This document shows positions 1-64,000 of a stretch of DNA of 64,000 bases, in pieces. The notes beneath the pieces are model-generated. The model worked only from the letters and a program-made list of their open reading frames with translations, searched no databases and had not been told where the DNA came from. Position numbers and translations under genes: made by a program. The first letter of the stretch is position 1. Each line of letters begins with the position of its first letter. The DNA comes from Austropuccinia psidii. Lineage: Eukaryota; Basidiomycota; Pucciniomycetes; Pucciniales; Sphaerophragmiaceae. The stretch spans positions 13,268,273-13,332,272 of the forward strand of contig JALGQZ010000018.1 in NCBI GenBank assembly GCA_023105745.1. Direction: 5' to 3'.

Positions 1-1317
1 TCAAACCCAAAATATAGAGAGGTAATTTTCAAAAAACTTGCTATTCTATATCAACAATGCAAAACCATGATTCACATCCTCTCACATGAATGTGCAGCCA
101 TAATTACTAATAGCTATAGTGACAAGATAACTGATGCACAAGGTTATCACCCAAAAATCTGAATGATTCTGAATATTACGGCCTACTTAAACACCTGAAC
201 CAACCAGCCATAGAGTCAGCTTATTATGTGGCCAGCCCAAAAGACAATGAGGTTCTTTCATACGTTAAAAATTTACATCCAATGGCAAAGGGTGAAGCCA
301 TAATTGACTTTTGGAAAGTATTCTCTTCTTTGAGTCATTGCAAGATAAAGTCACTTCACTGACATCTTATATCAGAGGCATATTATTATTGGTAGCTTTA
401 CCAATTTGGGTTTCATAGCTTTGCAATATCTATGTATCTCTGCTTCTTCAGCATGTGTGGAGTGTGTGTGTTTTTCTCATAGTTGGCTATTTAGGACACC
501 AACCTTGTCTGCCCTGGGGTCCCATACCATTGTTCATCTGACATGTCTCAAAGAGTGCCTCAACAATGAGACGCCACCATATTAGCTTCATTATTTTCTT
601 CATCTGCTTTTTTCTTGTGGTGTTTTCTTTTGTAAAATTTATGATTATTTTAAGAAATGACTAGTTAAAATGAAAGACATGATCATTTATCGTCTGATGA
701 GAAAATGTATTACATAATTAATGTGTTGAATTTAATAGATGTACAGTACCTTAATGAGGTACAACCATTAAGAAAAATGCTCCTAGACTGAAATTAATGA
801 CCCATTATTAGGAGCTTCATTCCTTGAATGATTTTAAAATTCAAAATGTGTCTTATTTGCCATTTTTTGAGCTGTGGCTTGCAGAAAATTGAGCCATCAA
901 ATTGGATCTCAGCTTTTGTTGGTCTTGACTGTTTGAACAATTGGTTCCCAGCTTTGTGCCACAGAAGTACACTGCGTAGGCACACCTGATTAAAAATATC
1001 TTCTCTAGAATTGTTTTTGCAATTCATTCAAATATTCTCACATTTCTTTACCCAAAAGGGTGAGAAAAATCATATTTCTTCTCCTTGTTGCAGCCAGCTC
1101 CAAAACTGGAAATCAGACATCAAATCTATCTTCAATTTTCATGACTGATTTCAATCAAAAAAAGAAAATTAGTAAAGGAATGAAGCCCCTTATTATATTA
1201 CCAGACTGATTAAGCTGGTAACACTTAAGGGTCAATTGAGTTGGGACTGAACCATTCAGGATTTTCATAAGTTGTACCTTGTACTGATAACAAGCTTCTT
1301 TTCCAACACAGCTACAG
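1..1317. other. Unclassified AT-rich sequence with a short coding-like remnant
   Basis: No intact gene is visible here. Roughly 1-170 and 170-360 on the plus strand read as protein-like sequence in two different frames; the second part contains NQPAIESAYYVASPKDNEVL and ends at a stop near 352. A frameshift near 160-175 separates the two. This could be a decayed transposon or gene fragment, and I do not recognise the family. From 360 to 1317 I see nothing that can be supported; open frames on the minus strand at 794-1027 look like chance. Confidence 0.35.
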
Positions 1318-3454
1318 TGTGAGCCTGTGAGGTATGTATGACATACCCATAAGGCAACAAATAACTATATACAAAACTGATTTATTCTTGAAATGACTTG
1401 GAAATTGGATTGAAAATATAAAATAACAACAAATAAGTCTAACCCTTTTTTGGATAAACAAAGTTATAATCATTATGTCATTTTTTAAATCTACACCAAA
1501 AACAACCTAGGGTAGACCCATAGGGTGTTATACCCAAAAATGGTTATTTCTTATTTTATTAGAGTATTTAAGAATCTCACAGTACAATTGCAAATTTTTT
1601 TAACATTTTCTAAAAACTGTTAAATTTAAGCTTATTTAAGCTTAAATTTAAAGTTGCATATGGTTTATGCAAACTTACCAAAACTTTAGTTAAAATTGAG
1701 GTGTTGTGTATATTTACTGAATTTGCTGAGTATTTTCCATAAAGAATGTAAATCCTGCATGGGCTCAATTTAAAAGGGTTTAAGGCCATACTATGGCTTT
1801 AAATAAATAAAAGGGCAAAATCCACACAAAAATGTGGGACAAAGGAAAAGACCAAACAAAGCTGGGGTACCCAGATTTTTGGATCTGCAAGGATTCAATT
1901 AAGGTTTACCACCTGTATTGGAGGATTTTCCACCTTCTTTAAGCTTTAAGATTAGACTTTTATCCAACCTCAAAGTCTAAACTGGTTTTATCCCACTTTA
2001 GACAGGAATTTCAAGCTGTCAAAGGGTAAATCCCAATATGCAAGCTTGTAATAAAGGTGTTAAGAACTGTCAAAGCTTAAATAAGCTTAAAGTTTTAAAT
2101 TTACAAGCATTGAAACCTTATCAAAAGTTAATTTTTGGTGTGTATTACTATTTTGGGTGGAAAAGTAGCAATAACTTCAAAAAGTCATTTAAAATTCAAT
2201 TCTTGATAGATTTGCTTGAAAATTTCACAAAGTTTACAAATTGATGTCATCTGTGTATGAATGAAATTTTATAAACAGGTTTTATGGGTAATTAGCCTGG
2301 AAATTTACTCTTTTAATTATAAGTAAAGAAAATTAAGATTTCTTTAAAAATTAATTATAAATTGAGTTTGGATTTTTTCTGCTTGAAACTCTATTTTGAA
2401 GTTGCTCAAGTGATGAACGTCAATTTAAATAAACTTAATTTATATGGAAGCTTGAAATATCTAATCCAAAAGAGAATTAAAGTGACTTTGAGTTAAGAAT
2501 AACACTGGTAACTTTAAATTGGAAATAAAAACAGGTTACCTTAATTTAAGAACCTTATTTTTAAGTATAGTTTTTCAGCTTTGACCTGAGAATACCCTCT
2601 ATATCCATTATGAATCATTAGAGCTTCTTTGTAGGCATTAAAAGAGCCTACAAATCACTGTTTCTTGTCAATAATCATTAATAACTCCAATCATATTAGA
2701 CATTTAAACAGGTAAAGTTTTGTTAAACATAAACTCTTATTATTAAATTAATTCTTAAGTTATTTTATTATTTATTAATTTTAGGATTAAAGAATTGAAA
2801 TCATGACATTCAGATTATTGTTGTAATCACCAATAATAAATTTTATTATATAAAATTATTGTCTCAAATATCTTTTGAAATCTATAAATTCCTCTAATAA
2901 ACTCTTTAATCAGATTTTTTATCATAAAAGATGGTTTTATCTTATAAAATATTGATCTTTAGTGTGGCTTCAGCTTAGAATAATTATTTAATATAATAGC
3001 TGTTGTTGTTTGAATTGTTGTATTAAGTAAATATTATAAGTGAATTTTCTCTAAAGCTCTATATTTTCTTATATAATTTCTTATAACAATGATCTCTTCA
3101 TAGTATGTGTGCTAATTTATTTCATAAATAATATTTATAATATCTATAAGTGGATAAATATTATTGTTTTCCACTTGTAATTGTCTCATTAAGAGCTTTG
3201 AAATTCTTATTTTTACAATTGTCAGTGACTATAACAATGATAGAATAATTATAATTCCCTATAATTATTAAGATTCTTTTTATTATAACATTATTTAATA
3301 ATAATTTAATTTTTTCTTTTTATTAGAATTATTTGTAATAATTATATAGATCTGTGTTTATAATATTTAATTATATTATATTTTCTAATGAGGACAGTCA
3401 TAGTACTCTTGACATTTGCTACTATTATCAGCAGCTTCATAGACAAACCTTACA
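1318..3454 (+). repeat. 5' LTR of element A-plus (2137 bp)
   Basis: Starts TGTGAGCCTGTGAGG and ends ACAAACCTTACA, matching the 3' LTR across its whole length. It contains an inverted repeat with 14-bp arms (1620-1633 and 1638-1651) around HindIII-like AAGCTT cores. It also has a small GC-rich motif near 1511-1536 that is conserved in every LTR of this family in the window. No long open frame is present; the short frame at 2038-2244 has a counterpart in the 3' LTR but I do not call it a gene. Confidence 0.92.
1620..1651. repeat. Hairpin-forming inverted repeat in the A LTR
   Basis: Two 14-bp arms (1620-1633 and 1638-1651) are separated by ATTT. Each arm contains AAGCTT. Less perfect relatives of this AAGCTT-rich inverted repeat sit at the matching position of the other A LTRs, for example near 10348-10370 and 24264-24292 (reverse orientation). 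A role is not known; it could be a transcription or RNA-structure signal, or simply AT-rich palindromic drift. Confidence 0.6.
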
Positions 3455-4153
3455 TTTGGGGGCCTGGCCATGGTTTTGACCATTGTTTGGGACATAAGTC
3501 ATGTATTAGAATTTATTTTAGTGTCTTTTGACGTAAAATTTCCATATTTACTTTACTATTGACTTTTTTGGGACTTATCCCTCACAAATAACCTTTATAA
3601 TATTAACAAAGATCTTTTTCTTAGGAATATTATTTGAAACAATATACTATTGAGTTATTTGGAATAAATTTCTATTGTCTACCTAGTGGCTTTTTCACAT
3701 CACAGACTTAAAATTCATTATTTGAGTTATTCTATTATAAAGTGAATAATAATACATTTTTGATTAATAAATTATTAATTGCATAATTATTATCTCCTTA
3801 AAGAAAATAAAAAATTAAAACAAAAATTTTAAAAGTTAAAAATCTTTACTTGAGATCCTTTTTTACTCTTAAGACATTTTCCTTTATTTTTTACATAATT
3901 TGCCATAAATTACATTAAAACAACTTTATCCAATTAGTTGATTCAATAAGTTATTTTGTATTATTTCATAAAATAGCTTGTTTTTTCTGTTTTCTCTAAT
4001 TTCATCCATCACAGAAAGCTCATCTGACTCTAGTATCTCAGTTTCAAGTATTTAAATTCAAACCAAGTCAGAACCAAGGGGTTTGATTATTGGAGAACCC
4101 TTCAAAGGTCCAGCAGGTGAATTCAATCCATTTTTTAGTCTAATCTTCCTCAA
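3455..4153 (+). other. Leader of element A-plus, with candidate primer-binding site
   Basis: This is the untranslated stretch between the 5' LTR and gag. The bases directly after the LTR (3457 onward, TGGGGGCCTGG) start with TGG, as expected for pairing to a tRNA CCA tail. The same block is conserved right after the LTR of element A-minus (reverse strand, about 37154-37171) and, less well, after the family B LTR (63019 onward). I cannot name the primer tRNA. The rest of the leader is AT-rich with no gene. Confidence 0.5.
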
Positions 4154-6134
4154 ATGAACATTATATTACTCCTACTAGAAGTGGAAGTAATTACTCCATC
4201 CAATCAAATGGATATGGACCAGGAAATTCAGGTCATAAATCAAAAAGACAAGAATGTCAGCCCAGAGGAGAGGCTAAAATGGAAGAATCCAGAACTTCCA
4301 CAAGTTCGCAAAGGTCAGCCAGCACCTTTGACACTCTTATTGAGAGTCCAGAAGCTGACATAACTGCTATCACTGTTGTCAGACCTGAACCATTTCCAAC
4401 AGGCAGCCATAGAGATATACCAGTCTCAGTACAAGAACTGGTTTATGGCAGCAAAGCAACAGCAGTGAGAGCTTTTACCAAGTCTTTGGATAGGCACAAT
4501 GAACTCTTATCTTAAATTTAAAAGGTTTATGGGCCCAGAAAATACAGAGGATCTTCTGAGGGGTTGGACACCCAGGTCTTGCAAATGACAAGTCCAACAG
4601 ATAAAAGCTTGGTTGAAAAACCAAGGTATTTTGTTGGAGGACCCAAAGAATAAATTGGCCCAAGGGAAGGAAAACAGCTCAGTGGAAGCTCCTCAATCCT
4701 GCGCAAACAATAATGTGCCTCAACAAGTGCCAAAAAAGGACAAGAAAGCCCCAAAGCGCAATCAGAGGGGCAAGGGAAAGGCAAAGTCCAAGTGGAACAA
4801 GCCTTTCCCACAAAACCACAGAATTTCAAAGAGAGAAAAGACAGCCATTGACAATGTGTGCAACATGGTGAGAACTCTGCTAAAATTGTAAATAAACAAT
4901 GAGGAAAGAATGAACCAATCTTTTACAAAGAAATAGACCTTTCAGAGCTCTTAGCTCACTTTGAAACTTGCAATAAAGAAGTTTTGGCCAAGCTTAACAA
5001 TTTTGAGTATATCCAACAAAAGTTGGGTAGAGAAATTTTACAAGTAAAAGAGGCACAAAAGACCATCATTGGTCTAGAAAATGTAAATAAAGGAAATATT
5101 TTGTCTTTGACACATATTTTTGAGATAATTGAGTCCAAAGTCACTTTTCTCAAGCTACCAGATGATAACTCTATATATTTTATTACAAAGAAATGGAAAT
5201 ATTTAAGAATACAAGTACAAAACTTGGAAAATTCAACTGATCACAATGCAGCTTTTTTTAAAGAAAAATTGGAAAAAAGTGATAAAGCAAGACTTGAATT
5301 GAGAGAAAATATTCAATCAAGTATCAACAATTTATCACTAAAAAAAGGGTTACCAAGACAGTCCACACCAATTCCTGACAGAAATGTGTTAAACTTGAAT
5401 AATGACTTACACAATACAATTTCAAGAAATGAAGAAGTGGATTCCACCTGTAATTTTAAAGACATTCCCAGATTAGAGGAATTGCTAACCTTCAGTGGTG
5501 AAAGAGAATATAATCATATGGACTTTATGAAAACAACTGATATTCTCAAAGAATACTTTAACATAGCAGATGAATACATAAGTGCCAGATTACACTCATT
5601 ATTTACCAAATCAGCAAAGAAATGGTATTATAAAATGAGGAAAAACCATGGTAAAAATTCTTGGCCTTGATGGAAAGAGCAAATTATTTCCAAATGGCCA
5701 AATTATTCCTGGAGATTTATAATGGAGAATTCATTTTGAATATTGAGAGGGACAGGCCCATGTCCTGGTTTCTTAAACAGAAAGACAGATTAATTTCCCT
5801 TCATCCTTATATGTCTTAAACAATGGTACATGAAAAGATATTAAGAAATTGTGGTGGTGACCTTGAGCATGCTATAATAAGAAGGTGTATTGAGCCTTTC
5901 TCTACAGAAGATTATATCAATCCCATGGAAGACATTACTACCAGAACAAAAATTGGTAGAAATTGGTATAAACCCCCAATATACAATAAGACTTTTGGGA
6001 AACCAATTTCAAGACCAAATAAACCACAAGACAGAGCTCCTTTGAAATCTTATAAATGTGGAAGTACATCTCATTTGGACAATACTTGTCCAAAAAGGAC
6101 AAGAATCAAGGAGATAGAGATTGAAAAAGCTTAA
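4154..6134 (+). pseudogene. Gag pseudogene of element A-plus
   Basis: Gag would form the capsid and nucleocapsid of the virus-like particle. Pieces are scattered over several frames: an N-terminal part (4279-4515, MEESRTSTSS...), a lysine-rich part (4613-4891, ...KRNQRGKGKAKSKW), a helical capsid-like part (4984-5670) and a C-terminal part (5823-6134). The last piece ends in a retroviral-type zinc knuckle, but its first cysteine is replaced: it reads SYKCGSTSHLDNTC instead of CxxCxxxxHxxxxC, explicable by a single base change. With several stops and at least one frame change the gene cannot make a full Gag. A copy of the same gag lies on the minus strand at about 32.4-34.5 kb. Confidence 0.8.
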
Positions 6135-6254
6135 GACACAAAAGAAACAAATGATGTATCCTTACATGAACGTGATTCTGAACCTTCTGAAGAAGAAGAA
6201 CTTCCAGATAAACTTATAATACAAAACATTAATGTATCTTTTAAAGTCACAGAA

Positions 6255-6849
6255 GTGCATACTAGCTTTCCACAGTACATTGGTGAACGTATGGATCTAA
6301 TACATGTGCAGGATGCTAAAATTCAGAAAACCAAGCCTACCAGAGAAAAAGGGTATACAGCTGGATCATCTTGTATCACTAATATTATGATAAACAAAAA
6401 AGAAGCCAAGATAAATCTTGAGTCAGGTGCTTTCTGCACTTGTGTTGGAAAAGATTATCTTGACAAAATTTATACCAATTGGCAAGAACAATTAATGCCA
6501 ATTGGAGGTATAAAATCCAGAAGTTCTAGCCAAGATATGCACCCTTTGGGCATTCTTGAAGCAGAAATGATATTTCCTCACCTTTCAGGAAGTGTCAGAC
6601 TAGAAGCTGAATTTTTTGATGAATAACTGCACTTCACAACATTTTATAATTGGAGATGATTATCTCAATATTTATGGTATTGATATTAATAATTATAAAG
6701 ACAAATATTTTACTATAGGGAAAAATAAAAGAAAAAAATTTGTTTTTCCTCTAGAGAAGAAAGAAATAACTGTCATCAGACAAGTAAATAATTTTATTAA
6801 GGAAAAATTTGTGTCAGATCAATTAATTGAAGCAAAAATTGGTCCTTAA
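6255..6849 (+). pseudogene. Retropepsin (protease) pseudogene of element A-plus
   Basis: The protease domain of the polyprotein would cut Gag-Pol during particle maturation. The piece at 6255-6626 contains the active-site region as INLESGAFCTCVG. Aspartic proteases need D-S/T-G here, so the catalytic aspartate is replaced by glutamate. A frame change near 6616 leads into FIIGDDYLNIYGIDINNY, the hydrophobic flap and I-L-G-like block of retropepsins. The domain continues into the reverse transcriptase remnant after a stop at 6847-6849. Confidence 0.75.
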
Positions 6850-6861
6850 TTAACATTAGAA

Positions 6862-7790
6862 ATGAAAGAAAACCTTATTGAAATTTTATTTCAATATAGG
6901 GAAGCGTTTGCTTCTGATAATAAACCACAAGGGGCTATTAAAGGCCATAAAGTGGAAATTATGCTTAATGTGGAAAGACCTTACCCTCCACTATTAAGAA
7001 GACCAGCTTACCCAGCTAGCCTCAGGGCTAGCAAGGCATTTGAATCTCATATCAATGAGCTGATGAAACTGGGATTCCTTAGAAAGGTTTGACACAATGA
7101 GGAAGTAGAAGTCACAGCCCCTGTAATCATTAATTGGAATAATGATAAATCAAGGATGGTTTGAGATTTCAAAGCATTTAATATCTATAATATTCCAGAA
7201 AGATACCCAATTCCTAGAATGCATGAGAATTTGACTCAATGAGACAAGGCAAGATTTATTACTTCCATGGATGCCCCTAAAGGTTTCCATAAGAATTTTT
7301 TGACATCTAATGCTAGAAAAGTATTGAGAATAATTGCTCATTGTTGTATTTATAAATAATTCAGGATTCATTTTTGTATTAAAAATGTGCCCTCTCATTA
7401 TCAAAGAATGATGAATACCATTTTTCCACACGAATTATCAGAGGGATGGTTAACAATCTATATTGATGACATTATTATTCTTTCAGAAACCTGGAAATTG
7501 AATTTAGAGATACTTTAATTAGTAATCAGGAAAATTCTTCAAGTGAATATGAAAATATCTCAGAAAAATTTAATTTTGGGCTTCCTGAATTAAAATCTCC
7601 AGGAAATGTAGTTTCAGGACTAAGCCTTACTGTTTATAAAAACAAAGTGGATGCAGTCTTACTGAAACAAATTCACCAGAACAAGAAGGAAATGATTTCT
7701 TTCTTAGGGTTTTTCAGCTATTCCAAGAAACACCTTAAATATTTTGCAATCCATGCCAGATCATTGTACAGAACTTGTTATCAAGAAACT
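6862..7790 (+). pseudogene. Reverse transcriptase pseudogene of element A-plus
   Basis: The N-terminal part (6862-7092) includes PYPPLLRRPAYPASLRA and INELMKLGFLRKV, the block before the RT fingers. In-frame stops follow at 7090-7092 and 7162-7164, and more lie up to 7360. The frame can still be read through SMDAPKGFHKN, through a peptide equivalent to the usual FR-MPFG block, and to the catalytic YIDD at 7459-7470, which is intact. The family is Ty3/Gypsy by domain order. The multiple stops mean that it is inactive. Confidence 0.85.
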
Positions 7791-7799
7791 GTATTTTAA

Positions 7800-8491
7800 A
7801 TGACACAAGAAAGGATTAAAGTATATGAAAAGATCAAGTATGCCTTAACCAATGCACCATTTTTACTAATTCCATACTGGAAACTTCCTTTAAAGCTGTA
7901 TATTGATGCATGTGGTGAATGTTTAGGCACAGCTCTTCATTCAGTTCAAATTGTCAATGACAAGCCTTATGAAGATCCAGGTTTTTTATTTCAAGACAAA
8001 TTAAACTTACACAGGCTAGGTTTGGAGAAAGCCAAATGGAGTTCCTTTTCCTTGTTTGGGTTTTGGAAAAACTTAATTATTATTTTGATGGTAGTTTTTC
8101 TGAAGTCATTACTGATTTTAATGTTGTAAAATTGCTTCTTAACATGAAAAATCCTAACAGACACATGTTAAGATGGCAGATTGCTATACATCAGTATAGA
8201 GGTAATATGACAACAGTACATAAAGCTGGCAATATTCACAATAATGTTGAAGGCTTGAGTAGATGGGCATTAACCAATACCACTGATAATCCTTCTTATG
8301 TTCCTGTGAATGCAGAACCTAAAATTCAAATTGAAGGAATTAAAATCACAGATGTACAAACAGAATTCTTTGAAAAAGTTATGAAAATATATAAGCAAGA
8401 TAAGAATTGTCATATTCTTACTTCTCTGCTTTACAAAGATTGCAAAGATATAGCTTTTGCTAACTCTTTGGATTATATGTGGAAGACATAA
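7800..8491 (+). pseudogene. RNase H pseudogene of element A-plus
   Basis: RNase H removes the RNA strand during reverse transcription. The piece at 7800-8129 starts in the RT-RNase H connection ([18 protein letters not shown]) and contains [15 protein letters not shown], equivalent to the first catalytic aspartate block. A frame change near 8036-8100 leads into [20 protein letters not shown] and then [20 protein letters not shown] and [16 protein letters not shown], the C-terminal RNase H blocks. The domain is recognisable but frameshifted. Confidence 0.8.
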
Positions 8492-8557
8492 TATGACAAG
8501 GGAAGATTCCATTTATTTGATGGTATCTTATATCATAGGTCTAAACACACATGTGTA

Positions 8558-9380
8558 ATGGTCTTATATAGTAGAAGGTCAATTAACACAATATTACTAG
8601 AGTGCCATGATGACATTTATTCTAGAAATATTTCTGAAGACAGGACAATGGAAATAATTAAGAAATGTGATTGGTGGCCATCTTGGAGAAAAGATGTCAT
8701 TGAGTACTGTCACAGTTGTGACAGGTGTCAAAAGGCCAATAAAGCTACTGGTGAAAGATTGTGCTTAATTATTCATATCCAAGAGCCAAGTACCCCATGG
8801 GAGGTGGCTCATATTGATTGGGTAACTGCCTTACCACCCGGTGGTTAAAAAAGATACAATGCATGTCCTGTTATTGTAGACAGGTAAAGAAAGACCTCTA
8901 TATTCTTACCATGTCATAAAGATAACACAGCTATGGCTACAGCTCTTTCAATTTGGGGCAGAGTAATATCTCATACTGGTCTCTTTGTAAATATCATTAG
9001 TGATAGAGACTTAAAAATTTAAATCACCCTTATGGACAAATTTATATAGGCTTTTGGGTACAAAACTATCATTCTCAACAGCTTACCATCTACAAACAGA
9101 TGGATTAGCAGAAAGAATGATTCAGAACTTTGAGGAAATGAGAAGAATATCTTGTTCTTATTGCCTGTAGTTTAAATATTCTGATGGCTTTACCCATGAT
9201 TGGTGTACACTTATACAAGCATTGGAATTAGCCTACAAGACTTCTATTCATGCTTCAACAGGAAAAACTCCTGAAATTTTGAAAAAAGGATGGAACCCTT
9301 AGCTTCAAGTCGTTACTTCTAAGAAAGATTTAGTTGATATTAATCCAATTTCTTCAAGCTTCAAGATATTTCTTGATAAA
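8558..9380 (+). pseudogene. Integrase pseudogene of element A-plus
   Basis: The zinc-binding N-terminus (8558-8848) has ECHDD...RNISEDRT then CHSCDRCQKAN. The second histidine of the HHCC finger is replaced by asparagine (usual GHLSEDRT reads RNISEDRT). The first catalytic aspartate is present in AHIDWVTALPP. From 8849 the core continues in broken frames: ISDRDLKI preserves the second aspartate, and stops follow through 9180. The last part before 9380 resembles the usual A-Y-K-T-S-I-H-A-S-T-G-K-T-P end of the core. Confidence 0.8.
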
Positions 9381-9912
9381 TTGAGGCATCATAAAAATCA
9401 AAGCATGACTGATGCCTTTGAATATGCTAAACAAAAGTGGGATAAAAGTCATAAAACCCCAGAATTCAAAGTAAGGGACTTGATACTAGTTTCAAAATTG
9501 AAATTTAATAATATTAAAGCTCCAAAGAAATTAAAATATTCCTTTTCAGGACCATTTATTATTAAAGCCCTTTGTGGGACAAATGCAGTACAACTGGAAC
9601 TGTCAGGGGAATTGAAAAACAAACATCCAAATTTCCCTGTCAGTCTGATAAAGCATTACACTTCAAGTGATAAGGAATTATATTCTTTGAGAAATGAAAC
9701 ACCCCTATAAGTACCACCACTTGATCAAACTGAGGAGAAGAAGGTGCTGAAAGTCTTCAAAGAAAGAAGACTTGGGGGAAAAAGAAATAAAATACTTAGT
9801 CAGGTACAGACATCCACAACATGAAGATGAGTGGCTTTTAGAAAGTAAAATACCTTATTCTCAAAAGTCTCTCAGAAGATTCAGACATGAGAGAAGACCA
9901 ATTCCTCAATAA
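9381..9912 (+). pseudogene. GPY/F module and chromodomain of element A-plus
   Basis: The segment 9381-9710 contains the SGPFIIKAL block, the GPY/F module of Ty3/Gypsy integrases. After a stop and a one-base frame change near 9770, the frame beginning in the 9770s reads KYLVRYRHPQHEDEWLLE, a chromodomain with the usual aromatic residues (Y, Y and W). It ends at TAA 9910-9912. Chromodomains tether integrases of this clade to modified histones. The presence of one assigns the element to the chromovirus branch. Confidence 0.8.
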
Positions 9913-10043
9913 AAAATTGAATTGTGTGCTTTACATACTTAAACATATAAGTAGAGAGGTTGGAAAGTAGATTATACCCCCCAATTCAGTTGGGGTTATA
10001 CTACAAAAAAATTGTAGTACAATTTATTTTTGGTGATAGGAAA

Positions 10044-12209
10044 TGTGAGCCTGTGAGGTATGTATGACATGCCCATTAGGCCACAAATAGCTTTATACAC
10101 AGTTTATTCAGTCTTGAAAAGACTTGTAAATTGAATTTAAAATAAAAAATAACAAAAAGTAAGTATGAATTTCTTTGGATATACAAAATTATAATTATTA
10201 TATCATTTTTGGATTCTACTCCAAGAATAACTGGGGGTAGACCCATAGGGTGTTATACCCAAAAATGGTTATTTATTATGTTATTAGAGCATTTAAGAAT
10301 CTCACAGTACAACTGCAAATTTTTTAACATTTTTTAAAAATTGTGAAATTTAAGCTTATTTAAGCTTAATTTTAAAGCTGCATAAGGTTTATGCAAAATT
10401 ACCAAAATTTTAGTTAAAATTGAGGTGTTGTGTATACTTACTGAATTTTCTAAGGATTTTATATAAACAATGTAGATCTCATGTGGGCTCAATTTAAAAG
10501 GGTTCAAGGCCATACTATGGATTTAAATAAATAAAAGGGCAAAATACATGCAAAAAGGTGGGACAAAGGAAAAAGACCAAACAGAGCTGGGGTACCCAGC
10601 TTTTTAGATATGCAAGGATTCAATTAAGGTTTCCCACCTGTATTGGAGGACTATTAACCTTATTTGAGATTAAAGATTAGACTTTGATCCAACCTTAAAG
10701 TTTGAACTGGTTTTATCCCAATTTGGACAGGAATCTCAAGCTACCAAAGGATAAATCCCAATATGCAAGCTTGAAATCAAGGTTTTAAGAACTGTAAAAG
10801 GGTAATTAAGCTTAAAAAAGCTTAAATTAGCTTGAAACTTTGAATTTGAAAGCATTAAAACCTTATCAAAAGTTAAGGTTTGGTGTGTATTGCTATTTTA
10901 CATGGAAAAGTAGCAATAACTTCAAAAATTCATTAAAAATCCAATTCTTAATGGATTTGCTTGAATACTCACACAGCTTACAAATTGATGTTATCTGTGT
11001 ACAAACCAATATTCAATCATATTTTAAAAACATGTTTTATTGTTAATTAGCATAGAAATTTACTCTTTTAATTAGACTTAAAGAAAATTAAGATTTCTTT
11101 AAAAAATTAATTTCAAGTTGAGATTGAAAGATTTTTGCTTGAAACTCTATATTTAAGCTGTTGTGATGATGAACTTTAATTTAAATAAACTTAATTTATA
11201 TTAAAGCTTAAAATAATCAATCTAAAATAGGATTAAAGCTACTTGTATTCAAGAATAACACTGGTAGCTTTAAATTGGAATTGAAAATAAGTTACCTTAA
11301 GTTAAGAACCTTATTTTTGAGAGTGGTTTTTCAGTTTTGAACTGAGAATGCCCTTTATATCCATTATGAAACATGAGAGCTTCTCTGTAGGCATAAAAAC
11401 AGCCTATAAATCACTGTTTCTTGTCAATAATCATTAATAATTCCAGTCATATTAGACATTTAAGCAGGTAAAGTTTTATTAAATATAAACTCTTATTACA
11501 GTTATTCTTAAGTTATTTTATTCTTTATTAATTTTAAACCTAAAGAATTGAAATCATAAAATTCAGACTATTGTTGTGATCACCAATAATATGTTTTATT
11601 ATATAAAATTATTGTCTTAAATATCTTTTAAAATCCACAAACTCTTCTTAAAAATTCTTCAATCATATTCTTTGTCAGAAAAATTTGTTTTATCTTTTAA
11701 ACTATTTATTTTTGGTGTGGTTTTAGCTTACAATCATTGCTCAATATAATAACTGTTGTTCTTTCACTTGTTGTAGTGAATAAACATTATAAGTAAGTTT
11801 TCTCTAAAGTTCTATGTTTTTTATCTATTATTAGTTTTTTTATATAGAATTTTCTATAAGAATTATCTCTGCACAGCTTTTGTGATAATTTATATGATTT
11901 ATAAGTGGATAAATATTATTATTTCCCACTTGTAATTGTCTCATTAAGAGTTTTACACTTCTTATTTTTATAATTGTCAGTGAATATAACAATAATAGAA
12001 TAATTATAATTCATTATAATTATTAAGATTTTTATTATTATTAAATTATTTAATAATAATTAAATTTCTTCTTTTTATTATCATTATTTTTAATAATTAT
12101 ATAAAGTTGTGGTTATAATATTTAATTATATTATATTTTCTACTGAGGACAGTCACAGTACTCTTGATATTTGCTACTATTATCAAGAGTTCTATAGACA
12201 AACCTTACA
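10044..12209 (+). repeat. 3' LTR of element A-plus (2166 bp)
   Basis: A direct repeat of 1318-3454, with the same TGTGAGCC start, the GC-rich motif near 10233-10259, the AAGCTT inverted repeat and the ACAAACCTTACA end. Many scattered substitutions separate the two LTRs, so the insertion is not recent. Just upstream (9913-10043) is a short non-coding stretch with a palindromic ATTGTAGTACAAT; a clear polypurine tract is not evident. Confidence 0.92.
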
Positions 12210-13394
12210 TACATACAAACTGTATTCATGTATGTCGCAATTTGCCAGTGTGTGTCTAACAAGGCCCTATAAATATTTTTCAAGAAAAAAATCTCTATTT
12301 ATTTTTATCAAGTATCATTTTCTAAAGTATTGATTACTATAATATCAATTCCTCTTACAATCATAATTTTTTTATAACTCAAATATCAAAAATCCACTTT
12401 TTTTTCTGTTTTTTTTTTACTTCATTCCTTGTTTATCTAATTGATTTGAGGTTCAACTTTTCTTCAAAAATAGTTTTTTATGTGTTTATTTTTATTTTAG
12501 TAAGAAAAAAGGATCCTAAATAACTTTAACTTACTTGGGTATTTAAATCGTTTTCCTTTTCCTTTCATTTGGTTTTCTTTTTTCATACAGACTTTAGAAT
12601 GAGGGATTTTTAGCTTTTTTATCATGTCTTTTATCTCACAATTTTTGAATAAAATTAATGTATGAATTGGTGGTCTCTAGTTCAATGTATCAAGATGAAT
12701 TCAGCTATAATAGCTTCATGTCGGAATATCATGAAGTCTTGATAGACATTTGTTTTTATTGTAATATGTTTCTTTTGGCTTACAAGCGATGAATGAAAAT
12801 TCTTCGCTGTTCTCATGGATCATCATCAGGAAATCGGCATGTCCGTTGGAAAAAGAAACAAGAGACCGCCTTTACTTACTGGCCTTATCAATGTCTTTGA
12901 CTAGGCATGAGATAAGAGTTACATTAGTTTATAAATTACTCAGGGTGGAATGCAGTTTTTAAGAATTTCGGCAATTTTCAATGCTAGAAATATTTGGATA
13001 GCCATACTTCACATCTTTGTAATCCTGCTACAGTTTTTGTGGAGTTGTATCCTGAATACTGAGAGGTCTTCTCAAAAGTAACTAAAAGCTAAGCGTTGAA
13101 AAAAAATGGAATAGCAGCCATTTACTTTCGAGGTTTTGATAGCAATATAATAAGGCAAACTAGTGTTATAATCCATTTCGAAATGTGTCAATGCGACGGT
13201 AGTAGTTGGATGGCCTCAATTGTAATGAGCAGTTGAAGTGTACAGCAGGCAAGTTAACATACAATGGGGTAGAATTCTTTTGCTGGATGTTCCCGAATCT
13301 TCACTTCGACAGCCAGCCAGACAATTTAAACGTTCTTGAGTGAGTGTAATCATAGGCCTTTCCAGGTTGCAATGTGAGTGATTGGGGTTCTTTC
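12210..13394. other. Intergenic, downstream of the HAD gene
   Basis: From about 12700 the base composition becomes less AT-rich than the surrounding repeats. No open frame of useful length was found on either strand. Part of this is probably the 3' untranslated region of the minus-strand gene that ends at 13395. I see no tRNA or other RNA gene. Confidence 0.4.
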
Positions 13395-14306
13395 CTAGGA
13401 TATCTCGATAGATTCATTCTTGAAATAAAACGATAAAATATTGATGACTTGAAACCAATCAGAAACTTGAATTATGGAATTTTTCGGCAGGGGTTTTATT
13501 TTAAAAGAAGAGTGAAACATGAGGAGTTGGACTTGAAGCGATTGACACAATTTTACGAAACTTGGCTTGGGACCAAAGACAATCGGAATCTCAACATTCA
13601 AAAAGCAAGCCAGATCAGTTTCTGAGTCACCAATATAAACAGAACTAGGATGAGTTTTATCCTGTTGCTTTGGTTGGTCTTGAGAGAGTATCCTATTGAT
13701 TTCGTTTAATTTATCGATTCCTGTCCTGATTCCGTTAGGTTCTTGACAATTTGGACTTTTTATGATTTGGGATCGATCTATTTGAATTTCATTAGCTCGA
13801 ATCGAAGTCAAAGAAGACAAGAAATCATCCGACAAAGATGACCTGATGAAATTTTCAGACCAAGAACAACTGATGATGTGTACTTCTTCAATCAAATTGC
13901 TTTCGATTTGACTGTCTTGATTATTTTTAATTTTTTTTATCCAATTAACAAATTCATTCCAACCGATTTGAAATTTTACTAAATTTGAATTTAAATTGAT
14001 TAAGAAATTCGCTGAATCAAAGAATTTATCTGATTTGATTAAAGATCTAATAAGTTCTTCAATTTTTTCAAATGATTTCAAATAATCATTTAATTCATTA
14101 TTCAAATCTTTAATTTGATTTAATTTCTTTTCCTGTTTAATTAAAAAATGTTCATAAATTCTCCGATAATTTAAATACTTTACTTGATTGGATAATTTTT
14201 TTTCTTGATCTTCTGGATTATTTAAATTATAACTAAAAGATGAACAAATCAAATGAGTTGTATCACTTGAAGTAATAGTCTTATCCCAATCCAAGAATAA
14301 AATCAT
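13395..14306 (-). CDS. HAD-superfamily phosphatase, phosphoserine-phosphatase-like (303 aa)
   Basis: A probable cytosolic phosphatase of the haloacid dehalogenase superfamily, substrate unknown. Motif I is LDWDKT at residues 5-10 (nucleophile Asp6, acid/base Asp8). Motif II is around IISCSWS at 144-150. A lysine candidate for motif III is Lys199. Motif IV is IGDSETD at 225-231 and would bind magnesium. Residues 30-140 would form the cap, rich in Lys, Asn and Leu and predicted helical. No signal peptide or membrane segment is seen. The ATG at 14306 is chosen because it sits just before the HAD strand, MILFLDWDK. The frame stays open upstream to about 14417 without an ATG, so a short upstream exon is possible. 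No introns are needed in the coding part. This is the only intact host gene in the window. Fungal relatives are mostly uncharacterised, so I give no symbol. Confidence 0.85.
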   Translation of the reverse strand: MILFLDWDKTITSSDTTHLICSSFSYNLNNPEDQEKKLSNQVKYLNYRRIYEHFLIKQEKKLNQIKDLNNELNDYLKSFEKIEELIRSLIKSDKFFDSANFLINLNSNLVKFQIGWNEFVNWIKKIKNNQDSQIESNLIEEVHIISCSWSENFIRSSLSDDFLSSLTSIRANEIQIDRSQIIKSPNCQEPNGIRTGIDKLNEINRILSQDQPKQQDKTHPSSVYIGDSETDLACFLNVEIPIVFGPKPSFVKLCQSLQVQLLMFHSSFKIKPLPKNSIIQVSDWFQVINILSFYFKNESIEIS

Positions 14307-14417
14307 TTCAATCTTCTTTCTCCGAAGAAATCGAAAAAGGATTGAATATGATGAAAAGTTGAAAATCGACAAATTTGGGGTTGTCTTTCGTTCGTCAGCT
14401 TCGAAGATAAATTGCAA

Positions 14418-14640
14418 TTTGGAGGTGACAGCGCGTTCAGAGAATCCGAGCGCTGATTTTTCTGGACCAGGTCACAACTCAATCATCTCAATTTATCTCT
14501 CAGCAATTACTTACCTCTTCTCAAGTGCTTAAACTGAATACAAAATCAAAGGATGACTTGAAAAAGTAGATTAATTATCAAATTTCTAATTTCATAGAAA
14601 TCTTTAATCAAATCAGAAAAAGTTGAATAATCTTGCTGTA
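14418..14640 (-). promoter_or_regulatory. Upstream region of the HAD gene with a possible 5' UTR intron
   Basis: On the minus strand a GAAGAGGTAAG donor-like sequence lies near 14509-14521, and an acceptor-like TTATCTTCGAAG lies near 14398-14410, about 100 bp downstream. This would be an intron in the 5' leader, or an intron joining an upstream coding exon. The stretch is more GC-rich than its surroundings. No TATA box can be singled out in such AT-rich DNA. Confidence 0.3.
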
Positions 14641-15452
14641 ATCAAGAGCTCCAATAACTGAAAAACAACATCAATAGACACTTTTAAGTTTATTTAAATA
14701 AAATAAAACATTTTTATGCCTTCTAGTCAGAGGAATATTAGGTGTTCTCAAACCTAGGAAAATCCAAACCAAAAAAACTTGATTTTGGCAAAAATCCTGC
14801 ATTTTGGCACAAATCCTGCATTTTGGCACTAAAAGTCCAAGCCTTAATGGTCTAAAAGGCACATTTCCATGGTACACACCCTGCTAAGTGCTTTCTACTT
14901 AAAAAATCCATATCCTTAATCCAAAAGTAAACATGCATAGTTAACCTTATTTTTATATTTCATTAATGAAATCCATATCTCATCAAATCACGTATCTTCT
15001 TAAAAATGTGGGCTGCTTTGATTAACCTTTTATTCCAAATATTTTTAAAAGAATACCTTTAATTAAGGAATTGAAATCATTTCAGGATGTAAATAAAGCC
15101 AAATATAATAGAGATTCTAAGCTAAATAATTATATGACACCATCAAAACTGATAAGTAGACAAAAAAATATTAGATTCAGGAAGACTAACCCTTTAACTT
15201 GTATATATATGTCATGGAATCTGATGAACTGATCCCATAATAAGTTTGAACAGCTATATCATACTATTAACAAGTCATTATAAAGGATGGTATTCATGGT
15301 CCAAAATGATAAATATTTTAAGATTTCATTTAAAAGCTTTATTGGTCATAGGCTTATCAGAATTGAGATCAAATTCAAATGGAGGGTCTTGAGGAAAAAA
15401 TGGGGGCTATTTAAATTCAGTCCAGGGAGGGTTTTGTTGTAAATACAGAAAC
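14641..15452. other. Intergenic sequence between the HAD gene and the repeat nest
   Basis: AT-rich sequence without a supported gene. It holds one short tandem repeat (14792-14829) and ends where the left LTR boundary of element A-minus begins. The open frame on the minus strand at 14671-14877 runs through the tandem repeat and I do not consider it a gene. Confidence 0.4.
14792..14829. repeat. Perfect 19-bp tandem repeat, two copies plus a partial
   Basis: AAATCCTGCATTTTGGCAC occurs at 14792-14810 and again at 14811-14829, head to tail with no mismatch. A partial copy of the second half (ATTTTGGCA) precedes it near 14782. No function is evident. Confidence 0.9.
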
Positions 15453-15892
15453 TGTAAGGTTTGTCTATGAAACTCTTGATCATATTAATAAAAATCAAGA
15501 GCCATATGACCTTCCTCAGTAGAAAATATACTAAATTTAATTATTATAAACACAAATTGAGATAATTACATAAAAAAGAGGAATTAATTATTATCAAATA
15601 ATTTAATAATAAGAAATGCTTAATAATTATAATTGTTCTATTATTATTATAGTCACTGACAGTTTCAATAATAAGAAATATAAAAAATCTTAATGAGAAA
15701 ATTATATGTGGAAAATAAGAATACTTAACCACTTATAAATAATAGAAAAATATTATTTATAAAAGAAATTATCACACGCACTGTTCAGAGAGAAATCTTC
15801 TAGAGAAATTCTATATAAAAAACTAATACTAGATAAAGAAATATATTAATTAAAATAAAGCTTACTTATAGTATTTAGTTAATACAATAAGC
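15453..15892 (-). repeat. 3' LTR of A-minus, distal fragment
   Basis: Reverse complement of the last 440 bp of the A LTR, starting with TGTAAGGTTTGTCTATGAA, the inverse of the LTR end. It carries the conserved block around the AGTCACTGACAG and TCTCATTAAGA motifs of the LTR. It is cut at 15892 by element D and resumes at 23331. Confidence 0.85.
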
Positions 15893-18800
15893 ATGAAAAA
15901 GGTGCTACCCCCTCCATAGGTGGTAGCAGGTTAAACCTAGCTCTAACCAGGTCTGCAGTTTTCTGCATACTAGGCTCTAACTTTCTATTATTATTTGGCT
16001 ATATTCCAAGCCACATTTTCAAGGTTTGAAAATACATCACATAATATTAATTGAATTTTGTATTAAATGAAATTGCTCAAGAATTCTGTATTCCAAGGAA
16101 TTTTTTAAAATCCAAACCAACAACTTTTAAATAAAGATAAAGCCAATAAGTATTCTCTATATTTTTGGATATCAATCCAACCCAAATTATTTGCTTTAGA
16201 CATCTTCTATCACATATTTTAATGAATGCATTTTTTATTTTGAAATAATTTGATTAGATTTTCATATTTTAAAACCCAAAAGATATCAATCACAATATTT
16301 TTCCTTGAATCTTTCCTCATCATCAGTGCCTCTCAGTCAAGAAATAAAGCAGAATAGGAATTTTCAATAACTTGTTTTTCTTGTGGTCTTAGTTTTTTTT
16401 TTCCTTCAAGAAATTTCTCCCAAATAAACATATATTACTTTTCCATCTTAAAATTGGATAGATATCTTTCAAATTACTTGTGAAATTCAAATTAAAAATT
16501 AATTTCTTGAAAAAAAAAACATCAAATTTTGATTTCCATTGCCTTTATTTATGGCTTTGGATTTTTTATCTGAAACATGAGAGACATTTTTTATCTATCC
16601 TTAAACATAAAATAAGGCCTCCAATTTCAAAAACAAAATCCCTCAATATATCATTCAATACACACTAGACCCGAAATTCTGAACCCAAATTACTTTTGAA
16701 AAAAAAAATTCTCAATTAACCTTGTCTCAAAGTAGTTATCTTATTGAATTAAACCTCATATTATACTACTCTTGTGAGGAGATCAAAACCAGCTTGTTTT
16801 CTTAATAATTTTAATTTTAATTCAAAAGAGAAAAAATCAAGATTAAATGGAATTTTATTGATCAAGGAAATAGAATAAATAATCAATCCTTTGACTCAAT
16901 TAGAATTCTAAAAATAAATCCTACTTATTCATGAAGTAAAAGATATCTGCATTTAAAATAAACTTATTTTAAAATAATCAGAGACTATAAAAAAGCTGAA
17001 AATTCCTCCCAAAGCTTTGAAGACTCTGAATTTTTAAGGTAAAAGAAGCTACAATTAAAATAAGCATTAACATTCAAAGCAGTAGAATTTTATTATCCTG
17101 TGAATAATATTTCAATAGAGATAATTTGTGTCACTGAAATTCCTGGATATGGAGGTCAATTAATATTAAATTTTCAATTTCCACTTTATTCACATTTTAA
17201 TCTAGTTACCATGGTGATATATTATGATAGACTATTATGATTTGAGATTTATGAACAATTCTTATTAAGCTAAACCATACTTTGGCCAAAATAAATATAA
17301 GTAGAAATAGAGATTGATAATTAAGATTCATGGAATAAATTTGAAACTCTAAAAACTTAAATTTACCAAAAAATAAGTATGATTAATTTTCAAAATTTCA
17401 GAACTATTGATAAACACCTTCATGAAGATTTCTTTGGTGCAAAATTTCCATTTTGGTAAAATAATACTATCATAGCTTTGCAAATTCCCCCTTTCATAAA
17501 TAAATGTTCAATCGAAAATTTATCCATGTTTCCTTTCACCTGAAATCTTCTTGGATGGTATGTATATAAATATGCCACACCTACCTGATGGTGAAAATGC
17601 TTTGTTTAAAAATAGATGAGCTTACTGAGAAGTCCCGAATATTTCTATAATAGGTGTTTTCCCTAAATATGAAATTTCCACAAGAATATGCTTCCAATAA
17701 CTCACCTCAAATATATTCCAAAGGATTGATAAGCTTCCTCTACAGTTGATAAGTGGATGATTTTAAATATATTTCTTAATTAGCCTTTGGAAATCTGAAA
17801 TTATATTGGAGCAAACAAATTTGAAGATGAATCAAATTGAATTTTATCAGTGATACCCACAGGATATCCTGCTTAATTTTTTTGATTCTTCAGAGGGGAA
17901 TTTGAATAAAGTATCTTGATTGTATGATTCTGATGAATTTTTTTAAATGATCCCTTCAATCACTAAATATTATTCACACATTTGCATCTACATTTTTATA
18001 AAGGGTTACACATTTCTTTAAAGGTGAAATTGGGTACTATAGCCTAATTGAACTGTTTTAAATAACGTATCAATTTATCCCAGATTTATACAACACATAG
18101 AAATTTAAAGATTGAAGATCATACTATTCCATTAATCTCCACAAATCTGGAAGGAAATCTTGTGGTGAAAACGTGGTTTGTCACTTTCCCCAATTATTTC
18201 AAAGTTAAACATGCTTGCATAAAGGAACTTAGCTAAATTAATCTTGAAAGGAATCTTTTATTATGAACCCTCTTTTACTACTGAAACAAGAACTGTAAAT
18301 ATATTTCATGGTAATAAGCTATGGTCATTCTTTAATTGTTGTGTGTCGTTGGAAGAATCATGAAATTCATATCAATAAATTTTAAAAATCCTCTTCTATT
18401 CCTCATTTTTTTCAAAAATAAACCATTTAATTATATCAATCTTCTACCTAGTATCAAGGATTTAGATATATCTTATGGAGAGCAATTTCAAAGTGGTTAA
18501 TCTGTCAAATTTTGATTAAAGAATATTTTCATAACTGTATTCAAGTACTAATCAGTAAGCGGATACAAATCTTTTAGATTTAAGGAATTCTTTATTATAG
18601 AGTAGTAATTTATCTGATTAAATGAAAATGAGAGTTTTCTTGAGTATCCAAACAGCATATACTAAATATAGAACTATATGGTGTGTAATTTCCTTCAATT
18701 CTGAAAATATTTATGAATTAAGATTTAGACAATGTAAGTAAAATTTGCATAGAAATGTTTTGTGAGTTTTGGAGGTTTCCTTCAAGATTTTCATGTAATT

Positions 18801-20163
18801 TAGGCACAACTTCTTCCAAACTCTGCTCCAACCTGCCTTGAAACCACCCCTATCGGCTGGATTGGAGCCTGGTTGAAGCCAAGTCACAAAATGATTGCAT
18901 ATGGGGATAATTCACAATTTATTCTTTCCATAAACTCCTAAAACAACAAATTTCTGAAATTTTCTCAGGAGGTCTTTTTCAATGGACTTACTCTTGATAT
19001 CAGGTTAATCCTATCATGAGAATGTCCTCTAGAAATCTATTTAGAATTTTGAACAGAATGATAAATCCTTCATTCCACTTTCATGAAAGTTAGTTTAATC
19101 ATATTTAGAAACTTATATCAAATATAGATCAATATTTATTTGAATCTATTTTTTTCAACAAGGACTCATTATTCTGAGATGGATGTTTTCTTAAATATGG
19201 ACCAATTTATTATAAGATTAAACATTTATTAAGTTTTTGGACATTCCTTCTGTCAAATAGTTAATTATAAATTTCATTTTTCCGGGAGATTTCATTTATT
19301 AATTTTGAGCTTCCAATCATGAGAAAGAAACATTTGAAAAGAAAAAGGAATTTTTTATTGATATTTATTTAAATTCTAGATTCTTTTATATATATTTCTT
19401 CCCCAGAAAAAAAAATTTGAAATAATTTTTTTGATAATTTCAATTTTGCATATATTCAGGCATAAATCAATTATTATATTGAGTTTTTTTCAAACATTTT
19501 TTAGAATGTTTGTTCATTAATTAAGAGATTTAATTGATCAATTCCTGAATTTTATGTTTCAAATAATTTTTTTAACAAATGAAAGACAACACCCATAATA
19601 ATTTTTAGTTTTCAATGATTTTTTCATTATATTCATGTTACAAAAAAGGAATATTAATTTCTCACTTTATTGGAATCTCTGATGTTTTCTGAAACGTGGT
19701 TGTTTGCTAAGAAACGCCATGTTTGAAAATATGAATTTATGATTATCATTTTCTTTACAAATTATAAAAACATGACCCCAAGGAGCTGATGAACGTATTA
19801 ACCAGTGAGTGAAAACCCTTCATTTCTTTCTTTATTTCTCCTTCACTCTGTAGCTGACTTGTGTGGTTTTTTCCCAATTTCATCTTTATTTCAGATAACT
19901 TCTGAATTTTATTTTTTTATTTCTTGTATTGTTTATATGTTTTACTTTCATGTTTCTGGTCAAAATTACTCCCGATAAGCCTGTCTTTTTGTTTTTTTGC
20001 TTGAATCTTTGTGTTTTTTTTTCTTTTTTCAATTATATTTTTGATCTTGAGATTATTTTTTCTACAAAAAAATAGTTTTTTTTAAAAAAACTTTCTTTTT
20101 CTAATTTTTTTTAAGTTTTCTTTTTTTAGTGTGGATGTGGATACACTGTAATCAGATGGTTAC
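15893..20163. other. Left interior of element D: no genes seen
   Basis: About 4.2 kb of very AT-rich sequence without a supported reading frame. A patch near 18820-18900 is less AT-rich and contains inverted-repeat-like pieces (CCAACCTGCC and GGCTGGATTGGAGCC), possibly a small older insertion. I see no RNA gene. Confidence 0.4.
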
Positions 20164-21968
20164 TGTGAGCCTTAGAGGTAATTTCATATACCCAAAAGAC
20201 CACAAATACAAAATTAACATATAAATATAAATAAAATTAATTTATTTATATTATTAAAATAAAAATCAAAATATAAATAGAAAATTATATTCACAATTGA
20301 AAATTTAATTACAATTTAAAAATAAAATTAAATTAAATTTTGAAATTGTCAAATTACATTTATACTTGAAAAAATTAAGTAAAAATTAATTTTTAACAAA
20401 ATTGTGAAAAATTAAATAAAATTATTATAACTTTTTATCCAATAAATAAACATATAAAAATTACTTCACCATTGGATTCCTCATAAAAAATCAGGTGGGG
20501 TCACCTCTGGATGAAATTTCTGTAACTCAACTCTAAATAAGTTTAAATTAAGTTTTTAGTATTTTCAATACAAAAGTTGAAAATCCTCAAAACTTTAATT
20601 TAATTCACACCAAATGTGGTGTTAACCATCAATTTTTGTGTTAAAATTGAGGTGTTGTGTTTAGTTTAGAAGTTATGAGGAATTGAAGTATTTTCAATTG
20701 AATTCAATTGAAATGTCAAAATGTGCATGTGAATTACATAAGTGAACTTTGATTTACATATGAGGTATCAATTATTACTGTATTGAAATGTACAACTCAA
20801 TTGAATTACATATGTAGTTATAAGTATAATACATGATGAGGAATTAAAGGAAAAATAAATTGGAAAGATTAAATTTGGGGGGGAAAAGGAACTCCAGCTC
20901 TAAGGGGGAGCTAGACCCCCAAACTCCTTGCTGACAGGTGTAGGATGTCAAAATTCACGCAAACGTTCATCACTCTTGGCCTGGAATTGAGTTACAGGGT
21001 CTGTGGACTCAATTGATGATGAGGTTTTGATACCAACTGGGGTAGTTTTAGCTGTTGCCGAGAGGGTAAAACTACCCTTAAGATAAAAAAATCATAGTAA
21101 AAACAATTTTAACTGGTTTCTACGCTTCTTACACACATTCTGACGTGTTTTGAAGGCTCTAGAGCAGGTATTGCTATAGTAATGGCTGATTTAAGGGTCT
21201 AAAATGGCTAACATTGGCTTAAACCAGCCCTTTTTTGGTCCAAACCAGGGTTCAATGATGCCATAACTGGCTTTTCTGCTGTCAGACTGTTTTTCACGAC
21301 TGACAAGAGTGGATTTTACTTTTGGAGTAAGAAAATTGATGGCTATAAAAGAATGTCTTCTTTGCCCCACTTTTCTCTTCATGTTAGAATCTTTTCCTTT
21401 TATAATTAGTTTAAACACTGTTAAAACAATCAATAAAACATTCCAACCAACTGTTTTAAATCAATTTAAACCTTTTAACCACGTGAAAAAATGATTATAA
21501 TCATTGTTTGTAACTCTTATAATCATTTTTACCCCTGAACCACCCCAGAAGTGAATTAAAGCATCTTTCATCACTGTGAACTTTGTCACTTTGTTTCCAA
21601 ATTCACTCTGGTCACTTTTGGGCGTGTTTTCTCTATGATATTCTTTTTAAAGACTTTGTTCTTTAATTAATTGATTGCAATTCTTTGCTCAATTAATTCC
21701 AATTGAAATTGCTCTTGAACAAATTTCTTTTGTAGCCTTAAAATATCTCTTGTGGAGTATTTTTTGGATAAATTTTTATTGTTGGTAAAACAATAAATCT
21801 CTATAATATTATTGTTTTATACTAATAAAGTTATAAACAATGAAATTGGCGTGTTTTCTCTTAAAAATAATATTTCTTACTTTTTTCAATTGATTTTTAC
21901 CTTATACAAATTTTGAGGACAGGAAAAGTACTTGATTATTAATCAAAGTTTCATATCCACACCTTACA
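20164..21968 (+). mobile_element. Solo LTR of family B (1805 bp) inside element D
   Basis: Starts TGTGAGCCTTAGAGG and ends ACACCTTACA. It is flanked on both sides by a perfect 5-bp duplication, GTTAC (20159-20163 and 21969-21973). Its sequence matches the LTR at 61225-63018, including the TTAAAATTGAGGTGTTGTG and GTATCAATTATT blocks. With one LTR and an intact duplication it is a product of LTR-LTR recombination. It dates insertion of B after D. Confidence 0.93.
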
Positions 21969-21973
21969 GTTAC

Positions 21974-23280
21974 CTTGATTTCAGCTTATTCACACCCACA
22001 CCATAAAAAAAACTTGAGAAAATTCAAATTTTTACCAAAAAAAATTAATTATTTTTTTAAGAAAAATTCACATTTTTTTTTGAAAAAAAACCTTTGACAG
22101 ATGAAAAAATAAAATTGAAAAAAGTATATATCCAAGTCAAATAAAAATTATTCAAAGTAAAAAAAAATATTGTCATGTCAAAATGACCAAAAATAAAAAC
22201 TTAAAAATGAGATTGTTATTATTTCTTTTAATGAAATTGAATCTTCCTGATTATTTTTGATTTTGTTGATTTTTTTTGATAAATTTACAGAAATCAACAC
22301 CAAAAAAATGAAAACTGAGACATACCAAAACTTATAAGCTGTAAAAATTGAATTTTTCAATTTATTGTCCAATTGGAATATGTATAATTGATGGAAAAGC
22401 TGATTGAGTATGAAAAACTGTTAGATAGTATCACTCAAACTCAAGGATTAGAAAATAAAACATAATCATTTGTAAAAATGCTAATATTTCTTTATTTTAA
22501 GAGCAACAAACCTCATAGGTAGGGGATTTTGAATTGAGAAATTTTTTATAGTGCAAGTTTCTGTATTACCAGGAAGAAGACTGATAAGCCTTATGAAATC
22601 CATTTGAATCATATAATCAATATTTAATTCTTATAAAAAAATTGAGTAAGAAAGATAATAGTACAAAGACTCTACACAAATTATATTCCCTATGATTTAT
22701 CTAGAGGATGAGTTTAATGTATGGCTCCCAAAGCTCATTCCCAATTTTTTTATTTAAAAATTCTCTTTGCAAACTAAATTTCAATTTACAGTAAGGAATA
22801 ATGGGGATAAAATATATTTATCAAAGCATTAATTAATTGTTTTTATATATCCTCTACATGCTATTTAAGATTTTTTAGAAGAGGGAAAAAAACCATGTGG
22901 AGGATGATTCACCTCAAAAATATCTCATGAATATATGAATTTTTCCATAAATTGCAGTTTTGACTTCAAAAGAAATTAGAGATAAATGGGTCAAGTAGTT
23001 TAAGTATAGAAGAGGAAAGGGGCTTTCTGTGAAATTAATTCACAGATTTCTTTGAAAGAAATTTATATTTTTGTTCCAAGCAATTTTCATTATGGATTTT
23101 ATTTGAGTAGAGAGAGCTTTAAATTGAATGTATTAGTAAAACAATAAAGACAATGGTAAATCCATATTCTTCTTTTTCAATTGAGTAATATTCTTGATTA
23201 CCAAAACTGTGGCTCAAATGATATTCAAAGATATTTCAAGGTTAGATCTGTGTTCACTCAGGTTTAAATAAGGTTAGATC
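21974..23280. other. Right interior of element D: no genes seen
   Basis: About 1.3 kb of AT-rich sequence between the solo LTR and the right TIR. A frame at 22178-22372 on the minus strand is lysine/isoleucine/serine-rich and looks like chance. Nothing else can be supported. Confidence 0.4.
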
Positions 23281-23330
23281 TGGGTCGAACCTGCTATCTC
23301 TGCAAGCAGGGATAGCCTTTTTTTCATAGT

Positions 23331-25027
23331 GAACAAGTCAAACAACAACAGTGATAGTATTGATTAATGTTTATAAGTTAAAAGCATTCCCAAAATCAAT
23401 ATTTCTAAATAAATCAATTATTTTTATGTAAAAAGAAGATTTAAGGATTGTTGGAGGAATTTGTGGATTTAAAAGATACTTGAAACAAAATTTTTATAAG
23501 ATAAAACCAATTATTTGTGATTGAAACAGTATAAGATATATTTTATTATTTAGGTTTCTTAATTTAAAATTTATAAATAATAAAGTACTTCAATAATTAC
23601 TTCAATAATATAAGATGCTATAATAGGATAGAATATTGACTGCTTTCAAATGTCTTATTGATGGACTTATGAGGAAGGACAAAAATGGTAATGAAAAGGC
23701 TTCTTTTATGCCTGCAGAACAGCTCTAACTCTCAATAATTTATATAGAGGGTGTTCTAAAATTAAAACAGAAAAACCACAGTTAAGCATAAGGCTCTTAA
23801 TATAATTTAGCTTATTTTTCATCTTGATTTAAAGCTACCAGTGTTATTCTTAGCTCCAAGTAACTTTAATCCTCAATTGACCTTATTATTTCAATTTTTG
23901 ATGCAAAATTATTTGATTTATATTAAATTTCATCACATCGAAAGGTTGAAAATGAACTTTCAAGCAAAACTCCTTTTAAATAAGATTCTTAATAAATTTT
24001 CAAAAAAATCCTAATTTTGTTTATGGATAATTAAGAAGTATTTTCAAGCCTAACTTCAAAGGAATCCTACTGATAAGAAATCCTTGCAAATTATTAATAC
24101 ATAGATCACATCAAATTGTACACTGTGTGAAATCTTTAAGTAATTAAATTCAGAATTGGATTTTGTATGAATTTTTGAAATTATTGCTATTTTTCCACAT
24201 AAGAATAGCAATACATACTAAAACTTAACTTTTGATAAGAAAGAAATTATTTTAAACTTGAATTTAAGCTTATTTAAGCTTAAATAAGCTTCAAAATCTC
24301 TTAAAATCTTGATTAAAATCCTGCATATAGGAATTTACCCTTTGACACCTTGTAATACTTTTCAAAAAGAAGGATAAACCAGTCTAAGCTTTAATGTTCA
24401 ATTAAAGTCTAATATTAAAGTTTAAATAAGATTTAAAATTATTTAATACAGGAGGATAAACTTATTTGGGGTCTTTCAGATCATAAAAGTTTTGTACCCT
24501 GGTTGTTTTTCCTTTTTACCATTTGTCCCACCTTTTTGAATGAATTTTTCCCTTTTATTTAGAGATTTAAACCAGTTTTAACTGAGCCCACACAGTATTC
24601 AAAGCCTGTATGGAAAGTCCTTTGCCAATTCATTTAATATAGACATCACCTTAAATATAACTTCATTGTTGTAAGCTTGCATTACCTTTATGCAACTTTA
24701 AAATTAAGCTTAAATTTAAGAATTCAAAATTTTAATAAAAATATCAAAGCTGTATATTTATACTGTGAGATTCTTAAACCTTCCAATAAAACAAGAAAGA
24801 GCCATTTTTGGGTATAAACCCCTATGGGTATACCCTATGTTATTTTTGCTGTAGAATCCAAAAAAGAGATAATATTTATAAGTTTGTTTAACATACATAA
24901 ATCCATACTTATTTTTTATTTTTTATTTTTTCAAATTAATTTGACAAGTCTGTTAATGACCAAATCGAACTTATAGGAAGCTATATATGGCCTTTTTGGT
25001 ATGCTATACATACCTTACTGGCTCACA
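23331..25027 (-). repeat. 3' LTR of A-minus, proximal fragment
   Basis: Reverse complement of the first 1.7 kb of the A LTR. It ends at 25027 with CTGGCTCACA, the inverse of TGTGAGCC. The AAGCTT inverted repeat (about 24264-24292) and the GC-rich motif (about 24812-24838) are present. Together with 15453-15892 it restores a complete LTR. Confidence 0.88.
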
Positions 25028-25188
25028 TTCCATACCACAAAAAAACAATTGTATTGCAATTTTTCATTGAATGGTATAACCCAAAGCAATTTGAGGGGGT
25101 GTGATACACTGTAAAACCTCTCTACTGACTCCTTTCAAGTATTTGAAGCACACAATTCAAAATTTATTTACAAAACCGTCTTCTCTCA
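25028..25188 (-). pseudogene. End of the A-minus internal region
   Basis: Inverse of the sequence between the chromodomain stop and the 3' LTR in A-plus. The left part is the non-coding tail and the right part (about 25170-25188) is the last chromodomain codons. It is separated from the rest of the pol gene by solo LTR C, inserted after TCTCA at 25184-25188. Confidence 0.7.
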
Positions 25189-27151
25189 TTTGAAACTTTG
25201 AGATATGACCACATACCCAAAAAGGTCACAAGAAATATTTAAAATAATTACCTTAAAGCTACAAAAATGCCATAAATTGGAATAAAACTTGGTTTAACTT
25301 GAAAAACAATGAATAAAAATGTGAAGGAAATTATACCATTGGATTTGCCATGGTAAAATACACATATACCATTTTTATGGCATATCTGTAAAGTCAATAT
25401 TTAATGAGTTATAAGTAATAATACCTTATAAAAAACATAAATCCTTAATTATTTCAAATACCAATAAAACAACATGTAAAATAAATGGTACCATTGGATT
25501 CTCCATAGGTTTCCACACATAAAACAATTAAGAAGCTAATCTCCAAGGTCAATACTTAAGGAGTTAAGCTGAATATATGCACTTTTTTGGTCAACACATA
25601 TATTCAAGGATTTTAGCTAATATCTTTTGAAATATACATGATATAGTGATTAACCAAAAATAAAGTCACCACTTAATTACTGTAGGAATACAGAAATGAA
25701 CTTTATTCTACAAGCTATAAACAAGGTTAGAACCTGTAATGGATTATTGATTAAAATCAACAGAGCTGTTGACCACCTTGTTGTGAAAGTGGTCCAAACT
25801 TAAAAAAAGTAGACATTTGGATTCTACTAGTTCATTTGTGAAGAATGAAGTATTTCTTATTCTAATATTCAAGGTATAACCCCTTGAAATCATGGTTTAA
25901 AGTTTAAAATATTAAATTTTGACATAAAAGATGAGTTACAAGAAAAATCATCAAAAATATAGCTTTGATGATTTAATGAAATACTCTTGGAAGTTTGAAG
26001 AGGACATGCCAAGCTATCAGAATGCACTCGTAGAATAGCTGTAGCATGTATAACTTCAAAGTTATTAATGATCAAAGTTTAAGCTTAAATTTGATCATTT
26101 AAGATCACTCACTGTAATCTTATTTTAAGCTTAACAGTCATATAAGTGATAAATCTGGTTAATACTATTAGAATATGATTAAAAATAATAAAATACACAA
26201 ATTTTAGGCTTCTGCCAAGCCTATGATGTCATCAAACTTAGATTTATAGTGATAACTCTAAATAATGGTGTAATTATGAGGTAAGATGGTTTGATCATGA
26301 TGTAATTGTCCCCAAACCTTAAAGTATTGATCAATTCTAGTAGAAAGCATCAGTGAACGTCTACTAGAAACCTGTTGGACTCTAGGAGGGAGGTATTTAC
26401 TATAAATAGAGCTCTTTTTAGTCTGTTTTCCCCTCAGACCCTTACAAAACATTAAATCATTAAGTAAAAAGGTAATTTATTTATTCTTTATATATAAAAA
26501 TTTTATATTATCAAAGACCAAAGATAATCTTAAAATAATCTTCATCTCTGAAATGATTATTGAATTTATTTAATTGTTTTGTTTAAATTTCTCTTAAAAA
26601 CCTCAATTCCATGTAAAATCAAGAAAAATTGTAATTCCTCTTAAATGTCATTGTAACTACAATTGAAATAAGTTGTATTTACATTTCTAGGCATAAACGT
26701 ATTCAAAATTATTATATTAAGCATTAAAAGTAGGCTATTTCTCTTATTATAATAATTTTCCTTATTATTACTTTAATAATTTTATAATTGATATAAATAG
26801 TATTTATATTAGTTTATAACTTTAATATTAGTAATATTATTGTTATTAATCGTTTCTTATTAATAAAAAACAATTCTTTACGCCTTCATTATTTGTTGGT
26901 AACAATAATAAAGTGTTTTTAAATACATTAATTATCTTATATTAATATATTTATTTTATATATTATTTTTTTATAATATGAATTATATTATTATATTTAA
27001 TTAATAATATAATTATTTTACGCCATAATTATAATAATTCTTTACTATTATAATTATTTTTATCTTATTTATTTCATTTATAAGGACATTCATAGTACAA
27101 TAAGTAAAATATTAGTAATTTTTACTTATTGTTTCATAGTCAAACCTTACA
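25189..27151 (+). mobile_element. Solo LTR of family C (1963 bp)
   Basis: Flanked by a perfect 5-bp duplication, TCTCA (25184-25188 and 27152-27156). The reading of the A-minus chromodomain resumes exactly after it. The right end is CAAACCTTACA, as in families A and B. The left end, TTTGAAACTTTGAGATATG, aligns with the family B start TGTGAGCCTTAGAGGTAAT, followed by CATACCCAAAA in both, so the TG terminus has been mutated to TT. The interior does not match A or B well enough to merge them. Confidence 0.85.
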
Positions 27152-27156
27152 TCTCA

Positions 27157-28130
27157 TGTCTGAATCTTCTTAGAAACCCTTCAAAAAGTCAGGTATTTTA
27201 TTTTCTGAAAGCCACCCATCTTCATGTTGTGGGTTTCTGTACCTGAATGGGTATTCTCTTTCATTTTTTTCTACTAAGTATTGTTTATTTTAATACTTTA
27301 AGCACATTTTTTGTTCACTTTTATCAACTGGTAGTACCTCTAAGGGTGTTTCATTTCTCAAAGGAAATAATTCCTTATAATTTGAAGTATTATTATTTCC
27401 TAGAATAACAGGGAAGGTGGGATGATAATTTTACAATTCTCCTGTTTGTTTTACTTATGATAAATTTGCCCCATTAAGAACTTCAATAATAAATGGTCCT
27501 AAAACAGAATATTTCAATTAGTTTGAGCCTTTAATATCATTAAAGATGAATGTTGAAACTAATATTAAGTCCCCTACTTTGAATTATGAGATATTATGGC
27601 TCTTGTCCCATCTCTACTTATTATATTAAAAAGAATCAGAAACACTTTATTTTGAATGATTCCTCACTTTATAAAAAGTAATTTGAAGCTTTATGTATTT
27701 GGATTAATATCCACTAAGTCTTTCCTCAAAGTATTAATTGGAAGCTTGGGATAGCATACTTTTTCCTGGTGAAGCATGGATGTAAGTCCTGTAGGCCAAT
27801 TCCAATTCTGTTTTATTTGTTGATCAATCATGGGTAAGGCCATCAGAATACTTAAGCTCCAGTCCATAAGCACAAAGCCTTCTGATAATTACCTCAAGGG
27901 TCTGAAAACTTCTTTCAGACAATCCACCAGTTTTTGAATGCTAAGCTGTCAAGAATGATAGATTAGTTCTCAAAAGATTATATAAGTTTGTCCATAAAGA
28001 TTAAGTGAACTTTGGGTCTCTATCACTAATGATATTTTTAAAGAGACTAGTATTATATATTACTCTACTCCAAATTTAAAGATGTCAGGATGAGTCTATG
28101 ATAAATATATTATTAAGGTATTTGAAACTT
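27157..28130 (-). pseudogene. Chromodomain and integrase C-terminal part of A-minus
   Basis: Minus-strand remnants matching 9000-9900 of A-plus. The inverse of the chromodomain is near 27170-27260 and the GPY/F segment near 27380-27680. Integrase sequence continues to about 28030-28080, where the inverse of the SDRD region (TCTCTATCACTAATGATAT) is preserved. Stops are frequent in all frames. Confidence 0.7.
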
Positions 28131-29577
28131 TAAATATGACTTCAAAACAGTAATAAATGATAAAAAATAGTTTGTAAAGTATTCTTGGGGCTTTCCTATG
28201 AGATTATAGTGGTGGTGAGAACTGTCGAAAGCCCTGAGTTCACTGAATATCAATTGAGTAGCTATAATAACCAATAAAGTACCTAATATTTAAGGTATAT
28301 TTTATAGCTTTTCAAGAGTATAGCTTTTTTTGATAGTTTTACTATGCAGGAATTCAAGTGCAGGATGTGGCTTCTCTTTTTTTCAAAGAAAAGGCCCCTT
28401 TTTATTTTAAAGTTGAGTGGAAAGGACCCCTGGACCTGTTCACCTAGGAATAGTGAAGAATTTCCACTTCCAAGGGTAGGCTTGTGGCTAATACACAGCC
28501 GTTACACCCCTCATTAGGCTCAGATGTGGTTTTTAGACCACATCAGGGCAGTTTTCACCAATAAAGAGAAGAAATTTCATTTGGGGACCACACATTCCTC
28601 TTCTGATGTGTATGATGCATAGAATGCTGTACCGATGTGCTAAGGGGAACCCATACAGACCAACCTATGAGCTATCAAAGGATAAAAAGGCTACTTTGTA
28701 TTTTTGACACCTGATATTCAAGAATATGGGATAGGATCCCACAGTATTGAGTCTTTGACCATACTGTGGAATTTTAACCTTGAAACTGCCATACCCTTTT
28801 CCGGTTTCAAAGATAATGAGCTCAAATTTGGATAATTGTGTGTCCCTGGATGAGGTATACACAATAATATCTCATTTGGTATGGCTAAAATTAAATATTT
28901 CTAAGCTATGCCACTTTTGAATCCTATTATGAAGATATGGATTTATCTTAAATCCTGTATAGAGCTAGTTTGCTCCATAAAATTTGTTCTACATGGGTTA
29001 TGAGCAAATGGATAGCATAATAAGGAGTACCTGATTGTTCTCCTTCCAAAAAAACCCACTTTAGGTATATCACACTAAAACTGTACAATTTAGATTAGAG
29101 GTAAATATTTTTTCACCCCTATTTGGCTTATTTTTGGTTATTGCTTCTGTAGTTTTGATGCTAGCTTGATTTGTCTAGTACCATCAGATAGCCCAAGCTG
29201 AGGGCTAAAATTTGAGCACCCATTTGATTGGGTCCTCCCTCCTTCTCTGGATTTTAGATGAGAGGTGAAAATTAAGGTTTATGCTCAGTTCTTGCTTTGA
29301 GAAGGAATAACTTTGTTATTATTTTTCTAATGGTTATGGCAGTTATATATTTGAAAAGACGTAAATTCCCTCCTTATATTAATACCATTGATGAGATATT
29401 TTGGCTCAGCTTGGCTATTGGTGGTATTTTTCTCTACCATTGGTTTATGGTATTTTGGCTGTCATGCTTGTGCTCTGGCTTTGAGTCACAGGCTAACAAA
29501 AGATCTGAATCTATATCTGTATAATATTGATAAGATGGCAAAAAGCTTGGAATTTTCCATATCTGCTTAAAATAAAA
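28130..29577. mobile_element. Unidentified insert of about 1.45 kb within the A-minus integrase
   Basis: The match to the A-plus integrase stops at about 28080-28130 and resumes at about 29577 (ATGCATTGTA...). The intervening sequence has no counterpart in A-plus. It is less AT-rich in places (for example 28400-28560) and contains short frames at 28665-28862 (minus) and 29297-29570 (plus) that I cannot identify. Clear terminal repeats or a target duplication were not found, so the class is open: a small LTR, a TIR element or captured DNA. Confidence 0.5.
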
Positions 29578-30060
29578 ATACATGCATTGTAGCTTTTCTC
29601 ACCAACAGGTGGTCAAGCAGCTAACAAATCCATATGAGCCACCTCCTATGCATTACTTGTGCCTTGGATATAAATCATCAAACCAAATATTTTACCAGTA
29701 GCTTTATTGTTCTTTTTGACCCATTTCATAACTGTGAAAGTACAAAATGACATGTTTTCTTCAAGATGGCTACCAAGAACATGTCTCAATCCTCTCCATT
29801 TTTCTTTCTTCAGACAGAGTTCCAGAATGAATGTTGTCATGGAACTGTAGTAATATTGTGTTAATTAAAATCATACGAGATAAGACCATTACACATGTGT
29901 TTTTAGACCTACGATATAGGATACAATCAAATAAATGAAATATCCCATTATCATATGCTGTTTTCCATATATAATTGAAGGAATTATCTGTAGCTTCATC
30001 CTTTCAATTTTTTTCAAGTAGAGAAGTAAGAACATGAAAAATATTATCTTGATTTTATAT
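29578..30060 (-). pseudogene. Integrase N-terminal part of A-minus
   Basis: Inverse of the zinc-binding region and first catalytic block of A-plus integrase (8500-8870). A minus-strand frame at 29646-29840 keeps a MKWVKKNNKATGK segment equivalent to the CQKANKATGE end of the finger. The zinc residues are no longer all present. The frame is broken. Confidence 0.65.
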
Positions 30061-30930
30061 TTCTCTAATTTCTTCAAATGATTCTTCTACCACATCTGTG
30101 ATGTTAATCCCTTCATTTGGAATTTGAGATTATTCCTTTTTAGAAACATAAACAGGAGTGTCAGGTGTCTTGGGTAATTCCCATCTACCCAAGCTATCAG
30201 TATTCTTATTAATATTCCAAGCTTTATTTACTATGTTCATATTTCCTCTGTACTCCTGTTTGGCAATCTTCCATCTTAACATGTGTCTGTTTGAGTTTTT
30301 TCATGTCAAGAAGTGATTTCACAGTATTAAAATAAGTAATTACCTCAAAAAAACTACCATAAAGATAATAATAAAGTTTTTACAATTACCATACAAGGCA
30401 AAGGAACTCCATTTGGCTGGCTCCATATCTGGCCTCAGTATGTTTCATTTCTATTAAGATCAAAAAAACTGGACCTTCATAACACTTTTCATTGAAAATT
30501 TGAATGTGATGAAGAGCTGCAACTAAAACTTCATCACATTCATGAATATATATCTTGAAAGGAATATTCCAGTCTGGAGAAAATAGTGAAGGTGCATTGG
30601 CTAAGGAATGCTTAATTTTTTCATATGCCTCAATACTTTCTTTTGTCATCTCAGAAATGGTTTTCTGATCACAAATTCTGTACAATTATCTGGCATGTAT
30701 TTTTAAATCTTTAAGGTGTTGCTTGTAATAAATAGCAAGCCCTAAGAAAAATAAAATTTATTTCTTGTTCTGCGGAATTTGATTCAGTAAGACTTCAGCA
30801 ATTTTTTTTCATCAAAAACAAAGCTTAGTCCTGAAACTAAATCTCCCAGAGCTTTTAGCTTATGAAACCCAAAATTAAATTTCTTAAGAGATATTTTCAT
30901 GTTCAATTTAAGAATCTACTTAAGTAATGA
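30060..30930 (-). pseudogene. RNase H region of A-minus
   Basis: The frame at 30386-30685 starts with the connection IEAYEKIKHSLANAPSLF and contains FKIYIHECDEVLVAALHH, where the catalytic aspartate block (YIDACGE in A-plus) has become YIHECDE. It ends in ASQMEFLCLVW. Stops lie on both sides. This is the same order and frame structure as A-plus. Confidence 0.7.
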
Positions 30931-30954
30931 TGAAAGCCTCTCTAAATGAAATTT

Positions 30955-31518
30955 TCAGGCTTCTGAAAAAATGATAATGTAATGAATATAAATTATTAAC
31001 CATGTGTTCAATGATTCATGTGAAAAAATGGTATTCATGATTCTTTGATAATGAGAGGGTGTATTTTTAATTCTGAAAGGCATCCTAAAATACTCATAAA
31101 TACCACAATGAGCAGTTATTCTCCATAATTTCTTAGAATGAGGTGTAAGAACATTCTGATAGAAACATTTAAGTGCATCCATAGAAGTAATGAATATATC
31201 TTTGGATAATTGAGTCAAAGTCTCATGGATTATAGAAATTGGATAACTGTCTGGAATTGTATAGGTATTAAATGCTCTAAAATCACAAACCATCCTTGAT
31301 TTAACATTATGCCAAGTAATGATTACATGGGCTGTGAGCTCAACTTCCTCATTATTTCCAACTTTTCTGAGAACACCCATTTTCATTAGTTCATTAATAT
31401 GAGACTCTAATTCTTCTCTAGCTCTAGGGCTGGCTGGGTAAGCTTTTTCTCTTAATATTGGAGGATAAAGTCTTTCCACATTACACATAATGTCCAACTC
31501 ATGGCCTTTAATAGACAC
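30955..31518 (-). pseudogene. Reverse transcriptase fragment of A-minus (187 codons open)
   Basis: The longest surviving frame of this element. It runs from GHELDIMCNVERLYPPILRE through SHINELMKMGVLRKV, MVCDFRAFNTYTIPDSYP, TSMDALKCFYQNVL and FRMPFRIKNTPSHYQ to the active site. Here the YIDD box reads YIHY, so both catalytic aspartates of the box are lost. The frame is therefore open but the enzyme would be dead. This fits decay without selection after insertion. Confidence 0.85.
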
Positions 31519-31680
31519 TAGTGGTTAATTATCAGAAGCAATGGCTTCTCTGAATTGAAATAGAATTAAAATAAGGTCTTCCTTCATTTTTGATGTCAAT
31601 TAAGGACCAATTTATGCTCCAGTTAACTGACCATTCACAAATTTCTCCTTATTAAAATTTTCTACTTGTATTATGAAAAT

Positions 31681-32225
31681 TATTTCCTTCTTCTCTAAAG
31701 GAAAAGCAAATTTTTTTCTTGCATTTTCCCCTATAGTGAAATATCTTTCTTGAGGAATATTAATATCAATACCATAGATATTAAAATAAGAATTTTCTCA
31801 TATGAAATGTTGTTTGGTACAATTATTGATCACAAAAAATTCAGCTTTCAGTCTGAAAATTCCTGAAGGGTGAGGAAATCTTATTGCTGCTTCCAAAATT
31901 CCCAAATGGTGCATGTATCAGCTAATACTCCTGAATTTTATACCTTCAATTAGCATCAATTTTATTTCCTTCTTCTCTAAAGGCAAAGCAGATTATTGTC
32001 TTGCATTTTTCCCTATAGTAAAATATCTTTCTTGAGGAATATTAATATCAATACCATAGATGTTAAGATAAGAATTTGCTGGTATAAAGTGTTGTTAGGT
32101 ACAATTATTCATCACAACAAAATTCCTGAAGGGTGAGAAAACTTATTGCTGCTTCCAAAATTCGCAAATGGTGCATATATCAGCTAGCACTACTGAATTT
32201 CATACCTTCAATTGGCATCAATTCT
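31681..32225 (-). repeat. Direct tandem duplication in the protease region of A-minus (period 282 bp)
   Basis: The block starting TATTTCCTTCTTCTCTAAAG at 31681 recurs at 31963. The second unit runs to about 32225 and follows the first through the ATACCATAGAT and CCTGAAGGGTGAG blocks, with scattered differences and one small deletion. A-plus has this region once, so the duplication happened in this copy. It inactivates the protease further. Confidence 0.85.
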
Positions 32226-34559
32226 TCTTCCCCAGTTGTATCAATTCTACCAATAAAAGTTTAAAAAGCAACTTAGTCAAAATGTATCTTGTCTTCTTCA
32301 TTTCGTAAAATATAATAGTGATACAAGAAGACCCAGCTGTATAACCTTTACGTTGGGAAGGTTTGGTTTTCTGAATCTTGGAATCTTGCAAATGTATGAG
32401 GCCCATGAATTCATGACAATATTGTGGAAACTTGATCTATACCTATGTGACTTCAAAGGAGAGATTGATTCTCTCTATACTAAGTTCATATGTTGATTAC
32501 TCTTTTTCAGAAGGTTCAGAAGCACTTTATTTTAAATCATTTATTTCTTTGGTTTCTCAAGTCTTCTCAAGATCCATCTCATTAATTATTGTCTTATTAG
32601 GACAAATATCAGCCAAATGAGATGTACTTCCACATTTATGAAATTTCAAAGGAGCTCTGTCTTGTGGTTCATTTGGTTTCCCACTAGTCCTTTAGTCTGT
32701 AGGGGGGTTGTACCAATTTCCACCAGTTTTTTGTTCTGGTTGTGTTGTCTTCCACCACATTTATATCCTCTGTAGAGAAAGGATAAATACAGCCTCTTCT
32801 TATAGCTTTATCTATGTCACCAACACATTTTCTCAATATACTTTTATGCTCCAGTTTTTCATACATATCAGGATGGAGGGAAGTTGATCTGTCCTTCTGC
32901 ATAATAAACCAGGACATGGGCCTTTCCTTCTCAATATTGATAATGGCTTCTTCAAGAGAATTCTTTTTTCTCAATCTCAAAGACTCATTAGCCCCTTTGG
33001 AAATTATCTTCCATTGTCTCAACTTATATTACCATTTCTTGGCTTATTTGGTAAATAATGAGTGTAATATGTCACTTATGTATTCATCTGGTATATTGAA
33101 ATGTTCTTCAAAAATATCAATTGTTTTCAGAAATTACATATTACTATATTCACCCTCACCACTGAGGGTGGGAAAGACCTCTAATATTGAAATTTCTTCA
33201 AAGTCAAAGGCAGTTTCCACCTGTGAATTATTACTTGAAATTGTGTGATGATATAAGTCATTATTATTTAAGTTGAACACATTTCTGTATAGAGCTGGTG
33301 TAGATTGTCTTGGTAACTCATTTTTTAAGTAGATATTATTAATACTTAATTGAATATCTTCTTTCAATTTAAGTATTTATTTATAACTCTTTTCCAATTT
33401 TTCTTTGAAAAAAGCTGCATTGGGACCAGTTGGGTTTTCCAAGTTTTGACCTTGAATTCTTAATTATTTCAATTGTTTAGTAAGAAAAGAAATAGAAGCT
33501 TAACCTGGATAATTAATCAATGTGAATTTGGATTCTATCATTTTACAAATATGCATCAAAGAAAAAATACTATCTTTATTCAACTTTTCCAGACCCATCA
33601 TGGTCTTTTGTTATTCTTTCACTTTTAGAATTTCTCCACCTAAATTATGTTGGACATAATTAAAATTATCAAAATTTGTTGAAATTTCTTCATAAAAAGC
33701 TTAAAAGTGATATAAAAGCTTTGAAAATTCAATTTCTTTGGGAAGAATTGATTCAATATTTCCTCCTCATTTTTTTTAAATTTCATCATGGGCCTTGCCA
33801 TGTTGAAGCCATTGTCCATGGATGTACTGTCTTTATTTTGAACTCTGTAATTCTGGGGATAAGGCTTGTTCCATTTTCACTTTCCCTTTTCCTTCTAGCT
33901 GGTCTTTGAAGATTTCCTTTCTTTTGGTGCTTGTGGAGGAAGCTTCTTGCTTTTGACCACTTGAGGAGCTTCCATTGGGATGTTTCCTTACTTTTTGAAA
34001 CAAATCCTTTATATTATGTGATAATATGCTTTTGTTTATTGACTAAGCTTTTGAATTTCGGAATTTTCCTTTTCACAAAATGAGGGTCCATTCTTCCGGA
34101 AGTTTCTGTGTCTGCTCTGGGCCCAAGAGCTTCTTGAACTGAAGGTAAATGTTCATTGTCCCTTTTCACAAGTTGGGAAGAAGTCCCCACTTCTATTTCT
34201 TGTATTCTATAAGCCAGGTATATTTCTACTGATTCTGCCAGGAAGCTATGAAGATATTACAGCCAGAATAGCAGTAGTTTCAGAGTATCAAAGGTTCTTA
34301 CTAGCCTTTTGGAACTGTAGGAAGTTCTGGAATCCTCCATTTGTGCCTCTCCTCTGAGAGGGAATTATTGTCTTTTGGATTTATTACTTGAATTTCCTGG
34401 TCCAGATTCGCTTTATTGAGTGGAATAATTTCACATCTCCTTAGAGAAAATTATCATAGGAAATGAGGAAAATTTACCTGATTGACCTTCAAAGGGCTCT
34501 TTTGTAATTAATCTTTGTGGTTGTGGGTTGGTTTGAATTTAAACACTTTAATATAGAGT
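32226..34559 (-). pseudogene. Gag and protease N-terminal pseudogene of A-minus
   Basis: Minus-strand pieces match the A-plus gag. The frame at 32218-32406 (LIHLQDSKIQKTKPSQRKGY) matches the start of the protease segment. The frame at 32684-33022 carries the RPMSWFIMQKDR and DIDKAIRRGCIYPFSTED blocks. The frame at 33134-33367 has INNIYLKNELPRQSTPAL. The region from 33400 to 34540 is further decayed gag and leader. The element cannot produce Gag. Confidence 0.7.
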
Positions 34560-36645
34560 TAGTAGCAAATATCAAGAGTACTATGAATTTTCCCAGTAGA
34601 AAATTGAATATAATTAAATATTATTGCCACAAATCAATATAATTATCAAAAATGATTTAGGAATGAGAAATCTTGATAATTCTAATAAATTATAATTATT
34701 CTAATATTACTATAGTCACTGAAAGCTATAGTGATAGGGAATATAAAAGCTCTTAATGAGACAATTATATGTTCAAAATAATAATATTCAACCACTTATA
34801 AATAATAAAAATAATATTTATGACAGATATATCACACACACTGTGCATAGATAAATTGTATAGAGAAAGTCCATATAAAAAGACTAATACTAGATAAAAA
34901 AGATCTAGAAATTTAGAGAAAATGTATCCATAATATTTATTTGATACAATAATTCAAACAAAAACCGCTTAACAGCTATAGTATTAAATAATTTTTTGGG
35001 CTTAAAGAACACCAAAAAAATCAATATTTTAAAGAAATAAAATACTTTCATATTATTAAATATTATTTTAAGAGTTTCAGAAGAAATTTGTGGATTTAAA
35101 AGATGTTTTAATAGAACAATTTTATATAACAAAATCTATCATTGGTAATTAAAACATAAAATAATCTCAATTCTATGATTTGATTCCTATATTTAGAATT
35201 TATAAAGAGTAAAATAACTCAAGATTTATATTGATAAGATAAGCTTTTATATTGAATAAAATATTACCTGTTTAAAATGTCTGGTTGATTGAATGATTAT
35301 TGTTCTGGAGAAAAACAGTTATGTGAAGGCTCTTTTTATGCCTTCAGGGAGGCTCTCATTATTAATAATGAATATAAAGAGCCTTCTCAGGTAAAAACTG
35401 AAAAGCAATGCTTAAAGATGAGGTTCTTAACTTGGGGCCACTTAATTTTAATTCCAATTTAAAGTTGCCAGTGTTATTCTTAGCTTCAAGTAGCTTTAAT
35501 CCTCTTTTTTGGTTAATTATTTAAAGCTTAAATATGAAGTAAGCTTATTTATATTTAAGTTAATCACATGAACAACTTAAAAATAAAGTTTCAACCTAAA
35601 ATATCTTGAACTTAATTTTTAACTAATTTTTCAAGAAATCTTAATTTTATTTAATAATAATTAGGAGAGCTAATATCGATGCTAATTACCAAAGAATCCT
35701 GTCTCAGAAAGATATTCATAATTCATTTTAGAAAAATATAACATTGGATTGTAAGCTGTGTGAAAGCTTGAAGAAAAACAATTAAGAATTGGATTTTTAA
35801 TGAGTTTTTGAAGTTAATTCTGTTTTTCCACATACAATAGCAATACATACCAAACCTTACTGTTTGATAAGGTTTTAACACTTATAGATATAAATTTTAA
35901 GCTTACTTAAGCTTTCACAGTTCTCAAAGCCTTGATTACAAGTATGCATATGGGGATTTACCCTTTGGCAGCTTGTAATTCCTGTTCAAATGGGGATAAG
36001 CCATTTTGAGCTGTAATATTCAATAAAATACTAATTTTAACCTTTAATTAAGGTTGGAAATCCTCCAATACAGGTGGAAAACATTCATTGAGCTCTTGCA
36101 GATCCCAAAGGCTGTGTCACCAGGCTATATTTGGCTTTTTTCCTTTGTGCCACCCTCTTATATGAGTTTTCCCTTTTATTAATTTAAAGCCATAAAATGG
36201 CTTTAAACCAATTTAAATTGAGATCACACAGGATTTACAGCCTGCATGGCAGATCCTTAGCCAATTCAGTAAATATACACCACACCTTAACTTGAACCAA
36301 ATTTTTTGTAATTTTTCATAAAGCTTATGCAACTTTAAATTTAAGCTTAAAATTAACAACTTAGAAATTTCTATTTTTACTGTGAGATTCATAAACCTTC
36401 AAATAACATAAGCAATAGCCACTTTTGGCTATAACAACCTATGGGTCTACCATAGGTTGTTTTTGGTGTAGAGTCCAAAAATGAGATAATATATATAAGT
36501 TTGTTCATAAAAAATAAAGTTATACTAATTTCTTATCATTTTTTTGCTTTAAATATATATGATAGGTCTGTTCAAGACTAAATCAACTGTATAAAAACTT
36601 ATTTGTGGCCTGATGGGTATGTCATCCATACCTCACAGGCTCACA
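34560..36645 (-). mobile_element. Solo LTR of family A in the A-minus leader (2086 bp, one end truncated)
   Basis: Inverse of an A LTR, ending at 36645 with GGCTCACA. The other end is lost: it stops at AGTAGCAAAT, about 40 bp short of the CCTTACA terminus. The leader of A-minus continues on both sides. To the right (36646-37171) is the equivalent of A-plus 3455 to about 4025, and to the left the equivalent of A-plus from about 4028 onward. The LTR therefore inserted into the leader of its own family, and the end deletion removed the target duplication on one side. Confidence 0.75.
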
Positions 36646-37171
36646 CACCAGGAATTTCCCTGAAAAATGACACTAGAAGCAAGGTATAAGTTACTTTTAT
36701 TAAAAATAAATAGAAATTAATAACACAGCTAATGGATTAAAGTTCATAAAAATTGATTTATGGAAAATTACATCAAAAATAAAAAGCAGAAGCAAATATT
36801 TTTTAGTAAAGATTTTTTTCAATTTTTTCAGAAAGAATAGTTACTCAATTAATAAATCATTAACCAAAATTATATTATTATTGACTTCATACTAGAATAA
36901 CTCAAAGAATAAATTTCAAGTCTGTGATGTGAAAAAGTCATTACTTATACAATAGATACATATTCCAAATCACTAAATTCTATATTGTTTGAAATTAATT
37001 CTAAGAAAAGTAAATTCATCAAAATTATAAAGATTATTTATAAGGGATAAGTCCCAAAAAATGCAATAATATGTGTGTATATGGCAGTTTTATGTCAAAA
37101 TGGATTAATATGAGGTCTAGAATATGATTTATGTCCCAAAAATTGGTTGAAATCATGTCCAGGCCCCAAGA
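36646..37171 (-). other. First part of the A-minus leader with the candidate primer-binding site
   Basis: Inverse of A-plus 3455 to about 4025. The conserved GGGGCCTGGACATG block next to the 5' LTR (about 37154-37168) is the candidate primer-binding site. The TTTGGGACATAAATCAT and CACATCACAGACTT blocks downstream are shared with A-plus. No coding sequence is present. Confidence 0.7.
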
Positions 37172-37332
37172 TTTAAGGTTTGTATATGAAGATCTTGATA
37201 ACATTAAGAAAAATCAATAGTACTATGACTGTCCTCAGTAGAAAATAGAATAAGTTTAATTATTAGAGCAGAGAATTAATATATTTATTATAATAATTAT
37301 ATAAAAAAAAGAAGAATTAATTATTATAAAAG
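37172..37332 (-). repeat. 5' LTR of A-minus, fragment 1
   Basis: Inverse of the terminal 160 bp of the A LTR, beginning near AAGGTTTGTATATGAAG. The LTR is then interrupted by element F at 37333. It continues at 51512. Confidence 0.8.
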
Positions 37333-37939
37333 GGTTTTGGTAAAAACATATAAGAGCTTATGTGTTTTTACTAAGAACTTACGTGTTTGGGCCATAAATT
37401 GGTAAAAACACGTATGTTTTTGGAAAAAACATGTAAGGGGTGCCCTGGGCCCATTTTTAATTAAAAATGAAACACAATTGGGCCTGTATTGGGCCAAAAC
37501 ATGCCCAAAAGAGGTTTTTTCATTATAAAACCTCTCTAACTCCAAATTGTTTCAGATTTTTTTGCCCAGCCCCCCCAAAAAAAACAATCCCAAACACCCA
37601 AATAATCCACATTATCCCCACCCCAAACCATCGTTTTTTTTGAAAAACAGCATTACCAAAGCCATTTTGCAAAGCTTTTCACACTTTTTTTTCTTTTTTT
37701 CCCCCAAAGACTGCATTTTCCACCACAACAACCTGCTTTCAAGCCTCTCAATTTTCAATTTTTTACCTTCCCTCATCTATTAATCCCACATTTAAACCAC
37801 TTTCTTTCACTCTTAGCCACTTCTGTTCATTTTTCACACCTTTTTTCACCTCTTTCTCACATTTCGAAAGGTTGTTACCCCATTCCAAATCCCCCAATTC
37901 CCCCTTTTTTACACTTTTATACATATTTTTCATTAAAAA
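37333..37939 (+). promoter_or_regulatory. Left TIR and 5' region of element F
   Basis: The first 120 bp carry three copies of a GTAAAAACAYRT or ACTWASAACTTACGTG type block, in both orientations. From 37550 to 37930 the plus strand is rich in pyrimidines (C and T runs), as often seen in promoters and leaders of basidiomycete genes. No coding sequence is supported before the ATG at 37940. Confidence 0.5.
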
Positions 37940-38453
37940 ATGCTTCAACCCCCCACTGAAGGTGAATTTCAGACCCTTGAGCTTCTTTGGCAACATGTGC
38001 ATAATGTTTCCAGGGCTCAGGGGTATGCTGTGTCCACCTTGAGGTCCAACATGACCCACAACCAAATTGAAATATGTTGTGACAGGTCTGGAACCCCAAA
38101 TCCCAACAAAAGCCCCTCCAAAACAGTCACCTCAAGAAAGCTTGACTGTCCTTTTAAACTTTATGCCAGAAAATATGCCAAGAGTACCACTTGGACTCTT
38201 AAAGTCAAAAATCCTGAACATAGCCATGATGCCACTGAAATTATCATGGCACATCCTGATTTCAGGAAATTCAATGAGCAAGAAACATCCCAAATTGCTC
38301 AAATGTCTGAATCACTGCTCATGCCAAGGGAAATTCAGGCCCAATTATGCAGCCAGAGGGAGTCTGAAAGGCCTGTAATCCCTCAAGACATTTACAACCA
38401 AGTCAAGAAAATCAAGAAAGACAAACTGCAAGGCAGAAGGCCAATTGATGCTC

Positions 38454-40070
38454 TGTCACAGGGGCTCTTATGGAAGCAAGAAGGCCTGCACTCAGCAATC
38501 AAGAACTCACTTGAAGGGCTATAAAATATGATAAGAAATACTATGGAATATATTTCTTAAGCAGGAATAAGAGCGAGGAAAAATATGTCAAAGATAACAA
38601 AGAATAATGAGAAGGAAGCCAAAGGCCAAAGGCCAAGAAGCCAACCAAGTGAATCCTCAATTCACTGTTTCAACCTGCCAGAAAAGGAATGGAATTAGTA
38701 AAGGATATGACCACCAATATCCACTGACAGGCAAGGAAGAAAAAGAGAAAGGGTGCTAATGACTGACTTAAGATTATCAGTATTAACTTTAATAAGGTAA
38801 AAGAAAATAAAGATACAAATAAATCCAATATATTAATTAACTGGGGAAAAAAGTCCCCAGGTGATGAAAGGTGGCCGGTATATGTGAAAACTTGAAAGAT
38901 TGATCCTGGAAGGTGAATCAATGACTGTATTGTCCGAATTGGGAAATACAGTTCTGGCCATCTTGAAATTTGAACTGTGTGATGGAATTCACACAGTGGA
39001 ATATGAAATGGCCCAATTGGGCCAAGGCCATACAGGTTGATGGAATGAGGCCTGTCTGGATGAATTGAGTTGTCCAAGGAGTATGGAAATACTTGATGCC
39101 TTGACAACTGATTGCATTGATTTAATACCTCTTGAGAATTGGCCCTTTGAGTAATCCTGAATAATTTACCAACCCAACTCCTGCAGGTACAGGTGGTTGG
39201 GATCCTTGAAGAGTCTTCTGATTCCCGCCATAACTTGTCAGACTGATGAGCTGAATAATCCTCCTTCAAGATGGGCGTTGGATTTTGAGACCTTGATATG
39301 GAAAGATGGAAATGGGTCCTGAAAATGTCACCATTGGATTGCTGAGCAAAAATGGTGCATAATGGTATATAATACCATATATGCACCATGCCTGCAACCT
39401 CAAGTACGGATGGTATGAAGGAATGGAAATAATTCCCCATAGGTTGAGGGGAAGGCTGACTGAGCTGATCTGGTGCCCTCTGGCCGTTGCCAGAGGCCAT
39501 GGCTGAGATATTGGTCCATGGTGGTCCATGGCCAAAAATGGGTCCTATGGGATTTATGGCCAAATTGGTGTCCAGAAGGTCTTTGGCCAATTTTGGGTCC
39601 AAGGGATTGATGAACAATTTTGGCTCAGGTGGGTCAGAATGTGGTTTGGGACCCACCTGGCTGCCCCCTTTGGCCCCTTTTGGCCTCATTGGATTAGGCC
39701 AAAAGGGGCCTAATTGGCCTACGGACTACAGACCGTAGGAGCTGTAGGGGGCCTAAGTGGCCCAAAAAGACCATGTAGGCCTAAACACCCTTAATGAAAA
39801 GGGGTGGCCTGGAGACCCCCAGAAGACAAATGGACCCCTCCGGGCCCAAAATCAAAGATGAAGGCCTGGGGGTTGGTGAGGTGGAAATTGGCCAAGAAGG
39901 CCAATGACGGCAGGATATGGCCCTTGGAATGGGTTATGGCGTAAGATCCATAGAGCACCCAAGGGGCCAATTGGCCATAAATGATATGACGTGACCAATT
40001 GGCCCTAACTTGGCTCCAGGTTGGATTGCCGCAATCATCAAGGAGGAGGGTCAAACTTGTGGTTGTGACA
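38454..40070 (-). repeat. 3' LTR of element E (1617 bp)
   Basis: Near-identical to 46646-48269, apart from about a dozen differences in the first 140 bp, an 18-20 bp indel near 38625 and scattered changes. A perfect 15-bp inverted repeat with a 9-base loop lies at 39672-39710. A frame of 339 codons is open on the minus (sense) strand at 38670-39689. It has a proline-rich, periodic start (PLDPKLAKDLLDTNLAINP). It is also open in the other LTR, but no known domain is recognised and I do not call it a gene. Confidence 0.93.
39672..39710. repeat. GC-rich hairpin in the E LTR
   Basis: GGCCCCTTTTGGCCT (39672-39686) and AGGCCAAAAGGGGCC (39696-39710) are perfect inverted repeats around a 9-base loop. 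The same hairpin is kept in the other LTR (about 47891-47928) although nearby sequence differs. It could be a structured part of the RNA such as the repeat region, or a pause or polyadenylation signal. Further GGCC-rich inverted pieces follow it up to 39780. Confidence 0.8.
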
Positions 40071-40861
40071 GTACCCCCTACCTTGAATGGTGAGCTCCTG
40101 AGCACCAAGATAAGGTAGAAGCCTGTTGAGGCTGTTGAGACGGATTGGACAGAGGGATTACAGAGGTATTTGAATCTTGCAAAGAAATTTTGAACTGATA
40201 ATGATGTTGGAATATGAATTGAGGTTGACGTAGTCTTCTCTTGACATTTGGCTTTGAAAATGTTGAAGGATTGAATTTGACATAAAATTTTGGCATAAAG
40301 ATTATAATAAAAGAAAATTAAAGGAAAGATAAAGATAAAGAAACAGATATAAAGAAAGGAAAATAAAAAGAAAAAAGAAAAAATGAATTTTGAGGGGGAG
40401 TCTAATCTTCATCACGGATTTTGATGGTTGATTTGAAAGTGGCCAGGGACCTGGATAAAGGAATTTGATGCCAGGTGCTCACAGAGTGGCCAAGGTGATG
40501 GTTTGAAAAGATTGTAGACCACTCAGGGAAGTGCACACCAGGAGAGGAACTTACTTTTAGTAGTTGCCACTCCCGCCAGAGCCATAAATAAGGATATAAA
40601 CTTGATAAAGGATTGTATTGAATTGGAAAACTTGGAAAGAAAATTAAAAGTGAAATGGCCCATTTTCCAAATGAAAAATGGCCATTATTTGGAATTGATA
40701 TTGAAATCCAGGCCAAAGAATCTGTGTCCAAAACACAAAGTGCTCACAGAGTGGCCAAGGTGATGCTTACCACGAAGAAGAGTAGAATACCCCTAAAGGT
40801 GCATACCAGGAGTGGGACTTACTTTTGGTAATTCCTCCCCTCACCAAGCACCATAAAATGA
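40071..40861 (-). other. Non-coding tail of element E between pol and the 3' LTR
   Basis: About 790 bp between the pol stop and the LTR, without a supported gene. It contains a polypurine tract next to the LTR and an internal duplication: the CTCACAGAGTGGCCAAGGTG block occurs at about 40478-40497 and again at about 40742-40761, each followed by a matching AGGAGWGG-ACTTACTTTT block. Confidence 0.7.
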
Positions 40862-43800
40862 TCAAGCTTTTGAGGAATTGGGTCCTGGCTTGTCAGGATA
40901 CAAAGAATGGAAATCTTTGACAAGTTCAGGACAGTTCTTGAGGTTTTTGGCTGGTTCCCAAGTGGATCTTTCTGGGTCTTGACTGAAACCTTTCCATTCC
41001 ACCAGATACCATAATTTTCCTCTCTTGAGCTTTGAATCCAGTATTTGAGAGACTTCCCATTCCTCTTCTTCTTCAATGATAATTGGAGGAGGAGGCTCTT
41101 GATGCCAATTTGGGATTGCTGATGTCTTGACTGGTTCCAGAAGGGAAATAAGGAAGACTGGGTGGATGGATTTCCATTGAGATGGAAGCTTGAGGGGGTA
41201 AGCATGAGTACCGACTTTCTTCAAGATTGGAAAAGGACCCAACCATCTTTCAGACAGTTTTTTGGTGGGTCTGGTTGATTTGATGTTCTTGGAGGAAAGC
41301 CATACCATGTTGCCAGGATGGAAAACAGGTGGACTTGCTCTACTTTTATCTGCATACCTCTTAAACCGGTTTATGGCAACTTCAAGTTCTCTCTTGACAT
41401 CTTGTTGTACTGATTGGATTTTTGTTGATAAATTTCCAGCAGGGGTATCTTGAGTAATGTGAACTGAGTCATATTGTGGATCTCTTCCATAAACCATGAA
41501 AAACGGGGATTGCTTGGTTGAAGAGTGATCAGAATTATTGTAGGTGAATTCAGCCAGAGGGAGCCAGGTGTTCCAATCATCTTGATGATAACTGACATAC
41601 ATCCAAAGATACTGTTCTAGTATTTGATTTACCCTCTCCGTCTGTCCATCAGTTTCTGGATGATAAGAAGTTGACAAGTCTCTTGAAATCTTGAGCTGCT
41701 GACAAAGATTGGTCCAAAAAGAAGAAACAAAGAGTGAACCTCTATCACTGACAATGCTTAAAGGAAGGCCATGCTTTGAAAAGATATTCTTGATGAATAA
41801 ATGGGCCAAACCCAGGGAAGTTATTGAAGACATTGTTGGAATAAAAACCACCATTTTTGAGAATCTGTCCACTATGACCAGGATGGAATTAAAGGAATTG
41901 GACAGCGGCGGTTGAGTGATGAAGTCCATTGAAAGACAAATCCAAGGGCCATTTGGAATTGGAAGAGGTTTGAGGAATCCAAACTTCTTATGATGAGTAT
42001 TCTTGTTTCTTGAGCACTGTTGACAGGATGAAACATAATCCTTGATAAATTGAGTCATGCCGGACCAGTGGAAATCCCGCTTGACAAGTTTGAGAGTCTT
42101 CTCTTGGCCAGGGTGGCCGGCTAGAGGAGAATTGTGACTCTTTTGAAGAATACTAAGTTGAATTGTGGAGCCATTTGGGACTACCACTTGATCTTTGAAG
42201 AGAAGAAGTTGGGAAGAGGAATCAAGAGAATAATCTTGGACAGATTTACCTTTACCCAGATCTTCAAGGATGCTTCTGTAATGAGGATCTTGCCATAATT
42301 TCTTCTGAATTGAATCAATCAAATTTGGAAAAGATTCCACCTTGACTGCAAAATACTTTGAGGGTTGAACTTCATCTTGCTTAATGATTTGTTGAAAATT
42401 CATTGGATTCTTGCTGATGAAATCCTCCCCCCTCTCCGGATAAACATTGTCCTGACGTGATAAGGCATCCGGAAGAGTAGCTAGGCGGCCTGGGCGGTAA
42501 GTGATTGAAAAATGAAATTCAGAAAGGAATTCAGCCCAACAGGCTTGACGGCCAGTGAGGGATTTGGAGTTCATGAAGTATTGAAGGGAAGAGTGATTGG
42601 TAAGAACTTCAAAAGGGGAAGACAATGGAAGAAGAAAAGCCCTCCAACGCTTGAGAGCCCAGACAATGCCAAGGAGTTCCTTGTCATGAATTTCATAATT
42701 GAGCTCTGCTGGGATAAGCTTGCGGCTGTTGAATGCAATGGGATGTTTTCCTGAGTCAGAGACCTGACTCAGTAAAGCACCCAAAGCATAATCTGATGCA
42801 TCGGTCTCTACAGTGGTGGGTAGAGAAGGATTGAAGTGGGAAAGGATTGGAGCAGTGGTGAAAGCCTCTTTGAGTTGGTGAAACTGACTGAGAGCTTCCT
42901 CATTGAGGGGAAAACATGAATCTTTCTTGAGGAAACTGGTGAGTGAACTGATCTTCTTTGAATAATTCTTGATGAAACAGCGGCAGAAATTGGCAAAGCT
43001 AAGGAAAGATTGAAGAGCCTTGAGGTTTCTTGGAGGCGGCCAATTGAGAATCTGCTAGACTTTTGCTTGGTCCATCTTGAGGCATTCAGAAGAAACTACA
43101 TAACCAAGATAGTCCACACTTGAAACATGGAACAGACATTTGGATGCCTTAGCAAAAAGGTTATTGGCTCTGAGTCTGGAAAGAACAGAGGATACATGAG
43201 TGACATGTTTTTCCTCAGATTTGGAAAAGAACATAATGTCATCCAAATAAACCACAACATAAACATTGAGAAGATCTTGAAAGATATCATTGACAAGATT
43301 TTGAAAAGAAGCAGGAGCATTGGTGATCCCAAATGGCATAACCAAGTACTCATAACTGCCATATTTAGCTTTAAAACAAGTCAAGTGTTCATCACCCTCC
43401 TTGATTCTGAGCAGGTTATATGCACCACTCAAATCAATCTTGGAGAAGATAGAAGAACCATTAAAAACATTGAGAAGCTGATTCATAGGAGGAACAGGAT
43501 ACTTGTTCTTCTTAGTAACAGCATTGAGTTTGCGGTAATCAACACACAAACGGAGGCCACCATCTTTCTTTTTGACAAAGAGGACAGGTTCTCCTGTTGA
43601 AGAGGAGCTTGGCCGGATGAAACCTTTCTCTACATTCTCTGAAATTTAGGCCCTGAGTGTATCTGACTCTTGTTTGGATAAAGAGTAGATCACCCCAACT
43701 GGAGGTAGATACCCCTCCAGCTTGATATGATGATCACAGGCGTGGTGAGGAGGACGTTTTTCTGCTTTCACCTTGGAGAATACATCCAAGTATTGGTGAT

Positions 43801-44590
43801 AAACAGAAGGAACAACCTTCATCACAGTTTCTACTTCTTCTGGCTCTTCCTCTTCATCCCACAACTCCTCCAGGGAGTCATGATAAGATGAGGGAGGAAG
43901 GTCCATATTCCCAAATAAGAGATGAAGTGAAGATACAGAATTATCTTCTCCAACATCTTGAATCTCTTTGAAGACTTCATCTCTAGGAGATAGTAATGAC
44001 TGTGGGGAATTAAGGGAAGGAATATGGACAGAAGACAGAAATGATGGTGTTCTAGAATCACCAACCAGAGCTGCACATGATTTGGCAGAAGAAAAGTCAT
44101 TACAGAAAGATTTATAAGGATCAGAATAGTCCAAATGATCAGGATGAAGGGTGATCAGCCCTTGCCTCCAATCAATAGAAGGATTAAAGTGATTTAGAAA
44201 GTCAAAGCCCAATATGAGGTCTTCTCCCTTGGGAGTATCAATGACTAAAGAGTCCCATTCAAAGCTTGGGAAGGAAGGGAGCTCAACCATATATTTAGTA
44301 TGGTGAGTCAAAAATAAGGAAGGAGACTCAGAGGAGTCAATAATGATAAGGGGAATCTTCTCTGGAAGTTCTGAAGTAGTCAATGAGTACTTGTGAACAA
44401 ACTGATTTGCAATAAATGAGTGTGTAGCACCAGAATCAATGAGAATACTGTAAAAAACATCAGAAAGAGAAAAAAAAACAAAAAATTTAAGAGAATTTTT
44501 GACACCAGTATTCAGAATGCACAATTGTGCTCTGGAAGGAAAACTGTGAAGACCATTGAACAGAACATGGTCTCCACTCAGGCTTTTCCC
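40862..44590 (-). pseudogene. Pol polyprotein of element E (protease, RT, RNase H, integrase, chromodomain)
   Basis: One continuous frame, -1 relative to gag, broken only by TAA at 43646-43648 and TAG at 43055-43057. Protease: active site DSGATHSFI near 44435, then [27 protein letters not shown] and the YLDD box near 43240, all intact. RNase H: ETDASDYALG and HDKELLGIV are intact, but the third catalytic site reads LTNHSSLQYF, with Asn for the usual Asp. Integrase (in the last 640 codons, 42784-40862): HHCC finger His217, His224, Cys254, Cys257; catalytic Asp287, Asp347 and Glu383 intact; GPF module near GPFPILKK; chromodomain WEVSQILDSKLKRGKLWYLV onward, with WKGF and WEP. The element was mobile recently, but this copy has at least three inactivating changes. 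Confidence 0.93.
44548..44590 (-). promoter_or_regulatory. Candidate -1 programmed frameshift signal between gag and pol of element E
   Basis: On the minus strand, a slippery heptamer G-GGA-AAA (44584-44590) lies in the gag frame, one codon before the gag stop TGA (44578-44580). After an 8-nt spacer (44576-44583) comes a 9-bp stem with one G-U pair (arms 44567-44575 and 44548-44556) and a 10-nt loop. A one-base backward slip at the heptamer enters the pol frame exactly. Heptamer, spacer and stem are in the classical arrangement for retroviral Gag-Pol synthesis. Confidence 0.75.
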
Positions 44591-45898
44591 TGGCTGGGAA
44601 ATTGGCCTGACCGTTGGGTAAGCTTGTTTTGAGGTCTTTTGAAGCAAGACTCAAGACTATGCTTCCCACCACAATAGGTACAAAGACCCTCTTTGATTCT
44701 TCTCTCTTTTTCAGAATTCATGACCTTGAATTCCTTATTCAGCAAAGAAGAATGGGGCTTGTCCCTCTTCTGAAAATTCTTCTTCTTCTTGTGACTAGAA
44801 CTTGAAGAATTTTGAGGATGAGAAGTACTTGATCTTGGGCCCTCAAGTTTCTTCTCTTGATAGTAATTCTTCTCATTTTGCCTTTAATGGTACCTGGTAT
44901 CAAGTTCCAGGGTAACCTCCATTAAGACTTGGAGAGAATCAATTCTTGAAGGATGGGAGGACAGTTGATCCAATATCCTGGATGGCAATCCCTTCCTGAA
45001 ATGATGGATGAGAGCTCTTTCACCCCAATCCCCGATTCTTGATACTAAGCTTCTAAAATAAGCAATGTATAGTGATACATGCCCTCCTTCTTTCATTCTT
45101 AAGGAATCCAACTCTGCTTCTGCTTTTCTGACTTCATTCGGGTCCCCAAACAAAGTGAAGAGTTGTGATTCAAATAAATTCCAAGAATTGAGAAGGTATT
45201 TGGGATCTTGATTGGTGAGATTGAAAAGATAAGGCTCAATCCATTTTGCAGCCCTGCCAATAAGAAATGAAGTGGCATAAAGAACCTTCTTCCTGTCTTG
45301 AGAGAATTTTGCTGGATCATTATGAAAAATTAATTGACAAGACTGGATAAAGCTTCTGACTTTGAAGGGCTGAGTCCCATCAAAGCATTCTGGTGCCTTC
45401 ATAGATGGAGTCTTGAAGGCCGGTGGTCCTGATGAATCAGAAGAAGAAGCTGCTTGAAGATTGGCCATAATCTGAGTCATTTGCTGCATAATGGCCAATA
45501 AAGATGGTTCAGATTGATGAGAGACAGGCTGATTAGACTGGGCTAGAGTTGGTCCTCCAGTACTTTGGGATGCCTCCACCGGAGCAGGAACACCTTCAGT
45601 ACCATCAGACTCTTCCTCTTCCACAGAATTCTCCTCCTCCTCTTGACCAACTTCACCTGGACCTTTGAAACTAGTCCTTGAAATGCCTGGAAAACTTCCA
45701 ACTACTCCTGAGAAAGAATTTGATCTTCTTGGCACTCTTCCTTCCTTCCTGGATGGTGCTGCTCCTTCCATGCAGGGCCCTCAGTTGAGGAACTGCTGGG
45801 GTGCCATCAAGAGGAACTGTTGAAGTAGGAGTAATAACAGCTTGAGCTCGAGCCTGAAATCTGGTCTGTCTTGCAGGAGGTGATTGTTAGAGTGGCAT
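44578..45898 (-). pseudogene. Gag of element E
   Basis: The main frame runs from ATG 45771 to TGA 44578-44580 (397 codons) and contains one TAA at 44884-44886. An acidic stretch (EEEENSVEEEESDGTE) is followed by the capsid core (FDGTQPFKVRSFIQSCQLIF, AAKWIEPYL, LFGDPNEVRKAEAELDSLRM, RKGLPSRILDQL), the retrotransposon-gag domain. A zinc knuckle follows, CTYCGGKHSLESC near 44643-44681, a CxxC-x3-H-x4-C form. Upstream, a proline- and alanine-rich segment (ARQTRFQARAQAVITPTSTV) from ATG 45898 is in another frame and has a stop after three codons. It looks like the true N-terminus, lost by a small frameshift near 45772. Gag would coat the element RNA. Confidence 0.9.
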
Positions 45899-46645
45899 GA
45901 TTGAATAAGAATAAAAAATAAAATTTTAAATGAATAAGATCAAAACTTGAATAAAGACTTGAGGATCAAATCAAATCAAATCTTGAGGGAAAATATCAAT
46001 GAATCAATTAAAATCTTCAGGTATGTCAATTCAATCAAAATCAAATTAGTCTTGAAGTCAAAATAAATATCAATGAAAATCTTTAAGTCAATAAAATCAA
46101 TCAATCAAGTCAATGAAATGAAATTTTGCAGTGAAAATCAATCAGTCAAATGAATTCTTTAGTCAAAATCAATTTATGTCGAAGTCTTGATGTGAAATTC
46201 AGCAAAGTCAATGAGAAAACTTCAGGTCAATCAATTATCTTGATGTCAATATTAATTATGTCAAATCAGTCAATAAAATCAATTATCAAGTGAATTCTTC
46301 CTGAAAATCAAAACTCTTGAAGAAAAAATCAAATTGAATCCTGATATGAAGAACGTGTCTGAATAATCTGATGAGAAATTTGAAAATAAAAATGATAATA
46401 CGCCTGAATGAAGGATAAAAAATGAGATTAATGATTGAGATTAAGATTGAAAAAGATAACAAAAATGAAAATGGGTCAGATTTCAATTTTCAGAATGAAG
46501 AATGAATGAGAGAAAATTGAGATGTGACAAAGAATCATTAAATTCATAAGCATTAAAGAGTCATAATTTCAAAGAATGAATTAATGAATAAAATGATGAA
46601 GAATGAATGAATAGAATGAAAGAAATTATGAGTTAATTAATATAA
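45899..46645 (-). other. Leader of element E
   Basis: About 750 bp between the 5' LTR and gag, made almost wholly of TCAAT/AATCA-rich low-complexity sequence. Directly after the LTR the sense strand reads TTATATTAATTAACTC. This has no TGG, so a standard tRNA CCA-end primer-binding site is not apparent. Self-priming or an internal tRNA site is possible. No coding frame is supported. Confidence 0.6.
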
Positions 46646-48269
46646 TGTCACAGGGGCTCTTATGGAAGCAAGAGGGCCTGGCACTCAGGAATCAAGAGCT
46701 CACTTGGAGGGCTCCAAAAGATGATAAGAAATACAATGGAATATATTTCTTAAGCAGTAATAAGAGAGAGGACAAAGAGGTCAAAGATAACAAAGAATAA
46801 TGAGAAGGAAGCCAAAGGCCAAAGATACAAGAAAATCCAAAGGTCAAGAAGCCAACCAAGTGAATCCTCAATTCACTGTTTCAACCTGCCAGAAAAGGAA
46901 TGGAATTAGTAAAGGATATGACCACCAATATCCACTGACAGGTGAGGAAGAAAAAGAGAAAGGGTGCTAATGACTGACTTAAGATTATCAGTATTAACTT
47001 TAATAAGGTAAAATGAAATAAAGATAAAAATAAATCCAATATATTAATTAAATGGGGAAAAAAGTCCCCAGGTGATGAAAGGTGGCCGGTATATGTGAAA
47101 ACTTGAAAGATTGATCCTGGAAGGTGAATCAATGACTGTATTGTCCAAATCGGGAAATAAAGTTCTGGCCATATTGAAATTTGAACTGTGTGATGGAATT
47201 CACACAGTGGAATATGAAATGGCCCAATTGGGCCAAGGCCATACAGGTTGATTGAATGAGGCCTGTCCGGATGAATTGAGTTGTCCAAGGAGTATGGAAA
47301 TACTTGATGCCTTGACAACTGATTGCATTGATGTAATACCTCTTGAGAATTTGCCCTTTGAATAATCCTGAATAATTTACCAACCCAACTCCTGCAGGTA
47401 CAGGTGGTTGGGATCCTTGAAGAGTCTTCTGATTGCCGCCATAACTTGTCAGACTGATGAGCTGAATAATCCTCCTTCAAAATGGGTGTTGGATTTTGAG
47501 ACCTTGATATGGAAAGATGGAAATGGGTCCTGAAAATGTCACCATTGGATTGCTGAGCAAAAATGGTGCATAATGGTATATAATACCATATATGCACCAT
47601 GCCTGCAACCTCAAGTACGGATGGTATGAAGGAATGGAAATAATTCCCCATAGGTTGAGGGGAAGGCTGACTGAGCTGATCTGGTGCCCTCTGGTTGTTG
47701 CCAGAGGCCATGGCTGAGATATTGGTCGATGGTGGTCCATGGCCAAAAATGGGTCCTATGGGATTTATGGCCAAATTGGTGTCCAGAAGGTCTTTGGCCA
47801 ATTCTGGGTCCAAGGGATTGATGACCAATTTTGGCTCAGGTGGGTTAGAATGTGGTTTGGGACCCACCTGGCCTTGGGGGCTAGGTGGCTGCCCCTTTTG
47901 GCCTCATTGGATTAGGCCAAAAGGGGCCTAATTGGCCTACGGGCCGTAGGAGCCATAGCGGGCCTAAATGGCCCAAAAAGGCCATTTAGGCCTAAACCCC
48001 CTTGATGAAAAGGGGGGCTAGTGGGCCTGGAGACCCCTAGAAGACAAAAGGACCCCCCAGGCACAAAATTAAAGATGAAGGCCTGGGGGTTGGTGAGGTG
48101 GAAATTGGCCAAGAAGGCCAATGACGGCAGGATATGGCGTAAGATCCATAGAACACTCAAGGGGGCCAATTGGCCATAAATGATATGACGTGACCAATTG
48201 GCCCCAGCTTAGCTCCAGGTTGGATTGCCACAATCATCAAGGAGGAGGGTCAAATTCATGGTTGTGACA
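46646..48269 (-). repeat. 5' LTR of element E (1624 bp)
   Basis: Direct repeat of 38454-40070 with the same ends. The minus-strand frame (46881-47867, 328 codons) is also open here. The hairpin is at about 47891-47928. Being the 5' LTR of a minus-strand element, it would hold the promoter that drives gag-pol leftward. Confidence 0.93.
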
Positions 48270-50811
48270 TGCTCTTATTGACACTCTCAAACAAGAAAAT
48301 TTTGCTTGGTCCTCTGCAAGGGATTCTGAGGGACACATTACCTCCTTGTTTTTTACTCACCCCCTGGCCATAAAACTTCTTCATGGCTTTCCTCATGTCA
48401 TTCACATGGATTGTAATTATAAAACCAATTAGTAAAAAATGCCCCTTTTTCATATTGCTGGATTCAGCTCAACCAATAAGACATTTTCTGGGGCTTTTTG
48501 TTTGATGAAGAATGAAAATGAACCTTCAGTTCCTTGGGCATTAAATCAATACATAGAAAAGGTCATCAACAACACCAGTCTTGTTCCCCCTCCATTTATT
48601 GTTATTGACAGGGATCTGGCCTTGAAAAACTCTATTAAGAAGCTCTTCCCAGACTCCAAAGTCATGCTATGCATTTGGCACATCAACAAGGATGTATCTG
48701 CTCATTGAATGAAGAAAATTGGTCATGGAACTAATTTTGGAAATTTTATGGGCCTTTGGAATCAAGTAATATACTTCTTCACTTTATTTCACTTTTTTTC
48801 TTATTATTGACTTTATTTATGACTTTGGGATTAATTTCTCAGGTTATGTATTCATCCACTGAAGGGTCTTTCAAAGACAACTGGAAGAAGCTTCGAAAGC
48901 AAGTCAAAAATCCTGATGTCTTGCAATATTTGGAAAAGATATGGCTTTCTCTACAGGAGTATTATGTGCCAGCCTGGACCAACCACCATTGCCACCTGGG
49001 TGTGGGCTCCACCTCCAGAGTTGAAGGTGCCCATGCCATAGTTAAACTTTGGCTCCAAAGGTTCACTGGTACTATCCTGGAGGTAGTCAGGGCTCTCCAC
49101 ATGGCATTCAGAAAACAATTTATTGAAATAATCAACAGAATCTCCAAAGAAATGATTGTCCATGTCAAGAATTTTCCTCCACACATCTGTGCCCTCAATG
49201 GCAAGGTGTCTCATTATGCTGTTCAGATTGCCTTTGAAAATTTCAAAACAAAATTTCCTCCAAATGAAAAATGCACCAACAAATACAGCAATTATAAAGG
49301 CATTCCTTGCAAGCATAAGACCCAAAAGGCAGTTGCCAAGCGCCAAAGGCTTGAATTATCAGACTTCCATCCTCAATGGCATTTGAATATGCCTGTGAGG
49401 GTTTTTTAATTTCTTCTTATTATTATTTTTCTTATTAAATGATTTTATTTGTCATATTCTTCTCAGGCTGGTTTTCAAGGTGATGATCGAAGTGTTGAAA
49501 AAGAAAGAAAGAATGAAGCCAAGAAAATATTTGAAGACATTGGGGAAGACCTGTTTCAAAGACCAATAGCAGAAATCACCCCAATACTTCAACATTTTCA
49601 AGATGTTTTGAGTGGAAAAGTCCCATTTGATCAAATTACCAAGAGTCAAGAGGATGATAAATATTATGAAGACCCTCTAGAATGCAAGAATATCCGTGGA
49701 AGACCCCAAGGAGACAAGAATAAAAACAAAAGAGAACCTTCAAGATTTGAAATTATTGAAAGTCAATCCAAGAGAAGAGGAAGACCCCCCTCAAAAGTGA
49801 TGAGTGTAACAACGTCAAGATCCCAGTCAAATGTCCCCTCTCCAATTATGGAAGTGGACTCATCTGAAGATTCTGAGGACTCATTATCTAAATCCATCAG
49901 TTCATCAGATTCGCTACCCTCAGCAACTGAATTAAATAAATCAGAAGTAACCCTGAGAACGTCAAGACGATTGGCAATTGGAAGCAAAACCTCACAAAGA
50001 AAATCACACAAGCCTGCCACCAGTTTGAATATCTATGATGCAATTGACTTGACCTGTGAGCATTGTCAAAGCAATTATCACACAAGTGATGAATGCTCCA
50101 AGCTGTTTGTGAGTTTCTGATTCTTTTTAATGTAATTTTTTGTTGTTTATTTTGCTATTTATACATTTATGAACGCAATTTATCAGATAACTGGCTCAGA
50201 AGACTTTCCCAAGTTTATATTGAAATACACCTTCAAGGCCATCAATGATCATAGTGATGGAAACTGTGGCTACAGAACAGTATCCCACTTCATTTACAAG
50301 ACTCAAGATCAATGGGCTGATGTCAGAGGTGACTTGGCTGAAGAAATTCACCAAAATAAAGACCTTTATGAAGCCATGAACACCTTAATTCCCTCAGTCT
50401 CCTCTTATTTGGAAAGAATTGAATGGTATGAAGATGTTGGCCAGGCTCCAAAAAGCAAGTGGATGTCCATTCCTGACATGGGGGATCCAATTGCAAATAA
50501 GAATAAAACACCAGTTTTCTTTCATTCCACAGCCCAATCTTTTTCTTTTTTTCCCTTATTTCTGTCCTCCAAATTATAATCCCCCCATTTTCATCTGCTT
50601 CTTGAATAGTTGTGCTCATTTTGTTCCTTTGGACATTATCATTTCTAAAGTTTATCCAGTCCCCCCCATTACTGTAAACTGGGAGATTCATGCCCAAACA
50701 CAAGCCCTGGGGTGGGCTGATAAATTTAAGAAACACAGAATGTTGTATTTGTCCAATCTTCCTCCCCCCTCTCAGAAAAAACCCACTTTTTTGGAGGTTG
50801 ATTCTGATTGA

Positions 50812-51511
50812 ATTATTTTTTTATATACAATTTATGCCAATTATCCCCCTCCTCAGTCATATTTATTGCTTAAATCCCACCTCAGTCTCCTTTTTTTATC
50901 AAACATGTGGAGCTTTTGTACTTGAAAATAGTCATATTACACACAAGAAAAAAAACAGTTGAAAAAAACACTCATTGTGCCTTCACTTGTTGTCCCACCA
51001 AAAAAGATTTCCCAATTCATGAGCTTCTGGTTCTTTATTGTCCAGATTGAACCCTTCAACTTTTAAAAAAAATGAAGGAAATTCATAAGTGGGAAGTTAT
51101 TAAATCCACTTTTTAAAAATAGGCATATTACAATGACAGGAAAAAACATTTGAAAAAAACCCTTTTTGCACCTTCACTTGTCCCACCCAAAAAAATTCCC
51201 AAAATTATGGGACTCTGGTGCTTTATTCTTCACATTGAACCCTTCATTTTAAAAAAATGAAGGAAATTTATAAGTGGGAAGATTTCAAATGAATTTTTGA
51301 AAAAAATATGCCATTTTGGCATATTGGCCAAATTGGTGAAATTTGGAAAAAAAAATATTAAAAAAATTTGTGCTTATTGACATGCCAAGTCGGGAAAAAT
51401 ATGGCAAAAAACAATTAAAAAAATCCTCAAAACTGAGCCTGAGGAATTTTTCTTGAAAAATAAGGTCACTTACATGTTTTTACTAAAAGCTTACGTGTGT
51501 TTACCAACACC
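50812..51511 (+). repeat. 3' region of element F with an imperfect tandem repeat and the right TIR
   Basis: Two direct copies of a block of about 190 bp start with CATATTAC at about 50932 and 51122. Each contains a CCTTCACTTGT...CCCAMC block, a TTCTTTATT... block, and AATGAAGGAAATT-ATAAGTGGGAAG. The same module occurs once near the right ends of MITE-1 (about 53700-53810) and MITE-2 (about 58680-58785). It is therefore a conserved subterminal part of the family, possibly a transposase-binding array. The TIR occupies the last 60 bp. Confidence 0.75.
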
Positions 51512-53023
51512 CTTACAAAATAACTTGATAATAAAACATTATTAATAATTATATTAAATTAGAATTATTCTATTATTATTATAGTCACTGACAGTCATAA
51601 TAATAACAAATATTAACACTCCTGATGAGAAAATCATAGGTTATAAGTAACAATATTCAACCAGTTATAAGTAATTATAATGTTATTTTAAAAAGAAATT
51701 ATCACACACACTGCACGGAGAGAAATCTTCTAGAGGAACTCTAAATAAAAAAATAGAAATACAGAGAATACTTACTTATAGTATGTATTTAATACAATAA
51801 GCCAAACAAAAAATATATTATTGAATAATTTTTATCAGTGTAAGATATTCCAAAAATAAATATTGTTAAGGAAATAAACAATTTTTATGATATAAGGAAG
51901 ATTTAAGGACTTTTAGAAGAACTTGTGGATTTAAAAGATACTTGAAACAGCAATTTTATAATACAAAACTAAATATTGGTTATTAAAGCAATATAATATT
52001 AATTCTATGCTTTAATTTATCTAATTTACAGTTTGTAAAGAGTTAAAATACCTTAATAATCACTTCAAGAATATAGGACTTTATATATCATGCAATATTA
52101 CCTGTTTTAAAATACCTTATTGATTGAATGATGATGAAGGACAAAAACAGTGATGAAAATGCTTCATCTATTCATTCAGAACAGATCTCATCAAAAATAA
52201 TATATATAGAGGGTGTTCCCATATCAAAACTGAAAAACCACATTTAAAAGATAAGTTTCTTAACTTAAAGCAGCTTTTTTTTCATCTTAATTTAAAGTCA
52301 CCAGTGTTATTATTGACTCCAAGTAGCTTTAATCCTCAATTGAGATAATAATTTTAAGCTTTGAGATAAAATTCATTTATTATTATTAAATATTATCAAA
52401 TTTATAACCTGAAAACAAACTGTCAAGAAAAACTTCTTTTAAATAAGATTTTTAATTAATTATTATAAAAATCTTAATTTTCTTTAAGAATGATTAAAAG
52501 AGGTATTTTCATGCCTAAATAAAAAATAATCTTGCTGATGAAATATACTTAAAAATTTAATTTATACAAATATATAAGTCACTTATAAGATGGGTGAAAG
52601 CTTAAAGTCAATCCATTGAGAATCAGAATTTCTATAGATTTTTGAAATTATTGCTATTTTTCTATGTAAAAATAGCAATACACAGTAAAAATTCAATTTT
52701 GATAAGGTCCCAATTCTTTCAAGCTTATTTGTACTTAAATGAGCTTAGACAACTCTTAAGACCTTGATAAAAAGCCTGCATATAGGGATTTACCATTTGT
52801 CAGCTTGTAATTCCTGTCAAAAGGAGGGATAAACAAACTTACACTTTAATGCTCAATTAAATTTTAACCTTAAATTTTTAATAAGTTTTGTAATCCTTCA
52901 ATAGATGAAGAAAACTTTATTTGGGCACTTTAAGATCCCAAAACTTGGGTATCCTGCCGCTTTTTTCCTTTTTTACTTTCTCTCACTGTTTTGCATTAAT
53001 TTTGCGCTTTTATTTATTTAAAG
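51512..53023 (-). repeat. 5' LTR of A-minus, fragment 2
   Basis: Inverse of the central A LTR, with the conserved AGTCACTGACAG, TCTCATCAGGA and AAGCTTATTTG blocks. It is bounded by element F on the left and by MITE-1 on the right. Confidence 0.82.
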
Positions 53024-54063
53024 GGTTTTGGTAAACCCACTTAAAAAAATTGGTAAAAACATGTAAGCCCTCATGTTTTTTTACTAAAAATGTATGTGCT
53101 TTTTCCATCAATTTGTAAAAACATGTAAGGGGTGATTTTTAAATGAAATATGGCTATTTCTGCCATTTCTGATGCAATTGGTTCCATTAATGGCATTATC
53201 AATGCAATAAAGGGAATTATTAATGCCATAAATGGCATTTTTAATGCCACAAATGGAATTTTTAATGCCATAAATGGCATTATTAATCCCATCAATCGCA
53301 TTTTCAATTTCATTTTTGGAATTGTTGAGGCCATTCATTCCATTGTTAATGGCCTTAACAATGTCATTTTTGAGGCCATTTATGGCATTGTTAAATGCAT
53401 GAATGGCATAGTTGATGCCATACAATTCCATATATGAAATTTACAATGCTATTTATGGCACTGTTTTAGTTCCATTTATTCCAATGTTATCACCATAAAT
53501 GGCATCTGTATGTCATTCTTGATGCCGTTTATGGCATTATTATGTCATTTGTGATGCCATTTATAGCACTGTTAATTCCAGAAATGGAATTTTAAATTCC
53601 ACTCATAATAGATTAAATTTTGAATTCAATGAATGTCATAAATGGCATTTTCAATTTAATTAAAAAAATGAACAGAAAATGTGAAAAAAGGGACTTTTTG
53701 GGCTTAAAATTGTCCTGGAAAAAAAATCCCAAAATTTTGGGGTTCTGGTTTTTTATTCTCAAGATTTCTCCCTTTATTTTGAAAAAGAATTATGGAAATC
53801 TATAAGTGGGAACATGTTCAATGATTTTATTTTTCAAAAAATAGGCCAAAATGGAGAAATTGGGCAAAAAAATGGAAAGATTTGGGGACCTTCACATCCC
53901 ATGTTGAAAAAAATATGGCAAAAAAATTATAGAAATGCTAAAAACTCAAGCCTGGGAATTCTTCTTTCAAAAAAAGTCACTTATGTGTTTTGGCCATAAA
54001 TTGATAAAAACATGTAAGGGCTTACATGTTTTTACTAAAAGCTTATGTGTGTTTAACGACACC
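53024..54063. mobile_element. MITE-1: F-related non-autonomous TIR element (1.04 kb)
   Basis: The left end GGTTTTGGTAAACCC and the inverse of the right end GGTGTCGTTAAACACACATA match the TIRs of F. The flanking 10-bp sequences are TTATTTAAAG (53014-53023) and CTATTTGAAG (54064-54073), 8 of 10 identical. The host LTR continues cleanly on both sides. Internally it holds a 21-bp palindromic tandem repeat and the F subterminal module. No transposase is present, so it depended on another copy to move. Confidence 0.85.
53150..53620. repeat. Palindromic 21-bp tandem repeat inside MITE-1
   Basis: A degenerate unit of about 21 bp with the core ATGCCATAAATGGCAT (7-bp arms, 2-base spacer) is repeated through this stretch, most regularly at 53160-53430 and more loosely to 53620. 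Because the unit is palindromic and a multiple of three, both strands stay open. Plus reads NAINGII-like 7-residue repeats (53150-53437). Minus reads similar repeats in two frames (53071-53334 and 53108-53431). These look like products of repeat expansion rather than genes. Confidence 0.85.
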
Positions 54064-54519
54064 CTATTTGAAGTCATGAAAATTTAAATTGAGGTCACAC
54101 AGTATTCACATAGCCAATTTAATCAATATACACAACACCATAAATTTTAACTGAATTCATCTCAAGTTTCATAAGCCTTATGAAACTTCAAAATTAATTT
54201 TAAATTGAGCAATTTGAAAGTTCTATTAAAAATTGTTAAATTGTGTAACTATACTGTGAGATTCTTGAAAATTCCAATAACACTAGAGATTTCCGCTTCA
54301 AGGTATAGAACCCTATGGGTCTAACCTATGCTATTTATGGTGTAGGATCCAGAAACAAGACAATATTCATAAGTTTGTTTATCAAAAATAAATTTTTACT
54401 TACCTTTTATTATTTTTTTGTTTCAAATTAATTTGAAAAGTCTGTTTATGACTAAATAGAATGTAGGGAAAGTTATTTGTGGCCTTATTGGTAGATCATA
54501 AACACCTCACAGGCTCATA
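54064..54519 (-). repeat. 5' LTR of A-minus, fragment 3 (element start)
   Basis: Inverse of the first 450 bp of the A LTR, including the GC-rich motif near 54302-54330. It ends at 54519 with CACAGGCTCATA, a slightly mutated inverse of TGTGAGCC. This is the right outer edge of A-minus. Confidence 0.85.
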
Positions 54520-55184
54520 TAAAAGAATTCTAGCTTCAATAGATTACCATCAAGATTATATCACGTTTTCATTTCTGGAACAATAAATACAAATTTCAGA
54601 TATTATCTATTCCAAGGGACTCCAATTATGTGCTTCAATTAGCAATTACAGTCTCATACCTTTCTCCGAAAGCCAATAAATTAATCAAGAACCATATTTT
54701 AATTGAAATTAGAGCTATATCCTGGGTTTTAATACCTTTTGATCATATAGGTATGAAGTTCTCAATGGTGAAATACATTATTAAATCAAATAAATGTGTA
54801 ATGCAAACAAAAAATTAATTCCTGTTCATTTGGTCTGTTAATGGCTTCTTCATTACTATAATGCCTACTATAATTCGAAAATGCTCAATTAATAATATGA
54901 GCTTGGTGGAGATAATCATTTGCATTAAAATTTGGAAGATTTAATCTTTAAATTTATTATTTCCAGCTAAAAAGATGAACTTTCACAACCTGAATAAAAT
55001 AAAAAACCTGACCTATATCTGAGAAGATTCCAAGTATTCATTTAACATGGAATTGGAGTTTTGAAATTCAGGTGGTCATTACCTTGGGAGATTAAGAATT
55101 TCATTTGAAAATAGGGAAAAGTGAAGTACTTTGTAAATTGGGGAGGAAACTATTTATAATTACATTTTTCGTTGGCTCAAGTGC
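54520..55184. other. Sequence between two A-family insertions
   Basis: About 660 bp of AT-rich sequence with no supported gene. A plus-strand frame at 54630-54818 has no recognisable content. This may be original host DNA into which both A elements inserted. Confidence 0.35.
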
Positions 55185-56555
55185 TGTGAGCCATTAAGGT
55201 ATACTGAGCATACCGACAAGCTCAAAAATTAATTAACATTTTTTTTTTGTATTCAGTTGTAGACTCAAAAAACATATTTATTTACAAAATTGAATTGAAT
55301 TATTTTTAACTTTGTTATGTGTAAGAAAAGTTGAAAATATTATTTGATATTTTGATTCTACTCCAAAAATTACCTAGGGTAACCTCATAAGTCAATGTAA
55401 ACTAAAAGAATCTGTTTAGGAGCTATAGAAGGAACAGAATTTCTCTGAATTCTTGGGATAAATTAAGAAATTGTGTATTTCTTTATTCTTTACTTATTTT
55501 AAAACCATACCATGTAGCGGTTAATTTACAAAAAAATGTGTTACAATTAAATGGTTGTGTTTATTTAGTCAATTGGCTAAGGATTTTCTGTAAAGGTAGT
55601 AAATAAGGAAGAAGATCAGCTTGGAAGGATTCAGAACCATAATTATTAGTTTTAATAATCAAGAGAGGGGAAAGTCCCATACCAAGACAAAGTCAAAAGG
55701 GTCCAGTGTGCCCAAAACATTTGGATATAAAGTGATTCCAATAAGGTTTTCCTCTGTATAAAAGTATTTAAAAACTTAAATAAACTTGAAAATTGGACTT
55801 CAATTGAAAAATGAAGTTCAAGTGTGGTTAATTGCAAAATAAACAGAGATTTCAAGCTTCTAAGAGGATTGATCCCTCTTGAATGACTTTTGCTTAGATA
55901 TTTGACAACTTACAAATCTCAAATAGCCTTAAGCCTTATTTAAACCTTATCAAATGTTAAGGTTTGGTATACACTGCCAAATTCTGTGGACAAAAGCAAC
56001 CAATTAAAAAATTCATTAAAAATCCAAATCTTGATGGATTTTTCTGAAATTTTCACAAAATCTAGAGGATATTTCAGTTGGTGTATAAAGAAAAAAGAAA
56101 ATTAATTTTTTAAATTAATTTTTTTTGAGCTTACCCCTGGAATTAACCTCTTTAATTTTTATGGAAGATATAAAAAGAGATTTCAAAAAAATCAATTCAA
56201 AATTCAAATATTAATATTTTTTCTTTAAAATTTCTTTCTGAATTCTTAACATGAATATATTGAATAAAAATATCAATTTTGAAAAATTCAATCCATGATT
56301 AATATAGAAGAATGGGGATTAACTCTGCTTGTATTTAATAATAGCACTGGTAACTTCAAGTTAAGATTTAAAATAAGATTTATTGTGTTAGGAAGTCTAT
56401 CTTTAAGTATAATTTTTCAGTTTCAATCTGAGAGCCCCCTATATATATCTCATTTACTATTTCAGCTTCCCTTTCACTAATAATCTATCAATTTATCAGA
56501 AATTTCAATTTAGTAATATTTTACAAAATATAAAGTCTTATATAATTAAGAACAG

Positions 56556-59012
56556 GGCTTTGGTAAACCCATGTAAGAATTTTGGTAAAAACATGTACAG
56601 GGTTCCCTTGACCCATTTTCAACTATAATGAAGCCAGAAAAAACCTGCCAAAGCCCCCAAAAATACTTTTTTCAAAAACATGGAATTTTTTGATCACATA
56701 TATGAAATTTCTGATTCCATAAATAGACTATTAGTTCCACTATTGCCATGAACAGATTTTTTACTTTACTTACTGTGGGAACTCCTCTTGTGTGGGATTA
56801 AAATGAGGCAGTACCTCAAGGGGGAAATTACAGGTAACTAGTTTTGAATTACTAATAACTCCTGTAACAAAGGGTGGCAAGGGTGCATTGCCTGCCCCTT
56901 TTAAAATAATGAGGAAAATCTTCCTTGGATCTCACAAACCAAAATAAAATTAGTAAGTGGCTTTAAAACCATAGAAGGAAAAATTGGGAAGTCTCAGATC
57001 TGACCTATTCAATATATAATATCAAAATTAATGTTAGTGATTTTGGTTAAATTTGAGATTTTAATGAAATACTTGGCTGTATAATTTTTTATTTTTTAGT
57101 GAAATTTGGGTGAGTGGTTTCTTCTTTGTTACAAACATTTGGTAATATTAGCTATTTAAGGTGTTCAGAAGAATTTGATTAGTGTTGATAAAGGTAATTT
57201 TGTTAAGGTAAAGTTATAATAGAGTAAAATAATTTTTGAATGTTTGTGATTTTTTTAAAAAGTTGTTGATAGTAAGATAAATTTGTATTTGTTAAATTTG
57301 AGAGTTAAGATTCCTTGATATTGGATTTTTAAAGGGGTAAGTTAATCTTAAATCTTGATAAATGGTGTTAATTTTACTGGATAAAATATTTCAATAGAGT
57401 AGTAACCCTCATTTTGGGTACTGGATGATTTTATCTTTTGTAAGAATAAGATTCCACTGAGATTAGCTACTGGGAAATATTCAACACTATACTTCCCCTG
57501 AGCTTAGCTACAGGGCAAGTAAGCTTACTATAATATACTGGACTACCCTCCAGGTGAGGGATGAATAATTGCTATCCTTCTACTGTGCAGTGGATATAAT
57601 TTGCATTGGGGAGAGAGCCCCTATATTTATACCTTTTGGGAGCCCAGGGGGCCCTCCATGAAAGCTGTCTTTTTCCACTTTAATTCCTCTTGATTCCATC
57701 ATGTGACTTTGTTTTTGGTGGGGACTTTTATTTCATGGGTCAGGTGATTTAAGGTTTGGGGCTAAATGTTTCTCTTCACAGCCTCCATTAATCACATAAT
57801 GGTCTTTTGGTGAACTAGCTATTATGTGACATTCTTGGAATTTCCTTGCATGCATGAGGTGATTTCATTTTGGCTGAGGATTTTCCTTGTGCACAGCATT
57901 TTTTCTGTCACTTGATATGCTGTTTGTGGGTGTGGTATCACATGATGAACTTGTATTTCATTTACATACGTCATTATTAGGCTTGATAAAAGTGGCTGTG
58001 TAATTTATGCAGGTGTCCTGGCTGTTTTTCTTCTTTTTGAACTTTGCAATGAGGTCAGTTGATAATCTCTTGAACTGATGAATTTATGTATGCAGCCTGG
58101 TCTAACTAGTTTTGACTTGCATGAGGTGATAAGTGGTGTGAAGAATTTTGATGCCTTTTAAGGTTTCAAGTGGGGTTAATGTGTATATAAATGTGTTTAT
58201 TCTTGTGTCTGTGCTATAAATGACTTTCAGGAATTCCATGGAGTTGTTCTTTGAGTCATGTGACCTTTCCATGTTTAATGCAAGGTGGTTGTGTGATTCA
58301 TGCAGGTGTCATTTTCTTTCTGCATGAGTATGTGGCTATAGAGGGGTGTAAAGCTGGGTGAGGTGTGTAATTTAAAGGGTGGTACCTTATTTTTTGTAAC
58401 TAGTTTGCTATATGTAACTGGATTTTTTACATATGCATAATGAAATTGAAAAATTCATTTAAACACATACACTTCCCTTTGGTGCCTTTGCCATGGTATT
58501 ATGAATTAACTTGAGTTTCTTGCTTTAAAAGTGACCTTTTAGTGTAAAGTTTGACTGTAAGTCTACCTGTGGGTTGGATTGACTGCTGTTATGGGGTACT
58601 ATGAGCTTGAGCCTGTTGAAAAAAATGGTATGGAATACCACATTGAAACATGAACAAAAAAATATCCAAAAAAATATATTTTGCTCACACAAAAAAATTC
58701 TCAAAAAAATGTGCTTCTGGTTTTTCATTCTCAATATTCTCCCCTTGATTTTTAATAAACAATATGCAAATTCATGAGTGGGAAAATTTTTAATGAATTT
58801 TCACAAAAAATGGCCAATTTGAAGAAATCTGGAAAAATGAAAATTGAAAACATTTGGGGAGCTTTACAACTCATTTCAGAAATAATATGGAAAAAATCAA
58901 AAAATTCCTCAAAACCAAGCCTGAGAAATATCTATAAAAAATTGGGTTACTTACATATTTTGGCCATCAATTGGTAAAAGCACGGAAGGGCTTACATAAT
59001 TTCACCAGCACC
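56556..59012. mobile_element. MITE-2: F-related non-autonomous TIR element (2.46 kb)
   Basis: The left end GGCTTTGGTAAACCC and the inverse of the right end GGTGCTGGTGAAATTATG match the F and MITE-1 termini. Flanks TTAAGAACAG and TTAAAAATAT agree at 6 of 10 positions. The F subterminal module is near 58680-58785. The middle part (56774-58642) is less AT-rich than the rest and has no counterpart in F or MITE-1. No transposase frame is present. Confidence 0.75.
56774..58642 (+). mobile_element. Possible LTR-like insert inside MITE-2
   Basis: The stretch begins TGTGGGAACTCC and ends GGAATACCACA, a TG...CA pair with matching short inverted ends (TGTGG and CCACA). It has higher GC than its flanks and a TATA-like CTATATTTATACC near 57620-57634. 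These are features of a promoter-bearing LTR. However, the flanking bases (CTTAC and TTGAA) are not a duplication, and no second copy is present. It could equally be captured host sequence. Confidence 0.3.
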
Positions 59013-59717
59013 TTAAAAATATCTCTTTGGTTATTTTATTCTTGATAAAACTATAACTAAAGAAGTGAAATCTTATAATTCAGATTATATATTTGTAATA
59101 ACTAATAATTTACTCTATTATATAAGACTTTTGCCTTATGATTTCTCTAAAAGATACAAATTTATCCAAAGAAATTTCTCAATCATATTTTCAAATAAAT
59201 TAGTAGCCTTTTTTATTATTAAATTTAATGTATGAATTTTTTTAAGCTATAGAAACTGTTTAGGAATATACCTTTTTTGTGAGCTATTGTATCAAATAAA
59301 TATTATGATTGAATTCTTCCCTGAATTGCTATATTTATATATATAGCTGTTTTATATAAGATTTATCTCTTCACGGTTTGTGTAATCAATCCTTTTATGA
59401 GGTATAGTTATATTCTTTATAAGTGGGTAAATATCATCATTTTCCACATATAACTGTCTCATTAGCATATTGTGTATTTCTTATTATTATGACTGTCAGT
59501 GACTATAATGATAATCAAATAATTCTATCTTATTTTAATTATTAAGAGTTTTATTATTAAATTCTTCAATAATGACATTATTTCATATAATCATATTTGG
59601 AATATTTATATTAACTTGTGGCTATAAGAATTAATCTTATCATATTCCTACTCAGGAAAGTCTTAGTACTATTGATTACTATCAATATTATCAGGATTTT
59701 GATAGAAAAACCTTACA

Positions 59718-61224
59718 AGTGGGAGATAAATGAAGTTATTTTTGTTAGAAAACTTTCCTATCTGAGCTAAAAAGTCTTTATAATCCTTATTTATTACTTT
59801 CAAGCTCAAATATTTAGATTAATTTAAGACTACCAATTTTGGCTTGGCTGAAAAATCTTAAAACCTGGAGTTTAAAATAATCCAATCATACTTGAGCCTA
59901 AATAATATGTAGGTATTCAGAGCCATTTTAACTTGCATATTTTCTAATATTGATATTGAAGTGTCCTTTTTGAAGAGAGTGTTTATATATATTACATTGT
60001 AAGGAGAATTATATTGAGTTTTATTTCCAAATTTTGAATAATATTTTTCTTTTTTGAAGATAAATGTCAAAAAAAACTTCTCATTTGTGGATTTTTGCTT
60101 TAATAAAGTGATGAATTTGTCTCCTATGAATTAATTTGTAAGTTTATTAAAAGTAATCTCCCTGAAATTGTCTTTTTATGGAAGAAAATTCATTCTATGT
60201 ATACTTTAAGTATTATTTGAGCTTGTTGGAGAAATTCGATTCTTTATATAACATGATAACCAAGAATTTCTTTGAATGGTATATGGATCTCTAAGCATTT
60301 CATTCCTTATCATGATCAAATTTAAAAAAGGCTTTTGACTTAATTTATTTTACATAAACTCACTACAATCAGATATATTCTTAAAATCAATAATCTCATA
60401 TTATTTTAACCTTTCAAGAATCTTCCTTTGTGGAGAAGGTTTTGGATTTGGGGAACATGAATTCCCAGAAATGTCTTATATTATTAAAGTTATCATCATA
60501 TTAAATTTTTTTGAGGTACAAACCAGTTTTTCTTGAATAAAAGTCTCAAAAAATGAAGTTTGGATTGGGTAATCAGGTTTAAATTAATCAATATTTTGAT
60601 CAATAGCTCACATTTTAATTTTTAATCATGATTTCCCTTATCAAAATCAAAGAATTCAATAATAAAATTTATATTTGATTCATTATTCATGATTTTATTT
60701 ATTCTTTGAAAAATCAGATTTAATGAGAAAATAACAATACTGCTTTCTGGAACTTTGTGTTTGCAATTTCAAAAATCAATATAAATAAATAAGGTCTTTA
60801 TAATTTATTGATAATTATTTATGGCTTGGGAAGGAGTTTTTTCACCTAAATTTAAACCAAGATTGATTCTTCTTTTTATGAGAAGTATCAAAAATTCAAA
60901 AATTATCAATTTATTTATGATCAGGTTCCATAATAGAGGAAAATTGATTATTTTTATTTTCATTATTATATTACAACTATCTTCTATGAAATTATTTTAG
61001 GGATTCCTTTGAATTATAACTTTATTAATTGGCTGAATTATGATGTAATAGGTTTGGTTTTTTATTTCTTAATTTATTACTATAATCAAGTTTATTCACA
61101 AATATAAGATCATCTTAAGATTTACCTTTGATTAAATTGAATTTTTTTCTTATTTTATAGAAAATAAAATAAAATTGTGGAATAGGGAATATTATTCAAA
61201 GAGATTTTGATTAAACAGTAGATG
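59718..61224. other. AT-rich sequence without supported genes
   Basis: About 1.5 kb between the solo LTR A and the family B element. No frame above 70 codons looks real; the frame at 59858-60070 on the minus strand is lysine/asparagine-rich chance sequence. No RNA gene or repeat structure was identified. Confidence 0.35.
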
Positions 61225-63018
61225 TGTGAGCCTTAGAGTTATTTTTATATACCCAAAACATTACAAATAACAAATAATGTTATAATTATAAGTAAGTTTA
61301 TCAATATTATGAAAAATATATTGAGATATAGATATAAAATTTATATATAAAATGTAAATTTTCATTATAATTTAAGATTAAAACTGCATTGATATTTAAA
61401 ATTGTGAAAACAAATTTTTACTTGAAAAAGTTAAGTAAAAATAAATTTTCAACAAAAATTTTAAAATTAAAATATTTTTTGAAAAATTTAAATAAAACTT
61501 ACTATGACTTTTTATCAGATATATAAACATATGAAAATTATTTCACCATTGGATTCCTCATCAAAAATAAGGTGGGGTCACCTCTGGGTGGAATCTCTGT
61601 AACTCAACTCTAAATAACCTTAAATTAATTTTTTAGTATCTTCTGTATGAAAATTGAAATCTGTCAAATCCTTAATTGAATTCACACCACATGAGGTGTT
61701 AACCATCAATTTTTGTGTTAAAATTAAGGTGTGGTGTATAGCTTAGAAGTTATGAGGAGTTGAAGTATTTTCAATTGAAATGTCAAAATGTGTCTGTGTA
61801 TTACATAATTGACCATTGATTTAGATATGAGGTATCAATTATTGCAGATTTATACCATAAAAACTCAATTCAATTACATATTTAAGTTAAAATTATGATA
61901 CATGATGAGAAATTAATGGAAAAATAAATTGGAAAGATTAATTCTGGGGGGAAAGGAATCTTGGCTCCAAGGGTTCCAGACTCCCCCAAATTCTTTTCTG
62001 ACAAGTGTGGGTTGTCAAAATTCATGTTAAAGTTCATTACTTTTGGCCTGGAATTGTGTCATAGGGTCTGTGACTCAATTGATGATGAGTTTTTGCTACC
62101 AACAAGGGCAGTTTTAGCAGGAGCCAGGAGGGTAAAACTACCCTTAAGGTTAAAATGCCTTAGTAAAAACAATTTTAACTTATTTTGATGTCTCTTACAC
62201 ACATTCTGACATGTTTTGAAGGCTTGAAACCAGGTATCACTATAGGAATGGCTGATTTAATGATCCAAAATGGCTAAAACCAGCCCTTTTTTGGTTCAAA
62301 CCAGGGTTCAATGATGCCATGATTGACTTTTCTGTTTCAATAGTGTTCTTCATGGATGATGAAAGTAAATTTCACTTATGGAGTAAAAAAAGTGGTGGCT
62401 ATAAAAGAATGTCTTCTTTGTCCCACTTTTCTCATAATGTTAGAATCTTTTCCTTTTATAATTGGTTTAAGCACTGTTAACCCAATCAATAAAATACTCC
62501 AACCAGCTTTCTTAAGTCATTTTAAAGATTTTAAACACATGAAAAATCATTATAGGCATCATTTGTAACTTTCACAATCATTTTTACCTTTGAGCCACCC
62601 CATAAGTGAATTAAAGCATCTTTCATCACTATTAACTTTGTCATTTTATTTCCAAATTCACTCTGGTAACTTTTGGGTGTGTTTCCTCTTCAATAATAAT
62701 TTTAAATAATTTTTTCTTATATTGATTACCTGAAGCTCTTTTCTCAATCAATTCCAATTGAAATTGATCTTGAAGAAATTTCTTTTGTAGCCTTAAATAT
62801 CTCTGTAGAGTATTTCTAAATAAATTTTTATTGTTGGTAAAACAATATGTATTTATAATATTATTTTTTTATACTTATAAAGTAAAGAAAATAATTTGGT
62901 GTGTTTTCTCTTAAAACTCTTAAATTTTACTAGTTCTAATTGAATTGTACCTTATACAAATTTTGAGGACAGGAAGCATACTTGATTATTAATCAAAGTT
63001 ACATATCCAAACCTTGCA
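61225..63018 (+). repeat. 5' LTR of a family B retrotransposon (1794 bp)
   Basis: Starts TGTGAGCCTTAGAG and ends AACCTTGCA. It is homologous along its length to the solo LTR at 20164-21968. It is followed directly by TTTGTGGGCCGAGC, the counterpart of the candidate primer-binding block of family A. A short frame inside it (62356-62568) has a similar frame in the other B LTR (21309-21494). The element continues past the right edge, so the other LTR is not visible. Confidence 0.88.
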
Positions 63019-64000
63019 TTTGTGGGCCGAGCTGTGATATTTTACCTGTGAAATAATTTTTTTTAATTTTTTAATATTTTTTCTGATATTGAAAAATTTA
63101 AAAATCCACAAAAAATACTTAGAATTTGAAAAAAATCATAGAAAAGAAACCTTTTTAATATTTCAATTGAGGCTTTATTTTTTCATTTCTCTTTTGAAAA
63201 GTCTTTTTTTTACTTAATTACTTGCTTCTTTCATTAATTTTAGTGTCTGATAATGTGGTAAGAAAAGAAAATATTGAAGCAGAATCAACAGTTACTAGTA
63301 TCATCCCTGCAAGTACTGTTAATTCTGAAAATTATAGTACTGTTATTGTAGCTCAGAATAATCAACCAGAATTAATTAATTTGGACATTAGTCATACCCT
63401 CAAAAAAGCTAATAATCTGGCAAATAGTAAGTTTTTTGACATAAAATTACTATTTCAATATTTTTTCAATCATAAGTATGCCCTCAACCAGATCAGGATC
63501 AAGCTATAACCCCTCATGCAGCTCCCAAAAAGGTTCTAGATGTGATTATGGCAGAAGCTAATCAATTACAGCAGGACAAGAGTCAGTAAATAAAGACCAA
63601 ACTGAAAAATTATGCTATTCTGAAGCTGATAACACTGTTTTACCTCCAAAAAGAGCTGACACTTCCACAATAAGCCTCTTTGGACATAAGAAAAGGAAGC
63701 CAGAAGGCTTACAATAATGCATTGCAGCACAAAGAGTACTAGATCCTTGCAGATCTGTGGACAAACTGCATCAATTCTTACCTGACTGTGAGAAAGGTTT
63801 TGGGCCATCCCAACACTTGTAAGTTACTCAATGGATGGCATCCATTGATGGCAAAGAAAAACATCATGCTTTTAACAGAATAATGGAGTAACAACAACTC
63901 TCCCCCCCCAAGAAAGTGCCAAAAACAGCCCCTATAGCCAGAAGCAGAAATTCAAACCTGAAAAAGCAGCCACAAACTCAGAACAAGGGCAAAGGCATGG
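63019..64000 (+). pseudogene. Leader and gag start of the family B retrotransposon (truncated by window edge)
   Basis: After a leader of about 220 bp, a frame at 63222-63509 reads LVSDNVVRKENIEAESTVTS. After a GTAAGT-type donor near 63429 it loses similarity, and the frame resumes near 63482 (PQPDQDQAITPHAAPKKVLD), so a short intron or a frame break lies between. Further on, 63750-63990 encodes TQWMASIDGKEKHHAFN and a lysine/glutamine-rich tail, broken by stops. The tail resembles the lysine-rich part of the A gag at 4700-4850, which supports a common lineage. I read it as a Ty3/Gypsy-type gag; pol lies outside the window. Confidence 0.6.

What the first reader, a model, noticed from the sequence alone, without database searches (positions are those of the whole stretch)
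37940..50811. MULE transposase fused to an OTU-type cysteine protease domain, with five other binding modules
Seen: after a MULE DDE core and SWIM finger, the gene adds AT-hooks, an acidic/serine linker, a CCHC zinc knuckle and a domain with an OTU-style DGNC motif plus a downstream AHFVPLD histidine. Established: OTU domains are deubiquitinase-like proteases, and plant MULEs are known to carry ULP1-type (SUMO protease) domains. Inference: this is an analogous but different protease capture in fungi. It may protect the transposase from ubiquitin turnover or process it. The arrangement of FAR1 finger, DDE, SWIM, AT-hook, knuckle and OTU on one chain deserves proper description.
Basis: partly seen in the sequence, partly recalled or inferred. 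Interest (0 to 1): 0.8.

Follow-up and report, generated by a model that had tools for sequence, protein, structure and literature searches.

The report
Rust-fungus jumping gene with OTU-like protease
A broken copy of a jumping gene, probably from the myrtle rust fungus, carries at the end of its transposase a domain resembling enzymes that strip ubiquitin from proteins; many related copies share this tail, so it is a real part of the element, though a related combination was already known from a Hydra transposon and the enzyme activity is unproven.

Summary
Window 37332-51512 is one Mutator-like element (MULE): termini alike at 12 of 13 bases, a probable 8-bp target duplication, and flanks that fit an empty site in an older repeat. 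Its gene (37940-50811) encodes a FAR1/WRKY-GCM1-type finger, a MULE DDE core, a SWIM-like motif, two AT-hook-like motifs, an acidic linker, a CX2CX4HX4C knuckle and a C-terminal OTU-like domain (DGNC, then HFVPLD). The copy is dead: a 9.8-kb Ty3/Gypsy element sits in it, with three in-frame stops and a frameshift. The OTU-like part is no stray exon: of 171 collected relatives 50 carry it, 47 of these with the same linker and 4 with a transposase module. These 50 are all Austropuccinia psidii (myrtle rust). OTU assignment rests on motif, weak profile hits and database labels; Pfam's cut-off is missed and two structure predictions failed. The SWIM motif lacks one of four ligands. OTU in a MULE is already tabulated for Hydra, and occurs in Ginger1 and Helitron transposons. 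So: a fungal variant of a known kind. I favour a deubiquitinase that protects the transposase or its partners, unproven. No whole-length protein was found.

The parts
37332..51512 (+). Whole MULE element as it stands (with the retrotransposon inside). Termini GGGTTTTGGTAAA / GGGTGTTGGTAAA (reverse complement), 12 of 13 alike; probable 8-bp TSD TTATAAAA / TTACAAAA, one mismatch
   Evidence: Termini and TSD; flanks align to adjacent positions (3294 and 3296) of an older repeat copy; a 39-bp inverted match 37399-37437 / 51469-51507 (34 of 39; score 53 against at most 47 in 20 shuffles), weakened by the motif's 13 occurrences in the window
37940..38453 (+). First coding part: FAR1/WRKY-GCM1-type zinc finger (C in 38072-38083, C in 38144-38155, HxH in 38216-38227)
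   Evidence: Pfam AFT above cut-off, FAR1 below; N-terminus matches the annotated protein P0049
38454..48269 (-). Ty3/Gypsy LTR retrotransposon inserted in the MULE gene, 5-bp TSD TGCTC, LTRs 38454-40070 and 46646-48269 (92.4% identical over 1651 columns, 61 of them gaps), coding strand minus: gag, protease, RT, RNase H, integrase, chromodomain
48271..48765 (+). MULE DDE core: D in MDCNYKTN (48406-48429), D in VIDRD (48601-48615); in-frame stops at 48430-48435 and 48706-48708
   Evidence: PF10551 67.9 bits for 48436-48708; coordinates
48766..48842 (+). Predicted intron, 77 nt, GTAATA...TCTCAG, phase 0
   Evidence: annotated relative P0054 reads across this point
48843..49394 (+). DDE glutamate (SRVEGAH, 49014-49034) and SWIM-like motif (C in 49269-49283, C-x-H in 49302-49316), three of four canonical ligands
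49395..49466 (+). Predicted intron, 72 nt, GTGAGG...TCTCAG, phase 0
49467..50108 (+). Linker exon: AT-hook-like motifs (49692-49706, 49773-49787), acidic/serine stretch (49857-49913), CX2CX4HX4C knuckle (50055-50096)
   Evidence: linker found in 47 of 50 OTU-bearing relatives
50109..50186 (+). Predicted intron, 78 nt, GTGAGT...TATCAG, phase 0
   Evidence: annotated relatives such as P0001, P0002 and P0042 read across this junction
50187..50811 (+). OTU-like domain: DGNC in 50253-50276, HFVPLD box in the downstream frame; a frameshift between the two (about 50534-50580)
53023..54064 (.). About 1.04-kb non-autonomous relative with the same kind of termini and a probable 8-bp TSD TATTTAAA / TATTTGAA (7 of 8); contains a 21-bp tandem array
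   Evidence: termini and flanks printed (right end and TSD read by eye); array

Best explanation
It is a decayed autonomous MULE of a rust fungus (Austropuccinia psidii or a close relative, inferred) whose one gene made a transposase with DNA-binding modules on both sides of the DDE core and an OTU-like cysteine-protease domain at the C-terminus. Shown: the modules, their order, the element's ends, the retrotransposon that broke this copy, and that the OTU-like tail is shared by many relatives. Inferred: the domain cleaves ubiquitin or a ubiquitin-like modifier and works in cis, at the transposition complex, removing modifiers from the transposase or from chromatin or repair proteins bound near it. 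Most likely it prolongs the life of a protein that the host would otherwise mark for turnover. I give the anatomy about 0.85 and the deubiquitinating function about 0.4.
For: MULE core and finger. Termini, TSD and fitting flanks. Three phase-0 GT-AG introns between DDE core, DDE-E/SWIM-like, linker and OTU-like exons. Of 171 relatives, 50 carry the OTU-like part, 47 of them with the linker, 4 with a transposase module; 13 carry transposase plus linker. In one search, 31 of 41 hits are named 'OTU domain-containing' and one 'Ubiquitinyl hydrolase 1' by UniRef. Profile of seven trimmed domains (7 of the 50, those with a readable C-terminal half) against PDB: 10 hits at E up to 10, three named OTU (OTUD5 twice, OTUD1; E 0.13-1.1) and three named 'RNA-dependent RNA polymerase' (E 0.0044, 0.011, 1), which I recall as viral OTU protease domains; the best two align on DGNC. 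Pfam OTU matches 6 of 7 trimmed domains and 13 of 21 proteins, at E 0.01 or worse. Among relatives C is kept in 45 of 48, D in 43 of 48, H in 5 of 6 readable; C to H is 117 residues in P0051. OTU or another DUB class is carried by Ginger1 (PMC2836005, passages) and Helitrons (PMC9741609, passages), whose authors propose related roles.
Against: Shown Pfam scores are 14.3-16.3 bits for OTU (cut-off 23.3) and 12.0-13.9 for otubain C65 (cut-off 24.3); single members hit unrelated families at like or better E-values (LXG 0.0086; CCDC106 0.0097). The other four of ten PDB hits are calcium-binding proteins (3) and deoxyguanosine kinase (1). NCBIfam gave no OTU for 7 of 7. AlphaFold2 gave mean pLDDT 39.3 and 44.6, so the papain-like fold is unshown. 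Two after the His stands V (5) or I (1) in 6 readable copies, not the Asp/Asn usual in OTUs (recalled). Catalytic columns do not stand out: C is above 67%, D above 39%, H above 31% of the columns of its half. None of the 171 spans FAR1 to OTU; the longest A. psidii one is 575 aa. No transcript evidence was available. Four distant relatives of 612-648 aa have no OTU.
Confidence: 0.5

Rival explanations
1. The OTU-like domain is catalytically inert or weak and serves as a binding module, for example for ubiquitinated chromatin, on the transposase.
For: Sub-threshold OTU profile scores; no Asp/Asn two after the His (6 of 6 readable copies); catalytic columns do not stand out from neighbours.
Against: The consensus keeps D, G, N, C and H although the sequence lies below Pfam's cut-off, which suggests past constraint on those residues.
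Confidence: 0.3
2. The OTU-like domain is made as a separate protein, from its own start or by alternative splicing, and acts in trans beside the transposase.
For: 29 of 171 annotated proteins hold only acidic linker/knuckle and the first half of OTU, several starting at MEVDSS; P0050 skips the linker exon.
Against: P0042, P0044 and P0050 read from transposase modules into OTU; phase-0 introns keep one frame. The models starting at MEVDSS may only be first-Met choices in decayed copies.
Confidence: 0.15
3. Incidental capture: the OTU piece is a host gene fragment picked up by some copies and of no use to the element.
For: MULEs tend to acquire host gene fragments (abstract of PMC6446971); the copies seen are decayed.
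Against: 50 of 171 collected relatives carry it, 47 behind the same linker. The searches were partly made with the OTU exon, so 50 of 171 is no frequency.
Confidence: 0.08

Closest known systems
MULE Hop group 35, sub-group 'plants, Phytophthora, Puccinia and Fungi' (Dupeyron et al. 2019, PMC6446971, table read)
   Same: FAR1 in half the members, CCHC, C2H2 and SWIM fingers, TIR 30-220 bp, one ORF, Basidiomycota among hosts
   Different: No OTU listed for this group; placement of the present element in the group was not tested by a tree
MuDR-6_HM, Hydra MULE, group 14 of the same table
   Same: MULE transposon listed with 'Ovarian Tumour Gene'
Ginger1 DNA transposons (PMC2836005, passages)
   Same: DDE transposase with a C-terminal OTU (or Ulp1) domain
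   Different: Gypsy-type integrase, CCGG/CCGT TSDs; the hosts in the table seen are animals
Helitrons/Helentrons with OTU or VTD deubiquitinase domains (PMC9741609, passages)
   Same: Transposon protein with OTU; authors suggest such domains prevent degradation of proteins needed for transposition; transposon OTUs untested for activity
   Different: Rolling-circle RepHel protein, no DDE transposase
Mutator transposons with Ulp1 (plants, hydra, lancelet; named in PMC2836005; the name KAONASHI is recalled)
   Same: MULE plus ubiquitin-like protease
   Different: Ulp1 instead of OTU
Plant FAR1-MULE proteins named 'PKS-NRPS hybrid synthetase' (P0168 Lactuca, P0171 Tanacetum)
   Same: 33% and 30% identical to P0049 over 85% and 98%: FAR1-type finger, DDE, SWIM-like, GRP motif
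   Different: The two models seen lack OTU; that other plant members carry one is recalled, not tested

Membership tests
Mutator-like element (MULE) | MULE DDE/RNase H-type transposase domain | tested here: met
   PF10551 67.9 bits against cut-off 27.6; D, D and E present
Mutator-like element (MULE) | Terminal inverted repeats | tested here: met
   Termini GGGT[T/G]TTGGTAAA, 12 of 13 alike; inverted 39-bp match, a motif also found elsewhere in the window
Mutator-like element (MULE) | 8-11 bp target site duplication | tested here: inconclusive
   8 bp with one mismatch; flanks fit one site of an older repeat
FAR1/WRKY-GCM1-type zinc finger | C...C...HxH ligands and profile match | tested here: met
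   Window: AFT above cut-off, FAR1 below; P0049 AFT 19.5, below 21.6; ligands present and invariant in five relatives
SWIM zinc finger | CxC...CxH, four ligands | tested here: not met
   Second Cys absent in window and five relatives; no Pfam SWIM listed for the window piece, P0049 or four distant relatives
CCHC zinc knuckle | CX2CX4HX4C | tested here: met
   50055-50096
OTU cysteine protease | Asp and Cys in a DGNC box | tested here: met
   relatives D 43 of 48, C 45 of 48
OTU cysteine protease | Downstream catalytic His | tested here: met
   HFVPLD in the window in another frame; H in 5 of 6 readable relatives, 117 residues after C in P0051
OTU cysteine protease | Asp/Asn two residues after the His (recalled; not universal) | tested here: not met
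   V or I in 6 of 6
OTU cysteine protease | Profile score above curated cut-off | tested here: not met
   Shown scores 14.3-16.3 bits, cut-off 23.3
OTU cysteine protease | Papain-like fold | tested here: inconclusive
   AlphaFold2 mean pLDDT 39.3 and 44.6; no fold search was run on these models
OTU cysteine protease | Cleavage of ubiquitin or a relative | not testable with these tools
   needs a bench assay

The most novel reading that the evidence does not exclude
A rust-specific capture, independent of the Hydra case, put an active OTU deubiquitinase onto a FAR1-type MULE transposase, and deubiquitination in cis helped this family multiply in a gigabase fungal genome.
Probability: 0.2. Interest if true: 0.65.

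Novelty: new variant of a known kind. Interest (0 to 1): 0.4.

Why it matters
Ulp1, VTD and OTU proteases recur on unrelated transposon proteins, which hints that ubiquitin signalling limits transposition; according to PMC9741609 no transposon OTU had been tested for activity (passage). A fungal MULE family with an OTU-like tail in many copies gives a further lineage in which to ask whether the protease is under selection and what it cleaves.

Tried and rejected
Structure: two AlphaFold2 jobs (P0051 with 21 rows; P0004 with 39 rows) gave mean pLDDT 39.3 and 44.6. The alignments hold only near relatives, so I ran no fold search on the models. Diversity: scans of viral contigs with the OTU alignment and the MULE alignment, of genome contigs with the MULE alignment and of viral contigs with a DNA pattern for WMxMPDMG found no relative; these collections may leave out records near the window's genome. 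Conservation of catalytic columns as a sign of selection was tested and not found (50 of 170 proteins passed the score and identity filters, 48 readable at Cys, 6 at His). Host identity is an inference: 41 of 41 and 20 of 20 hits and 116 of the 120 listed (235 found) are A. psidii MF-1, and the window has GC 0.314 and CpG observed/expected 0.13, fitting the reported 33.8% GC and CpG depletion (PMC8063080, passages); no record identical to the window was sought. Literature: ten searches of the held library; I saw the listings (titles, starts of abstracts), and none named an OTU-bearing fungal MULE. Subscription papers are mostly not held, and Babu et al. 2006 (recalled as relevant) was not held. 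Papers seen: passages of PMC2836005, PMC9741609 and PMC8063080; passages, abstract and part 3 of section 3 of PMC6446971. A whole-length reading of the transposase was considered and not made.
Full report
What is there. The element's ends are at 37332 and 51512: read inward they begin GGGTTTTGGTAAA and GGGTGTTGGTAAA, 12 of 13 alike, and the outer 8 bases agree at 7 of 8. The sequences left and right of the element align to neighbouring positions, 3294 and 3296, of an older repeat copy elsewhere in the window, as expected of an insertion. A 39-base inverted match (37399-37437 with 51469-51507, 34 of 39, score 53 against a largest of 47 in 20 shuffles) is weaker evidence, because its motif occurs 13 times in the window. 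A small element at 53023-54064 has the same kind of ends and a similar 8-base duplication (partly read by eye).

The gene is broken. A Ty3/Gypsy element with 1.6-kb LTRs (92.4% identical over 1651 columns, 61 gaps) and an exact 5-base duplication TGCTC occupies 38454-48269; its minus strand encodes gag, protease, reverse transcriptase, RNase H, integrase and a chromodomain. The MULE frame has stops at 48430-48435 and 48706-48708, and DGNC and HFVPLD of the OTU-like part lie in different frames, whereas relatives such as P0051 and P0053 read from one to the other.

Modules. The N-terminal finger matches Pfam AFT above its cut-off and FAR1 below; its ligands are present and invariant in five relatives, though AFT in P0049 is below the cut-off (19.5 against 21.6). 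The DDE core matches MULE at 67.9 bits. The SWIM-like motif has three of four ligands, in the window as in five relatives (one rust, two plant, two from unnamed sources). Two GRP motifs, an acidic serine linker and a CX2CX4HX4C knuckle follow. The last exon holds the OTU-like domain. The three predicted introns are 72-78 nt, GT-AG and in phase 0.

Is the OTU-like part really in the transposase? Three protein searches gave 171 proteins: 41 with the OTU exon, 20 with the downstream exons and 110 further ones among the 120 listed, of 235 found, with an alignment of ten MULE-family proteins. A module scan of the 171 (eight probes taken from P0049, P0046 and P0051) found the OTU-like part in 50, with the linker in 47 of these, and with a transposase module in 4 (P0022, P0042, P0044, P0050); 13 join transposase and linker. 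P0049 runs from FAR1 to the first GRP motif. P0022 joins FAR1 to OTU, an internally deleted copy or an odd gene model. None of the 171 spans the whole chain. So the fusion is supported by overlap, not by one intact protein, and since the queries partly were the OTU exon, 50 of 171 is no frequency.

Is it an OTU? For: DGNC and a later His; 31 of 41 hits bear the UniRef name 'OTU domain-containing' and one 'Ubiquitinyl hydrolase 1'. A profile of seven trimmed domains gives 10 PDB hits at E up to 10: three named OTU (OTUD5 twice, OTUD1; E 0.13, 0.14, 1.1), three named RNA-dependent RNA polymerase (E 0.0044, 0.011, 1) that I recall as viral OTU protease domains, three calcium-binding proteins and one deoxyguanosine kinase; the best two align on DGNC. 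The 21-row alignment gives 4 hits: two of those polymerase entries (best 0.0046), the kinase and OTUD1. Against or open: shown Pfam scores stay under the cut-off, and single members hit LXG (0.0086) or CCDC106 (0.0097) as well; NCBIfam, a prokaryotic library, gave no OTU for 7 of 7; both structure predictions failed; V or I stands two after the His; catalytic columns do not stand out among copies. I therefore write 'OTU-like'.

Where it comes from. The 50 OTU-bearing relatives are all Austropuccinia psidii MF-1; composition and CpG loss fit the published account of that genome (PMC8063080, passages). Four of the 120 listed are not (P0153, P0168, P0170, P0171). They share finger, DDE, SWIM-like motif and GRP motif, two of them also a knuckle, but their models, 612-648 aa, have no OTU. 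P0153 and P0170 stop just after the knuckle, where the rust gene has an intron before its OTU exon; whether an OTU exon follows in their DNA could not be seen.

How it may work. The finger, GRP motifs and knuckle would bind DNA or RNA, the DDE core cuts and joins, and the OTU-like domain would strip ubiquitin or a relative from the transposase or from proteins around the break. Only the anatomy is shown. The authors of the Ginger paper suggested a role in repair signalling, those of the VTD paper protection from proteasomal degradation.

Known or new. Dupeyron et al. list an 'Ovarian Tumour Gene' for the Hydra MULE MuDR-6_HM, and FAR1, CCHC and SWIM without OTU for a Puccinia-containing group. 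Ginger1 and Helitrons carry OTU. The combination with FAR1 and knuckle in a fungal MULE was not named in the listings of the ten literature searches, within their limits. I rate it a new variant of a known kind.

Noticed in passing
53023-54064: Small non-autonomous element with the MULE's kind of termini, containing a 21-bp tandem array at 53184-53422; it sits in another copy of the older repeat.
   Followed up: partly
1317-12210 and 23332-36646: Two related large elements in opposite orientation with about 2-kb direct terminal repeats (84% identical in the first); further copies of that repeat at 51518-54517, 59265-59717 and 15449-15891.
   Followed up: partly
whole window: The motif TTGGTAAAAACATGTAAG occurs 13 times with up to 3 mismatches against 0.17 expected, partly as inverted pairs.
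   Followed up: partly
20164-21965 and 61225-63015: Direct repeat of about 1.8 kb, 81% identical, nature unknown.
   Followed up: no
13395-14471, minus strand: ORF of 358 codons containing MILFLDWDKTITSSD, resembling a HAD-type phosphatase (recalled motif), possibly a host gene.
   Followed up: no
whole window: CpG observed/expected is 0.13 over the window, 0.10 in the MULE parts and 0.16 in the Gypsy insert, as expected of heavy deamination of methylated repeats.
   Followed up: yes
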